64,000 nucleotides of DNA from Bathymodiolus brooksi. Its lineage: Eukaryota; Mollusca; Bivalvia; Mytilida; Modiolidae. Below the pieces are notes generated by a model, which did not search any database, had not been told where the DNA came from, and saw only the letters and a program-made list of their open reading frames with translations. Location of the stretch: the NCBI GenBank assembly GCA_963680875.1, contig OY804579.1, positions 85,115,095 through 85,179,094 on the forward strand, written 5' to 3'. Positions 1 to 64,000 of the stretch are shown one piece after another. A program made the position numbers and the translations under genes. Within the stretch, counting starts at the first letter, position 1. Every line of letters starts with the position of its first letter.

Positions 1-402
1 TTATTAGCTCAAACAATATATGCATTAGAATGGGGATAACTGTGTTGAATTTTCAGCTTTGCCGACATAGCTTAAAATATACAATAATTTACTCCTAATT
101 GTTACAATTCAAAGTTGAAATTTGTATTGTTGTACTTTTTCTCGAAAGAAAAATATGAAAATGTCTTTAAATTCCATTTTCAATTAGAGAAAAGAATGTA
201 TGAGTAGTGGAATAAAACATTAATTTCCCTTGAATTAGGAATACAGGAAGATTTGTACATCCTCGACACCCCAGGGAAACACGACTTCCTCTGAATGAAC
301 ATATCTTCATATATCCCTAATGCACGGGTAATAAATGTATACAGTTATTATATAGTCTGAATATCATTTTTCGTCCTAAGTTATTTCTTTATCAGGATAT
401 TC
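1..402. other. Unassigned AT-rich DNA at window start
   Basis: I see no coding exon here. A short stretch around 195-250 (a 'gagtagtgga' core followed by 'gaattaggaatac') recurs near 23485-23525, so part of it is an interspersed repeat. Confidence 0.5.
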
Positions 403-524
403 ACAGGGCCGTCGTGGCCGTTATCGTATGGTAGTTAGATTTACCAATACCTATGCAAGCAATGCCTATCACCACTGGTGTTGTGAGTTCGAATCTCGAT
501 CAGGGCGAGGTGTACAACATTATG

Positions 525-1283
525 GTCCTGACAAAATTAGCCATAAAATGCTCAAAATAGCCCCAGAAAAAATTGCCGAACCACTTCAAATTATCTTCAA
601 CAAATCTTTACGACAAGGCAAGTATCCTTCAAGCTGGAAAATTGCACACGTGATAGCTATTTTAAAAAAAGGTGATGCCTCTTTACCTTCAAATTACCGT
701 CCGATATCGTTAATAAGTTGTGTTGGTAAAATTATGGAGCGAGTAGTTTATAAAAATGTTTATAATTATCTTGTTAGAAACAAACTTATATATGAGTATC
801 AGTCTGGCTTTCTTCCGAAACATTCTACTATCCACCAGTTGTTAGAACTATACAACTCTATACTCAATTCACTAGAAAAAAAAGAATTTAGCTGTTTTTT
901 ATTCTGTGACTTTTCCAAAGCTTTCGATAAAGTTTGGCACAGGGGTTTAATACATAAAATGAATTCTTATGGTATAAAAGGTCATTTAATCAAATGGTTC
1001 GAAAATTATTTGTATCAAAGAAAGCAAAAAATGATAAACAGGACAACATCATCAATTGTGTGTGAAGTCTCTGCTGAGTCCCCCAAGGTTCAGTTTTAGG
1101 ACCATTGCTATTTTTAATCTATATAAATTATATTGGAGAGAAGCTCCTCTCTCTCTCTCAGTAGACTCTTTGCAGATGATACTTCTTTGGGTTATTCAAG
1201 TCATAATGTTGTCATGATTTGTGTGAACTAAATACCTGGTCCACAAAATGGTTAATGTTTTTTAATCCAGACAAAGCTGAGAT
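525..1283 (+). pseudogene. Reverse transcriptase fragment, N-terminal half of RT domain
   Basis: The open frame up to about 1099 gives a recognisable RT domain. It has PDKISHKMLK at the start, the fingers motif 'NYRPISLISCVGKIMERV', 'GFLPKHST', and the catalytic motif A 'FCDFSKAFDKVWH'. A one-base frame change near 1090 is followed in another frame by 'GPLLFLIYINYI', which matches RT motif B/C territory. 'STKWLMFFNPDKAE' then follows, where the normal text is broken by the MITE-like insertion. The YADD-type catalytic box is not cleanly preserved. The apparent start at 428 lies in the SINE head and is not a real start. The piece is non-functional. Confidence 0.85.
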
Positions 1284-1771
1284 TAGGGACCGACCATTTA
1301 ACTTGAAGGGGGGGGGGGTATGGTTTTTTGTTTCGTTCAGAATTTTTTCTTCGGACAGCACGAGAGTTAGAACATTTATTTTTTTTTGTCGCGCCAAGCG
1401 CGAAATTTTTGTCCAGAATTTAACATTAGGTTATTTGACAAAAACTCTGAATCAGATTATTTTTACATCCTCCACCAAAATCAGAATATTGTTTTCAGCA
1501 ACATTGGGAATCAGAATATTTTTTTTTAGAAAAAAACCACTACCCCCCCCCCCCCCTGTTTCGTTCAGAAATGTTTTTCGGACAACACAAGAGTTGGAAT
1601 ATTTATTTTTTCCAGAATTTAACATTAGGTTATATGACAAAAACTCTGAATCAGATTTTTTTTTTCCTCCACCAAAATCAGAATATTTTTTTCAGCAACA
1701 TTGGGAATCAGAATATTTTTTTAGAAAAAAAACATAACCCCCCCTTTCAAGTTAAATGGTCGTTCCCTTAG
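1284..1771. mobile_element. MITE-like element with terminal inverted repeats
   Basis: The ends are inverted copies: 'gggaccgaccatttaacttg' on the left and 'caagttaaatggtcgttccc' on the right, each followed inward by a G or C run. Inside, a unit of about 200 bp is present twice (1330-1550 and 1560-1735), containing 'aaaactctgaatcagatt' and 'agcaacattgggaatcag'. It encodes nothing convincing. It sits within the reverse transcriptase, but about 150 codons of the RT expected around the joint are missing. The target duplication therefore cannot be read and the site may have suffered a deletion. Confidence 0.75.
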
Positions 1772-1785
1772 TATATATCCGCCCA

Positions 1786-2408
1786 ATATTTTAATATGCC
1801 TGCGAAATATGGGATAATTGTGGAGAGTGTTAATCAACCAAACTTGAAAAATTGCAACTAGATGCTGCAAGGATTGTAACTGGAATACTAATTTTCACAA
1901 AAACAGATAAATTGTACTCAGAAACAGGATGGGCTACTCTCTCTAGTAGAAGACATAATAGGAAACTCCAGTTATTTTATAATATAAAGAATGGACATAC
2001 ACCAAATTTTCTTAGAGAACTTATTCCTCCTACTGTACAAAGTACAAAATGTACAACTATTTACCCCTTAAGAAACGGTTCGGATTTAATAATACCTTTT
2101 TGTAGACTCTCGATTACAACCGAATCTTTTATTCCATCTACTGTTAAACTCTGGAACCGGCTACATCAATCTGATCGTAATCTTGACACATTAACTAAAT
2201 TCAAAAAAGCCATTCGAAAGGAACAGTCAGATAATACAAAAAGTATCCCGAAACATTTTGATTATGGTCCCAGAAAGCTTAATATTATTCTTACCCAACT
2301 TCGTAACTCGTATTCCTTTCTAAATTACGATCTATCAAAGGTTAATATAGTAAATGATGCTGCTTGTATGTGTATCATTATTTTTTTTTACTTGTCCAAA
2401 CTATACTG
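1786..2408 (+). pseudogene. Reverse transcriptase fragment, C-terminal region of the same LINE
   Basis: Reading through from about 1786, the peptide has 'FEYACEIWDNCGE', 'LQLDAARIVTG', 'LQLFYNIKNG', 'PFCRLSITTESFIPSTVKLW' and 'IPKHFDYGPRKLNIILTQLR'. This is the region downstream of the polymerase core in many metazoan LINE ORF2 proteins. The end 'NDAACMCIIIFF' looks like a frameshifted or decayed Cys/His terminal motif. It continues the RT of 525-1283 after the MITE-like insertion. Not functional. Confidence 0.8.
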
Positions 2409-3207
2409 AAATAAGACTTACTATGATGAAAATTTTAAATTGGGTACAGACAATCGATCTCAATCTACTAACCTATGGGTCTGATGATTTAACATACAAA
2501 GAAAATATCAATATCTTTAAACACGTTTTCAATTTTATTAAATATCCATAGAGATTCCTTGTAGTATAATTACTCGATAAGTATCTACTCTCCAACCTCG
2601 CATCTATCCAACACAACTTTTTTATTAACTCGTTAATTGCTTAAAATATATTTCTATATGTACAGTATATGCATGCTCAAAATGATCATTATACTATGTT
2701 AATTTATTGTATTAATGGGAGAAGACTTCATAAGTTGGCAAAACTTGTGTCCTCTCTTTTGTTAATTTAACAAATAAAATCATCATAAACTAAACTACAA
2801 CATTATGTGATAATAAAGTTTGTCAGTGACTTACTATAGCTCGGTGGATTTCTCCGGGTACTCCGGCTTCCTCCACCAAAAAACTGACCACCACGATATA
2901 ACTGAAATATTGTTGAAAGTGGAATTAAAACACTAACAAACAAACAAACAAACATGATTATCGTGTTGTTTAGCATCGTGATATTAAACTCACGCTCCAT
3001 ATTACTAGGGATATAATCGTTTTTTTCTCTCCATATTTTACATTGAAGTGTTCTATACAAAAGTAATTTCATTGTACTTGGTTCAGTTTGAAAGGTATCG
3101 GTACCACGATCTCGAGTCGAACTCGATAGACCTAGACCGTCGCTCCACAGTCATATCATTCTGCGGCATCGCAACAAAAAGAAATATATCTGATATATAT
3201 TTTAATG

Positions 3208-6200
3208 TTATTTAGAACAGACAACACAGTAAACGGACATGTTGTCAGTGTATGGTGGACATGGTAACGATCCACACTTCGTTCCTGTAGCATATAGTAA
3301 ATTGCCATTCTTGTCATCCTTGCCTGCTTGTAGAAATTCTGGATTAGAATCTACGCAAATAAAGGATGATGCTTTGTATGCATAGTGATCGGATGCCAGA
3401 ATCCCACTGTATTCCACCTTCCAGCCAGCATAGCAAGATTTCCTACCAGGAATCATTATAGATGCAAAGGTATTGGAGGCCCTACACACAGCGCATGGCA
3501 CATCTTCATCGGATGCTCCACTTGTAAAAAAATTCTGCTGGTATTCTGTGCCATAAATATAACTTTGACCAGGTGCTGTTCTATTGCTAAGTTCTGGGTC
3601 ACTTGGTAAGCAAAGTGTGTTAGCTGCACCACCAAACCGGGTAGAATAATCTGGGCCATAATAACTTTGTCCCGCTGCATAACCTTTAATTAAAATATTT
3701 TATTCAAGGGTACTAAATTTATCGATATTGGGTATCATATGTATACACTGTATATCTAACTGTATTATAAGACACTGCGACATTGAAATAAAAGATTCAT
3801 CCGAAACATGGCGAGTACTTGGGTTAAGCATATTTTACTTCCCAAGAATACAAATGGCATATATCATATAGGATTCAGAAACAAGCATAACTATGATGTG
3901 TGTTTATCTAGAGCTATACGTATGATAAACTTACTATGCTTTTAAAACTATACATTAGTATACAGTACATGTTATTTACCCTGCCTATTAAATTTCAGTA
4001 TTCGTCATAGCCGCGATCGTATGGTAATTTAATTACCATGGCAATCTAACTATGCAATCAGTGCACATGACCACTATAGTTATATTCCCTTTCATAGAGA
4101 GGTGTACTTGATATACTGTCATGTGGTCAAGTTTGTCATTGACTTGCATGCGGTCCGTATTTTCTTCCTAACCAACTAAATTGATATCCACAATTATCAT
4201 ACTAAAATATAGTAGAAAGTAGAGTAAATACCTATAGCACCCCACAATCCTCATAAATAGATTTCTGACTGTTATCTATATTACATAAAACGTTGTGCAT
4301 CGGTTAATTCTATCAAATAGTTGTGTTTTATAGAATAAACTAATGTTACCTGTGCTTCTGGATTGTCAATTCTTGATTGACACTTCGGTTTTCTCTAATG
4401 TTTATTTATTATCATGCGATAATATTCGGATGCATTAAACTATTTTATCAGTCAAAAACTTTATCAATGAACATAACCTAGATTAATCTTTAGAATTTGT
4501 GTAAATATCTGAATAAAGATGGGATCGTTGTGGTCGTGATCGTATGGTAATTGGATTTACAACTACCTGTGGAATCAGTGCCTATCACCACTAAAGTGGT
4601 GAGTTCGAACCTAGTTCATGGCGAGGTGTACTCTATAAAACATTATGTGATAAAGTGTATTAGTGATTTTTTTTTGGGTACTTCGGTTGCCTCCACCAAT
4701 AAAACTGACCTCCACGATATAATTGAAATATTGTTGAAAGTGGCGTTAAACACCATAAATCAAACCTAAACCAAACCTGAATAAAGTCAGAAACAACGAC
4801 GAGTTGTGGTAATCAGTCAATAGTAGGACTGAATATACACAATGCTTTACCTATAAAATAAGTTTATGGTTGTTTTGTTTTCCATGATTGTGGGTGATTC
4901 GTTGCATATCAGCATTTGCTACCTATTCTTATATCTATAGGAGGTGTGGAGCCTGATGTTGTTCTATGTAAAACATGCAGTGTGTTGTTGTGTGTACTTG
5001 AACAGCCGAGCGTAGATAACTCCAGCAGGAGGCCTCTTCAGTACGGGGGCAAATTGGCCATTTCAACATCCGTTATTTTGCACATTTAGTACCATTGATT
5101 TATCTACATGCTGATGTGTTATTTGTAGACTTGTTTTTAAAGAATATAGACAAAATACTACTTATGTAGACAGTAATCAATTAATTGGTTATTATATAAA
5201 AGTTTATGTTATATTAAAGTGGTCGTATTCACTACTCAACGAAGTTTTATGTCAAGGGTATTCGCCATAGACTGCTATATATTATCAACCATTTATACAA
5301 TATTAGTATGCATTGGGATTTTATAGTGAGTGACTTTGATTATCTTTTTTTATTGAGTGATCTTAAAATTATAACTAACAAGTATTGAGTAGAATTTGGT
5401 TTTTAGAAAATGGATTTCCATCAAGCTGGTTCCCAGAATATTCTGACATTGATAAGACTTAAGACCGCTGCTGATCACTGAAATTTAGAACTAATTTCCC
5501 TAAGGGTTCGACTCTATATTAAAATTAAATGAATAACTAATCTGTAAACCTGTTGTCTGACATACCTGTATAAACAAGTTCAGTATGGGTTCTAGAACAC
5601 GCCTTTCGTCCCCACCGTACATATGTGGATCCTGGACCTACAGTAATAAGAATAATGATTTATTGAGAGGTATGGTGTTTAATGCCACTTTCAACAATAT
5701 TTCGGCTATATCGTGGCGGTCAGTTTTATTGGTGGAGGAAACCGGAGTATTCAGAGATATCCGCCGAACTGCCGACAGTCACTGACAAACTTTATCACAT
5801 AATGTTGTATCCAGTACATCTAGCCATGAACGGAATTCGAGCTCATAATTGTAGTGGTGATAGGCACTGATTGCATAGGTAGTTGCAAATCCAACGATCA
5901 CGACCACAACGGCCCAATGATTTATTGGGTGAGCAGTATTTCAGCTATATTCAGGATGAGAACAAGTTCAATAATATATATATATAAAACCATATAGACA
6001 TGAGAGAAGAGATGAGTCAACCTGGTCAACGACTTTTGAATGCTACAGAAAAAGCATGGAGAGTTTGGTAGGAATGAAAAATAGTCTTTTGTAGCGACTA
6101 CTATGCGCCTACTCGAAGTCTACAAAATAGGTTTTAGCGTTATGAAAAAAAGTTTCAACAGTGATGGCCATCGATTCCACCAATATCAATAAAACGAGCA

Positions 6201-9200
6201 ATCACCTCTCACCCTAACTGAACTCACTGAACACAAAACAAGACCACGAAGTTGGAAAACCAGACCATCTTGGCTTGGGACAGGCTAAAACATATGACGG
6301 GATAAAAACGGTTAATTGGATCCCAACCCTCTCATCTTGATAACTGGATCTTCAACGGCAATATAAACAAACGATTAAAAACCTGCACATATTCCCTTCA
6401 CCTTATAAAGACCTCATGCTATTACAAACATGAATAACAACGTAAACATGGACAGTTCAATAGCAAGGTCAATGAATTATCGTAATTAACTGACTACTAC
6501 CTATGAAGGTATAATCTGTTGGTTAAAGACCATTATTCTTTACACAAAAAAAACACATATCATAACTGATACTTCTTACAGATTTAATATCAATTAGTCA
6601 TGAACATCCAACGAAATTAATGGTCATCAAACTGTTAGAATAACCTATTGAACAAAAAATAGTAATTTAATACGGGAGGATACATAAATGTACTCATTTA
6701 ATTGTTGGACCTACTAATTGCACTAGCAGATTGTCTATTTCTTAGCAAAGTAAACCTGTCTCAAAGAATGAGGAATAATTGCTAAGTCTTAGCCTTTACG
6801 AATAAGATTTTCCAAGGATTTTTACAGGTTTAGATGTGTCAGATTTTAATTATTTAGCTTTGTTTATTAAACAGCATTATTAAGAAAAAACTGGTGGAAC
6901 GTGCTAATCTAGGTCACGGGTCACTGTAATCGGGCGGCTGTATCGAGAAACAGATACGGTGTTGAAAAAACTGTTGATACTCATCAAATATTGATAACTG
7001 CAATACAATTTTATGTTTGTCTTCAAGAAATATGATAGACAAAACCATGAGTGAAGTTTTATGACGAAATATCTTCGATTTCTATGTAAATTTAAGAGTT
7101 GAAGTTGCGGCTGTATCGAGAAACAGATACGGTGTTGAAAAAACTGTTGCTACTCATAAAATATTAATAAATGCAATACAATTTTGTGTTTGTCTTCAAG
7201 AAATATGATAGACAAAACCATGTGTGAAGTTTTATGACGAAATATCTCCGATTTCTATGTAAATTTACGAGTTGAAGTGGGGAAACACCCACAGGTAATT
7301 TTAGCGATGTATTTTTATCTTGGACAAGAATAATGAGCGTCCTGATTGGATGACCGATTTAAAACACACTGACTCCGCATGGTAAAAAAAATGCATGTAC
7401 AAGAAATCTATGTTATATTTATTCAATTGTTTGATTCTGGAATATTGTTGATCATTGATTTAAACAAGAAAAAAGGGGAAAAAGGGGGGGGTGAATTTTA
7501 TTTGTGAATTTTACAGTTAAATAAATGTTATGTTTCGACAGTTTAAAGAGAAAAATATAAATTTGTTGCGACTAAAGCTTAAATCAGCGTTAAAAATTGA
7601 ACAAATATCAGTGGTTTTGTAAATGAGATTTATTTTAAATAGAAAATCTGAATTTATTATTTATTAATTTATTATTAATGATACAATTTTATATCCCTTG
7701 GGAGGGGGAGGGGGGCTATGATGAAAATTTGAAATAAAAACACAGGACCGGACTTTAAGCAAAAATAATAATCCAGGATTAGTTTTTTATTAAAAAAATC
7801 AAGGACCCCTGTGTTCATGAATATATTTTTTTAAAGTTAATAATATGAAATATTGACATCCACACTTGCTTTTTGGACAGCACATTTCTGTGTCCACACT
7901 TGTTACGTCGAAATAAAAACATGGCTGCGAAATGCCTTGCATTTAGAATTGAATTTGTATATAGCATCTGTATAGCGGTAATAACATTTTGTGAAAGTTT
8001 TCAATAATATATGAAAGTGGTATCCTTGGAGTAAAAGTTTTTCTGTTATCACGAGATTACGGTTAGGGTCATTGCGGTTTTCACAGTTTTCCGGTTGTTG
8101 ACTGATTTTGTCTGTTTACATACTTATGAGTTTTGACTTTCCCTTTGTAAGATTGTTCTGAGTTCGGTAATTTTGTTATTACCCTTATTTATTGAAGTAA
8201 TTATTATTACAAATACATGTACGTGCAAAACGAACTAAATCAGAGATGTAAACGCCATATAGTGAGCCAAATGAACGTCACCATCCATAAAAGGAAAGTT
8301 GACGTATGATTTCAACTGTTTTACTCCCTAATAACTGAAAACAATTGTTTAAAATTGTAGTTTTAAATAGATATGACCACAGATATATGAATTGTCGAAA
8401 ACATTTAAGAGATGATTAATATTATTATAATTTTAAACAAGGGGTTCAAATCTGTCAAATAAAGTACTCGTTTATTGTTAGCAAATACCTTCATCTTGAA
8501 ATGGGTGGCCATTACGGGATTTCATATCTCAACTGCTTATAGACATGTTCAAGATGTCGACTACGGTGTTATAACATTGCCATGTTTTACTCGATTGTAG
8601 ACTGTACACTGATCTTGTAAATATTACCTCAATAGTTAGTAATGGAAAATGGAAAAGGTGTGTAAAAAAATCGTAATCAATAGAAAAATACAAATATGTG
8701 GCAAGAAACAATGATCAACGCGCAAAAGCAGAAAATTAAAGATAATCAACGATGGGAACCTCATACAAAACCAGGGCTAACTCATGTGTTGCAAGGGGAA
8801 ACACATTTACTGCTTGACGTGTGTCACGTGCCTTGCTACTCTGAGGGCATATGGTCAAAGTTTAATGGACAAAAAAGCTTGCGATATTGCAAGCAGTTCC
8901 TGGGTAATTTGTGAGACAGACACTGCGTAGCGATCAATTAATTAATGTAATTTGTTCGTCAACAGAGCATTCCTCTATGCAGATAATCGTGATAGAATGC
9001 ACCCATATCGCAATATAACAAGTCGTATAATCTTTCAGGTGGTGTGAATTAGCATCGTCCCCATAACATGATACATTAAGCACAAATTGAAATAATTTAA
9101 GCGTCATTATTCTTTATAAAGTTTACTTACTGTTCAGATTCTGGATAGTTTGTCGGAGATTGACATTTTCTGTCTGTAACTGAGCCACTTTGCGCTCCAT

Positions 9201-9323
9201 ATTGGTTAATCTTGCTAGGATAACATCCGGATCATTCAACAAAAGTCGTTTTGAATTCCTCTCATGCTGTCTAGATAAACTGATGAGCATAAACGCCAAT
9301 GTTATTCTGAAAAACCAAATCAT
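3208..9323 (-). CDS. Secreted short-chain collagen C4-like protein, copy 1 (three exons)
   Basis: Three coding exons join on the minus strand: 9323-9131, 5637-5566 and 3683-3208 (741 nt, 246 residues plus stop). All introns are phase 1 with GT-AG ends. Exon 1 gives a hydrophobic signal segment (residues 1-18, [17 protein letters not shown]) and an amphipathic coiled coil starting at [11 protein letters not shown]. Exon 2 encodes [20 protein letters not shown]. Exon 3 encodes the cysteine-rich domain with [28 protein letters not shown] and the terminal YCVVCSK. This layout matches mollusc proteins annotated as short-chain collagen C4-like; no Gly-X-Y collagen repeat is present. An ATTAAA polyadenylation signal directly follows the stop. 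A pyrimidine-rich tract ending 'tttag' just before the ATG suggests a 5'UTR intron. The function of the family is not established; secretion and oligomerisation through the coil are inferred. Confidence 0.9.
3992..4240 (+). repeat. Degenerate SINE-A in intron 2 of copy 1
   Basis: The head 'gcgatcgtatggtaattt' and the middle 'gagaggtgtacttgatatac' are recognisable, but the tail is diverged. The orthologous insertion sits at 13430-13690 in the second gene copy, so it predates the duplication. Confidence 0.6.
4521..4785 (+). repeat. SINE-A in intron 2 of copy 1
   Basis: Near full length: A-box-like 'gatcgtatggtaattgg', B-box-like 'gagttcgaacc', and tail 'gttgaaagtggcgttaaaca'. The matching copy is at 13990-14260, so it was inserted before the gene duplication. 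Confidence 0.85.
4920..5070. repeat. Intronic block shared by both gene copies
   Basis: The segment with 'tgcagtgtgttgttgtgtgt' and 'cttgaacagccgag' is repeated at 15480-15600 in the second copy. I do not recognise a function. In copy 2 about 1 kb of extra DNA precedes it. Confidence 0.5.
5668..5915 (-). repeat. SINE-A in intron 1 of copy 1
   Basis: An inverted SINE-A, read on the plus strand as 'ggtgtttaatgccactttca' at the tail through 'acgaccacaacggccc' at the head. It lies about 30 bp from exon 2. The same insertion is at 16212-16460 in copy 2. Confidence 0.85.
6380..6545. repeat. Interspersed repeat shared with 34400-34540
   Basis: The stretch containing 'acatggacagt' and 'atagcaaggtca' is about 80% similar by eye to 34440-34540. 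No coding content seen; family not recognised. Confidence 0.45.
6886..7905. other. Insertion specific to duplicate copy 1
   Basis: Comparison with copy 2 (joint near 17863) shows that this roughly 1-kb stretch is present only in copy 1. It contains a tandem pair of a unit of about 174 bp (6934-7107 and 7108-7283) and G-rich runs near 7480 and 7700. No coding exon is visible. It may be a non-autonomous element, but clear terminal repeats were not found. Confidence 0.5.
6934..7283. repeat. Two tandem copies of a unit of about 174 bp
   Basis: The unit begins 'cggctgtatcgagaaacaga' and includes 'gtttgtcttcaagaaatatg'. The two copies differ at a few positions only. Confidence 0.8.
8062..8190 (+). 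mobile_element. 3' tail of a Penelope-like element inserted in copy 1
   Basis: The stretch from 'tcattgcggttttcacag' to 'ttattacccttattta' matches 61780-61908 downstream of the Penelope-like RT at 60120-61532. Copy 2 has the empty site near 18006 ('cacggtcattgaag'). The insertion is therefore younger than the gene duplication and marks the 3' end of the element. Confidence 0.75.
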
Positions 9324-9639
9324 GTTCTAAACCAGGAGAAAAAGTTTAGTATATATGTGAGTTGTATTGTTTGATACAAGTACTAGACAGAACGTCATGT
9401 GTTTGTCTGAAAGATAAGTCGTTATCTATGTTAGGTAATACAACGTTGGTCGTTATTATTATTGAATACATTTAGTTCACAAGGTCATGAAAAAATATAT
9501 AGAACAACGAAAGTTATAACGGAAAATAAAAACATAAATATCAAATTTAGTGCACACGACGCGTTTCTGGAATAACCTTCATTTATAAAGGTTGAAACAG
9601 ACATTATCGCTAGAATAGCAGCGAGTCTGGGGTTGGGGT

Positions 9640-9905
9640 TGAGTTATGGTGCTTAACGCCACTTTCAGCAATATTTCAGTTATATCGCGGCGGTCAATTT
9701 TATTGTTGAAGGAAACCGGAGTAACTGGAAAAATGAACCGACCTGTCTCAAGTCATAGACAAACTTAATCACATAATGTTGTATCGAGTACAACCCACCT
9801 GAGTGGGATTAGAACTCCAAGCATTAGTGGTGATAGGTACTGATTGCATAGGTTGTCTTAAATCGAATTACTTACCATACGAACACGGCCATGACGCCGC
9901 CCCCT
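9640..9905 (-). repeat. SINE-A upstream of copy 1
   Basis: An inverted SINE-A running from 'gtgcttaacgccactttcag' to the head 'cacggccatgac'. I find no counterpart at the matching place upstream of copy 2, so it probably inserted after the duplication. Confidence 0.75.
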
Positions 9906-10539
9906 CCCCCGCAGCGAGCCTGAAAGTGATAGATATCTAATGTATGTTGAGACCTTCAAAACCAATCAATGCTGTTGTTTTTATTTTTATCGTCGTAACG
10001 TAGTTGACGTCGGAGTGACCGATACTCATTGGTATCACAGTCAATTTGTTGATACTGACAATAACCTTCAGTGAGGTTAAAGGAAAACTATATAAATGTA
10101 CCGATAAAGGTTTTTGTTTTCTTATTTAAAATCACGATGAAGATAATCTCAACCGATTATTTAGTCATCAATGTCTTTCTTTGTCAAGCAATATATATGC
10201 TGTAAGTTTATACATACTCTACAACACCATAACATCGACCATCCTGAAATACATAGACCTATTGCCAATCATCTGTATTATCTATGAAGACAAAGTTATG
10301 GTGAAACTTCGCTTTTAAACACAATTGACGACGATTCAAAATTAATGGACAATAAGAGTAAATAAAAACTTTTGATATTGTTCTACATCAAGCACAAATG
10401 ATGCACCATTGTGTGGTATGATATGGTATATTTGTATGTGTCTGACCGAATAATATATCAGGCAGTTTTGTAGATTATTCTATGGTGATAAAAAATCAGA
10501 GATAGGTGGAGTATCATTAGGAACCAACCATCCATTAAA

Positions 10540-10778
10540 CTTCCAATATTTCAGCTATATCGTGGTGGTCAGTTTATTGATCGAAGAAACCGGAGTACCC
10601 GTCGGAAACCACCGACCTAACTCAAGTCACTGACAAACTTTATCACATAATGTTGTATCCAGTACATCTCGCCATTAGCGGGATTCGAACTCACAACGTC
10701 AGTGGATTTAGGCAATGATTGTATAGGTAGTGGTAAATTCAACTACCATGCGATCACGGCCATGGACTCCTCTTTGGT
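10540..10778 (-). repeat. SINE-A (inverted), intergenic
   Basis: It contains 'aatatttcagctatatcgtg', 'gaaaccggagtaccc', and the inverted head ending 'gatcacggccatgg'. The matching copy upstream of the second gene is at about 20636-20888. Confidence 0.75.
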
Positions 10779-10946
10779 TTATAATAACACACAGAGTAAA
10801 CTCCGGGTATAAAGAATATTTGAAATCAATGAAAAGGATAAGTAAACACGATCCGATGTAAGTATATCTATTGAAGTGTTGTCTTGATCAAGACAAACAT
10901 ACAATAATATGTCAAGATAGCTGAAGTATCCTTTATAGTTTGCTAA

Positions 10947-12093
10947 TTCAGCTATAGCAGAGAATCTGAATCCATACCATAAATAAATCAGTCGTCAGCT
11001 ATAGCAGAGAATCTGGAACTGTAACTTAAATAAACCAGGACTCAGCTGTAGTAGAGAATCTGGAACTGTAACTTAAATATATCATGACTCAGCGATAGTA
11101 GAGAATCTGGAACTGTAACTTAAATAAATCAGGACTCAGCTATAGCAGAGAATCTGGAACTGTAACTTAAATAAACCAGGACTCAGCTGTAGTGGAGAAT
11201 CTGGAACTATAACTTAAATAAATCAGGTCTCAGCAATAGCAGAGAATCTGGAACTGTAACTTAAATATATCATGACTCAGCGATAGCAGAGAATCTGGAA
11301 CTATAACTTAAATATATCATGACTCAGCGATAGCAGAGAATCTGGAACTATAACTTAAATAAATCAGGTCTCAGCTATATCAGAGAATCTGGAACTGTAA
11401 CTTAAATAAACCAGGACTCAGCTGTAGTAGAGAATCTGGAACTGTAACTTAAATATATCATGACTCAGCGATAGTAGAGAATCTGGAACTGTAACTTAAA
11501 TAAATCAGGACTCAGCTATATCAGAGAATCTGGAACTGTAACTTAAATAAACCAGGACTCAGCTGTAGTAGAGAATCTGGAACTGTAACTTAAATATATC
11601 ATGACTCAGCGATAGTAGAGAATCTGGAACTGTAACTTAAATAAATCAGGACTCAGCTATAGCAGAGAATCTGGAACTGTAACTTAAATATATCATGACT
11701 CAGCGATAGTAGAGAATCTGGAACTGTAACTTAAATATATCATGACTCAGCGATAGCAGAGAATCTGGAACTATAACTTAAATAAATCAGGTCTCAGCTG
11801 TAGTAGAGAATCTGGAACTGTCACTTAAATAAATCAGAAGTCAGCGATAGCAGAGAATCAAGAACAATAACTTAAATAAATCAGGTCTCAGCTATAGTAG
11901 AGAATCTGGAACTGTCACTTAAATAAATCAGGATTCAGTCATAGAAGAGAATCTGGAACTGTAACTTAAATAAATCAGGTCTCAGCTATAGTAGAGAATC
12001 TGGAACTGTCACTTAAATAAATCAGGATTCAGTCATAGCAGAGAATCTGGAACTGTTGCTTAAATAAATTAGGACTCAGTTATAACACAGAAT
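10947..12093. repeat. 47-bp minisatellite, about 24 copies
   Basis: The unit contains 'gagaatctggaactgtaact' followed by 'taaataaatcaggactcag'. Variants (ctgtagtag / cgatagcag / ctatatcag, and 'tatatcatg' against 'aaatcagg') alternate in runs, suggesting higher-order duplication. It separates the two duplicated genes. No open frame runs through it because 47 is not a multiple of three. Confidence 0.95.
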
Positions 12094-12349
12094 CTCTTTT
12101 CCTTTTTTCGTTTTCCGTTACTTTTTAATAATAACTCACACTCCATATTAATAGTGAGCCAATCAGTTTATTTTACATCTGATTGATATCTGTTATACTG
12201 AGAAGCAATGTCATAGTAATTGATTCAGCTTGAAAGGCAAGTGTACGCACGATCTCGAATTGAACTCGATAGACCCAAGCTTTTCTTCACATTTATATCA
12301 TACTGTGGAAACATGACAAAACATAAAGGCATCTGATATATATTTAATG

Positions 12350-15300
12350 TTATTTAGAGCAGACGACACAGTAAACGGACATGTTGTCAGTGTATGGTGG
12401 ACATGGTAAAGATCCACACTTCGTTCCTGTAGCATATAGTCTATTGCCATTCTTGTCATCCTTGCCGGCTTGTAGAAATTCTGGACTTGAATCTACGCAT
12501 TTAAAAGATGATGCTTTGTCTGCATAGCTGTCAGAAGCCAGAATCCCATTGTATTCCATCTGCCAGCCATTATAGCAAGATTTCCTACCAGGAATCATTA
12601 TAGATGCGAAGGTATTGGAGGCCCTACACACAGCACATGGGACATCTTCGTTGCTTGCTCCACTTGTAAAAAAATTTTGCTCATATTCTGTGCCATAAAT
12701 ATAACTTCCACCAGGTGCTGTTCTGTTACTAAGTTCTGGGTCACTAGGTAAGCAAAGTGTGTTAGCAGCACCACCATACCGGGTATTAAAATCTGGGGTA
12801 TAAAAAGCTTGCCCCGCAGCATAGCCTTTAATAAAAAATATAATAAGTTATTTTATTTACGGATGATCGCCAGAGGTCTTAAGCTTTATCAATGTCAGAA
12901 TCTTCTCAAAATAAACTTGCTGGTGATCAATTATGAAAAAAAAATTCTACTCATCAATTGTTATTTATAATTTTAAAATCACTCAATAAAAAAGATAATC
13001 ACTCACTAGAAATCCCTATACTTATATAATAATGTTGTGTTAGCAATGACTGCCAATATAGTGGTCAGGGTTGACTTTTATATGTAGACAAAATATATTG
13101 AGAACTATTACAATAAAGGAGGTCCAGATATTGGTGATTAATATATTGGATCAGATAGTCTTGAAAGTGTGAGAATATTCTTTGTTTCATTTAAGCTTTA
13201 AAAATATAAAGATTTTTGAAGTTTGAAATTTAATTAACAGAAATAACAAGTATTAAAAAACAGTAACATGAATAATAATGTTGGTGGCGACTATGATAGA
13301 TTGACAGATTGGATCCGCCCCCTTGCACGTGGACTAGCAATATATAGCTTGACAGACAGCTGAAAACCCAACCTTCCCCGCGTGAAACTGGCATAGTAGA
13401 TGTACTATTTTATTTAACCTACCTATTAGATTTCAGTAGCCGTCATAGCAGCGATCGTATGGTAATTTAATTACCATCAAACTATGCAATCGGTGCACAT
13501 GACCACTATAGTTGTAAGTTATATTCCCTCTCTAAGAGAGGTGTTCTTGATACATTGCCATGTAGTCAAATTTGTCGTTGACTTGCATCCGCTCGGTATA
13601 TTTTTCCTAACCAATTAAATTGATATCTACAATTATTATGCTAAAATATAGTAGAAAATGGATTAACAATACCTATAGCACCATAGTGATACAATCCTCA
13701 TAAATAGATTTCTGAATGTTATATCTATAAATAGATTTCTGAATGTTATATCTATTACATAAAACGTTGTGCATCGGTTAGTTCTATCAAATAGCTATGT
13801 TTTATTGAATAAACTAATGTTACCTGTGCTTCTGGATTGTCAAATCTTGATTGACACTTCGGTTTTCTCTAATGTTTATTTATTATCATGCGATAATATT
13901 CGGAAGCATTAAACTATTTTACCAGTCAAAAACTTTATCAATGAACATAACCTAGATTAATCTTTAGAATTTGTGTAAATGTCTGAATAAAGACGGGATC
14001 GTTGTGGTCGTGATCGTATGGTAGTTGGATTTACAACTATATGTGCAATCAGTGCCTATCACCACAAAAGTCGTAAGTTCGAACCTCGTTCATGGCGAGA
14101 TGTACTCTATACAACATTATCAGTGACTTGCGAGAGGTCGGTGGTTTTCTCCGGGTCCTCCGGTTTCCTCCACCAATAGAACTGACCGCCACAATATAAC
14201 TGAAATATCGTTGAAAGTGGCGTTAAACACCATAAACCTCAACCTAAGCCAAACCTAAATAAAGACAGAAACAACGACGAGTTACGATAATCGGTCAATA
14301 GTACGACTGAATATAAACAAAGCCTTACCTATAAAATAAGATACCGGTAAGTAGGATTGTTTTGTTTTTTATGGTTGTTGATGATTCGTTGCATATCAGC
14401 ATTTCCTACCTATCCTTATATCCAGGGCCGGTGTTATAGAGCCATTTTTCCCCCATAGTCAGTTTTCTCCCCGGAAAAATGGCTAGGGGAAAAAACTACT
14501 ATAGGAGCGTTATAGAGCCATTTTCCCCCCATAGCCAGTTCCACCCCCCCCCCCCCCCCCCCCCCCGGAAAAATGGCTATATAGTAGGATTTCCCCCGGA
14601 AGAATGGCTATATAGTGGGATTTCCCCCCCGGAAGAATGGCTGTATAGTAGGATTTCCCCCCCCCCCCCCCGAAAGAATGACTACATAGTAGTCCCCCTC
14701 TGAAAATGGCTTGAATATTCAACTTAATTGCTCTGTTAAATTTTACTACCACTTGCCAGTGCCACTTTTGGTCGACTATTGGTGTCGATGGGTTTACTAG
14801 CCAAGTAGCTTGTACATGGATGATCCAAATGACTTTGAATGGGCTTTCCCAAAAGCAAAAAATAGGGCATCTAATGGGACATTATATGATACCCCACCAC
14901 GTTTTGCATATTTTCAGTCTTGAAACGGCCATAACTTTTGAACCAATTATCCGATCAAACTAAAATTTGAACTTGATCTGTATTTTATGGTACTAAACAA
15001 ATGTAGAAAATCCTTCAACACGTTCTAAAGGTTTCATCTGGAAACCATCGGGGGACGGACAGACGGACACTCAACTGCAGAATTTTTCGGAGGCCATCAC
15101 ATAATACATATAAAAAGCAAAACATGGACATCTGTTACTATTCTTAAGGGGTACCCATTGTATGTCCATATCTCACAAGTGGGAAGTTGGCCCCTAATAA
15201 TAGCCCACAATAAATTGAGTGCGCTCGATGATTTAACGTAATAAACAAATAATCAATGTTATTGTGAGCTAGATTCACACTTTGTATTTGATTTCAAGAT

Positions 15301-18300
15301 TTTTTTTGGAAATTCTGCACCTCAATCGATGGTTAAAATGCCCATGCTGACTCATCAAATATATATTCTCCAGACATACGTATATTTCTTTTATATATCA
15401 GTTTTATTTTATCATTGCGAAAAAAAGGAGGCAAATGTGCTAAAGACGTTAGATTCAAACAAGGCTTTACGAGGTGCTGGGACCAATGCTGTTCTCTGTA
15501 ATTCCTGCAGTGTGTTGTTGTGTGTACTTGAACAGCCGAGAGTAGATAACTCCAGCGGGAGGCCCATTAAGCGCGGGGCCCAATTATCTTAAGGCCGACT
15601 CTGCTTATATCCTTCAAATATGGCATCCGTTGTTTTGCACATTTAGTACCATTGATTTATCTACATGCTGATGTGTTATTTGTAGACTTGTTTTTAAAGA
15701 ATATAGACAAAATACTACGTATGTTGACATCAATCAATCAATTGTTTATCATATAAAAGTCTGCGTTTTATAGTGGTCGTATTCACTACTCTACGAAAGA
15801 TTATGTCAAGGGTATTCGCCATAGACCACTATAATTTCTGAAACATTTATAAAATATTATTATTAAGTATTGGGAATTTTAGTGAGTGATTATCTTTATA
15901 TTGAGTGATTTTAAAATTATAAATAATAATAGATGAGGAGAATTTGTTTTTTCATCATTGATCTCCAGCAAGTTGGTTTCGAGAAGATTCTGACATTGTT
16001 AAGACTTAGGATCGCTGCTGATCACTGAAAATTAGAACGCATTTCACTGGGGATTTAGACTCTATATTAGAAATTAATGAATAACTAATCTTTAGCATGT
16101 TGTCTGACATACCTGTATAAACAAGTTCAGTATGTGGTCCAGAACATGTCTTTCGTCCCCATCGTACATATGTGGATCCAGGACCTACAACAATAAAGAA
16201 TATTGATTTATTGGGAGTATGGTGTTTAATGTCACTTTCAACAGTATTTCAGTTATATCGGGGCGGTCAGTTTTATTGGTGGAGGAAACCGGATTATCCG
16301 GAGAAATCCACCGACCTGCCGAAAGTTACTGACAAACTTTATCACATAATGCTGTATCGAGTACACGCCATGAACGGAATTCGAACTCATAACATAAGAG
16401 GCGATAGACACTGATTGCATAGGTAGTTGCAAATCCAACGATCACGACCACAACGGCCCATTGATTTATTGGGTGAGCAGTATTTCAGCTATATTCAGGA
16501 TGAGAACAGGTTCAATAATATATATATATATATATATATACCCATATAGAAATGAGGGAAGAGATGAGTCAACCTGGTCAACGACTTTTGAATGCCACAG
16601 AAAATGCATGGTGAGTTGTGTAGGAATGAGAAATAGTCTTTTGTAGCGGCTACTATGCGCCTACTCGAAGTCTACAAAATATGTTTTACCGTTATGAAAA
16701 GAAAGTTTAAACAGTGATGGCCATCGATTCCACCAATATCAATAAAACAAACAATCACCTCTCATCTGAACCCACTGAACACAAAAAAGACCACGACATA
16801 TGATGAGCAATTAATCTTAGAGTCACATGTCATTTTATACGTGTTTTGATTAGTTTAAAAAGTTGAGGTTATTTGTGTATGTACTGAATATAAAAATAAA
16901 CGTCGTTCTCAAGGCGCCGCGTGCCGTTGGCATCGGGTGATTTTCTTTAAATGAGGCACCTTTGGGCTTATTTAAATTTATTTCCGATTATCTGCCTTAT
17001 TTATTTTTCAATATCATAACAAAAAAGTTTGAATTAATTTATAAGGATTGATCGAAATTATTTGTTCGGTTCATTCGAAATAACCTCAATCAGGTTGTAC
17101 ACACCCTTGCGTAACCCGCTACGCGGGTTGCACGGTGTGTACAACCTGATTGAGATTATTTCTTCATGAACCGAACAAAAATTGCGATCAATCCTTAAAT
17201 AAATTAATTTTAGAGTCACATGCCATTTTATACGTGTTTTGATTGGTTTAAAAAGTTGAGGTTATTTTCATATGTACTGAATCTGAAAATAGAAGTCGTT
17301 CTCAAAGCGTCGCGTGCCGTTGTCATTAGGCGATTTTCTTTAAATGAGGCACCTTTGGGGTTATTTAAATTTATTTCCGATTATTTGCCTTATTTTCAAA
17401 AAATAAATATATTTTTCAATATCATAACAAAAAAAGTTTGAATTAATTTATAAGGATTGATCGAAATTATTTGTTCGGTTCATTCGCGGGTTACACGGTG
17501 TGTACAACCTGATTGAGGTTATTTCTTCATGAACCGAACAAAAATTGCGATCAATCCTTAATTAGTCATGAACATCCACCGAATTAATGGTCTTCGTGGG
17601 AGACTAGAATAAATAGGTCTTAACACTGTTGGAATAGCTTATTGACCAACAAATAGTAATTTAATACGGGAGGAAACATAATTGTACTAATTTAATTGTT
17701 GGACCTACTAATTGCACTAGCAGATTGTCTATTTCTTAGCAAAGTAAACCTGTCTCAAAGAATTAACTATAATTGCTAAGTCATAGTCTTTACGAATAAG
17801 ATTTTTCAAGAATTTTACAAGTTTAGATGTGTCAGATTTTAACTTTTTAGCTTTGTTTATTACGTCGCAATAACAACATGGCTGGGAAATACCCTTTTGG
17901 ATCAGATCTCTGGCATAGCGGTAATAAAATTTTGTGAAAGTTTTCAATAATATATGAAAGTGGTATCCTTGGAGTAAAAGTTTTTCTGTTATCACGAGAT
18001 CACGGTCATTGAAGTAAGACATATTATTACAAATACGTGCAAAACGAACTAACAGAGATGTAAACGCCATATGATGGAGCTAAAGGAACGCCACCTTACA
18101 TAAGAGGAAAATTGACGATAGGGAAAGAAAAATCGTCTCTTTTGTCATAAACTCGTGTGTTAAAGTTACCTTGAAACGGCATTGGTGTGAGTCGCTTGCA
18201 ATGTTAGCCTTATTCTGTATTATAAATTGACAACCCCCAATCGAAATTGCTCCCCATATCCACCACCCGGTGACGCACTTGGCAGATCTATGTGTTTGAG

Positions 18301-19468
18301 CCCCTGGGAACATTCATTAGTACCCAGCAATAAAAAAATATTATATCGTTAATATCCCAATTTCTGCTACCATAATGGCTGACTAAGCTTCTTAAAAATG
18401 AACATTTATATCTTTCTTTACATGTAAGCGTATGTTTTTTCTACAAAATATTCAACTGTTTTATTCCGTAATAACTGAAAACAATTCTGTAAATTCTGTA
18501 GAATTCTTTAAATAAATATGACCACAGATATCCGCATTGTCGAAAACATTTTGAGATGCTTAATATTCTCATAATTCTAAACAAGGGGCTCAATCTGTCA
18601 AATTAAGCACTTGTTCATTGTTAGCGAATACCAAAACTACAGTCTTCTCTCATTACGTTTATTGGTCTTCATCGTGAATTGGGTGGCTATTACGGGATTT
18701 CATATCTCAACTGCTAATAGACATGTTCAAGATGTCGACAACGGTGTTATAACATTGCCATGTTTTACTCGATTGTGGACTGTACACTGATCTTGCAAAT
18801 ATTACCTCAATAGTTAGTAATGGAAAAATGGAAGACAGAAAATACCCAGATGTGCTAAAAAAATCGCATTCAATAAAGAAAAAAGAAGACAAATATGTGG
18901 CAAGAAACAATGATCAACGCGTAAAAACAGAACACTAAAGGTAATGAACGATGCGAACCTCAAGCAAAACCATGGCTAACTCATGTGTTCCAAGGGGAAA
19001 AACATTTACTGCTTGACATGTGTCACGTGCTTTGCTACTCCGAGGGTAATGGTCAAATTCTAATAGACAAAAAATTCCTGAGTCATCAATTAATTAATGC
19101 AATTTGTCCGTCAACAAAGCATTCCTCTATGCAGGTAATCGTGATAGAATGCATCCCATATAACAAGTCGTATAATCTTTCAGGTGGTGTGAATAAACAT
19201 CGTCCTCATAAATAGATACAGCTAGCACAAATTGAAATAATTTAAGCGTCAATATTCTTTATAAAGTTTACTTACTGGTCATGTTCTGTATAGTTTGTCG
19301 GAGATTGACATTTTCTGTCTGTAACTGTGCCATTTTGTGTTCCATATTGGTTAATCTTGCTAGGATAACATCCGGATCATTCAACAAAAGTCGTTTTGAA
19401 TTCCTCTCATGCTGTCTAGATAAACTGATGAGCATAAACGCCAATGTTATTCTGAAAAAGTAAATCAT
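12350..19468 (-). CDS. Secreted short-chain collagen C4-like protein, copy 2 (three exons)
   Basis: Exons at 19468-19276, 16184-16113 and 12825-12350 have the same lengths (193, 72, 476 nt) and phases as copy 1, giving 246 residues. The signal segment differs by one residue (MIYFFRITL), the coil has NMEHKMAQ for NMERKVAQ, exon 2 reads [10 protein letters not shown], and exon 3 has [11 protein letters not shown] and [11 protein letters not shown]. All cysteines in the conserved motifs [14 protein letters not shown] and YCVVCSK are kept, with no stops or frameshifts, so both genes look functional. Most changes fall in exposed-looking stretches of the C-terminal domain. ATTAAA follows the stop as in copy 1. 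The role of the family is unknown; secretion is inferred from the signal peptide. Confidence 0.9.
13430..13690 (+). repeat. Degenerate SINE-A in intron 2 of copy 2
   Basis: The counterpart of 3992-4240. Just after it, 'taaatagatttctgaatgtt' is duplicated (about 13708-13760), whereas copy 1 has it once. Confidence 0.6.
13990..14260 (+). repeat. SINE-A in intron 2 of copy 2
   Basis: The counterpart of 4521-4785: head 'gatcgtatggtagttggatt', tail 'gttgaaagtggcgttaaaca'. Confidence 0.85.
14426..15470. other. Insertion specific to duplicate copy 2, with C-rich repeats
   Basis: Copy 1 lacks this block (joint near 4945). Its first part (14430-14715) is an irregular repeat of 'gaatggctatatag' followed by long C runs. 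The rest includes a piece with 'ggacggacagacggacac' typical of mollusc interspersed repeats. No credible exon; the long frames here come from the low-complexity runs. Confidence 0.55.
15475..15600. repeat. Intronic block shared with copy 1
   Basis: Matches 4940-5060 ('cttgaacagccgag', 'gataactccagc'). Function not recognised. Confidence 0.5.
16212..16460 (-). repeat. SINE-A in intron 1 of copy 2
   Basis: The counterpart of 5668-5915, near exon 2. A short (TA)n run follows at 16517-16540. Confidence 0.85.
16811..17565. mobile_element. Tandem pair of fold-back elements
   Basis: Two direct copies (16811-17207 and 17208-17565) share a left part starting 'tagagtcacatg' and end in a palindrome. 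In the first, arms of about 85 bp (17031-17210) meet at 'aacccgctacgcgggtt'. In the second (17440-17564), much of the left inner arm and loop is lost. The arms include 'ggattgatcgaaattatttg' against 'caaaaattgcgatcaatcc'. It lies in intron 1 of copy 2 and has no counterpart in copy 1. A non-autonomous fold-back or MITE origin is inferred. Confidence 0.75.
17729..18070 (-). pseudogene. Penelope-like RT C-terminal fragment (copy 2)
   Basis: An open stretch of about 113 residues includes '[18 protein letters not shown]', '[20 protein letters not shown]' and '[12 protein letters not shown]'. The order RFAR..N...F..R....LLLQGY......F.KFYYRY parallels the C-terminal part of the RT at 61104-61532 (LIRYARASSNYSDFLKRH, LLDQGYEKIRLIRSLKKFIFRY), so it is a relic of a related but distinct element. 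It lies antisense to nothing and on the same strand as the host gene's intron. No catalytic part remains. Confidence 0.65.
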
Positions 19469-19599
19469 GTTCTAAACCAGGAGAAAAAGTTTAGCATATA
19501 TGTGAGTTGTATTGTTTGATACAAGGACGAGACAGAACGTCATGTGTTTGTCTGAAAGATAAGTCGTTATCTATGTTAGGTAATACAACGTTGGTCGTT

Positions 19600-20630
19600 A
19601 TGCATTTATCGGTAGTTCACAATGTCATGATAAAATATATAGAACAACGAAAGTTATAATAAAAAATAAAAATGTAGATCTATATCAAATTTAGTGCACA
19701 CGACACGTTTCTGGAATTACCTTCATCAGGTACGCATAAAGTCGAAAAATTGGAAAACCAAATAATTTTAAAATCTTTGGGGTCAATAAAACCAGAGGCC
19801 CTAAACATGACAGCCAAAATCGTCTAAGGTCACATATACCTGATGGAGGAGTACCTTAGTTTTAATAATAAATTACATTATTTAGGAACTGTATATTTCA
19901 ATAATAAATATATCTAATAAACCATGTCAGTGCCGAAACAATGTATGTTGAGATCTTAAAACTGATCAATACTGTTATTTTTATTGCTAACGTCGTAAAG
20001 GACTCGTGGTTGACGTCAGAGTGACCGATAATTATCGGTATCACAGTCAATTCATTAATACTGACAATAACCTTCAGTGAGGTCAAAGGAGAACTATATA
20101 AATTACCCATAAATGTTTTTGTTTACTGTTTAATTAATATAGAGATTTTCAAAACTTATCAAACTTATTGTTTTTATTGTTAACGTTGTGATGTATTTGA
20201 CGTCACAGCGACAGAGTCAATCCTTTGATATTGACAATATTTTTCATCGGGAGCAATGTTTTTGAATCACGATGAAGATAATTCCAAGCCAATATTTAGT
20301 CATCAATGTCTTTCTTTGTTAAGCAATATATACTGTAAGATTGTACATAGTCTACAACATGCACCATAGCATCGACCATCCTGAAATACATAGAATTATT
20401 GCCAATCATCTGTATTATCTATGAAGACAAAGGTCTAGTGAAACTTCGCGTTTAAACACAATTGACGACGATTCAAGATTGATGGACAATAAGAGTAAAT
20501 AAAAACTTTTGATATTGTTCTACATCAAGCACAAATGATGCACCATTGTGTGGTATGATATGGTATATTTGTATGTGACTGACCGAATAATATATTAGGC
20601 AGTTTTGTAGATGAGTCAGGTTTATATAGG
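19600..20630. other. Upstream region of copy 2, partly shared with copy 1
   Basis: The parts around 19950-20100 and 20260-20600 match 9940-10110 and 10140-10490 upstream of copy 1. They include 'gaccgataattatcggtatc' and an imperfect second copy of the first part at 20140-20240. They may hold regulatory sequence for the pair, but I can name no site. Confidence 0.5.
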
Positions 20631-20635
20631 GGGTT

Positions 20636-20890
20636 ATGGTGTTTAACGCCACTTTCAAGACTACTTCAGTTATATCGTGTCGATAAGCTTTATTGGTGGA
20701 GGAAACCGGAGTAGCCGGAGAAAACCACCGACCTGACGCAAGTCACTGACAAACTTTATCACATAAAGTTGCATCGAGTACATCTCGCCATGAGCGAGAT
20801 TCGAACTCACAACGTTAGTGGTTGTAGGCAATGATTGCATAGATAGTTGTAAATCCAACTACCATGCGATCACGACCATGGCGGCCCCTT
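20636..20890 (-). repeat. SINE-A (inverted) upstream of copy 2
   Basis: Runs from 'ggtgtttaacgccactttca' to 'gcgatcacgaccatggcggc'. Matches the SINE at 10540-10778. Confidence 0.85.
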
Positions 20891-20929
20891 TGGATTATAA
20901 AACACACAGAATAAGCTCCGGTGTAAAAA

Positions 20930-21215
20930 CACAATTGACGACGATTCAACATTGATGGACAATAAGAGTAAATACAAGTTTTTTATATTGTTCTACATCA
21001 AGTACAAACGATGCACCAATGTGTCGTGTGTTATGGTATATTTGTATGTAACTGACCGAATAATATATCAGGCAGTTGTGTAGACGAGTTTAAGGTGTTA
21101 ACAAATCAGTGAAGGGTGGAGTATCATAAGGAACCAACCATCAATTACACTTCCTGGTTTATATAAGGGGTTACAGTGTTTAACGCCACTTTCAACAATA
21201 TTAGCTATATTGTGG
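20930..21215. repeat. Third partial copy of the upstream segment
   Basis: The run 'aattgacgacgattcaac' to 'ggaaccaaccatcaatta' repeats 20455-20620 and 10320-10540. It ends in a truncated SINE-A tail ('gtttaacgccactttcaaca'). Its 3' part is closer to copy 1 than to 20455-20620, so the local duplication history is more than a single event. Confidence 0.65.
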
Positions 21216-22058
21216 TGGTAACTCGACGAGAATAGGAGCACGGTTGGTACCCATAAGAATGTCGACTGTCTGTCGAAAAACACGTCCACCAAACTCAACG
21301 AATAAGCTATCAACAAAACACTGAATGTTTTACCAAAGAAAGAATTGTCCATTTCTAAAACAAGATATTTGTGCCTACCTTGTCTATTTCTATATGAAAC
21401 AAAGTTGAACTTCTTATAGTTTTTCCTTCAGTGTAAAGTGTGGAATAGGTGTGTAAATGGTAGATAAGTCAAATGATTTAATGTTTTGCAGGAGGAGAGT
21501 TTAAATTGTATGCGTTTTAACAGATATTTAGAATTTTTCAGAATCCACATTCGATTCATACCGCACCTGGAGTAACTAGATGTACACAAATGTATCAATC
21601 GCATACGAATATGTAATGCAAGGGGTTCAATGGTTGTTTCCTTGTCTTGGACCGCTTTTTATTTAGTCATGTTTCAGGTACATTTAAAGATTTCGTGAAA
21701 GATTTCAGAGAGTATAGAAAACCAAAACAATTTATTTGTGCTTTTGATAGAACAATTTCATTAGCGATGCATTGAGTTTGCTAACAGATTAAACATATGA
21801 ATTTTATACAAAAATGTAACTTAGAATTGTTATAGAGTATAACACGATAAACTATAAAAGTTGTTGATTAACACAGCAATGGTTATAATACATTATGCTT
21901 TATATATATGTAGTCATATTTTACGACGATTTTTGACTTTGAACGTACCTGATGAATTTTATTCCAGAAACGCATCGTACACACTAAATTTGATATTTAC
22001 GATTTAATAACTATCACTGGGTCGATACCTCTACTGGTGGACTGTTTGTTTCCGAAGA
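21216..22058. other. Unassigned AT-rich DNA
   Basis: No exon, RNA gene or clear repeat was recognised in this stretch. Confidence 0.4.
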
Positions 22059-22065
22059 TACCATC

Positions 22066-22410
22066 GTTTGAATCTACTAACCTGTGGGTCGGATGATTTA
22101 ACATACGAAGAAAATATTAATATCATCAAACACGTTTTCAATTTTATTAAATCTTCAAAAAGATTCCTTGTAGTATAATTACTCGATAATTATCTACTCT
22201 CCAACCTCGCATCCATCCAACACAACCTTTTTATTAATTCGTTAATTATTTACAATATATCTCTATATGTACTACTAATATATGCATGCTCAGAATGATC
22301 ATTATACTATGTGAATTTATTGTATAAATGGGAGAAGACTTCATAAGTTGGTAAAACTTGTGTCCTATTCCTTTTGTTAATTTAACAAATAAAATCATCA
22401 TAAACTAAAC
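22066..22410 (+). mobile_element. 3' end of the same LINE as at 525-2795
   Basis: Matches 2465-2795, ending in the same 'aataaaatcatcataaac'. TACCATC flanks both ends (22059-22065 and 22411-22417) as a target-site duplication. This is a severely 5'-truncated insertion with no coding part. Confidence 0.85.
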
Positions 22411-22496
22411 TACCATCCTATTAGTAGTCAGTGTCTGGCACTGGTTTATTATAAAAAAAAATTAATTGAAAATTACAGTTCCTACATAATGTAGGG

Positions 22497-22762
22497 GCCG
22501 TCCTGGTCGTGATCGTATAGTAGTTGGATTTATAACTACCTATGCAATCGGTGCCTATCACCACTAACGATGTGAGTTCGAATTCCGCTAATGGCGAGGT
22601 GTACTCGATACAACATTATGTGATAAAGTTTGTCAGTGACATGCGGCAGGTCGGTGGTTTTTTCCAGGTACTCCGGTTTCCTCCACCAATAACACTGACA
22701 ACCTATAACTTAAAGATTGTTGAAAGTGGCTTTAAAAAAAAACTACAACCCTAACAACCTAA
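22497..22762 (+). repeat. SINE-A
   Basis: Head 'tcgtgatcgtatagtagttg', B-box-like 'gagttcgaattcc', tail 'agattgttgaaagtggcttt'. Confidence 0.85.
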
Positions 22763-23063
22763 ATAATGTAATTATTAAAACTAGGTCTACGTTTTTACAT
22801 GCGACACCGCGCTTGTGTTTGTCAAAATACACCTTTACTGTATATAATGCACTTGTATCATATTTTGGAGGTATATTATGACATAAAAGAAGTTAGTAGT
22901 GGTACAACAGTAGTACGGCAACACGATATGTGTATATTTTGTAGTCACAACTGACAAATTTCGAATAGTGACTAAGCTCGCAAATTTAACACAACTGACA
23001 AGGGTTCGCGTGCCGTCATCCACATCAAATGTTAAGGTTTGCAGTCCCTTACTCGTGGTGCTG

Positions 23064-23325
23064 GGGCCGTCGTGGTCGTGATCGCATGGTAGTTGAATTT
23101 ACATCTACATGTGCAATCAGTGCCTATCACCGCTAAGTTGTGAATTCGAACCCCGTTCACGGCGAGGTGCACTCGATATAATATTATGTGATAAAGGTGG
23201 TCAGTGACTGACACAGGTCGGTGGTTTTCTCCGGGTACTCCGGTTTCTTCCACCAATAAAACTAACCGCCACGATATAACTGAAATATTGTGGAAAGTGG
23301 CGTTAAACACCATAAACCAAGCCAC
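23064..23325 (+). repeat. SINE-A
   Basis: Head 'cgtgatcgcatggtagttga', tail 'gtggaaagtggcgttaaaca'. Full length. Confidence 0.85.
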
Positions 23326-23619
23326 ACTTACTCATGGTGATCACGGTCAGTTCAATGTTATTGTCCGGTCATGTGTCCCCTCATTAAGTATGGTAGTCAC
23401 GATATCGGTAGCAAAAAATACTAATAGACACGATAAACAACGGTAACCCAAATCGTGTCTCATGCAAGGGCTGGAACTATTTTGAGTAGTGGAAGAAAAC
23501 TAATTTCCTTTGAATTAGGAATACATTGTTTTTCCTCCTCCAGGAGCAATTAGACCAAATGGTCTAAGCAGGATAACCAAAACAGCTTTGTCGTTTAGTA
23601 AGATTTTGAATTATATTTA

Positions 23620-23925
23620 TTGATAAATATTGGTGGAAAGAGAGGGGGTGACCAGGGTGTTGTTGTATTGTATAAGATTGTCTTCTTTTCTATTGAAGTT
23701 CCTGTACCAATCCATGCAGTGATGCGAGTGGTCATGTATATATGTGTGTTAGGAGTATATATTTTAACCTCTTTTTACGATATTTCGGATTTTGAAAATG
23801 TTCCGACAGTGTGGTATTTTTTGCTTTTCATTTCATTCTATAATTTAATCCGACAAATGTTTTATGTCAATTATACTGATGCGTACATTTACTTGCTGAA
23901 TTGGCCGTTTGCAAAAAAAAATTGA
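23620..23925 (+). other. Unrecognised hydrophobic open frame
   Basis: The frame is open for about 100 codons; the first ATG in it gives about 69 residues. The peptide is rich in aromatic and aliphatic residues with two possible membrane segments (VVMYICVLGVYILTSFYD and VWYFLLFISFYNLIRQMFYV) and ends WPFAKKN. No splice context or homology could be judged. It may be a chance frame in AT-rich DNA. Confidence 0.2.
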
Positions 23926-23929
23926 TTAA

Positions 23930-24590
23930 CATAAAGCTTCAATATTTCATTTTAATGTATGCAATTTATTGAAGGTCAATGAATTGTGAATAGTTGACTA
24001 GAGGGTAAATAAGTTAAATACTTTATTGCTATGGCATGAGGAGGTGGACGTCTAGTAATGGTCACGTATTAATGCTGACGTTCATGTAAACATTAATAGC
24101 TAAAATATATTAGGTAGTTAATATTCCAGTGAATGTACCGTGGACAATTGTGGTTGTCGTATTTTGAGAGAGACACACTCCTTGTACACTAAAGACCCTT
24201 TGTGTATACATTTTTTTGTATAAACGTTAGAGAATATCAAAGGGGCAATAAAAATGGCCAATCCAGAGAAACCGGGGACACAACAGTACATTTCTACAAA
24301 AATGTACGCTATTTTGTCATCTCTACTCAATTCTCCATAGGTTCTTACTAGGAGTCAGACGTTGTTGTCGCTCGCCCATTGTCATATTTCCGCACTTATG
24401 TTTGTATAATTTTCATATATTGTTAAGCTTATCCTCGTTCTGAATATGCGTAAATGTTTTACAGATGTTAATCAACCACCAATCATTCAATTTCTGAAAA
24501 AAAGTCATTTATTTGAAATATGTAATTCTCTGTTAAATACAATTTCATAACAACTATCTTATGACAAATAACTTTTATCTATTAAAAGAC
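23930..24590. other. Unassigned AT-rich DNA
   Basis: No convincing exon, RNA gene or repeat was seen here. Confidence 0.4.
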
Positions 24591-24591
24591 G

Positions 24592-24850
24592 GTGTCGTAG
24601 GTGTCGTGATCGTATGGTATTTATATTCACATCTACCTGTGCAGTAAGTACTTATCACCTAAAAAGTTGAGAGTTCGAATCCTGCTGATGGGAGGTGTAC
24701 TCGATACAATATTATGTGATAAAGTTTGTTAGTGACTTACGGGAGGACGGTGTGTGCTTTTTTCCGGGTGCTGCGGTTATGTCGTCAAATAAAACTGACC
24801 ACAATGATATAGCTGAATTTTGCTAAAAGTGGCGTTAAGCAACATACCAA
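24592..24850 (+). repeat. SINE-A (diverged)
   Basis: Head 'gtcgtgatcgtatggtattt', B-box-like 'gagttcgaatcc', tail 'aaaagtggcgttaagcaac'. More diverged than other copies. Confidence 0.75.
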
Positions 24851-24867
24851 AACTCCTTTATTAAAAG

Positions 24868-26163
24868 AACTATATAGTACACCAATGAACATACACAAAT
24901 ATATAAAGCATAGAGCTACATAGTACACCAATGAACATACACAAATATATAAAGCATAGAGCTACATAGTACACCAATGAACATACACACATATATAAAC
25001 CATAGAACTACATAGTACACCAATGAACATACACAAATATATAAACCATAGAACTACATAGTACACCAATGAACATACACAACTATATAAAGCATAGAGC
25101 TACATAGTACACCAATGAACATACACACATATATAAACCATAGAACTACATAGTACACCAATGAACATACACAAATATATAAACCATAGAACTACATAGT
25201 ACACCAATGAACATACACACATATATAAAGCATAAAACTACATAGTACACCAATGAACATACACACATATATAAACCATAGAACTACATAGTACACCAAT
25301 GAACATACACAAATATATAAAGCATAGAGCTACATAGTACACCAATGAACATACACACATATATAAACCATAGAACTACATAGTACACCAATGAACATAC
25401 ACACATATATAAAGCATAGAACTACATAGTACACCAATGAACATACACAACTATATAAAGCATAGAGCTACATAGTACATCAATGAACATACACACATAT
25501 ATAAACCATAGAACTACATAGTACACCAATGAACATACACAAATATATAAAGCATAGAACTACATAGTACACCAATGAACATACACACATATATAAAGCA
25601 TAAAACTACATAGTACACCAATGAACATACACACATATATAAACCATAGAACTACATAGTACACCAATGAACATGCACAAATATATAAAGCATAGAGCTA
25701 CATAGTACACCAATGAACATACACACATATATAAAGCATAGAACTACATAGTACACCAATGAACATACACAAATATATAAAGCATAGAACTACATAGTAC
25801 ACCAATGAACATACACACATATATAAAGCATAGAACTACATAGTACACCAATGAACATACACACATATATAAAGCATAGAACTACATAGTACACCAATGA
25901 ACATACACACATATATAAAGCATAGAACTACATAGTACACCAATGAACATACACACATATACAAAGCATAGAACTACATATTACACCAATGAACATACAC
26001 ACATATATAAAGCATAGAACTACATAGTACACCAATGAACATACACAAATATATAAAGCATAAAACTACATAGTACACCAATGAACATACACACATATAT
26101 AAAGCATAGAACTACATAGTACACCAATGAACATACACACATATATAAAGCATAGAACCACAT
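24868..26163. repeat. 46-bp minisatellite, about 28 copies
   Basis: The unit contains 'tagtacaccaatgaacatac' and 'atatataaagcatagaac'. Variants (aaatat / cacatat, agcatag / accatag) alternate in blocks. The array runs directly into the head of a SINE-B copy, so one end of the array abuts a retroposon. Confidence 0.95.
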
Positions 26164-26475
26164 CGATGGTGTAATGCTTAGTTTTCTCACCTCGAGTGTG
26201 GTACATCGGCGGTTCGAGCCCCGATCTGGCCAAACAAAAAGACTGTTAAATTGGTATGTTTTGCTTCTTCGTTAAGCACGTAGTATTAAGGAGAAAGAGT
26301 AAAGACTAAATGGCTCCGAATCAGGATAATGCGTTCGAGTGCGGCGACATGTCTATCTTCGGACTGTTGTTTCAGTGAGCTAGCAATATAAAAAACCAAC
26401 TTAGCGTGTTGGTCTAGTACAAAACGGACCTTATCACCACCTCATTGAAAACTCTAGCCCCAAACGGTCCTCATC
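26163..26475 (+). repeat. SINE-B (tRNA-like head)
   Basis: The head 'gatggtgtaatgcttag' (A-box-like) and 'ggttcgagccccgatctgg' (B box) is followed by a body with 'gcggcgacatgtctatcttc' and 'tgttgtttcagtgagctag'. This second SINE family (SINE-B here) has six copies in the window. Confidence 0.75.
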
Positions 26476-26584
26476 TACATCTCATTGAAAATGAACTTAA
26501 TACTAGCATGTAGAAAACACTTGCATGACTGCATATATTTCTAAGTCAGGAAATAGACTGGTTACGTATTTGTGTGTTGCGGGT

Positions 26585-26795
26585 ATGAATTTTGCCTCTT
26601 TCTATAATTTTTCTCTATTCATTTTCCCCCAATACCTTAATATACTTATTGTATACAAAATAAACCGTTGTTTCTCATATGAAGGGACCTACAACGTATG
26701 GATATACGAATGTCAACTCTTTTATTAGATGTACATACATGTATTAAGTGTTTGTACGTCAATGTAATTTTATAGAAAGAGGCAAAGAATAATAC
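26585..26795. repeat. Inverted repeat of about 200 bp (possible MITE)
   Basis: The arms 'ttgcctctttctataatttt' (about 26590-26609) and its inverse 'ataattttatagaaagaggc' type sequence (about 26768-26787) face each other. The centre is AT-rich. No target duplication is obvious. Confidence 0.45.
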
Positions 26796-26885
26796 ACTAG
26801 CTGTTCTATGAATCACAAAGGGGCATACGCTCTGAGTCAATCAAGTCATTTCTATAGGTATTGTTGACCTCTCACATCTCCGAGG

Positions 26886-27292
26886 AAGTGAGTGAGTGAG
26901 TGATTGTTGTTTAACGCCAACTCAGCAATTTTACAGCTATATCATGGCGAGAATAAGCTAATTTTCAATGAGATGGCGATAAGGTCCGTATTGTACTAGA
27001 CCAAAAGGCTAAGCTGGATCTTTATAGTGCTAACTCACTGAAACAACATATCATCCCCTCTAGGACATATCATCCCCTCTAGGACATATCATCCTCTCTA
27101 GGACATATCATCCCCTCTAGGACATATCATCCTCTCTAGGACATATCATCCCCTCTAGGACATATCATCCTCTCTAGGACATATCATTCTAAGTCTTTGG
27201 TTTGACGCAATCGGGACTCGAACACACGATCTACCGTACTCGAGGCGGGCATGCTAACCATTACACCACAGATGCGGTTCATCTCCGAGGGA
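26886..27292 (-). repeat. SINE-B interrupted by a 19-bp minisatellite
   Basis: Reads on plus as tail 'agtgagtgattgttgtttaa' to head 'cgaggcgggcatgctaacca'. Near its middle, where other copies have the stretch after 'ctcactgaaacaac', an array of 19-bp units replaces part of the body. Confidence 0.75.
27046..27187. repeat. 19-bp minisatellite, seven full copies plus one partial
   Basis: The unit is 'acatatcatcccctctagg', with an alternating variant 'cctctcta'. It lies inside a SINE-B copy. Confidence 0.9.
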
Positions 27293-27890
27293 TATTAGGA
27301 TCTTACTTATATAAGTACCTACAATCGTATGGTATTTGGAATGAACAATCTGACAATGACATCTCTGTCGATAACCACTAATGTTTGCGACAGACGTTGG
27401 TCTTTGTCGTGACTCTCGATTTGCCACCTCCAATGAAACTTGCCCTCACGATATAACACAAATATTGTTAAAAAAGTAAACTTTAAAGCCTAAATCATTT
27501 ATATTTAGAACAAAATATCTTTATTTTCGTGCATATCACTAACCAGTTTAACTTAGCTACATGTTGTCCAACTTCAGGACCTGTATTTTCAATGTTAAAT
27601 GCCGTGATTCTGTTTTTTGTTTGTCCTATGATTCGAGGTGAGAGGTGATTGTTCATTTTCTAGATATTGATGAAGTAGAATGTGGGTAATATTTATTAGA
27701 TATTGTTCTGCGGTCAAAATAAAAAAAATGTTTAATATTTGTTTTTGAAATATTATGATATTTTAAACAACTGTTTCACTTTAAGTAATGACCATTGTAT
27801 ATTTTTAATTTCAATATTATTCATTTTATTATTTCATTATAATAAATGTCAAGGTTTCCACAAGGACATACATCTTCAGTTATGCAAAAA
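27293..27890. other. Upstream region of the decapeptide-repeat gene
   Basis: AT-rich, with a degenerate SINE-like piece near 27330-27490. Possible distal regulatory DNA; no specific site is named. Confidence 0.4.
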
Positions 27891-27894
27891 TAAA

Positions 27895-27903
27895 CTATAT
27901 AAA
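27895..27903 (+). promoter_or_regulatory. TATA box of the decapeptide-repeat gene
   Basis: CTATATAAA lies about 70 bp upstream of the ATG at 27967. A start site would fall about 30 bp downstream, near 27928-27935 ('gtcatttcagag'), leaving a 5'UTR of about 35-40 nt. The box is inferred from position and sequence only. Confidence 0.65.
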
Positions 27904-27966
27904 TTGGGCTCTACTAAACAAGTCGTCATTTCAGAGTTTACTGTAGTATACAGACGAAGCTCGAAA

Positions 27967-30900
27967 ATGAGGAATCTTTTGATAATGTCGATGATGGCGG
28001 TGTGTGTAGCTTTAGCATATGCAGGTAAGAAAGAGGTTTTAATGTGCTTAGTTTTAATTAACGTATGAAGATGTCTTTCAAAAAATGAAATTATTTTCAT
28101 AAAGATTAAAGCATTATTTACTACATGGTTAACATTTTTCTCGCATAAGAAAAACATTCAAATAACCGCATCGTTTCACCAAGAGGAGAGGTTTGGGTCC
28201 ATAAAACTAATTTAACACCGCCACTTTTATTATTAATATATTATAAATTAAGGCTTACCTTAATAACTTCCAACCGCATCGGTGGCGTAATATAATGGTT
28301 AGCGTGCTCGCCTCGAGTGCGGTAGATCGTGGGTTCGAGCCCTGATCGGGTCAAACCAAAAGCCAATAAAATTGGTATTTGTTGTTTCTCCGTTAAGCAC
28401 GCAGTATTAAGCAGAAAGAGCAAGGACTGATTGGCTCAGAATCAGAATAATGTGCCCGAGTGGAGCGACATGTCTACTCGAGGACTATCGTTTCAGTGAG
28501 CTAGCACTATAAATATCCAAATAAGCGTGTTTGTTTAGTATAAAGCGGACCTCATCACCATCTCATTGATAATTAAATTGCTCTCGCCATGATATAGCTG
28601 CAAAATTGCTGAATTGGCGTTAAACAACAATCATTCACTCACTCACTCACTTAATAATTTCTTCTTTTGTTGATATCAAATCATCTGAGATGAACAGGAA
28701 TCGTGTTTTAATATGAAATATACAGTGAAATATTTTAACGACGAATATTTTGTCCACAAATTTGTATATCACGTCAAATGTATATCAACGAGAAGTTCCG
28801 AGTAACAATCTTATAATATGGCTATTACTGAATAAGCCTAGTTTAGACAGAGCAAATGTTTAATCACATGCCATGTCGTCACACGATAGATAGAAAAATA
28901 TGCAATGAATAATTGTCCAATTATCAAGTCTTTATGAAACGAAGGTTGGACCCGCCTTATTATATAGAAAATAAAATACAAAGTAAAAAAAAATATCACA
29001 CTGTTTAAATAAATTTAGGCTTTGACAAGAAAGACTACAGTGGTTATGGCTATGACAAGAAAGACAACAGTGGTTATGGCTATGACAAGAAAGACAAGAG
29101 TGGTTCTGGATATGACAAGAAAGACAACAGTGGTTATGGCTATGACAAGAAAGACAAGAGTGGTTATGGATATGACAAGAAAGACAACAGTGGATATAGC
29201 TATGACAAGAAAGACAACAGTGGTTCTGGATATGACAAGAAAGACAACAGTGGTTCTGGATATGACAAGAAAGACAACAGTGGATATAGCTATGACAAGA
29301 AAGACAACAGTGGTTCTGGATATGACAAGAAAGACAGCAGTGGTTCTGGATATGACAAGAAAGACAACAGTGGTTCTGGATATGACAAGAAAGACAGCAG
29401 TGGTTATGGATATGACAAGAAAGACAACAGTGGTTCTGGATATGACAAGAAAGACAACAGTGGATATAGTTATGACAAGAAAGACAACAGTGGTTCTGGA
29501 TATGACAAGAAAGACAACAGTGGATATAGCTATGACAAGAAAGACAACAGTGGTTCTGGATATGACAAGAAAGACAGCAGTGGTTCTGGATATGACAAGA
29601 AAGACAACAGTGGTTCTGGATATTACAAGAAAGACAGCAGTGGTTATGGATATGACAAGAAAGACAACAGTGGATATAGCTATGACAAGAAAGACAACAG
29701 TGGTTCTGGATATGACAAGAAAGACAACAGTGGTTCTGGATATGACAAGAAAGACAGCAGTGGTTATGGATATGACAAGAAAGACAACAGTGGTTCTGGA
29801 TATGACAAGAAAGACAACAGTGGTTCTGGATATGACAAGAAAGACAACAGTGGATATAGCTATGACAAGAAAGACAACAGTGGTTCTGGATATGACAAGA
29901 AAGACAGCAGTGGTTCTGGATATGACAAGAAAGACAACAGTGGTTCTGGATATGACAAGAAAGACAACAGTGGATATAGTTATGACAAGAAAGACAACAG
30001 TGGTTCTGGATATGACAAGAAAGACAACAGTGGTTCTGGATATGACAAGAAAGACAACAGTGGATATAGTTATGACAAGAAAGACAACAGTGGTTCTGGA
30101 TATGACAAGAAAGACAACAGTGGATATAGCTATGACAAGAAAGACAACAGTGGTTCTGGATATGACAAGAAAGACAGCAGTGGTTCTGGATATGACAAGA
30201 AAGACAACAGTGGTTCTGGATATGACAAGAAAGACAGCAGTGGTTATGGATATGACAAGAAAGACAACAGTGGTTCTGGATATGACAAGAAAGACAACAG
30301 TGGATATAGTTATGACAAGAAAGACAACAGTGGTTCTGGATATGACAAGAAAGACAACAGTGGATATAGCTATGACAAGAAAGACAACAGTGGTTCTGGA
30401 TATGACAAGAAAGACAGCAGTGGTTCTGGATATGACAAGAAAGACAACAGTGGTTCTGGATATGACAAGAAAGACAGCAGTGGTTATGGATATGACAAGA
30501 AAGACAACAGTGGATATAGCTATGACAAGAAAGACAACAGTGGTTCTGGATATGACAAGAAAGACAACAGTGGTTCTGGATATGACAAGAAAGACAGCAG
30601 TGGTTATGGATATGACAAGAAAGACAACAGTGGTTCTGGATATGACAAGAAAGACAACAGTGGTTCTGGATATGGCAAGAAAGACAACAGTGGATATAGC
30701 TATGACAAGAAAGACGACAGTGGTTCTGGATATGACAAGAAAGACAGCAGTGGTTCTGGATATGACAAGAAAGACAACAGTGGTGCTGGATATGACAAGA
30801 AAGACAGCAGTGGTTATGGATATGACAAGAAAGACAACAGTGGTTCTGGATATGACAAGAAAGACAACAGTGGATATAGTTATGACAAGAAAGACAACAG

Positions 30901-33049
30901 TGGTTCTGGATATGACAAGAAAGACAACAGTGGTTCTGGATATGACAAGAAAGACAACAGTGGATATAGTTATGACAAGAAAGACAACAGTGGTTCTGGA
31001 TATGACAAGAAAGACAACAGTGGATATAGCTATGACAAGAAAGACAACAGTGGTTCTGGATATGACAAGAAAGACAGCAGTGGTTCTGGATATGACAAGA
31101 AAGACAACAGTGGTTCTGGATATGACAAGAAAGACAGCAGTGGTTATGGATATGACAAGAAAGACAACAGTGGTTCTGGATATGACAAGAAAGACAACAG
31201 TGGATATAGTTATGACAAGAAAGACAACAGTGGTTCTGGATATGACAAGAAAGACAACAGTGGATATAGCTATGACAAGAAAGACAACAGTGGTTCTGGA
31301 TATGACAAGAAAGACAGCAGTGGTTCTGGATATGACAAGAAAGACAACAGTGGTTCTGGATATGACAAGAAAGACAGCAGTGGTTATGGATATGACAAGA
31401 AAGACAACAGTGGATATAGCTATGACAAGAAAGACAACAGTGGTTCTGGATATGACAAGAAAGACAACAGTGGTTCTGGATATGACAAGAAAGACAGCAG
31501 TGGTTATGGATATGACAAGAAAGACAACAGTGGTTCTGGATATGACAAGAAAGACAACAGTGGTTCTGGATATGACAAGAAAGACAACAGTGGTTCTGGA
31601 TATGACAAGAAAGACAACAGTGGATATAGCTATGACAAGAAAGACAACAGTGGTTCTGGATATGACAAGAAAGACAGCAGTGGTTCTGGATATGACAAGA
31701 AAGACAGCAGTGGTTATGGATATGACAAGAAAGACAACAGTGGTTCTGGATATGACAAGAAAGACAACAGTGGATATAGTTATGACAAGAAAGACAACAG
31801 TGGTTCTGGATATGACAAGAAAGACAGCAGTGGTTCTGGATATGACAAGAAAGACAACAGTGGTTCTGGATATGACAAGAAAGACAGCAGTGGTTATGGA
31901 TATGACAAGAAAGACAACAGTGGTTCTGGATATGACAAGAAAGACAACAGTGGATATAGTTATGACAAGAAAGACAACAGTGGTTCTGGATATGACAAGA
32001 AAGACAACAGTGGATATAGCTATGACAAGAAAGACAACAGTGGTTCTGGATATGACAAGAAAGACAGCAGTGGTTCTGGATATGACAAGAAAGACAACAG
32101 TGGTTCTGGATATGACAAGAAAGACAGCAGTGGTTATGGATATGACAAGAAAGACAACAGTGGTTCTGGATATGACAAGAAAGACAACAGTGGAAATAGT
32201 TATGACAAGAAAGACAACAGTGGTTCTGGATATGACAAGAAAGACAACAGTGGATATAGCTATGACAAGAAAGACAACAGTGGTTCTGGATATGACAAGA
32301 AAGACAGCAGTGGTTCTGGATATGACAAGAAAGACAACAGTGGTTCTGGATATGACAAGAAAGACAGCAGTGGTTATGGATATGACAAGAAAGACAACAG
32401 TGGATATAGCTATGACAAGAAAGACAACAGTGGTTCTGGATATGACAAGAAAGACAACAGTGGTTCTGGATATGACAAGAAAGACAACAGTGGTTCTGGA
32501 TATGACAAGAAAGACAGCAGTGGTTATGGATATGACAAGAAAGACAACAGTGGTTCTGGATATGACAAGAAAGACAACAGTGGTTCTGGATATGACAAGA
32601 AAGACAACAGTGGATATAGCTATGACAAGAAAGACAACAGTGGTTCTGGATATGACAAGAAAGACAGCAGTGGTTCTGGATATGACAAGAAAGACAACAG
32701 TGGTTCTGGATATGACAAGAAAGACAACAGTGGTTATGGATATGACAAGAAAGACAACAGTGGTTCTGGATATGACAAGAAAGACAACAGTGGATATAGT
32801 TATGACAAGAAAGACAACAGTGGTTCTGGATATGACAAGAAAGACAACAGTGGATATAGCTATGACAAGAAAGACAACAGTGGTTCTGGATATGACAAGA
32901 AAGACAGCAGTGGTTCTGGATATGACAAGAAAGACAACAGTGGTTCTGGATATGATAAGAGGGATTTTGGTTTTGACAAGAAAAACTGCGGTGGTTATTG
33001 TGGTTATGCCTATCGTTGGAGGGATGTCAAGATATACAAGTCTAGATGA
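27967..33049 (+). CDS. Secreted decapeptide-repeat protein (two exons, about 1362 residues)
   Basis: Exon 1 (27967-28024) encodes the signal peptide MRNLLIMSMMAVCVALAYA, with likely cleavage after AYA. The donor GCAG|gtaaga and the acceptor 'aaatttag' at 29018 join in phase 1 to exon 2 (29019-33049). Exon 2 starts GFDKKDYSGYG and then holds 131 ten-residue units (29021-32950), mostly YDKKDNSGSG, YDKKDSSGSG, YDKKDSSGYG and YDKKDNSGYS. The C-terminus is CGGYCGYAYRWRDVKIYKSR with two cysteines. Each unit carries two Asp and two Lys, so the repeat is a charge-balanced polyampholyte rich in Tyr, Gly and Ser. Every unit is exactly 30 bp. ATTAAA follows the stop. The composition suggests an extracellular structural, shell-matrix, byssal or mucous protein. 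That role is inference; I do not recognise a named family. Confidence 0.85.
28268..28655 (+). repeat. SINE-B in the intron of the decapeptide-repeat gene
   Basis: The best-preserved SINE-B: head 'taatataatggttagcgtgc', B box 'gtgggttcgagcc', body 'gagcgacatgtctactcgag', and tail ending in repeated 'cactcactcactcac'. It fills much of the 994-bp intron (28025-29018). Confidence 0.85.
29021..32950 (+). repeat. 30-bp coding minisatellite, 131 units with higher-order structure
   Basis: All units are exactly 30 bp. Variants are not random: an eight-unit block (240 bp) recurs at 29401, 30241, 31141, 31891 and 32131, and incompletely at 32731. The 29401, 30241 and 31141 blocks continue in near-identical order for about 28-30 units, so a period of 840-900 bp was also copied. 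Nearly all changes are confined to a few codon positions (N/S at residue 6, S/Y at residue 9, G/S at residue 10). Confidence 0.95.
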
Positions 33050-33229
33050 AGAACAACAGACAAAATGTGGCATTAAACACGTCCAGACAAGATCTGGCAA
33101 ACATATATACACCTTGTTGAACAAATGTTCATACTAAGCCTATTTATGAAAAAATTGACAACTGGCCTGATTCCTGAAAGTGTTTAAGAACTATTTAAAA
33201 TGTTTGAAAAGACCATTTGACCCCCACTT

Positions 33230-33476
33230 GTTTAACGCCACTTTCAACAATATTTCAGCTATATTGAGGCAGTCGGCTTCATTGGTGGAGGAAACCGGAG
33301 TACCTGGAGAAAACCATTGACCTGTCGCAAGTAACTGACAAACTTTATCACATGATGTTGCATCGAGTACACCTCGCCATGAACTGGGTTCAAACTCACA
33401 ACTTTAGTGGTGATAGGCACTGATTACACAGGTAGTTGTAAATCCAACTATCATACGATCACGACCACGACTCCCC
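33230..33476 (-). repeat. SINE-A (inverted)
   Basis: From 'gtttaacgccactttcaaca' to 'cgatcacgaccacgac'. It lies just downstream of the decapeptide-repeat gene. Confidence 0.85.
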
Positions 33477-33589
33477 CTTGTTTGTATATTATGCTTAATA
33501 ACCAATAGGAAGTGTGTTTATTACAGATTTTATGCTTTTTGATTTTGAAGAGTGGTACATGCTATGAAATATTCAAAAGAGTGATGGTC

Positions 33590-33770
33590 AAACAGAACAA
33601 AAAACAAAACAAAGCAAAACAAAAAATAAAAATAAAATATTTAAAAGCAAACAAACAAAGCAAAACATTAAAAACAAAACTAAAACAAAAAAAAAAAATC
33701 TAAAATAAAAAAAAAGAAAAGCAAACAAAATTAAAAAGAAATACAAAAAAAAAGTCAAACAAAATGAAAA
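33590..33770. repeat. A-rich low-complexity tract
   Basis: Dominated by 'aaaacaaaac' and 'aaaataaaa' runs. The lysine-rich frame across it is an artefact. Confidence 0.8.
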
Positions 33771-33884
33771 ACCACATATAAACTCAAATCATTGAACACA
33801 AAAAAACACGACATCTGTTGATGTACATCCAGGCCCTGGCAAAGGTCTGGTATAAAAATGTTGCGGGGGAAGCTAGTTAAAGGA

Positions 33885-34152
33885 TTGGTTGATTTATTTA
33901 TTGTGCTTAACGCAATATTTCAGCTATATCATGGCGACCAGTTTTAGTGGTGGAAGAAGCCGGAGTACCCGGAGAGAACCTCCGACCATGGGCAAGCAAC
34001 TGGTAAACTTTATCACTTGCGGCTGCGATTCGAGTGCACCCTTTTTTGTAATTTACAAAGCCGGGCGCGAACCCACGCTGTATTGGTGATAGGCTTATAC
34101 GAGTTGTTAGTTAATCCAACTACCTGACTCATTGAGCCACCCGGGTCCCTGG
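33885..34152 (-). repeat. SINE-A-related repeat, diverged
   Basis: Shares 'aatatttcagctatatc', 'ccggagtacccgg' and 'ggtgataggc' with SINE-A, but its head ends 'gagccacccgggtcc'. It is probably a different subfamily or another tRNA head on the same body. Confidence 0.55.
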
Positions 34153-34179
34153 TTAAAGGAAACCTAAGAAAAGCCTGAA

Positions 34180-34560
34180 GATATCAAAGCGTAACCGGAC
34201 GTTGTAAAACGAGGAATGACTGACAATATATTGGCTAAATGAAAAAGGACAAAACTGTTCTACAAAACACTACAAAGCAACACGAACCCTGCTAAATACC
34301 AGAGGTGGAACTCGAGTGCTCCGAAATGGTTAGCAGTTCCTTTTCATATTTGGATAACCAAGAACAATACAGATATCAACAAACAATAAAGACGTTCACT
34401 GATTCATTTCACGCACAGACCACACACACAATCACAAAAACAAATGACAACGTAAGCATGGACAGTGTAATAGCAAGGTCAGTGAATTGTCGACTGACCA
34501 CAAGCTTGGACGGTAGAATCTGTTAGCTAGGGACATGTATTAATGACTTATTGAGGTCGA
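34180..34560. other. No gene seen; part of an interspersed repeat
   Basis: 34400-34540 resembles 6380-6545. Nothing else was recognised. Confidence 0.4.
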
Positions 34561-34569
34561 AATATCCCT

Positions 34570-34840
34570 TTATATCTGCATCCTATATAAACCTGCATAT
34601 CCAGGATATCTGTATATGACAAACATACCACTGCCTATCCATCACACCTGTATATGGTCTAAACATACTTATTCAACATATCCTCGACTATATAGCATTT
34701 ATCCTACATACACTTGTCTATCCAGCATATATGCATGAGACCAACATACCCTTACCTATTCAGCATATATGTATGCAGCGTACATATTCCGTCATACCCA
34801 GTAAATATGATAACTATGCAACATACACATCCCTTCCTAT
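34570..34840. repeat. Degenerate repeats related to the 50-bp minisatellite
   Basis: Scattered 'tatccagcatatatg' and 'cctatccagcatat' motifs resemble the array at 36425-37200 but are diverged in spacing. This may be an older remnant of the same array family. Confidence 0.5.
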
Positions 34841-35144
34841 CTAGCATTATAGACAAAATAAGCTAAGGTCATCCATGTCTGAGGGGGAAGACCTTTGTTT
34901 TTTGATAATACATTTTGTAACTACATTACTTTGGAACGGTAGATTTCAATAACAAATATAGCTAACCAAACATGTCAGTCATTTTGAAAAACATCATGTG
35001 GAAATACCTTCAGTGTAAATCGTAGGAAACAAATACAGTTAATCTGTCACAGGTTTTCAATCTAAAATATATGTTTACAAACTGAAGGACCTGCTTTACT
35101 AAACAGATAGGACGAACATTAAATATGTAATACAGTGGTGATGG

Positions 35145-35716
35145 TTTTGGTGTTTAACGTCACTTTCAGCAACATTTCAGTTATATTGTGGTGGTCAGTT
35201 ATATTGTGGTGGTCAGTTCTATTGTGGTGGTCAGTTATATTGTGGTGGTCAGTTCTATTGTGGTGGTCAGTTATATTGTGGTGGTCAGTTATATTGTGGT
35301 GGTCAGTTATATTGTGGTGGTCAGTTCTATTGTGGTGGTCAGTTATATTGTGGTGGTCAGTTCTATTGTGGTGGTCAGTTATATTGTGGTGGTCAGTTCT
35401 ATTGTGGTGGTCAGTTATATTGTGGTGGTCAGTTCTATTGTGGTGGTCAGTTATATTGTGGTGGTCAGTTCTATTGTGGTGGTCAGTTCTATTGTGGTGG
35501 TCAGTTATATTGTGGTGGTCAGTTCTATTGGTGGAGGAAATAAGAGTACCGGGAAAAAACCACCGACCTTGCGCGTCACTGACAAACTTTATCACTTAAT
35601 GTTGTATCAAGTACACCTCGCCATGAGCAGAATTCAATCTCATAACTCTTGTGGTGATAGGCACTGATTGCAATGGTAGATTAAACTACCATACGATCAC
35701 GACCACGACGGCCCTT
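35145..35716 (-). repeat. SINE-A with an internal 18-bp expansion
   Basis: The ends are ordinary SINE-A ('gtgtttaacgtcactttcag' and 'gatcacgaccacgacggccc'). Between 'cagttatattgtggtggtca' and 'gttctattggtggagg', the 18-bp stretch has expanded to about 20 copies. Confidence 0.9.
35178..35532. repeat. 18-bp minisatellite born inside a SINE
   Basis: The unit is GTTATATTGTGGTGGTCA, with a 'gttctatt' variant. In other SINE-A copies the sequence occurs once ('gttatatcgtggcggtca'), so the array is an expansion of SINE sequence. Both strands are open across it because 18 is a multiple of three; I do not take those frames as genes. Confidence 0.95.
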
Positions 35717-35867
35717 ATGTAATACAGGATCTGCAAATAATCAGAAGTATTCTTGTAAGCTAGGATTTCTAAAAGAAAACAATTGCAAAGTGGTCATATT
35801 TTGAATAACAGAATACCAGAGTGTCCCAGCTGCTTAATATCTGGAGCTTAAGAGAGTCAAAAGGTAC

Positions 35868-36125
35868 AACGAGAGAGTGATTGTTGTTTAACGCCAAATG
35901 AACCTTACATTCGATGAGATTATAATGCTGTCCGTTTTGTACTAGACAAATACTCGTAGTTGGATTTTATAGTGCTAGCTCACTGAAACAACAGTTCACG
36001 GTTAGACAATCCTAATTTCAATCAGTCTATGCTCTTTCTCCTTAATGTTGCATATTTTGCGGTCATTTGAAGTCTACAACACACGAGGCGAACACGATAA
36101 CCATCACATCATCGATGCGGTTTCA
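35868..36125 (-). repeat. SINE-B (inverted), shortened
   Basis: From 'agtgattgttgtttaacgcc' to 'cacatcatcgatgcggtt'. The middle is reduced. Confidence 0.7.
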
Positions 36126-36235
36126 AGCAGTAGAACATAGTTTGTTATTACTATATATATATATATAAAACGCTATATAAGACATTGTAGAAGTTGAACT
36201 ACATGTACATAACATAGTATACCGGATCATTATAA

Positions 36236-36300
36236 ATGTTTTGTCACAAGTCCACGAATGTTGCAATTATTGTAATCATCACCTTGTGACAAAACACCAT
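36236..36300. repeat. Short palindrome
   Basis: The arms 'gttttgtcacaag' and 'cttgtgacaaaac' enclose about 35 bp. Possible small MITE or hairpin. Confidence 0.6.
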
Positions 36301-36424
36301 CCATTTGCTATTACAAGATTGTTGACTTTTGTTCCGCCACTTTTTTTATTGACATGTCTGTACTAATTAGGAGATATTTCGATTTTGTCATTTTGATATG
36401 TCGACGGCCAACATTTAGATCATA

Positions 36425-37200
36425 TAATATATACATACCAATACCTATCCAGCATACCTGTATACGGCCAAAAATTCGTTATATGTACCTATACCTATCC
36501 AGCATATCTGTATACGGCCAAAAATTCGCTATATGTACCTATACCTATCCAGCATATTTGTATACGGCCAACAATTCTCTATATGTACCTATACCTATCC
36601 AGCATATATGTATACGGCCAACAATTCGCTATATGTACCTACAAATATCCAGCATATCTGTATACGGCCAACAATTCGTTATATGTACCTATACCTATCC
36701 AGCATATATGTATACGGCCAACAATTCGCTATATGTACCTATAAATATCCAGCATATCTGTATACGGCCAACAATTCGCTATATGTACCTATACCTATCC
36801 AGCATATCTGTATACGGCCAACAATTCTCTATATGTACCTATACATATCCAGCATATCTTTATACGGCCAACAATTCTCTATATGTACCTATACCTATCC
36901 AGCATATCTGTATACAGCCAACAATTCGCTATATGTACCTATACCTATCCAGCATATCTGAATATGGCCAACAATTCTCTATATGTACCTATACCTATCC
37001 AGCATATCTGTATACGGCCAACAATTCTCTATATGTACCTATACCTATCCAGCATATCTGTAAACAGCCAACAATTCTCTATATGTACCTATACATATCC
37101 AGCATATCTGTATATGGCCAACAATTTGCTATATGTACCTATACCTATCCAGCATATCTGTATATGGCCAACAATTCGCTATATGTACCTATCTAGCATA
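36425..37200. repeat. 50-bp minisatellite, about 15 copies
   Basis: The unit contains 'cctatccagcatatctgtat' and 'cggccaacaattcgctatat'. A repeating peptide (about 16.7 residues per unit, cycling through three frames) is open for 280 codons. Without splice signals or codon constraint I treat it as non-coding. Confidence 0.95.
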
Positions 37201-37325
37201 ACTTGCATACCACCTGCATATCTACAATACCTGAAATCTTACGGTCCATATATTAATGTGAATCTAACATAGCTGTATTATGACCAACATATCACTACCA
37301 TTCCACTCTATCTTACTGGGGTAAA

Positions 37326-37358
37326 GCTGATGACCGTAACTGTAATTACGGTCATCCC
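37326..37358. repeat. Small hairpin
   Basis: 'gatgaccgtaa' and 'ttacggtcatc' form a stem with a short loop. No poly-T or promoter context is apparent. Confidence 0.5.
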
Positions 37359-37439
37359 AAGATGGCGGACGTGGAATCAGGTAAGAATAATGATGCTGCA
37401 CAACAAAAATTGTAGCATTTCTATTGCCAGTTCTTGATA

Positions 37440-37678
37440 AGAACAATTTTTAAGATTTACTTAATTTCCCTCTTTTAGCCCCTCCAAAAGGAGGATCAAT
37501 TTCATTTGTACAAATCTGAGTCTCCCAATAAACATCCCTCCCAAGTTTGGTTCCATTTGGTTTAGTAGTTTTGCAGAAGAAGTTTGAAATAAGCAAATTT
37601 AACAGAAGATGGACAGATGACATGCCAAGTGATGGCAAAAGCTCACATGGCCTTTGGCCAGGCGAGCTAAAAATAAAT
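37440..37678 (+). repeat. 'Gctcacc/ggtgagc' interspersed repeat, 3' part
   Basis: Ends 'ccaagtgatggcaaaagctc' and 'ccaggcgagctaaaaa', like the ends at 46423 and 47551. It belongs to the same family as the large element at 45971-47551. Confidence 0.65.
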
Positions 37679-38083
37679 TGCTCATAACCGAACTACAATG
37701 ATATAATTCACTCATGCACTAAACAAGCATCATAATTTAAAACGTCACAATTGTTTTTCGATATTTGGAATGCAGGACTTATACTATAGTTAAACAAAAT
37801 TGTTTACTTGTCATGAATTTCATACAAAAATATTGCACTTTAATCAATATTTTTTTTTAAAGGAGATGATAAAGACAAGGGAGGTAATAGATAATAAACA
37901 AGGGAGATAATATATTTTATTACATAATGATTTTATTTAAACCAATTTTATTGGCTATCATGCTGTCACCTGACAATCCGTAAAATTTAATATTTTTTTA
38001 TTAAAACTTTTATTGACTTGGTTTCACTTTTGTTTTCTAATGAAATCTATAAAAAGAATCACATTCATTTTAATGTAATAAAA

Positions 38084-38224
38084 CAATTACAGTCTTTTGT
38101 ATCGGTCAATACAAGTTTTTATGGACCTTAGAAATCAATATTCACCTCAGCCTAAAGGCTTCAGTGAATATCGTTTTTAAGGTCCATAAAAACTTGTATT
38201 GACCTCAACAAAAGACTATAATTG
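38084..38224. repeat. Near-perfect palindrome of about 140 bp
   Basis: Arms of about 60 bp include 'gtcaatacaagtttttatgg' and its inverse, meeting around 'cagcctaaaggcttcag'. The flanks are AT-rich. A hairpin MITE is the likeliest reading. Confidence 0.85.
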
Positions 38225-38289
38225 TATATAATGTCCTTTTTCATAGCATGATATTTTTAAACAATTGATTAGTTATATAATGACTTAAC

Positions 38290-39345
38290 ATGACATAATA
38301 AATTATACAACATACAACCTAGGCCTATAAGTGGGTGGTTCAGCTGGCACATCGGTCCGGGGCACAGGGAGCCAAGATGGGGCTCGTGAATCTCTGAGGG
38401 GCCCCATAGTCTTAACTATAAACATTTTATTTTGAGAGATGTCTCAGCCTGTTCCTGGGGCCCCAAAGCAGTCTTGTTCCACCTTGTACAATTTCTTTAG
38501 GAGGCCCTGCATACAACCCATTGTCATACATTTGTAAAGCACCAACATCAGTGATATCATGCATGGATAAAATATTTTGCTTTGGTTATTTGAACCATAT
38601 TTTATTGTAACTGCAGCCATTTTGAATGGAGAGTGGGTCTGTCAGATATAATTTCATAGGTGTCATCTCAGAACTATCCTAGCTATGTTTGGTTTAAATT
38701 GGCCCAATAGATTCAGAGAAATATGAAAATGTATTTTTCTTTGATTTTCTTTTTTTAAAAGATAGGACACGTCTTATTTCCATAATTGGCAAACTTCACG
38801 ATAAAAGTAAATAACATGTTAAACAACCCATAATCATGTAGATAATTCTAAGAAATTTTTATTTTTAGTAATGATAGCCATATTGGATGTAGGGTGGGTT
38901 AAATTTCGTCAGATATTTTACTGAAAGGAGACAACCCAAGGAACATATCAGCCAAGTTTGACATAATTTTGCTATGTGGCTTCATAACACAATATATAAA
39001 GTATTCTGAAGTATTGGTAACTTAATATATGTCCCCTACCAGACACACTGTCACACAGCTATATCTGAAGCCAGCATTCATCATTACATTATATCTAAAC
39101 ATGACACATTACAAAACAGGTGTGAAAAACTTTTAAAATCCAAGGGCTATAATTTTGTAAAAAAAAACCAATAAAACTAAAATTTGATCTGTAACTGACC
39201 TTATACAAATACTTGTAAATATCTCTACCTATTAAAGGAAAGGGTACTGGATCACCAAGGTGTGACAGACCAACTGAGAGACAGACATAGGATACCAATA
39301 GTCAACCCTTCCCCACCTTTGGCAGTAGGAGGGCTAATAACTATC
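38290..39345. other. Intergenic DNA with decayed interspersed repeats
   Basis: Includes two stretches with 'gccattttgaatggagagtg' and 'gccatattggatgtagggtg', which resemble the start of the 45971 element. Also holds a piece ending 'gacagaccaactgagagaca'. No exon seen. Confidence 0.45.
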
Positions 39346-39389
39346 ACCCAAAATCAACTGAACTGAATTATTAGTGGATGGGTCAAGGT

Positions 39390-39525
39390 GTGGACAATCC
39401 ACAAATGCATAAGAAAAGATATGGATGTAAATGAACATGAGAGAATATCCAACATTACACTTATTTGACACAAATTAAGGTAAAGTAACAGCACTTTTAT
39501 TGCTGTTCTACAGTTCACAGTATGG
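39390..39525 (-). repeat. Interspersed repeat supplying ATAD1's likely poly(A) signal
   Basis: On minus, 'acagcaataaaagtgctgtt' to 'catgttcatttacatccat' matches 52400-52500, and in part 42490-42560. The AATAAA at 39501-39496 lies about 105 nt past the ATAD1 stop. Confidence 0.65.
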
Positions 39526-39605
39526 TCCTCCACAATGAAACTAACTCATGTATGGCTTGAAAGTTAAAATTAATATTGCTAACAATAAATCATGATTGTA
39601 GATTA

Positions 39606-42600
39606 TCAATCTAACAATGGATGTTGTAGACTTCCGGCCATCAATTCTTTCGAGTCCTTAACTTGATTGATTCCATATTCAAGATCATTCATATTCATGC
39701 TACGTAAATCATCAGTGGGAATCTCACTGAAAATAAATAAGATTCAGAAATATTAATATATATAACTTATAACTGGGTATATTTCAACAGTATATTTGTC
39801 ACGATTCCTCTTTCCATTTTAAATGGGGTGTCATCATTGTCGTGATCATATGGTAGTTGGATTTATAACTACATTGTACCTATGCAATCAGTGCCAATCA
39901 CCACTAAAGTTGTGAGTTCAAACCCCACTCAGGTGAGGTGTACTCAATACAACATTATGTGATAAAGTTTGTCATTGACTTACAACAGGTCAGTGGTTTT
40001 CTCCTGGTACTCTGTTTTCCTCCACCAATAAAACTGACCATCACAATATACCTGAAGTATTGTTGAAAGTGGCGTTAAATACTGTAACCCTAATATTTTA
40101 ATTTACGGTTGTTTGATCATCATGTAACCACCAATTGTATTTACAGTCAAACCTGTATTAAGAGGTCACTTTTGGAGCAAAGAAAACATGGTCTTATCAG
40201 ACAGGTGACCCCTTAAAAGAGGTTCAATTCGTATGAAAATTTCTATGACAGGATAAGAAAAAGGTGACTTTTTAACACAAGTGATTGCTTGATGTCTGTA
40301 ATTTAGACTGATTTCCTAATTAACTACACTGATGATTCTGGTTAAAAATAAAATAACTGAAAATCAATGAAAATTAGATGAAATCATCTTACCCCTCTTG
40401 TAAGGTCATTCCCACCAAAGACCACCCTCTTATCTGACCACTCCCATCAAAGGACATCCCTCTTGTCAGGCCACTCCCACCAAAGACCACCCCTCTTATC
40501 AAGTCACTCCTATCAAAGGCCATCGCTTGTCAAGCCACTCCCACCAAAGGCCATCCCACCTTGTCAGGCCACTCCCATCATAGGTCATCCTTCTGATCAG
40601 GCCCAATTTCAGATGCACTGAGATACAAATATACTACTATATTGTCCCACCCTCCTCAAGAGAGGCCATCCCTCTTACAAGACCAGATTTCAGATGCACT
40701 GAGATACAAACATACTACTATATTGCCTCCTCCCCCTCAAGAGAACCCATCTTTCTTATTAAGCCACTTTTTTCATAACAGAAGGGATGGCTCTATAAGA
40801 GGGGGACAACTGGAGAATTTGAGGAAAACCGCTCGTAGCCATTGGCTGTTGGCAATCCTCATTAAAGATATAAAGAATTAAATTACTGGAGAATAATATT
40901 GTACTTACAAAGCGTCAATTCCATATAGATTTCAGTACGGGGGACAACTGGATAGTAATATTGTACTTACAAAGCATCAATTCCATATAGATTTCAGTAG
41001 GGAGGGACAACTGGACAGTAATATTGTACTTACAAAGCATCAATTCCATATAGATTTCAGTAGGGGGGACAACTGGACAGTAATATTGTACTTACAAAAC
41101 ATCAATTCCATATAGATTTCAGTACGGGGGACAACTGGATAGTAATATTGTACTTACAAAGCATCAATTCCATATAGATTTCAGTGGGGGGGGGGGGGGG
41201 GCAACTGGACAGTAATATTGTACTTACAAAACATCAATTCCATATAGATTTCAGTAGGGAGGGACAACTGGACAGTAATATTGTACTTACAAAGCATCAA
41301 TTCCATATAGATTTCAGTAGGGGGAACAACTGGACAGTAATATTGTACTTACAAAACATCAATTCCATATAGATTTCAGTAGGGGGAACAACTGGACAAT
41401 AATATTGTACTTACAAACCATCAATTCCATATAGATTTCAGTAGGGGGGACAACTGAACAGTAATATTGTACTTACAAAGCATCAATTCCATATAGATTT
41501 CAGTAGGGGGGACAACTGGACAGTAATATTGTACTTACAAAGCGTCAATTCCATGTAGATTTCTATGCGCTTGTAATACTTCATGTACTCTAAATAATGC
41601 TGCTTGTCGACACCCTTCTTTTATATCACTTCCTGAAAACCCATCTGTTTCATTTCCTAATTTGTTAAAATCGATGTCGTTTATCTAAAAATAAATGTAA
41701 AAAAGATGGTTTGTTTTGAATTTGTGCATGTATATGTTATATTTATTATCATGTTTGTTATTCATGTTGATTAACTGATACAAAATTGCAACAATGAAAA
41801 TTATTGTAAAGTCAGACTCTCACATGCATACAACAGCCTGATCGAATAGGAGTGATTCTGGTTAGAAAATGAAATAACTGGAATCAATTAAAATAGCTGA
41901 AACCATCTACACCCCCTTTCAAACCCTCCATATTTGACCTGTTCAGATCATCTCCTGCACCTTTTGGAAAAAAATTTCAGGGGTTAATAGCTGAAATCAG
42001 TTAAATAATGAAAAAAATCATTCCTGATACAATATTAAAATGAAGCAATGTTTCATGTGGTAAGCAACAACAAAATTAACATTTTTACCTGTTCATCTTC
42101 AAGTATAATTTTCAGAATGTGTATTCTTTGCTCTTTAGCCTGTAGAAAAAAATAATTTGTAAAAATATATAGACATCAGTAAATAAAAAGTCAAAAAATG
42201 GATTTGGTTTTAGGTTTTATGGTGTTTAACGCCACTTTCAACAATATTTCAGCTATATAGTGGCAGTCAGTTTTATTAGTGGAGGAAACCAGAGTACCCG
42301 GAGAAAACCATTGACCTGCCATAAGTCACATAATGCTGTATTTAGTACACCTCGTCATGAACGGGGTACGAACTCACACCTTTAGTGGTGATAGGCACTG
42401 ATTCCATGGGTAGTTGTAAATCCAACTACGATACGATCACGAAAAGTCAAAAGAAATGCTATTTGAGGATGTATTATATGTGTTTAATGTTTACATTTCT
42501 TTAGTATAAGTGTAAATTTGGATATTCTCTCATGTTCATTTACATCCACATCATTACTAACTATTTATTGTATAAACTATAAGTTTTCCCAGTTTCAGTG

Positions 42601-45600
42601 ATTACAATAGTGTACATGTCAAAAATCACAATTAATCTAATTTATCCTGCAATCATGTGATTTTGAGTTCTTATAAAAGGGGGGGGGGTATGGTATTTAA
42701 CGCCACTTTCAACAATATTTCAGTTATATTGCGGCTGTCAGTTTTATTGGTGGAGGAAACGGATTAACTAGAGAAAACCACCGACCTGTCGCAAGTTACT
42801 GACAAACTTTATCACATAATGTTGTATCGAGTACACCTCGCCATGAGAGATTCGAACTCACAACTTTAGTGGTGATAGGCACCGATTGCAAAGGTAGTTG
42901 TAAATCCAACTACCATGCGATCAAGATCACGACAGCCCCTCTTATAAAAGGGTCAAATAAATGTCAGTTATCTTAGTCATCGACCTAATAAAGCTTTTCT
43001 GGTACCTGATTCATGTAGAGCCAATGGTAAAAATAAAACCCATTTGCACTCGTTGTGAAACAGGTCAGAAAAGCTTGCCAAAGGCTTGCCTATCTACCTG
43101 TCTTTAAAACTCTACCAAACAGATTATATATTTTCCTACAATATATATATAATCCATTTCTCATAGGATGAGATGTATTCTGTTTTTCTTGCTCATATCA
43201 AAACCAACTACATGTATAGACATAACATTGTATATTTAAAATCTTCAACTCATCTACAGTTTAATAAATAAAAAAACTTCAGGTCAACTAAAGGTAAGCT
43301 CAAAAATAACAAAACCCTAATTTTCTACATATATAACAAATTCAGAGGCTCGTCTAAGCCTGTTTCGCTTACTTGGTTATTCATGTGCAGTTTGGCTGCT
43401 GTTCCCATTGACCCCTTCATATCTCATAAATTTAATACTTGTGCTACAATTTATAACAGTTGATAAAAAAAAATATCTACCACATATATGCCAAAAAACT
43501 CTGGTGGTTTCATTTGATATTATTTTTTAAATGTATTTGCAAATTTTCAAATACTCTTTATACAACAAGGAGAGGAAAAGGTATTCCCCAATCAGACGTC
43601 AGTAATGAAATGAGAAACAAAAAATACCACCCTCTAAAACAATTCCAACATCTAATCAAAAAATCGTAGAAGTTTATAAAATTAATTACAGGTTTGCCAA
43701 TCTTAAATTGACACGGCATTCTTCTAAGGATAGCAGCATCAACATCCTGGGGTCTGTTTGTGGCCCCAATGATCATGATCTGACAGTTAGGATCTGTTAT
43801 TATACCGTCCCATAAACTCATGAACTGTGTTTTTATCATCGCTGTAGCTTCATGATCAGTGGACGATCTGGATCTCAAGAAAGAATCTATAAAATTAAGA
43901 ATAGTTTGAATATGACCTCCATATACACCAAAAACATCACAGCAGATATAGTATATATCTTAAAAATAGCATGTACAATCATGAATTGGTTACTGGTGAT
44001 ATATCTCCATTGGTCAGTAATATTGCTTAAAAGCCCTGTCTGTTGCTTTGAGTAATCTAGGAAGTGTTGCTTTGGAACATTACGATGGCAAAACATGTTC
44101 ATATAAGTTAATAAATCTATGCTATATAGAATAACAGTAGCCCCTTCTTGTAAGGCCACTCTCACAAAACAATATCCTTCTTATCAGGCCAGATTTTATA
44201 TGAACTGAGACAGTAAAATACTTTTGTACTATTAAATTGCCCCTCTGATGAGAGGCCACCCTTCATATCGGGCCACTTTTTCATTGTAAAAGCCTTCAAG
44301 GGGTGGCCTTACAAGAGAGGGAATACTGTGTAAGTTAAAAGTATATTGATCCTCAGTAACTATAATTAATTTTTAATTAGGTAAAAAACTACTAAAATAA
44401 ATTATAATCATACCTATTTCATCTACAAATATAATGGCTGGTTGAAGCTTCATTGCCTAAAACAAAAAAATATTGGTTTAATTTTAATTAAAAATTGTGC
44501 ACCATAATTAAAATATAAAGGAGGAGGAATGGGCGAGTGATTGTTGTCAAGTGAGCAATTTTTCAGGAATATCGCGGCGAGAACAAACTATATTCCGATG
44601 AGATGATGATGTCCACTTTGTACTACATCATAATCAGGTTGAGATGGATTTTATAGTCTTTGGTTTGACTCGACTGGAACTCGAACCCATGTTCATCTGC
44701 AAAATAGGTGACTATGCTAACCATTACACAACCGATCGAGTCAGAACCTGATAATATATCAACCACATCGATAGTGTAATGGTTAGCATGCTTGCAACGA
44801 GTGCGGTAGATCGTGGGTTCGAGTTCCGATCGGATAAAACCAAAGACTATAAAATTGGTATTTATTGCTTCTCCGCTATGCATGCAACATTAAGGAGAAA
44901 GAACAAAGACTGGTTGGCCCGGAATCAGGCTAATGTGTCTGAATGGGGCGACATATCTATCTGTAGACTGTTGTTTCAGCGAGTTAGCAGTAGTTCTTCA
45001 GATTAATTATATAGAATTTATGGAACGGAAATGAAAAAATTCGTGTTATTGTGAGAAATGCAAGGCCAAAACTGATAATGTGGTCACAGAATCTGCGTGA
45101 AAAAAATGTGAGACATAGAAAATTTGTGAGATTGTCCAAAAGTTTGCATCGTAAAATGCAATCACTGTTAAAACAAATAAATAGCATACATATACAAGAA
45201 GTAATTTAACATACATGTAGTAATAATAACAATGATCTAATCTGATGATCTATTTTTTTTTTTTTAATCTGACGATCAACTAATATCTAACAACATTTGA
45301 TACAAGGTCACATCAGAGGTCATATTTCAAGCAACCAATCACCGATGACCTTCAAGAATTATTGATGTACTGAACAGGATAGTTGGTGATTGTGATACCT
45401 AGTTAATTACATTAAAAAATGAAATGTAATTGATAATGATTTCATCATGACAGGTTATAACAATAATAAGCGAGTAGGTGCATTTACTATTTTAGCAACA
45501 AAGCCAGTAGTAAATGTGTCCGTACAAAAAAAACCCAGTATTTTTTAAATTTGTTTTATCACCATCTATTTGTTCTATTTACCTTTGCATTGTTACATGA

Positions 45601-48600
45601 ATATTAAAAAAGATATATTTTCATCATGCTTGATGGCATCAGAATTATTACCCACATACACAGATGTATAACAAGTCTGAATATCTACCAGCCTTAATTC
45701 TATGAAATTGCTTGGTAATCAACAATTTAACAGTATGAAAACAAGAACAAGCAATACAAACAACCAACTACAGTTGCATCCATTTCCAATTTTGTCTAGA
45801 TTCAGTTTATTGATCCATAACGAACTTCATATTTCAACAAGAGATTAAGTCTTAAAAAACACAGCAATTAAATTGACCACCATTAGTTTATAATACAAAA
45901 TATTATTAATATTTTACCTTACAAATGATCTTTTTATATTGCAAGTGGCACTTTTACCACAATTTAAAAACTAGAGGCTCAGCCCACTGAGCCTGTATCG
46001 CTCACCTGACAATAGAATGATACTGAAGCAAATTTCAAAGGGAGATAATCATTACCTTAAAAAACAGCAGCCATCTTGAATGGAGGGTGGGGCTGTCGGA
46101 CACAATTTTGAAAGGGACACACCCAGGGACCATCTATGCCAAGTTTGGCTCCATTTGGCCAAGATGTTTCAGAGGAGAAGATTTTTTTAACATTAGCCAA
46201 TCAGAAAAAAGAATTAATCTTGGCGGCCATGTTTGTAGGCCAAATGGAACGAAATGGAGAAACTTTACAGAGGACCTTACATAGATGCTTACTGCCAAGT
46301 TTGGTTCCATTTGGCCAAGTTGTTTCAGAGGAGAAGATTAAAATATGAAAAATTTAACGGACGGACGATGGACGCCAAGTGATGGCAATACCTCACATGG
46401 CCCTTTGGGTCAGGTGAGCTAAAAAAATTATGAAAAAAGGGCAATAACTCCTAGACGGGTAATCAGATTTACTTCAAAATTGCAGGGCATGTTGATCTTG
46501 ACAAGCTGAACATGTTTTCAGTTTACACTCAACATCTATCTCTTATAGTTTTTGAAATAAAGGATGAAAAGTATTAACATTTTTAAAATTTGATGAAAAA
46601 AAGGCAATAACTTCAAGATGGGTAATCAGATTTACTTTAAAATTGTAGGCTAGGTTGATCTTGACATGCTGAACATGTTTGCTGTTTAAACTTAACATCT
46701 ATCTCTTATAGTTTTTGAAATAAAGGACAAAAGGTATTAACATTTTGAAAATTTGATGAAAAAAAGGGCAATAACTCCAAATTGGGTACTCAGATTAACT
46801 TCAAAATTACAGGGTATGTAGATCTTAATATGCTGCACATGTTTGCAATTTTAAACTTAACCTTTATCTCTAATAGTTTTTGAAATATCAGACAAAAATG
46901 TTTAAATTAAAAAATTTAAAAATAAAAAAGGGCAATAACTCCTAGACGGGTTATCAGATTTACTTCAAAATTGCAGGGCATGTAGATCTTGACATGCTGC
47001 ACATGTTTGCTGTTTAAACTTAACGGGCAATAACTCCAAGATAGGTAATCAGATTTTCTTCAAAATTTCAGGGTAGTTAGATCTTCCTGTGCCGATCATT
47101 TTTATCCAAGTCAGATTTCTGATATTATTAACGGTTTTTGAGTTGTTACCAAAAACGTGCAATTTTACCATATGTTCTATTTTTAGTAACAGCGGCCATG
47201 TTTGTTGGCCGAATGGAACTAAATGAAGAAGTTTTATAGAGGATCTTACATAGATGCTTCCTGCCAAGTTTGGCTCCATTTGGCCGAGCAGTTTCAGAGG
47301 AGAAGATTTTTTTAACATTAGCCAATCAGAAACAAGAATTGCCCTTGGCGGCCATATTTGTTGGCGGAATGGGACGAAATGAAGAAACTTTATAGAGGAC
47401 CTTATATAGATGCTTTCTGCCAAGTTTGGTTCCATTTGGTCCAGTTGTTTCAGAGGAGTAGATTAAAATATGAAAAGTTAACGGACGGACGACGGACGGA
47501 TGCCAAGTAATGGCAATACCTCACATGACCCTTTGGGTCAGGTGAGCTAAAAGGTGTGTGCTATACACACAAACTAGACTGTTTTCCATATTTCCTTGGG
47601 CAAAAGGAGGTACCTTTTATATAACATGTTTATGCATCCATAACTACCATGTATATGGGCAATAAACCAAACATTACATTTTTAGATTAATCATTCTTGT
47701 AGGGTAGAAACTTATAAAGATTTCTCAAAGTTTCTATGTAAAAATCAATCCTTTCTGGTATGACTCAAAACATTTCAATGACCTAGATGTACCCACCAAT
47801 GAGAATACTGCTTCTGATCTTTTCTGAGATTCACCATACCATTTGTCTACTAATGATGAAACTTGTAGATTGATAAACCTACAACCTAAAAATAAGCATT
47901 GATATAATGTGGTATACAATGAAATATATTGTGACTGTGAACATTAGAACAGCAATGAAAAAAGCACATATAATTTATTTCTGCTCAAGTCGAACTTTCC
48001 AACTTAACACCTTTATCAAGGATTGTTTCACATGTAAAACTAAATGGCTGTTCTCTTCAATATCATACAATGTACTGAATGATGTTTAACATCATTAAGC
48101 TCAGTATACGTAATGTAACCATTTAGATGCACATTATACATTATCCCAGCTCTGAGCCAACTAGTATGTTTTATGTGAGAAACAATCCTTGCTAAGCAAA
48201 ATACAAAAAATGTAATGCAGAAAATTTGTTTGAATGTGATAAAGATGCCCAGCTGTAGCATTTATCAACAGAAGTAGAGTACCATACAACTGCTGGCTAG
48301 GGACTATCAACAGAAGTAGAGTATCATACAACTGCTGGCTAGGGACTATCAACAGAAGTAGAGTACCATACAACTGCCGGCTAGGGACTATCAACAGAAG
48401 TAGAGTACCATACAAATGCTGGCTAGGGACTATCAACAGAAGTAGAGTACCATACAACTGCCAGCTAGGGATTATCAACAGAAGTAGAGTACCATACAAC
48501 TGCCAGCTAGGGATTATCAACAGAAGTAGAGTACCATACAACTGCCGGCTAGGGACTATCAACAGAAGTAGAGTACCATACAACTGCCGGCTAGGGACTA

Positions 48601-51600
48601 TCAACAGAAGTAGAGTACCATACAAATGCTGGCTAGGGACTATCAACAGAAGTAGAGTACCATACAACTGCCAGCTAGGGATTATCAACAGAAGTAGAGT
48701 ACCATACAACTGCCGGCTAAGGATTATCAACAGAAGTAGAGTACCATACAACTGCCGGCTAGGGACTATCAACAGAAGTAGAGTACCATACAACTGTCGG
48801 CTAGGGACTATCAACAGAAGTAGAGTACCATACAACTGTCAGCTAGGGACTATCAACAGAAGTAGAGTACCATACAACTGCCAGCTAGGGATTATCAACA
48901 GAAGTAGAGTACCATACAACTGCCGGCTAGGGACTATCAACAGAAGTAGAGTACCATACAACTGTCGGCTAGGGACTATCAACAGAAGTAGAGTACCATA
49001 CAACTGCCAGCTAGGGACTATCAACAGAAGTAGAGTATCATACAACTGCTGGCTAGGGACTATCAACAGAAGTAGAGTACCATACAACTGCAAGCTAGGG
49101 ACTATCAACAGAAGTAGAGTACCATACAACTGCCAGCTAGGGACTATCAACAGAAGTAGAGTACCATACAACTGCTGGCTAGGGACTATCAACAGAAGTA
49201 GAGTACCATACAACTGCCAGCTAGGGACTATCAACAGAAGTAGAGTACCATACAACTGCCAGCTAGGGACTATCAACAGAAGTAGAGTACCATACAACTG
49301 CCGGCTAGGGACTATCAACAGAAGTAGAGTACCATACAACTGCCGGCTAGGGACTATCAACAGAAGTAGAGTACCATACAAATGCTGGCTAGGGACTATC
49401 AACAGAAGTAGAGTACCATACAACTGCCAGCTAGGGACTATCAACAGAAGTAGAGTACCATACAATTGCCGGCTAGGGACTATCAACAGAAGTAGAGTAC
49501 CATACAACTGCCGGCTAAGGACTATCAACAGAAGTAGAGTACCATACAACTGCCAGCTAGGGATTATCAACAGAAGTAGAGTACCATACAACTGCCGGCT
49601 AGGGACTATCAACAGAAGTAGAGTACCATACAACTGCCGGCTAGGGACTCAACAGAAGTAGAGTACCATACAACTGCCGGCTAGGGACTATCAACAGAAG
49701 TAGAGTACCATACAAATGCTGGCTAGGGACTATCAACAGAAGTAGAGTACCATACAACTGCCAGCTAGGGACTATCAACAGAAGTAGAGTACCATACAAA
49801 TGCCGGCTAGGGACTATCAACAGAAGTAGAGTACCATACAACTGCCGGCTAGGGACTATCAACAGAAGTAGAGTACCATACAAATGCTGGCTAGGAACTA
49901 TCAACAGAAGTAGAGTACCATACAAATGCTGGCTAGGGACTATCAACAGAAGTAGAGTACCATACAACTGCCGGCTAGGGACTATCAACAGAAGTAGAGT
50001 ACCATACAACTGCCGGCTAGGAACTATCAACAGAAGTAGAGTACCATACAAATGCTGGCTAGGGACTATCAACAGAAGTAGAGTACCATACAACTGCCGG
50101 CTAGGGACTATCAACAGAAGTAGAGTACCATACAACTGCCGGCTAGGGATTATCAACAGAAGTAGAGTACCATACAACTGCCGGCTAGGAACTATCAACA
50201 GAAGTAGAGTACCATACAAATGCTGGCTAGGGACTATCAACAGAAGTAGAGTACCATACAACTGCCGGCTAGGGACTATCAACAGAAGTAGAGTACCATA
50301 CAACTGCCAGCTAGGGATTATCAACAGAAGTAGAATACCATACAACTGCCGGCTAGGGACTATCAACAGAAATAGAGTACCATACAACTGCCAGCTAGGG
50401 ATTATCAACAGAAGTAGAGTACCATACAACTGCCGGCTAGGGACTATCAACAGAAGTAGAGTACCATACAATTGCCGGCTAGGGACTATCAACAGAAGTA
50501 GAGTACCATACAACTGCCGGCTAGGGACTATCAACAGAAGTAGAGTACCATACAACTGCCGGCTAGGGACTATCAACAGAAGTAGAGTACCATACAACTG
50601 CCGGCTAGGGACTATCAACAGAAGTAGAGTACCATACAACTGTCGGCTAGGGACTATCAACAGAAGTAGAGTACCATACAACTGCCGGCTAGGGACTATC
50701 AACAGAAGTAGAGTACCATACAACTGCCAGCTAGGGACTATCAACAGAAGTAGAGTACCATACAACTGCTGGCTAGGGACTATCAACAGAAGTAGAGTAC
50801 CATACAACTGCCGGCTAGGGACTATCAACAGAAGTAGAGTACCATACAACTGCCGGCTAGGGGCTATCAACAGAAGTAGAGTACCATACAACTGCCAGCT
50901 AGGGACTATCAACAGAAGTAGAGTACCATACAACTGCTGGCTAGGGACTATCAACAGAAGTAGAGTACCATACAACTGCCAGCTAGGGACTATCAACAGA
51001 AGTAGAGTACCATACAACTGCCAGCTAGGGACTATCAACAGAAGTAGAGTACCATACAACTGCCGGCTAGGGACTATCAACAGAAGTAGAGTACCATACA
51101 ACTGCAAGCTAGGGACTATCAACAGAAGTAGAGTACCATACAACTGCCGGCTAGGGACTATCAACAGAAATAGAGTACCATACAACTGCCGGCTAGGGAC
51201 TCAACAGAAGTAGAGTACCATGCAACTGCTGGCTAGGGACTATCAACAGAAGTAGAGTACCATACAAATGCCGGCTAGGGACTATCAACAGAAGTAGAGT
51301 ACCATACAACTGCCGGCTAGGGGCTATCAACAGAAGTAGAGTACCATACAACTGCCAGCTAGGGACTATCAACAGAAGTAGAGTACCATACAACTGCTGG
51401 CTAGGGACTATCAACAGAAGTAGAGTACCATACAACTGCCAGCTAGGGACTATCAACAGAAGTAGAGTACCATACAACTGCCAGCTAGGGACTATCAACA
51501 GAAGTAGAGTACCATACAACTGCCGGCTAGGGACTATCAACAGAAGTAGAGTACCATACAACTGCAAGCTAGGGACTATCAACAGAAGTAGAGTACCATA

Positions 51601-54600
51601 CAACTGCCGGCTAGGGACTATCAACAGAAATAGAGTACCATACAACTGCCGGTTAGGGACTCAACAGAAGTAGAGTACCATGCAACTGCTGGCTAGGGAC
51701 TATCAACAGAAGTAGAGTACCATACAAATGCCGGCTAGGGACTATCAACAGAAGTAGAGTACCATACAACTGCCGGCTAGGGATTATCAACAGAAGTAGA
51801 GTACCATACAACTGCCGGCTAGGGACTATCAACAGAAGTAGAGTACCATACAACTGCTGGCTAGGGACTATCAACAGAAGTAGAGTACCATACAACTGCC
51901 GGCTAGGGACTATCAACAGAAGTAGAGTACCATACAACTGCTGGCTAGGGACTATCAACAGAAGTAGAGTACCATACAACTGCTGGCTAGGGACTATCAA
52001 CAGAAGTAGAGTACCATACAACTGCTGGCTAGGGACTATCAACAGAAATAGAGTACCATACAACTGCCGGCTAGGGACTATCAACAGAAGTAGAGTACCA
52101 TACAACTGCTGGCTAGGGACTATCAACAGAAGTAGAGTACCATACAACTGCTGGCTAGGGATTATCAACAGAAGTAGAGTACCGTACAATTGCCGGCTAG
52201 GGACCGTTTTACACTCATTCCTCGAAATGAAAATTTTTATTTACTGGTCCGAATCAAATTCTTGAATTCATTTTTATATATTTCTAAATAAATACTGAAA
52301 AATATCATGGGTCAGAGCATAGTTTTACTGGTCTTGGACCGTGGTACCTGTGTTCATCGCGAGGATTGTGAGTTATGTTTATTATTGAAGACCCTACTGT
52401 GACATGTAGAACAGCAATAAAAGTGCTTTTCCTTTACTTTAATTTGTGTCAAATAAGTGTAATGTTGGATAGTCTCATGTTCATTTACATCCATATCCTC
52501 TCATACATGTACTAGTTAGATGTGCATGTACACAAAGCAAACAACCATCAGCTACATACAGCATAATTTATTCTGCTACCTCATTTTATTTTATTTTATT
52601 TTGTAAGAAAAATACAATGTACTTGGACCTTTGATAACTATTAAGTTTTAATTAAATATAAATTACCCAACTTTGGAATTTGACAAACCTGCTGCTTTTG
52701 CTGTTGCCTTGGCAATCATTGTTTTACCACAACCTGGTGGTCCATACAACAACACTCCTACAAAGTTCAATAAATAGAACATGAAGAACCATACTATAGT
52801 AATAAACCGTCTTTGCCTTAATTTTTTTCACCTGCTTGCCCGAAAGTCAAATTTAGAAACAATTTCTATTTATTCAAACAAATTCTTTTATAATTTTCAC
52901 TTGTCCGTGTCCAGTTTTACTTGTCCCATGCTTTGGGCCAGTGGGTTAGCGTGAAGACTGAATAAAACATGAAAGGAGTTAACATTATACCTGTTAAAAG
53001 ATTACTAAAGTTGTCAATTTGAAAACCGTTCATGGCGAGGTGTAATCAATACAACATTATGAGATAAAGTTTGTCATTGACTTACGAACGGTCGGTGGTT
53101 TTCTCCAGTTTCCTCCACCAATAAAACTGACCGCCACAATATAACTGAAATATTGTTGAAAGACGTGGTGTTAAAACACCATAAACTAAAACCAGACTAA
53201 GATTACCTAGTTAAATAAAATCTTAATGAATCATTATACATACTGTTTCCTAATATTTTCTTAATGGAACAATTAAAAAAATTCTTACGAGATGATCCAT
53301 TTACTATTTCTGAATCTCAACAAGTCAATTGTTATAAGAGATAAAATTAATAAAATCAAGCTAGTAAAATTTCTAAACACTTACCTGATATTCGCCTGGT
53401 ATGGTGCTTAATGCCACTTTCAACAATATTTCAGTTATATCGTGGCTGTCGGCTATATTGGTGGAGGAAACCTGAGTACCCTGAGAAAACCACCAACCTG
53501 CCGCAAGACACTGACAAACTTTATCACATAATGTTGTAAACCTCGCCCTGATCGAGATTCGAACTCACAACATCAGTAGTGATAGGCACTGATTGCATAG
53601 GTAGTTGTAAATCCAACTACCATATGATCACGACCATGACGGCCCCTAGCAAGAAATGATTTTCATATGATATATTTCAAATGAAGTAAATAAACATTAT
53701 AAGCTAATTTCATTTTAAATTTACTAAATAAAATCCATAGTTTTTTCTAACTAAAACAGTAACCAAACCTTTAGGTGGTTGTAGAAGTTTTGAATGAAGG
53801 AAGAGTTCTCTCCTCTTGAATGGAAAAATAACAGTTTCTTTTATTTGTTCAATGACATCTATTAAGCCTCCAATATCCTCCCATGTTATTGCCATGGAAT
53901 CAGGATCCACAAGGTTTACAGCAATACACAATTCATAGTCTGAAAGCTTATGAAAGAAAACATGGCCATTCAGATAAACCTTTAATAAAATAATTTATCT
54001 ACATAATCTTATAAGGGGGATTAAAACTCAACAATTCTCACATGTATATCTTGTACAGTTGAAACTCTGACAACTTCTATGGACCTCCATGTCACGACAA
54101 GCACCATACCAAGCAATTTTTACAATGGTTTCTTGAACAATTTGTATTGGTATTTTACCGTAATATACAGACTGAATACTGACAGATAGAGTTAGTTCCC
54201 TTTGTAGCATAGTTTAAGTTATATGAAAGGAGTTTTGTTATCACCAATGTATGGCCGATTCAATCAACAACAAAAAAAAACCCACAAATTAAGCTTTGTA
54301 AAAGACCACTCAGGATCATTCAATTCATATACCACATTAAATTTCAAACCACAAAGTTACATTTACGAACAAAAGCTCGACCAATCCAATTGCATTTTTG
54401 GCTTTGGCAGTACCGCCACCGGAATGTTGAATTTTGGATTGGTACAAAAATTACAAATTCTAACAAGGTTTTTCAATCGTTGCATCATTTCTATATAATT
54501 ATTAAATATTGTTGCACTTGTTCTCCTCCTGAATATTCATGAGATATTTATTGCTGGATGTTTTAAGTAACCAACAATTAATCCTTTTTTCCTTAAACAC

Positions 54601-56275
54601 TTCATTGATAGAATGAACTAAGTTCGATAACCAAAAATATTTCTACAAATAATTGATTCCAAAAGGAATCTCGTAAAAAATATTTATTCCACTGTTGTAT
54701 TTTTCTGGGTTACATAAGCTTAATATAAATACAGGGGTTATGGTGTTTAACACCACTTTCAACAATATTTCAGCTATATCGTGCCAGTCAGTTTTATTGG
54801 TGGAGGAAACTGGAATACCAGGAGAAAACCAATGACCTGTCGCAAGTCACTGCCAAACTTTATCACATAGTGCTGTATCGAGTACAAGTTGTAAATCAAA
54901 CTACATGTACCATACGATCACGACCATGACTGCCCCAATATAAATACACACAAACCTTCAATGTAATAATAGTCCTTTATAAATAATTATATCTTTCATA
55001 TTAATTTAAAAGAAAGCCCTTGTAAGAGGTGTGGCTATCTCTTTGAAAAACACTTAAGTCTGATCCCATATAACGAAGCATACATTTTTTGTATCTATAT
55101 CAAATGTTTCTATCTTCAACAAAAGTTTTGTAGTAATACTCATGTTCCCTGGCTGGAATGTGACTATAAAATTGGAGAAAACCATGCAGTTTTTGTTGTT
55201 AAAAAGGAAGTAGCAATTTGTAACTGAATGATGTACAACATAACACTCAAACTTACAGGATAACTATTCCTGGGACAAAATAAAACATATTCAGGACAGA
55301 ACAGTATTTGTGGGAAAGATGGGGATATAGTCTTCAATATTAATTGGCTTTCAGAGTATTGTTTGTGACTATCATATTATTTCTTACAAGTTTGGAAATA
55401 TTTTTCATATTTACCAAATATTTGTGCAATTTCAACATCACTGTTTTTAATATATCTACTGCAACCTAACCTTACCTTAACATTCTTAGCAACACCCAGT
55501 CTTTTCAACATCATTGCAGCCTGAAAAGAAAGTTTTAAGGCATGATACAATGTTAGGTTTTATTATTATTCTTGCAGGTTGGAACAGCAGATGCATATAT
55601 ACAGTAATCCTCCTTTTATAAGCCCTTACCCTTCTGCAATGAAAAAGTTGCCTTTTAAGAGTTGTGGCATCTCGTACGGGGGTCAATTTAGTAGTATTTT
55701 ACCATCTCAGTGCATCTGAAAGCTGGTCTGATAAGAGGGAACTACTGCATATATGATTATTCAATGTTCAACAGTAGATATATAATAGACAAATATCCCT
55801 ACTTTATGTGAATCTTTTGTAAGATAGTTCTTTTTAAAATGAGAGAATGAAATGAACCTACATATGCATGGCTATAATGGTTTAATTGTTTGTTATTCTT
55901 AGTACTTGAATTTTTTTTAATAGAAATCACATTTGTTATTAGTTATACCTTCTGTTGTGCAGCTACTTTCTCTTTTCTAGTTGGATCCATTGCGTTTGAC
56001 ATCCATTTAACAAAGAAATAGGATACTCCTATAGTTGCTGCAATTCCTAATCCCGTTGATATTAATTTTGCCACTATTTCACGAATAGCCTGGTCATTTG
56101 AGCTTACCTTCACCATTTCTGAATTGCTAGCATTACATGTCTGAATTGATAATGCTTGCAATTTTATTAAGTTTTTAGCATTGCCTGTAAAATCTTTCAA
56201 AAAGTTTTTCATTGGATTTAATTTCTCAACACATTTTTGTGTTAATATTTTTAACGATTCACTACCGTCCGACAT
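39606..56275 (-). CDS. ATAD1: ATAD1 (Msp1), outer-membrane AAA ATPase, ten exons
   Basis: ATAD1/Msp1 is a hexameric AAA ATPase of mitochondrial and peroxisomal outer membranes that extracts mislocalised tail-anchored proteins. The exons are 56275-55949, 55520-55476, 53946-53769, 52757-52689, 47885-47797, 44456-44414, 43886-43690, 42139-42089, 41684-41539 and 39726-39606. All junctions keep frame, giving 1266 nt and 421 residues. One membrane segment lies at about residues 70-92, followed by DPTRKEKV. Walker A GPPGCGKT is at 189-196, pore region DKWYGES in exon 5, Walker B IIFVDEID at 244-251, sensor 1 in GATNRPQD, arginine fingers RR at 305-306, and sensor-2 region [13 protein letters not shown]. 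The C-terminus is HPLLD. All catalytic motifs are intact. The human protein has 361 residues; the extra length here is a Ser/Lys-rich N-terminus. The start chosen is the only ATG in frame before the conserved part of exon 1. Confidence 0.95.
39826..40096 (+). repeat. SINE-A in the last intron of ATAD1
   Basis: Head 'gtcgtgatcatatggtagtt', B-box-like 'gagttcaaacccc', tail 'gttgaaagtggcgttaaata'. Confidence 0.85.
40140..40850. repeat. Interspersed repeat with 37-38-bp internal units
   Basis: The segment 40390-40610 is an irregular tandem of units like 'ccactcccaccaaag' and 'accacccctcttatc', about six times. The flanks 'gatgcactgagatacaaa' and 'ggatggctctataagag' recur at 44125-44335 and 55590-55755. 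Repeat family unnamed. Confidence 0.65.
40893..41565 (-). repeat. 62-bp minisatellite copied from the end of ATAD1 exon 9 and its splice donor
   Basis: Each unit, read on minus, contains 'aatctatatggaattgatgc' followed by 'tttgtaagtac' and about 30 bp of intron. The genuine exon 9 end (41539) carries the same text ('aatctacatggaattgacgc', donor gtaagt at 41538). Ten further copies of the donor lie downstream in the intron at about 62-bp spacing (plus-strand 'gtacttacaa' at 40901, 40963, 41025, 41088, 41150, 41220, 41283, 41345, 41407 and 41469). If the real donor were skipped, the codon TTG is followed at once by TAA. Confidence 0.9.
42205..42445 (-). repeat. SINE-A in ATAD1 intron
   Basis: Inverted copy, 'ggtgtttaacgccactttca' to 'aactacgatacgatcacg', sitting about 65 bp upstream of exon 8 in the gene's orientation. 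Confidence 0.85.
42690..42945 (-). repeat. SINE-A in ATAD1 intron
   Basis: Inverted full-length copy preceded by a G run; ends 'atcacgacagcccc'. Confidence 0.85.
44125..44335. repeat. Interspersed repeat (family of 40140-40850)
   Basis: Contains 'cttgtaaggccactctcac' and 'ggccacccttcatatcggg'; ends 'ttacaagagaggga'. Confidence 0.6.
44527..44750 (-). repeat. SINE-B (inverted) in ATAD1 intron
   Basis: From 'gagtgattgttgtcaagtga' to 'gctaaccattacacaaccga'. It lies head to head with the next SINE-B. Confidence 0.75.
44764..45003 (+). repeat. SINE-B in ATAD1 intron
   Basis: Head 'gatagtgtaatggttagcat', B box 'gtgggttcgag', body 'ggggcgacatatctatctg'. With the preceding inverted copy it could form a long hairpin in the transcript. 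Confidence 0.8.
45010..45970. other. ATAD1 intron, unassigned
   Basis: AT-rich with no recognisable exon or repeat. Confidence 0.45.
45971..47551 (+). mobile_element. 'Gctcacc/ggtgagc' interspersed element with internal tandem units
   Basis: Starts 'ctagaggctcagccc' with 'gctcacctgac' and ends 'gtcaggtgagcta', an inverted pair. A complete short version ends at 46423. A second end at 47551 follows another 'ccaagtttggttccatttgg' module. Modules with 'cggccatgtttgt' and 'agaggagaagatttttttaa' are repeated. The many short frames across it are not genes. This repeat type is common in mollusc introns; I give no formal family name. Confidence 0.7.
46430..47090 (+). repeat. Tandem units of about 165 bp, about four copies
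   Basis: Each unit begins near 'gggcaataactcc' and includes 'gtaatcagatttacttcaaa' and 'catctatctcttatagtttt'. Copies start near 46438, 46608, 46768 and 46930, with a shortened one at 47025. Confidence 0.8.
48250..52203 (-). repeat. 42-bp minisatellite, about 94 copies, in ATAD1 intron 4
   Basis: The unit contains 'ggctagggactatcaacag' and 'aagtagagtaccatacaac'. The spread of single-base variants is patchy. Larger copying is visible: a 2-bp deletion ('gggactcaac') recurs at about 49648, 51199 and 51659, and the 460 bp before 51199 and before 51659 match in variant order. The minus strand reads a 14-residue repeat of type [14 protein letters not shown], but the frame breaks at each 2-bp deletion. 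I treat it as intronic. Confidence 0.95.
52400..52510 (+). repeat. Interspersed repeat (family of 39390-39525)
   Basis: 'acagcaataaaagtgctttt' to 'catgttcatttacatccata'. Inverted relative to the copy at the gene's 3' end. Confidence 0.65.
53015..53190 (+). repeat. SINE-A lacking its head, ATAD1 intron
   Basis: Begins at 'gttcatggcgaggtgtaa' and has the full tail 'ataactgaaatattgttgaa'. Confidence 0.8.
53392..53647 (-). repeat. SINE-A in ATAD1 intron 3
   Basis: Inverted, 'gtgcttaatgccactttcaa' to 'gatcacgaccatgacggccc'. It lies about 120 bp downstream of exon 3. Confidence 0.85.
54733..54935 (-). repeat. SINE-A with internal deletion, ATAD1 intron 2
   Basis: Tail 'ggtgtttaacaccactttca' and head 'cgatcacgaccatgactgcc' are present. 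The B-box region is lost. Confidence 0.8.
55590..55755. repeat. Interspersed repeat (family of 40140-40850), ATAD1 intron 1
   Basis: 'gtaatcctccttttataagc' to 'ctgataagagggaactact'. Confidence 0.55.
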
Positions 56276-56338
56276 TATCAAATGATTTTAAAACGTCAAT
56301 AGAAATGTTAGATTTATCCTTTTTCTATAAATGACAAA
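56276..56338. promoter_or_regulatory. Short divergent interval between ATAD1 and a small plus-strand ORF
   Basis: Only 63 bp separate the ATAD1 ATG (minus, 56275) from an ATG on plus (56339). No TATA box or known site was identified. If both are real genes, the promoters must overlap their coding or 5' regions. The role is inferred from position only. Confidence 0.3.
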
Positions 56339-56524
56339 ATGTCATTGAAAATATATGACTTCCTAAATAAATGTGACGCAATAATGTCAATGAAAAAGCC
56401 CCAAGGACAAGGTAAAATCACATTACAAGATTATTTGAATTCAATTAACTCGTTTCATGTAAGAACTTATGTATCGAATATGGGAAAGAAAATGTCAATG
56501 CAGAATTTCTTTACTAAATATTGA
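56339..56524 (+). CDS. Small unrecognised ORF divergent from ATAD1 (61 residues)
   Basis: Starts at a true ATG and reads MSLKIYDFLNKCDAIMSM, a basic stretch KKPQGQGK, then ITLQDYLNSINSFHV and a Lys/Met-rich end to NFFTKY. A GT after CAAG (about 56410) could be a splice donor, making this a first exon. I do not recognise the family. It may be a conserved small protein, a first exon of a lost or relic gene, or chance. Confidence 0.3.
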   Translation: MSLKIYDFLNKCDAIMSMKKPQGQGKITLQDYLNSINSFHVRTYVSNMGKKMSMQNFFTKY

Positions 56525-56594
56525 ACAAAAACCGTCTGCATGATCATGCCATGTTGAACTTTCACTTTGACAGGAAGTAGTTTAATCGGTAACT

Positions 56595-56715
56595 GGACAA
56601 CTCGGACCATAACAAACTCGGACTCCACAAACTCGGACAATAACAAACTCGGACCATAACAAACTCGGACCACTAATATTAGGGGATTTAGAATAGGTGT
56701 GCAAACTCGGACCTT
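56595..56715. repeat. Left block of short 'cataacaaactcggac' repeats
   Basis: Four to five copies of 'ataacaaactcggacc'-type units, one reading 'ggactccacaaactcggac'. The inverse block lies at 61948-62030. Confidence 0.8.
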
Positions 56716-57200
56716 GGAAATATTTAGTATTTATAATAAATAAAATTGGACATTTTTTTAGTTTTTATTTTAATGTTGATGTCTTTATATTTAGTTATAT
56801 AAATAAAATATTTTTCTAATCATAATTAGTATCTACTAGTCTAATGTGATACATAATTATAAAATTGTCAAATAAATTAATTAAAATTCTTTTGTTTAGT
56901 CTTTTGCAATCAATCATTACGACTGATTATATATTATTCTGCAATGATTACATGATCGAAAGATCGCTATAACTTATAACTATAAGTTAGAAATAACAAA
57001 AAAGAATTTTCAAATTTTATAACATTTGGTATGAAACTTTCTTATTCTTATAATGTATGCATTGGTATTGCAGTAATTTTGTATATTTCATTAATGGTGA
57101 TAAAAGAAATATTCACATCTACGGTACTTATAACTCTTATAAACATTCTTTTGAAGAAATATGATATGACAAATCGCATACACGTTACTCAATATAAATA

Positions 57201-57476
57201 CAGGGGCGGATCCAGGATTTCAAGTTAGGGGGGGGCGCACTTAAAAAAATTGTGTCGAGCGGAGGGGGGCGCGAAATTTTTTGGGGTATTTCGTGTGAAA
57301 AATCACGATTTTATGCCAAAAAAATCATATTTTTGCCAATTGCGGAGGGAGGCGCGAAAAGTTATGGGGTATTTCGTGTGAAAAATCACGATTTTACGCC
57401 CAAAAAATCTTATTTTTTCCAATTTTAGGGGGGGGCGTGCGCCGGGTACGCCCCCCCCCCCCTGGATCCGCCCCTG
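57201..57476. mobile_element. MITE with perfect 16-bp terminal inverted repeats
   Basis: The ends are CAGGGGCGGATCCAGG (57201-57216) and its exact inverse (57461-57476). Inside, a unit with 'ggggtatttcgtgtgaaaaa' is present twice. The flanking target duplication is not clear ('aatataaata' on the left, 'aattatatac' on the right). Non-coding. Confidence 0.85.
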
Positions 57477-57614
57477 AATTATATACATTTTTACCGATTG
57501 TTTTAAATTATAATTTCATTATCGTGTGTGTTATTAATGATTATAAATAAGTCTGGGAATGTGACCACTCTAATCGCTACACATTGTTGAGATTTTAATA
57601 TTTTCTCTTTATAG

Positions 57615-59735
57615 ATTGACACAGAGTATCTACAATGCCAAGACTTCTTGATTGATGACATTCATGTAGACAGCGAGAGACACCTCATGTTCGCCACTCC
57701 GATCCAGTTACAGATTCTACAGCAAGCAAAGAGGTGGTTCCTCGATGGTACTTTTATAAAGTAGTAGCTGATCCATTTGAACAGATGTGGTCCATCCATG
57801 CTTTTGTACGTAGTGGTGAGAGTCTAAAGCAGATCCCCCTTGTCATCTGTCTCATGTCAAGGAGAAAGACCAGAGATTATACTGCTGTAAGTATTTTTAT
57901 ATTATATAATGGTCTACAAAGTTCATGAAATCGAGTTTTTGATTTGAAGGGCAATACAGATTATCATGATGCAAGCATTTTCGAATAAAAAAAAAATCAA
58001 TTAACGTTTTCACATTAATGAAACTAATTTTAATAAATTATGTAGTATAATTATATGAATACAAAAAATATAGTATTTATCCAATGTATTGAATCACATT
58101 TTATTGTAACAATATTGATCAATATTGATATATTATTATTTTATATATTTCAGGTTTTCCAGCACTTGAAGCAGGTCATTGAGCGTCCAACCAGTGTAGA
58201 GGCCTCATTGCAGATTTCGAGAAAGGCCCTTAATATGATGTGTCTGACTTATTCATATAGATAGATCAATTTTTATTTAAAGTTCAGCCTGATATGAATG
58301 TACAATGATACAAATGATATATTCTATTGACTCATACAAGTTTCTTACGTAAATATGAGGTTAATATTTATGTCTGTTCAATCTATTCAAGAAGAAATGT
58401 TGTTATAACAAAGTACCGAAATTGCAGTAAAAGTTCTGCATATGGCCATTTCGACAATTTCTGTTTCATCAGTGCAGATAAAATCGAAACATTTGGAAGA
58501 CATATATATATTGCATTTTTAAAATTCTATATATTTGAAAATTAATTCCAATAACACAAAAAATAACAATATTTAGTAGTCGTACGGTACCACCACACAT
58601 GTTACAGCTGTTATAATATTTCTTTTTAAATTCTGTGTTTAAATGTATTTAATTGATCATTTTCTATCTTTTTATGTGTATGGAAGGCCGCACGCTACGA
58701 GTTCCCGACCGCCAGTATTAAGGGGTGTGCTTTCCACTTTGGTCAGGCTGGCTGTCCTCAGGAAAGTGACAGAGTTGGGTCTCAAGACAACTTACACCAG
58801 CCTTGGTTCTGAATACAGATACATCCTTCCGCTCATGGCCCTGCCTTTCCTCCCAGCAGGCCAGACCCAGTCAGCCTTTAACACCTTGGCAGCCAGAGCT
58901 ACGTCTCCAGTACTCCAGCAGATGGTTACCTACATGGAAAACACTTGGATCAGTAACTCAGTGTGGCAGCCTCGCAACTGGTGTGCCTTCCAGACCAGCA
59001 TACGTACCAATAATGATATGTTGAAGGTATTATTTTTATCTTTTAATATCTTTGAAATTTTAAATTAAAAATCTTATCAGCTATTATCGAGTATAATTTT
59101 ATACTTAAAGATTTTGAAAATATATTTCCACACATGTAAACATTTTTTCTAATACTTAGTTTAGTTATTTGATTAAGCAGTACAAAGTCTGTAATTATAA
59201 AACTTAAAATATTACTATCAACGGAAAGATAATATACAACATTTTTTAATGTCTGCGGAGATTTAACATTGAGCATCGGCCATTGTTCACAAAGGACGGA
59301 GAGTTCGTTTACGTCACCATGAAAGCGTGTGCAAGTTGCTGAATTTGTTTGTTGCTCTACAACAAGTCTGTAATTATAAAACTTAAAATATTACGAAACC
59401 TGGAAATAATGATAATGATGAAAATATGTTACTTATATATAAATAATTTTTTACCATTTTCTATTTCAGGATGGCACACCAGAATCAACATAGACATCGG
59501 TAAAGCCAACGTGTCCTTTTACATCCTGGTTCCAGCACTTCAGAGAGAGTCCCGTGTTATCGAGTTGACTTGTGTCCGACCAACAGATTCTTCGGGACCA
59601 ACGCACCAGATACAGAGACATGGAAGGCCGTCTTCACGCCATGTGGGACAGCTACGACGACGAACAGATCTCAGCATCCCAACTACTCAGAGAGTGTGGT
59701 GTGGTCAGAATTATGGTCCTAGTGACTAAACATTC
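57615..59735 (+). pseudogene. Decayed MULE-type transposase gene with four exon remnants
   Basis: Four remnants keep splice-like edges: 57615-57886 (acceptor 'tttatag', donor gtaagt), 58154-58243, about 58679-59026 and about 59470-59735. Peptides in order are 'HVDSERHLMFATPIQLQ', RWFLDGTF (first catalytic Asp), 'VVADPFEQMWSIHAFVRSGE', ADFEKA (second Asp, out of frame), 'GCAFHFGQA' (C..H), LGLKTTYTS, 'SVWQPRNWCAF', RTNND and GWH. The layout DGTF / D.E.A / C..H / W fits MULE transposases. Extra bases after DGTF, before ADFEKA and after FGQA break the frame. It ends near an AATAAA (about 59828). A transposon or ex-domesticated gene, now dead. Confidence 0.75.
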
Positions 59736-60120
59736 GTCATTTGTGAACATTGTTATGAATGTAACATGTAAATCTTGCTTGTTTTGTACATATTTTGTTG
59801 TTATTGCGATGAATATGATGGAGATGAAATAAATCATAAAACATTTTTTGTCGTCTTATAAAATAATGTTTGTTTTCTTAATTTATACAACCTCCTCTCC
59901 AGGTTAGATCATATGTATATATACATACAAAAACAGACTTACACTCTTCAGACAAAATCTTCTATTATAAATTTATACACATTCCCAAAAATTATATCAT
60001 ATACATACAAAAACAGATTGATACATCCAGTCAGTGTCCTAATTTTGGTATTCTTAATTTAAACAAATCACATAAAAAGGCATCAAATGCATAAAAAAAG
60101 AGAGAAAAAGATACGTATCT

Positions 60121-61532
60121 AACACCTAAGTCTGTATTTAAAGACCAAGAAGCTGTTAAGTGTCTTTCCTCTCTTCATGAGAAATATATTATCGTTCCTG
60201 CGGACAAGGCTTCCAACAATATCGTGTTTGTATGTAAATCATATTACTTCGAATGCCTAATCAAGGAATTAGGCATAAATAGCAACACCTCTAGTAATAC
60301 CACATACTTCGTTCGACAAAGATGAAATCCTAGCTAACCACAGATCATTCATGACATCTTTAAACATTCCCTCTGGTAAAGAATCTGAGGATTTACCCTA
60401 TTTATATTGGATACCTAAACTCCATAAGATACCATACAAAGAAAGATACATAGTGGGATCATCAACTTGTTCGACGAAAGAATTGTCTATTCACCTGACA
60501 AAGATTCTGTCTGCAGTAAAAGAGGGACAACAGAAATATTGTGAAACTGTTTACTCGCGTAGTGGCATAAATCACATGTGGATTTTGAAAAACTCTAAAG
60601 ATCTTTTGGATAACCTTAAATCAAGATCTTTCTCTCAGGTATCCCCCATCAAAACTTTTGATTTTTCAACTCTATATACCACCCTACCACATGACAAATT
60701 AAAAACCCGCTTAAAAGAAACAATTCATAAAGCTTTCAGTCATAGAAACTATGGCTCAAAATTTTTTGTGTTAGGCTACAATTCCACATATTTTTCAAAC
60801 AAAATTCAAAAAGGTGAAACATGCTACTCCGAGGAACAAGTGATCAGTATGCTGGAGTTCCTCATCGATAACATATTTGTCTCCTTTGGAGGGACACTGT
60901 TTCAGCAGGTCGTCGGCATATCAATGGGTACGAATTGTGCCCCTCTTCTAGCCGATTAATTTTTATACTCATATGAGTCGGAGTTTCTTCAAAATCTTGT
61001 AAAAGATAAAAAGATTCATGAGGCTAGAGCCTTTAATTTCACATACAGGTATATTGATGACGTTTTATCTATCAATAATTCTAGATTTGCAGAATTTCTT
61101 CCATTGATATATCCTCCAGAGCTGGAAGTTAAAGAGACCACAGGTATAGCTTCGTCCGCATCATTTTTGGACTTATACCTCGAATTTGACGACAGTGGTC
61201 ATCTCAGTACTAAAATTTATGATAAACGGGACGACTTCAATTTTAAAATCATAAATTTTCCAAATATGTGCAGCAATATACCAGCTTCTCCTGCATATGG
61301 TGTTTACATCTCGCAATTGATTCGTTATGCAAGGGCCAGTAGCAATTATTCTGATTTCCTGAAACGTCATCTTCATCTGAGAAACAGGCTACTGGACCAG
61401 GGCTATGAAAAGATTCGCCTTATTCGATCTCTCAAAAAGTTTATATTCCGATACCAAGATCTTGTCAAAATATATTTCGTCTCTGCAGAGACGATGACAA
61501 ACGATGCATTTTCATTTAGTGAAAATGTATAA
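60121..61532 (+). pseudogene. Penelope-like element reverse transcriptase, nearly intact
   Basis: The N-terminal part has IIVPADKASNNIVFV, the PADK motif typical of Penelope-like RTs. A frame change near 60312 is followed by an open run from about 60318. Motifs follow: YLYWIPKLHKIPYKERYI, STCSTKELSIHL, FDFSTLYTTLPH (motif A), 'VVGISMGTNCAPLLAD' (motif B), then an in-frame TAA (60957-60959). The same frame goes on with 'YRYIDDVLSI' (catalytic motif C, Y.DD), 'FLDLYLEFDDSGHLSTKIYD' and 'RYARASSNYSDFLKRH' to FSFSENV. I see no GIY-YIG endonuclease after it, so it is either endonuclease-lacking or truncated. One nonsense change and one frameshift mark it as dead but recent. Confidence 0.8.
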
Positions 61533-61910
61533 AGATAAGGAAGTCAACAAAAATGTCAAAAATATTTTGTTATCAATGTGTGACGTAAAATTGTTTTTGA
61601 CATTTGCTTCACTGGGTTTGGTACTGCTTTGACAACTAGTTTACCTATTTTGTTCCAGTACTGTTATAAATACTGTTATAGTGACAGCCGGAACCTTTGA
61701 GCCGTAATGAAAGCGGGAGGTTTGGCGCTTTAAAATCTGATTCAACCCACCATTTCTTTAGAGATGCCTGTACCAAGTCAAGGTCATTACGGTTTTCACA
61801 GTTTTCCGGTTGTTGACTGATTTTGTCTATTTATATACTTATGAGTTTTGACTTTCCCTTTGTAAGATTGTTCGGAGTTCGGTAATTTTGTTATTACCCT
61901 TATTTATCTT
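61533..61910 (+). mobile_element. 3' region of the Penelope-like element
   Basis: Follows the RT stop and ends at 'ttattacccttattta', the same end as the copy at 8062-8190. The shared end defines the element's 3' border. Confidence 0.65.
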
Positions 61911-61947
61911 CAGTCAGTATCTTCATATACAAATCAATCTATATACT

Positions 61948-62035
61948 GTAGTCCGAGTTTGTTATGGGCCGAAATTGTGGAGTCTGATTCGGTTAAGGTC
62001 CGAGTTTGTTATGGTCCGATATGTCATGGAGTCGT
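61948..62035. repeat. Right block of short 'gtccgagtttgttatgg' repeats
   Basis: 'gtccgagtttgttatgg' twice with 'tgtggagtctgattcgg' between. It is an inverted copy of 56595-56715. Confidence 0.8.
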
Positions 62036-62059
62036 TTATTCAGGCGTGCGTTTGGATAT

Positions 62060-62930
62060 ATACTTATCGCTGCCCAGGTAACGTCGATTAAATAATCAAT
62101 TTTTACCCTATGTCAAAAACCGTTATATTACAGTATATTATGTACCAATTAAAAATCCTTTGGAAAAGTTATAAGACAAAAAGACTACGATTACAATTTG
62201 ATATTCATCGTGAATAATATGCCTAAAAAAAAAAATAGCCATATTGTTAAAGTTGTGTTGATTTCAGAAAAACTTTCGTAAGTGCAGAGAAATTCTCTCT
62301 TGGACTTCACATTATTTACACGCGAGCAACTACTTTAATAAAAAAAACATGCTTCGTGCATTCAGTTAATTTGAATTCTGGATTATATACCCCATATATT
62401 CAAATGTGAGAGGTTACACTAATGGGGAATTTTTACTACATATTTGACATCTGAGTGTCAAAATTTAGATGACAAATGTAAATTCATATGGATCTTAAAT
62501 AATGAAGACCCAACTATACTCAGATATCTTTGTCAATATCTTTTATCAATAACTATTTGATTAAATGGAATTGGAGATCTGCAAACTGGATGACCTGCAT
62601 TGAGCATGAGAAAGAAAATATTCTTTTTGGCATCGTCCCTTGATGCTCGCTGCAGGTTATCCAAAAGCTCTGATCCCTTTCCATGTTCCAAACAATATTC
62701 CTTCCACATCAAAATTCTTCTATATCAACATGGCCGGTCTGCACTAGACACACTTTATTCCTTTTAGCATCGACTCAAGGTGTCTCTTGCAGATTGGTGA
62801 TGAATCACCTGATATATATGTATATGTTCTCTCTCATCACCCCCCCACCCCTCATATATATGTGAGTAAGTGTATGTGCATATATCTCTTTTCCTGCCCG
62901 AGTGTGCCTGCACCACAATTATTGATATTT
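62060..62930. other. Unassigned DNA
   Basis: No gene recognised. 62580-62830 has a less AT-rich texture that may belong to a decayed retroelement ('catcgtcccttgatgctcgc', 'catcgactcaaggtgtctc'). Confidence 0.4.
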
Positions 62931-62934
62931 CACC

Positions 62935-63095
62935 GCGAATATTTAGTTTGATATATTGTTGTTATGTATCAATCATAATTGTTATTTGTATTGTTGTTGT
63001 GTATCAATCATAATTGTTATTTGTATATGCCCTCCTGGGGCCCTGATTTGGTTAATAAACTTATTTCTATTTCTATTTTCTATTCTAATGTACCG
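62935..63095 (+). mobile_element. Retroelement 3' end with short simple-repeat tail
   Basis: A pair of tandem units of about 46 bp ('gtatcaatcataattgttat') is followed by 'ccctgatttggttaataaac' and a (ttctatt)-like tail. That is the usual look of a CR1-like LINE 3' end. No coding part. Confidence 0.45.
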
Positions 63096-63099
63096 AAAC

Positions 63100-64000
63100 T
63101 GTTGTCTGAAAATTATTGAAATGCCAATGTCTGATTTTTTTTAATGTTGTGGTGGACTTGCTTGATATTTGGAAACGTATTAGATTACACCATATTGTAT
63201 ATTTCTTTTAAAAAATATTATGAAAAATGAGGGAAAAATATTCAAGGGTTAAATTTTAATGATCTGAAGGCCAAAATGAAATATCCTGACATACGTGGAC
63301 ACGCACAAAGCTTCTTCTTTTTTTATTATCCGATGGATTAACTTCCAATTTTGAGATACAGTAGGTGGCCATAATTATTTCACCAAGATGGCCACCATCT
63401 CATTACTTGTGGAATATATGCGATAGGGAAAAATAGGAAATATGTTCTTAAGATTTATTTTACATACCTGTCATTTTCAGTATTTCGTTATGTGACCTTT
63501 TGCTACAATTACACTTAGAATTCTCCTTGAAATTGAGTTATACAAGCTCTGAATATAAACTGGAGTTAGTCCAACCCATATCTTTTTTTCACCTCCCTCA
63601 CAAGAATTTGTTTATTCAAAATGTCACATTTAGAATTCTGCAATTTGATTTTAAATGTTCTGTAGATTAGATTTTAACATATATTTGACAAAGAATTGGA
63701 AAATTAATTCAGATGTGATTCTTATGGACATGAAGGCCAAAATGAAAATGTCCTGAAATAATTTGAAACACATCGAGAGCAGCTTTCTCGTATAAAGACA
63801 CCTATAAATTTTAACATAACGCACACTGTAGTTTATTAAAGGGAGATAACATTACCAGAAGCTGGAAAATGAAACTTGAAACGAAAACTTTTATATTTTT
63901 TTACCTGCATTCTCTTTTCACGCTTCTTCGTGGTAAGTAAGCTGTAGATTAAGATCTATAAATTAACAACGAGGAGAGTTTCAAGCAAAAACCCCACCCT
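63100..64000. other. Unassigned AT-rich DNA at window end
   Basis: No exon recognised. 'gaaggccaaaatgaaa' recurs at about 63267 and 63730, hinting at a duplicated repeat. Confidence 0.4.

Follow-up and report, generated by a model that had tools for sequence, protein, structure and literature searches.

What kind of product, if any, would be made from a tandem array of 30-bp units that runs uninterrupted for almost 4 kb? We addressed this question for a locus in a 64-kb stretch of DNA, the whole of which is called the window here. Our preferred answer, to which we assign a probability of roughly 0.6, is a genuine animal gene of two exons. Its secreted product would be a disordered structural polymer in which Tyr, Lys and Asp recur and the charges balance, able to condense and then to be cross-linked by way of its tyrosines.

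A predicted signal-peptide exon upstream of a decapeptide-repeat exon

The elements of the gene model are as follows.

27896..27902, plus strand: TATA-box-like TATATAA, starting 71 nt 5' of the ATG; the sole TATA[AT]A match in 27701-27967
27967..28024, plus strand: coding part of exon 1, found by the signal-peptide-exon scan; signal peptide MRNLLIMSMMAVCVALAYA plus 1 nt (phase 1), donor CAG/GTAAGA
28025..29018, plus strand: intron of 994 bp, GT..AG, containing a tRNA-like insertion (head at 28281) that we take to be of SINE type
29019..33049, plus strand: exon 2, with 131 decapeptide units, a Tyr/Cys/basic tail and the stop TGA at 33047-33049
29021..32950, plus strand: tandem array of exactly 131 x 30 bp, with higher-order periodicities of 60 bp and of 28-30 units
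32951..33046, plus strand: C-terminal tail of 32 residues, YDKRDFGFDKKNCGGYCGYAYRWRDVKIYKSR, including two Cys; its first part is diverged unit-like sequence
33072..33077, plus strand: ATTAAA, a candidate polyadenylation signal starting 23 nt 3' of the stop; the sole A[AT]TAAA match in 33050-33600

Exon 1 opens with the ATG at 27967, and its 58 nt (19 codons plus 1 nt) end at 28024, directly before GTAAGA. The phase-1 splice coincides with the likely signal cleavage site AYA/G, and the acceptor, whose polypyrimidine tract before 29019 is poor, lies 2 nt 5' of the first repeat unit. Searches of the Rfam and tRNA kind each returned 0 matches. The predicted protein has 1362 residues, 1343 of them (145.6 kDa) in the mature chain. 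The first-pass annotation had joined a signal-peptide exon in phase 1 to an exon of about 4 kb with 131 units, and the coordinates, the phase and the GT..AG intron check out. It had also stated that the true frame is without a start codon in exon 2, and indeed this frame contains no Met at all. Since the reading frame of the large exon has no start codon, gene finders would be likely to miss such a protein.

The coding case for the repeat gene rests on the signal exon. A signal-peptide exon with a phase-1 donor was matched once in the window, both strands included, against a mean of 0.05 in 60 order-1 simulated windows, a comparison that is favourable because the filter was written when the sequence was already known; an earlier, stricter filter returned no exon, the one at 27967-28024 included. 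The two-exon secreted repeat protein is supported as the best gene model.

Open frames and the variation among units

The 30-bp array certainly exceeds chance, although its length may be polymorphic or distorted by mis-assembly. Its consensus unit is YDKKDNSGSG, and all 131 units are uninterrupted: 65 are YDKKDNSGSG, 27 YDKKDNSGYS, 14 YDKKDSSGSG and 14 YDKKDSSGYG. Codons 3 (K), 4 (K), 5 (D) and 7 (S) do not vary in any of the 131 units, position 1 is Tyr in 130/131 and position 2 is D in 129/131. Three shadow frames are open alongside the true one.

29019..33137, plus strand: shadow frame of 1372 codons with the unit TRKTTVVLDM, judged non-coding
29015..33133, minus strand: shadow frame of 1372 codons, judged non-coding
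28932..33026, minus strand: second minus shadow frame, of 1364 codons, judged non-coding

Two such frames, one per strand, had been counted before; the number is three, one on the plus and two on the minus strand. The weight placed on them was also overstated. Random 30-mers with the base composition of the array left a mean of 3.4 of the six frames open, four being the most frequent outcome, slightly above three; with the base composition of the window the mean was 2.9 of six, and at least four frames were open in 30%. The open shadow frames are thus a side effect to be expected when a 30-bp repeat is homogeneous, and we rejected frame openness as evidence of coding.

Several further minisatellites are present in the window. 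No frame slip was detected in the 131-unit array; by comparison, 3 slips occur in the roughly 94 copies of a 42-bp array at 48263-52204, which is intronic, with exons of an ATAD1-like gene on either side. Among the seven other arrays in the comparison, however, five also have no slips, all five being shorter than the 131-unit array; the absence of slips is therefore weak evidence. Every one of the five interior point variants seen in a single copy (units J, K, L, M and N) changes an amino acid. Of the 15 unit types, 9 are single-copy, and in no case is a silent change the sole difference from a common type; the true frame therefore gives no indication of purifying selection. These nonsynonymous variants, the chance openness of the frame and the company of other minisatellites would suit a non-coding minisatellite that lies by chance 3' of a signal-peptide-like stretch and yields no protein. 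We consider this explanation very unlikely, since it would leave to coincidence a signal peptide, a strong donor, a matching phase, an acceptor only 2 nt ahead of the array, an in-frame tail with a stop, a TATA-like box and an ATTAAA.

Charge balance, tyrosine spacing and Ser-Gly sites

If the gene model holds, the mature protein is 99% S, K, D, G, Y and N, with no Pro and no Thr. The fraction of charged residues is 0.40, the net charge per residue 0.006 and kappa about 0.02, values that bear out the earlier description of a neutral polyampholyte; in nearly every unit the Lys-Lys pair is flanked by two Asp. Regular tyrosine spacing was likewise confirmed. The 1343 residues include 185 Tyr, whose 184 spacings are dominated by 10 (83), 2 (49) and 8 (47), such that Tyr recurs mostly every 10 residues, or after 8 plus 2. 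A theoretical tryptic digest yields 274 pieces, in which DNSGSGYDK occurs 63 times, DNSGYSYDK 28, DSSGYGYDK 15 and DSSGSGYDK 14.

Ser-Gly dipeptides with nearby acidic residues form the core of glycosaminoglycan attachment sites. The mature protein contains 212 SG dipeptides, 103 SGxG and 132 SG that follow closely on an acidic residue, and no N-glycosylation sequon. Such counts could fit a densely glycosylated gel former, that is, a serglycin-like proteoglycan or mucin core whose Ser-Gly carries glycosaminoglycan or O-glycan chains and which is not cured through tyrosine. Two Lys, however, lie close N-terminal of each site, an arrangement that may disfavour xylosyltransferase; Thr and Pro are missing, unlike in mucin repeats, and the regular spacing of Tyr would be left without a role. 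We therefore hold this alternative to be unlikely. A calcium-binding protein of the RTX or EF-hand sort was rejected: in the mature protein, what we take to be the RTX nonapeptide pattern (GGxGxDxUx) and the PROSITE EF-hand loop each gave 0 matches, and the loosened [GS]GxGxD occurs 100 times.

Sequence and fold searches

Protein searches (at E 0.001 with 1686 candidates, at E 10 with 437 and at E 10 with 8, admitting lengths of 0.55-1.75 times the query) recovered no relative, and thus offer no argument from conservation. Their sole match, P0002 (E 9.7), is uninformative on function because, from 27739 onwards, it is the translation of the window's own DNA, apart from a start M where the DNA has TTG, a W at a TGA and an E at a TAA. 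The decapeptide unit occurs in 0 NCBIfam families, and exact matches to the unit DNA patterns numbered 0 in prokaryote and 0 in viral contigs.

Pfam gave a different picture. The exon-2 frame (29009-33046) matched PF23348, the plant RDM3_C family, in four stretches at E 2.5e-82 and 275.7 bits, against a gathering cut-off of 35; the first 40 units scored 96.5 bits, and none of three controls (shuffled, reversed, unit-permuted) matched at E 1. Other Pfam families were absent at E 0.01 from the exon-2 frame, and from the ORF around exon 1. The hallmark of RDM3_C is a set of WG/GW repeats that bind Argonaute, and RDM3/KTF1 is a nuclear, intracellular plant protein without a signal peptide and with SPT5-like domains upstream. 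The repeat protein, by contrast, is a predicted secreted animal protein with a putative signal-peptide exon upstream, no second Pfam domain and 0 WG or GW dipeptides in 1343 residues. Since the hallmark is absent, we rejected membership in the family, and the resemblance is best read as probable convergence of short units. The earlier statement that no named family has this unit thus stands for NCBIfam and the protein searches, and needs a footnote for the strong match to PF23348.

Four PDB sequences matched at E up to 1, namely two DotG/IcmE (3e-13), SAKe6BE-L1 (2.6e-8) and one at 0.52; we judged these to be probable low-complexity matches. AlphaFold built a beta-solenoid from the true frame (best pLDDT 59, pTM 0.49), whose search against PDB folds gave 0 matches at E 0.001 and 19 at E 10, headed by a Dot/Icm chain at E 0.2. 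The solenoid was given little weight as evidence because a shadow-frame control folded with higher confidence (pLDDT 85, pTM 0.80); a bias of AF2 is known (PMC11795689).

Comparison with adhesive and shell proteins

The best reading of the predicted polymer is that it would act like mussel mfp-1 or sandcastle-worm Pc-1, a likeness of working that need not imply kinship. Pc-1 has the unit VGGYGYGGKK, without Asp, and the GYGYDKK stretches in the first units of our predicted secreted, highly repetitive protein resemble it; the VGGYGYGGKK string was not found in the literature searched. Pc-1 and Pc-2 are highly repetitive cement proteins with DOPA, Pc-1 being basic (PMC4275877). The mfp-1 protein is a secreted coating of Tyr/Lys decapeptide repeats in which Tyr is largely DOPA (PMC7018715). 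Like it, the repeat protein is predicted to be secreted, with few residue types and a long array of ten-residue units, each carrying two Lys and one or two Tyr (Tyr in 130/131, Lys at positions 3 and 4 in 131/131). Compared by description, it differs in having no AKPSYPPTYK-like Pro unit: the mfp-1 unit contains Pro and Thr and no Asp, and is therefore basic, whereas here two Asp balance two Lys and Gly, Ser and Asn fill the unit. Whereas mfp-1 and Pc-1 are both basic, the 131-unit array has no such charge excess. Candidate proteins of limpet adhesive mucus described in PMC7333891 are large multi-domain proteins and not simple repeat chains, and so set no precedent there for a gastropod glue of the repeat-chain sort.

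Shell proteins offer another comparison. Abalone shell proteomes include many secreted, disordered tandem-repeat proteins (PMC6003135, PMC2989941), and pearl-oyster KRMPs pair a Lys-rich with a Gly/Tyr-rich region and are thought to polymerise by cross-linking (PMC3120837). Like KRMP, shematrin and abalone RLCD proteins, the predicted product combines a signal peptide with a repetitive, disordered chain rich in Lys or Gly/Tyr. It could be a framework protein of the organic matrix of shell or operculum, its repeats binding mineral or acidic matrix proteins and being tanned into an insoluble layer. We think this improbable. By description, these proteins carry other repeats; KRMP keeps Lys and Gly/Tyr in separate regions, whereas here each unit of ten contains K, D, G and Y together, and five forms of the unit string are absent from the full main text of the literature searched. 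This reading also presupposes a mollusc host, which the look of the dispersed repeats makes only probable; a literature search with a fragment of the dispersed repeat yielded unrelated papers. The strings DKK and KKD had 0 occurrences in the available text of the two abalone papers, which says little since the search matched word starts only. We regard the repeat protein as a lineage-specific version of a well-known sort of secreted repeat chain.

A proposed mechanism

The most likely role for the product of the putative charge-balanced tyrosine polymer gene is as a component of a glue, a gel or a secretion that hardens. As we infer the course of events, tissue and expression included, the short exon would supply the signal peptide, after whose removal the mature chain, of about 145.6 kDa, would be disordered and hydrated. 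With its evenly mixed positive and negative charges and its periodic Tyr "stickers", the chain might gather into a condensate inside secretory granules. Once secreted, it would be cross-linked through Lys and through Tyr, the latter either as such or oxidised to DOPA, with the terminal Cys pair perhaps serving as an additional joint; the outcome would be a gel or glue that coheres, or a hardened organic layer.

Sandcastle worms combine polycations with polyanions as separate molecules. A more speculative version of the mechanism, which we put forward tentatively and hold to be doubtful, is a self-coacervating one-chain cement, with matched Lys pairs, Asp and a Tyr sticker in every ten residues; since one chain would carry both charges and the sticker, a single product could, unaided, condense, wet surfaces and cure. 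In that case a lineage-specific material protein would have been overlooked by gene finders. The locus also exemplifies a gene class that is likely to be mis-annotated, with a short signal exon, a huge repeat exon, three false open frames and a true frame without Met. If expressed, a charge-balanced tyrosine decapeptide polymer would join the natural glues and gels, and its simple unit would suit recombinant or synthetic production.

Gene model of the decapeptide-repeat protein

An exon for a signal peptide, spliced in phase 1 to an exon carrying 131 ten-residue units (consensus YDKKDNSGSG), had been proposed in the first-pass annotation, and the sequence bears out this predicted gene model at 27967-33049.

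Features of the repeat gene
27896, plus strand: TATA-like box upstream of the ATG
27967, plus strand: ATG of exon 1, a 58-nt coding exon encoding MRNLLIMSMMAVCVALAYA
end of exon 1, plus strand: donor CAG/GTAAGA, one base into the following codon
994 bp, plus strand: intron, acceptor AG at 29017-29018
29019 to TGA 33047-33049, plus strand: exon 2, in frame with exon 1
29021-32950, plus strand: unit array, exactly 131 x 30 bp
directly after the 131 units, plus strand: 32-residue C-terminal tail YDKRDFGFDKKNCGGYCGYAYRWRDVKIYKSR, ending at the TGA
33072, plus strand: ATTAAA, downstream of the TGA

The predicted precursor is 1362 residues long, and the mature chain 1343 (computed mass 145.6 kDa, pI 8.2); S, K, D, G, Y and N account for 1329 of the latter.

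Coding capacity and growth of the array

The 30-bp array itself is beyond chance without doubt, and one rival reading is that it is a non-coding minisatellite. The first-pass annotation counted two open frames besides the true one; we found four of six open in all. Random 30-mers of the array's base composition left a mean of 3.4 of six frames open, and those of the window's composition 2.9, with at least four open in 30%; frame openness is thus uninformative for coding. Both strands were scanned for exons combining an ATG, a basic residue and a hydrophobic core with small residues at -3/-1 and a GTRAG donor in phase 1. Exon 1 was the sole match in the window, whereas 60 simulated windows gave a mean of 0.05 matches each, with thresholds that were set when the exon was already known, a stricter first version having matched nothing and missed exon 1 too. 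The coding claim stands on this predicted signal exon. The 131 units contain no frame slip, whereas the roughly 94 copies of a 42-bp array (48263-52204) contain three; since five of seven other arrays examined, all five shorter than the 30-bp array, are equally free of slips, this lends the coding frame mild support only.

Unit variation gives no support to selection on the repeat frame. Nine of the 15 unit types occur once: A, C and D lie at the 5' edge, O is a mixture of common types, and J, K, L, M and N are interior point variants, all five nonsynonymous, which is not significant because about three quarters of random changes would be so. Silent variation in the common types falls at codon 8 (GGT 102, GGA 29) and codon 10 (AGC 18, AGT 11). 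The units are homogenised. The same type recurs above chance (0.29) at lags 2, 4, 6 and 8 (0.34-0.42) and at lags 28 (0.44) and 30 (0.47), and an exact 25-unit block is repeated at lag 30; growth of the array thus seems to proceed by a 60-bp dimer and through large recent duplications. Given such growth, its length may vary in the animal or be mis-assembled.

Relatives, fold and possible function

As first supposed, the unit belongs to no named family that we could find: searches of about 5.8 billion database proteins returned no relative, and five forms of the unit were absent from the text of 5.39 million papers. Pfam gave one strong match, PF23348 (RDM3_C), which was lost in shuffled, reversed and unit-permuted controls (0/3) and so reflects more than composition. 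WG/GW is the hallmark of the plant RDM3_C protein, which has a short aromatic-x-K-K-D unit. Membership was rejected, as WG/GW is absent from the repeat protein and a signal peptide is predicted; the likeness is accordingly read as probable convergence on this short unit.

AlphaFold2 folded the last 232 residues into stacked strands; of five models, the best reached pLDDT 59 and the remaining four only 34-40. The matching stretch of the plus-strand shadow frame, another frame open across the array, scored higher (pLDDT 85, pTM 0.80), in agreement with the AlphaFold2 bias towards beta-solenoids for repeats described in PMC11795689. Comparison of the predicted model with PDB folds gave no match at E 0.001. 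Composition argues for a chain that would be disordered rather than stacked in strands. The charged fraction is 0.40 and kappa about 0.02, with two Lys between two Asp in nearly every unit; a net charge of 0.006 per residue and Tyr at intervals of 10, or 8 plus 2, bear out the neutral polyampholyte with regular Tyr spacing described initially.

We infer a secreted polymer that would first condense and next cure through cross-links involving Tyr, Lys and the two terminal Cys, its Ser-Gly stretches acting as flexible linkers. Rival readings are a Ser-Gly-linked proteoglycan and a shell framework protein. The analogy is with mfp-1 and Pc-1/Pc-2, which the curing polymer would resemble in working without necessarily being one of them. 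Mussel mfp-1 is described as an array of decapeptides in which most Tyr is converted to DOPA, and the coating containing it as pre-organised as a condensed liquid inside secretory vesicles (PMC7018715); a decapeptide array with Tyr is common to both proteins. In the account of sandcastle-worm cement in PMC4275877, acidic and basic proteins coacervate, and the cement includes two highly repetitive proteins with DOPA, Pc-1 and Pc-2. A gastropod-glue reading is weakened by the limpet adhesive-mucus candidates, which PMC7333891 describes as large and multi-domain.

Neighbouring gene and other elements

An ordinary animal gene, ATAD1-like, has the repeat gene on its downstream side, pointing towards it.

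Features of the ATAD1/Msp1-like AAA ATPase gene
53787, minus strand: LLQPPKG motif match
52743, minus strand: Walker A motif match
47841, minus strand: WYGES motif match
43561-43959, minus strand: Walker B region, ORF with Pfam AAA above cut-off
41642, minus strand: GFSGSD motif match

The exons recognised span 41642-53787, and the ORF at 43561-43959 matches outer mitochondrial transmembrane helix translocase (E 4.7e-29). The 3' end of the ATAD1-like gene was not found, so the repeat gene may be nested within it. The 42-bp array (3.9 kb, long open stretches on both strands), placed between the motifs at 52743 and 47841, apparently lies inside an intron of this gene.

Pfam searches of 19 other ORFs gave two matches above cut-off (RVT_1 and the AAA match) and one just below.

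Other repeats and elements
380-1096: reverse-transcriptase fragment RVT_1 (E 2.7e-19)
35177-35530: 18-bp array, about 20 copies, units QLYCGG, SYIVVV or SVILWW
36436-37192: 50-bp array, 15 copies
28281, plus strand: tRNA-like SINE-type head within the intron of the repeat gene
26160 (plus), 44765 (plus), 27275 (minus): further tRNA-like heads, matching that at 28281 at 43, 47 and 49 of 62 bases

The 18-bp array is open in all three plus frames and one minus frame. Across the 50-bp array a plus frame (36276-37196) is open for 306 codons, as follows from three 50-bp copies making 50 codons. YDKRDDF occurs in frames at 18149 (minus) and 61218 (plus), which may be retroelement remnants; Pfam gave no match at 60960-61529, around the latter. 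P0002, a database protein, is the exon-1 region 27739-28233 translated without a break into the intron, a TGA being read as W and a TAA as E, and is listed with two contigs of at most 1451 bases; DNA of this region seems also to be present in short contigs, translated with an odd code. The host is an animal, presumably a mollusc to judge by its dispersed repeats, which have CACTCACTCA tails and heads resembling tRNA.
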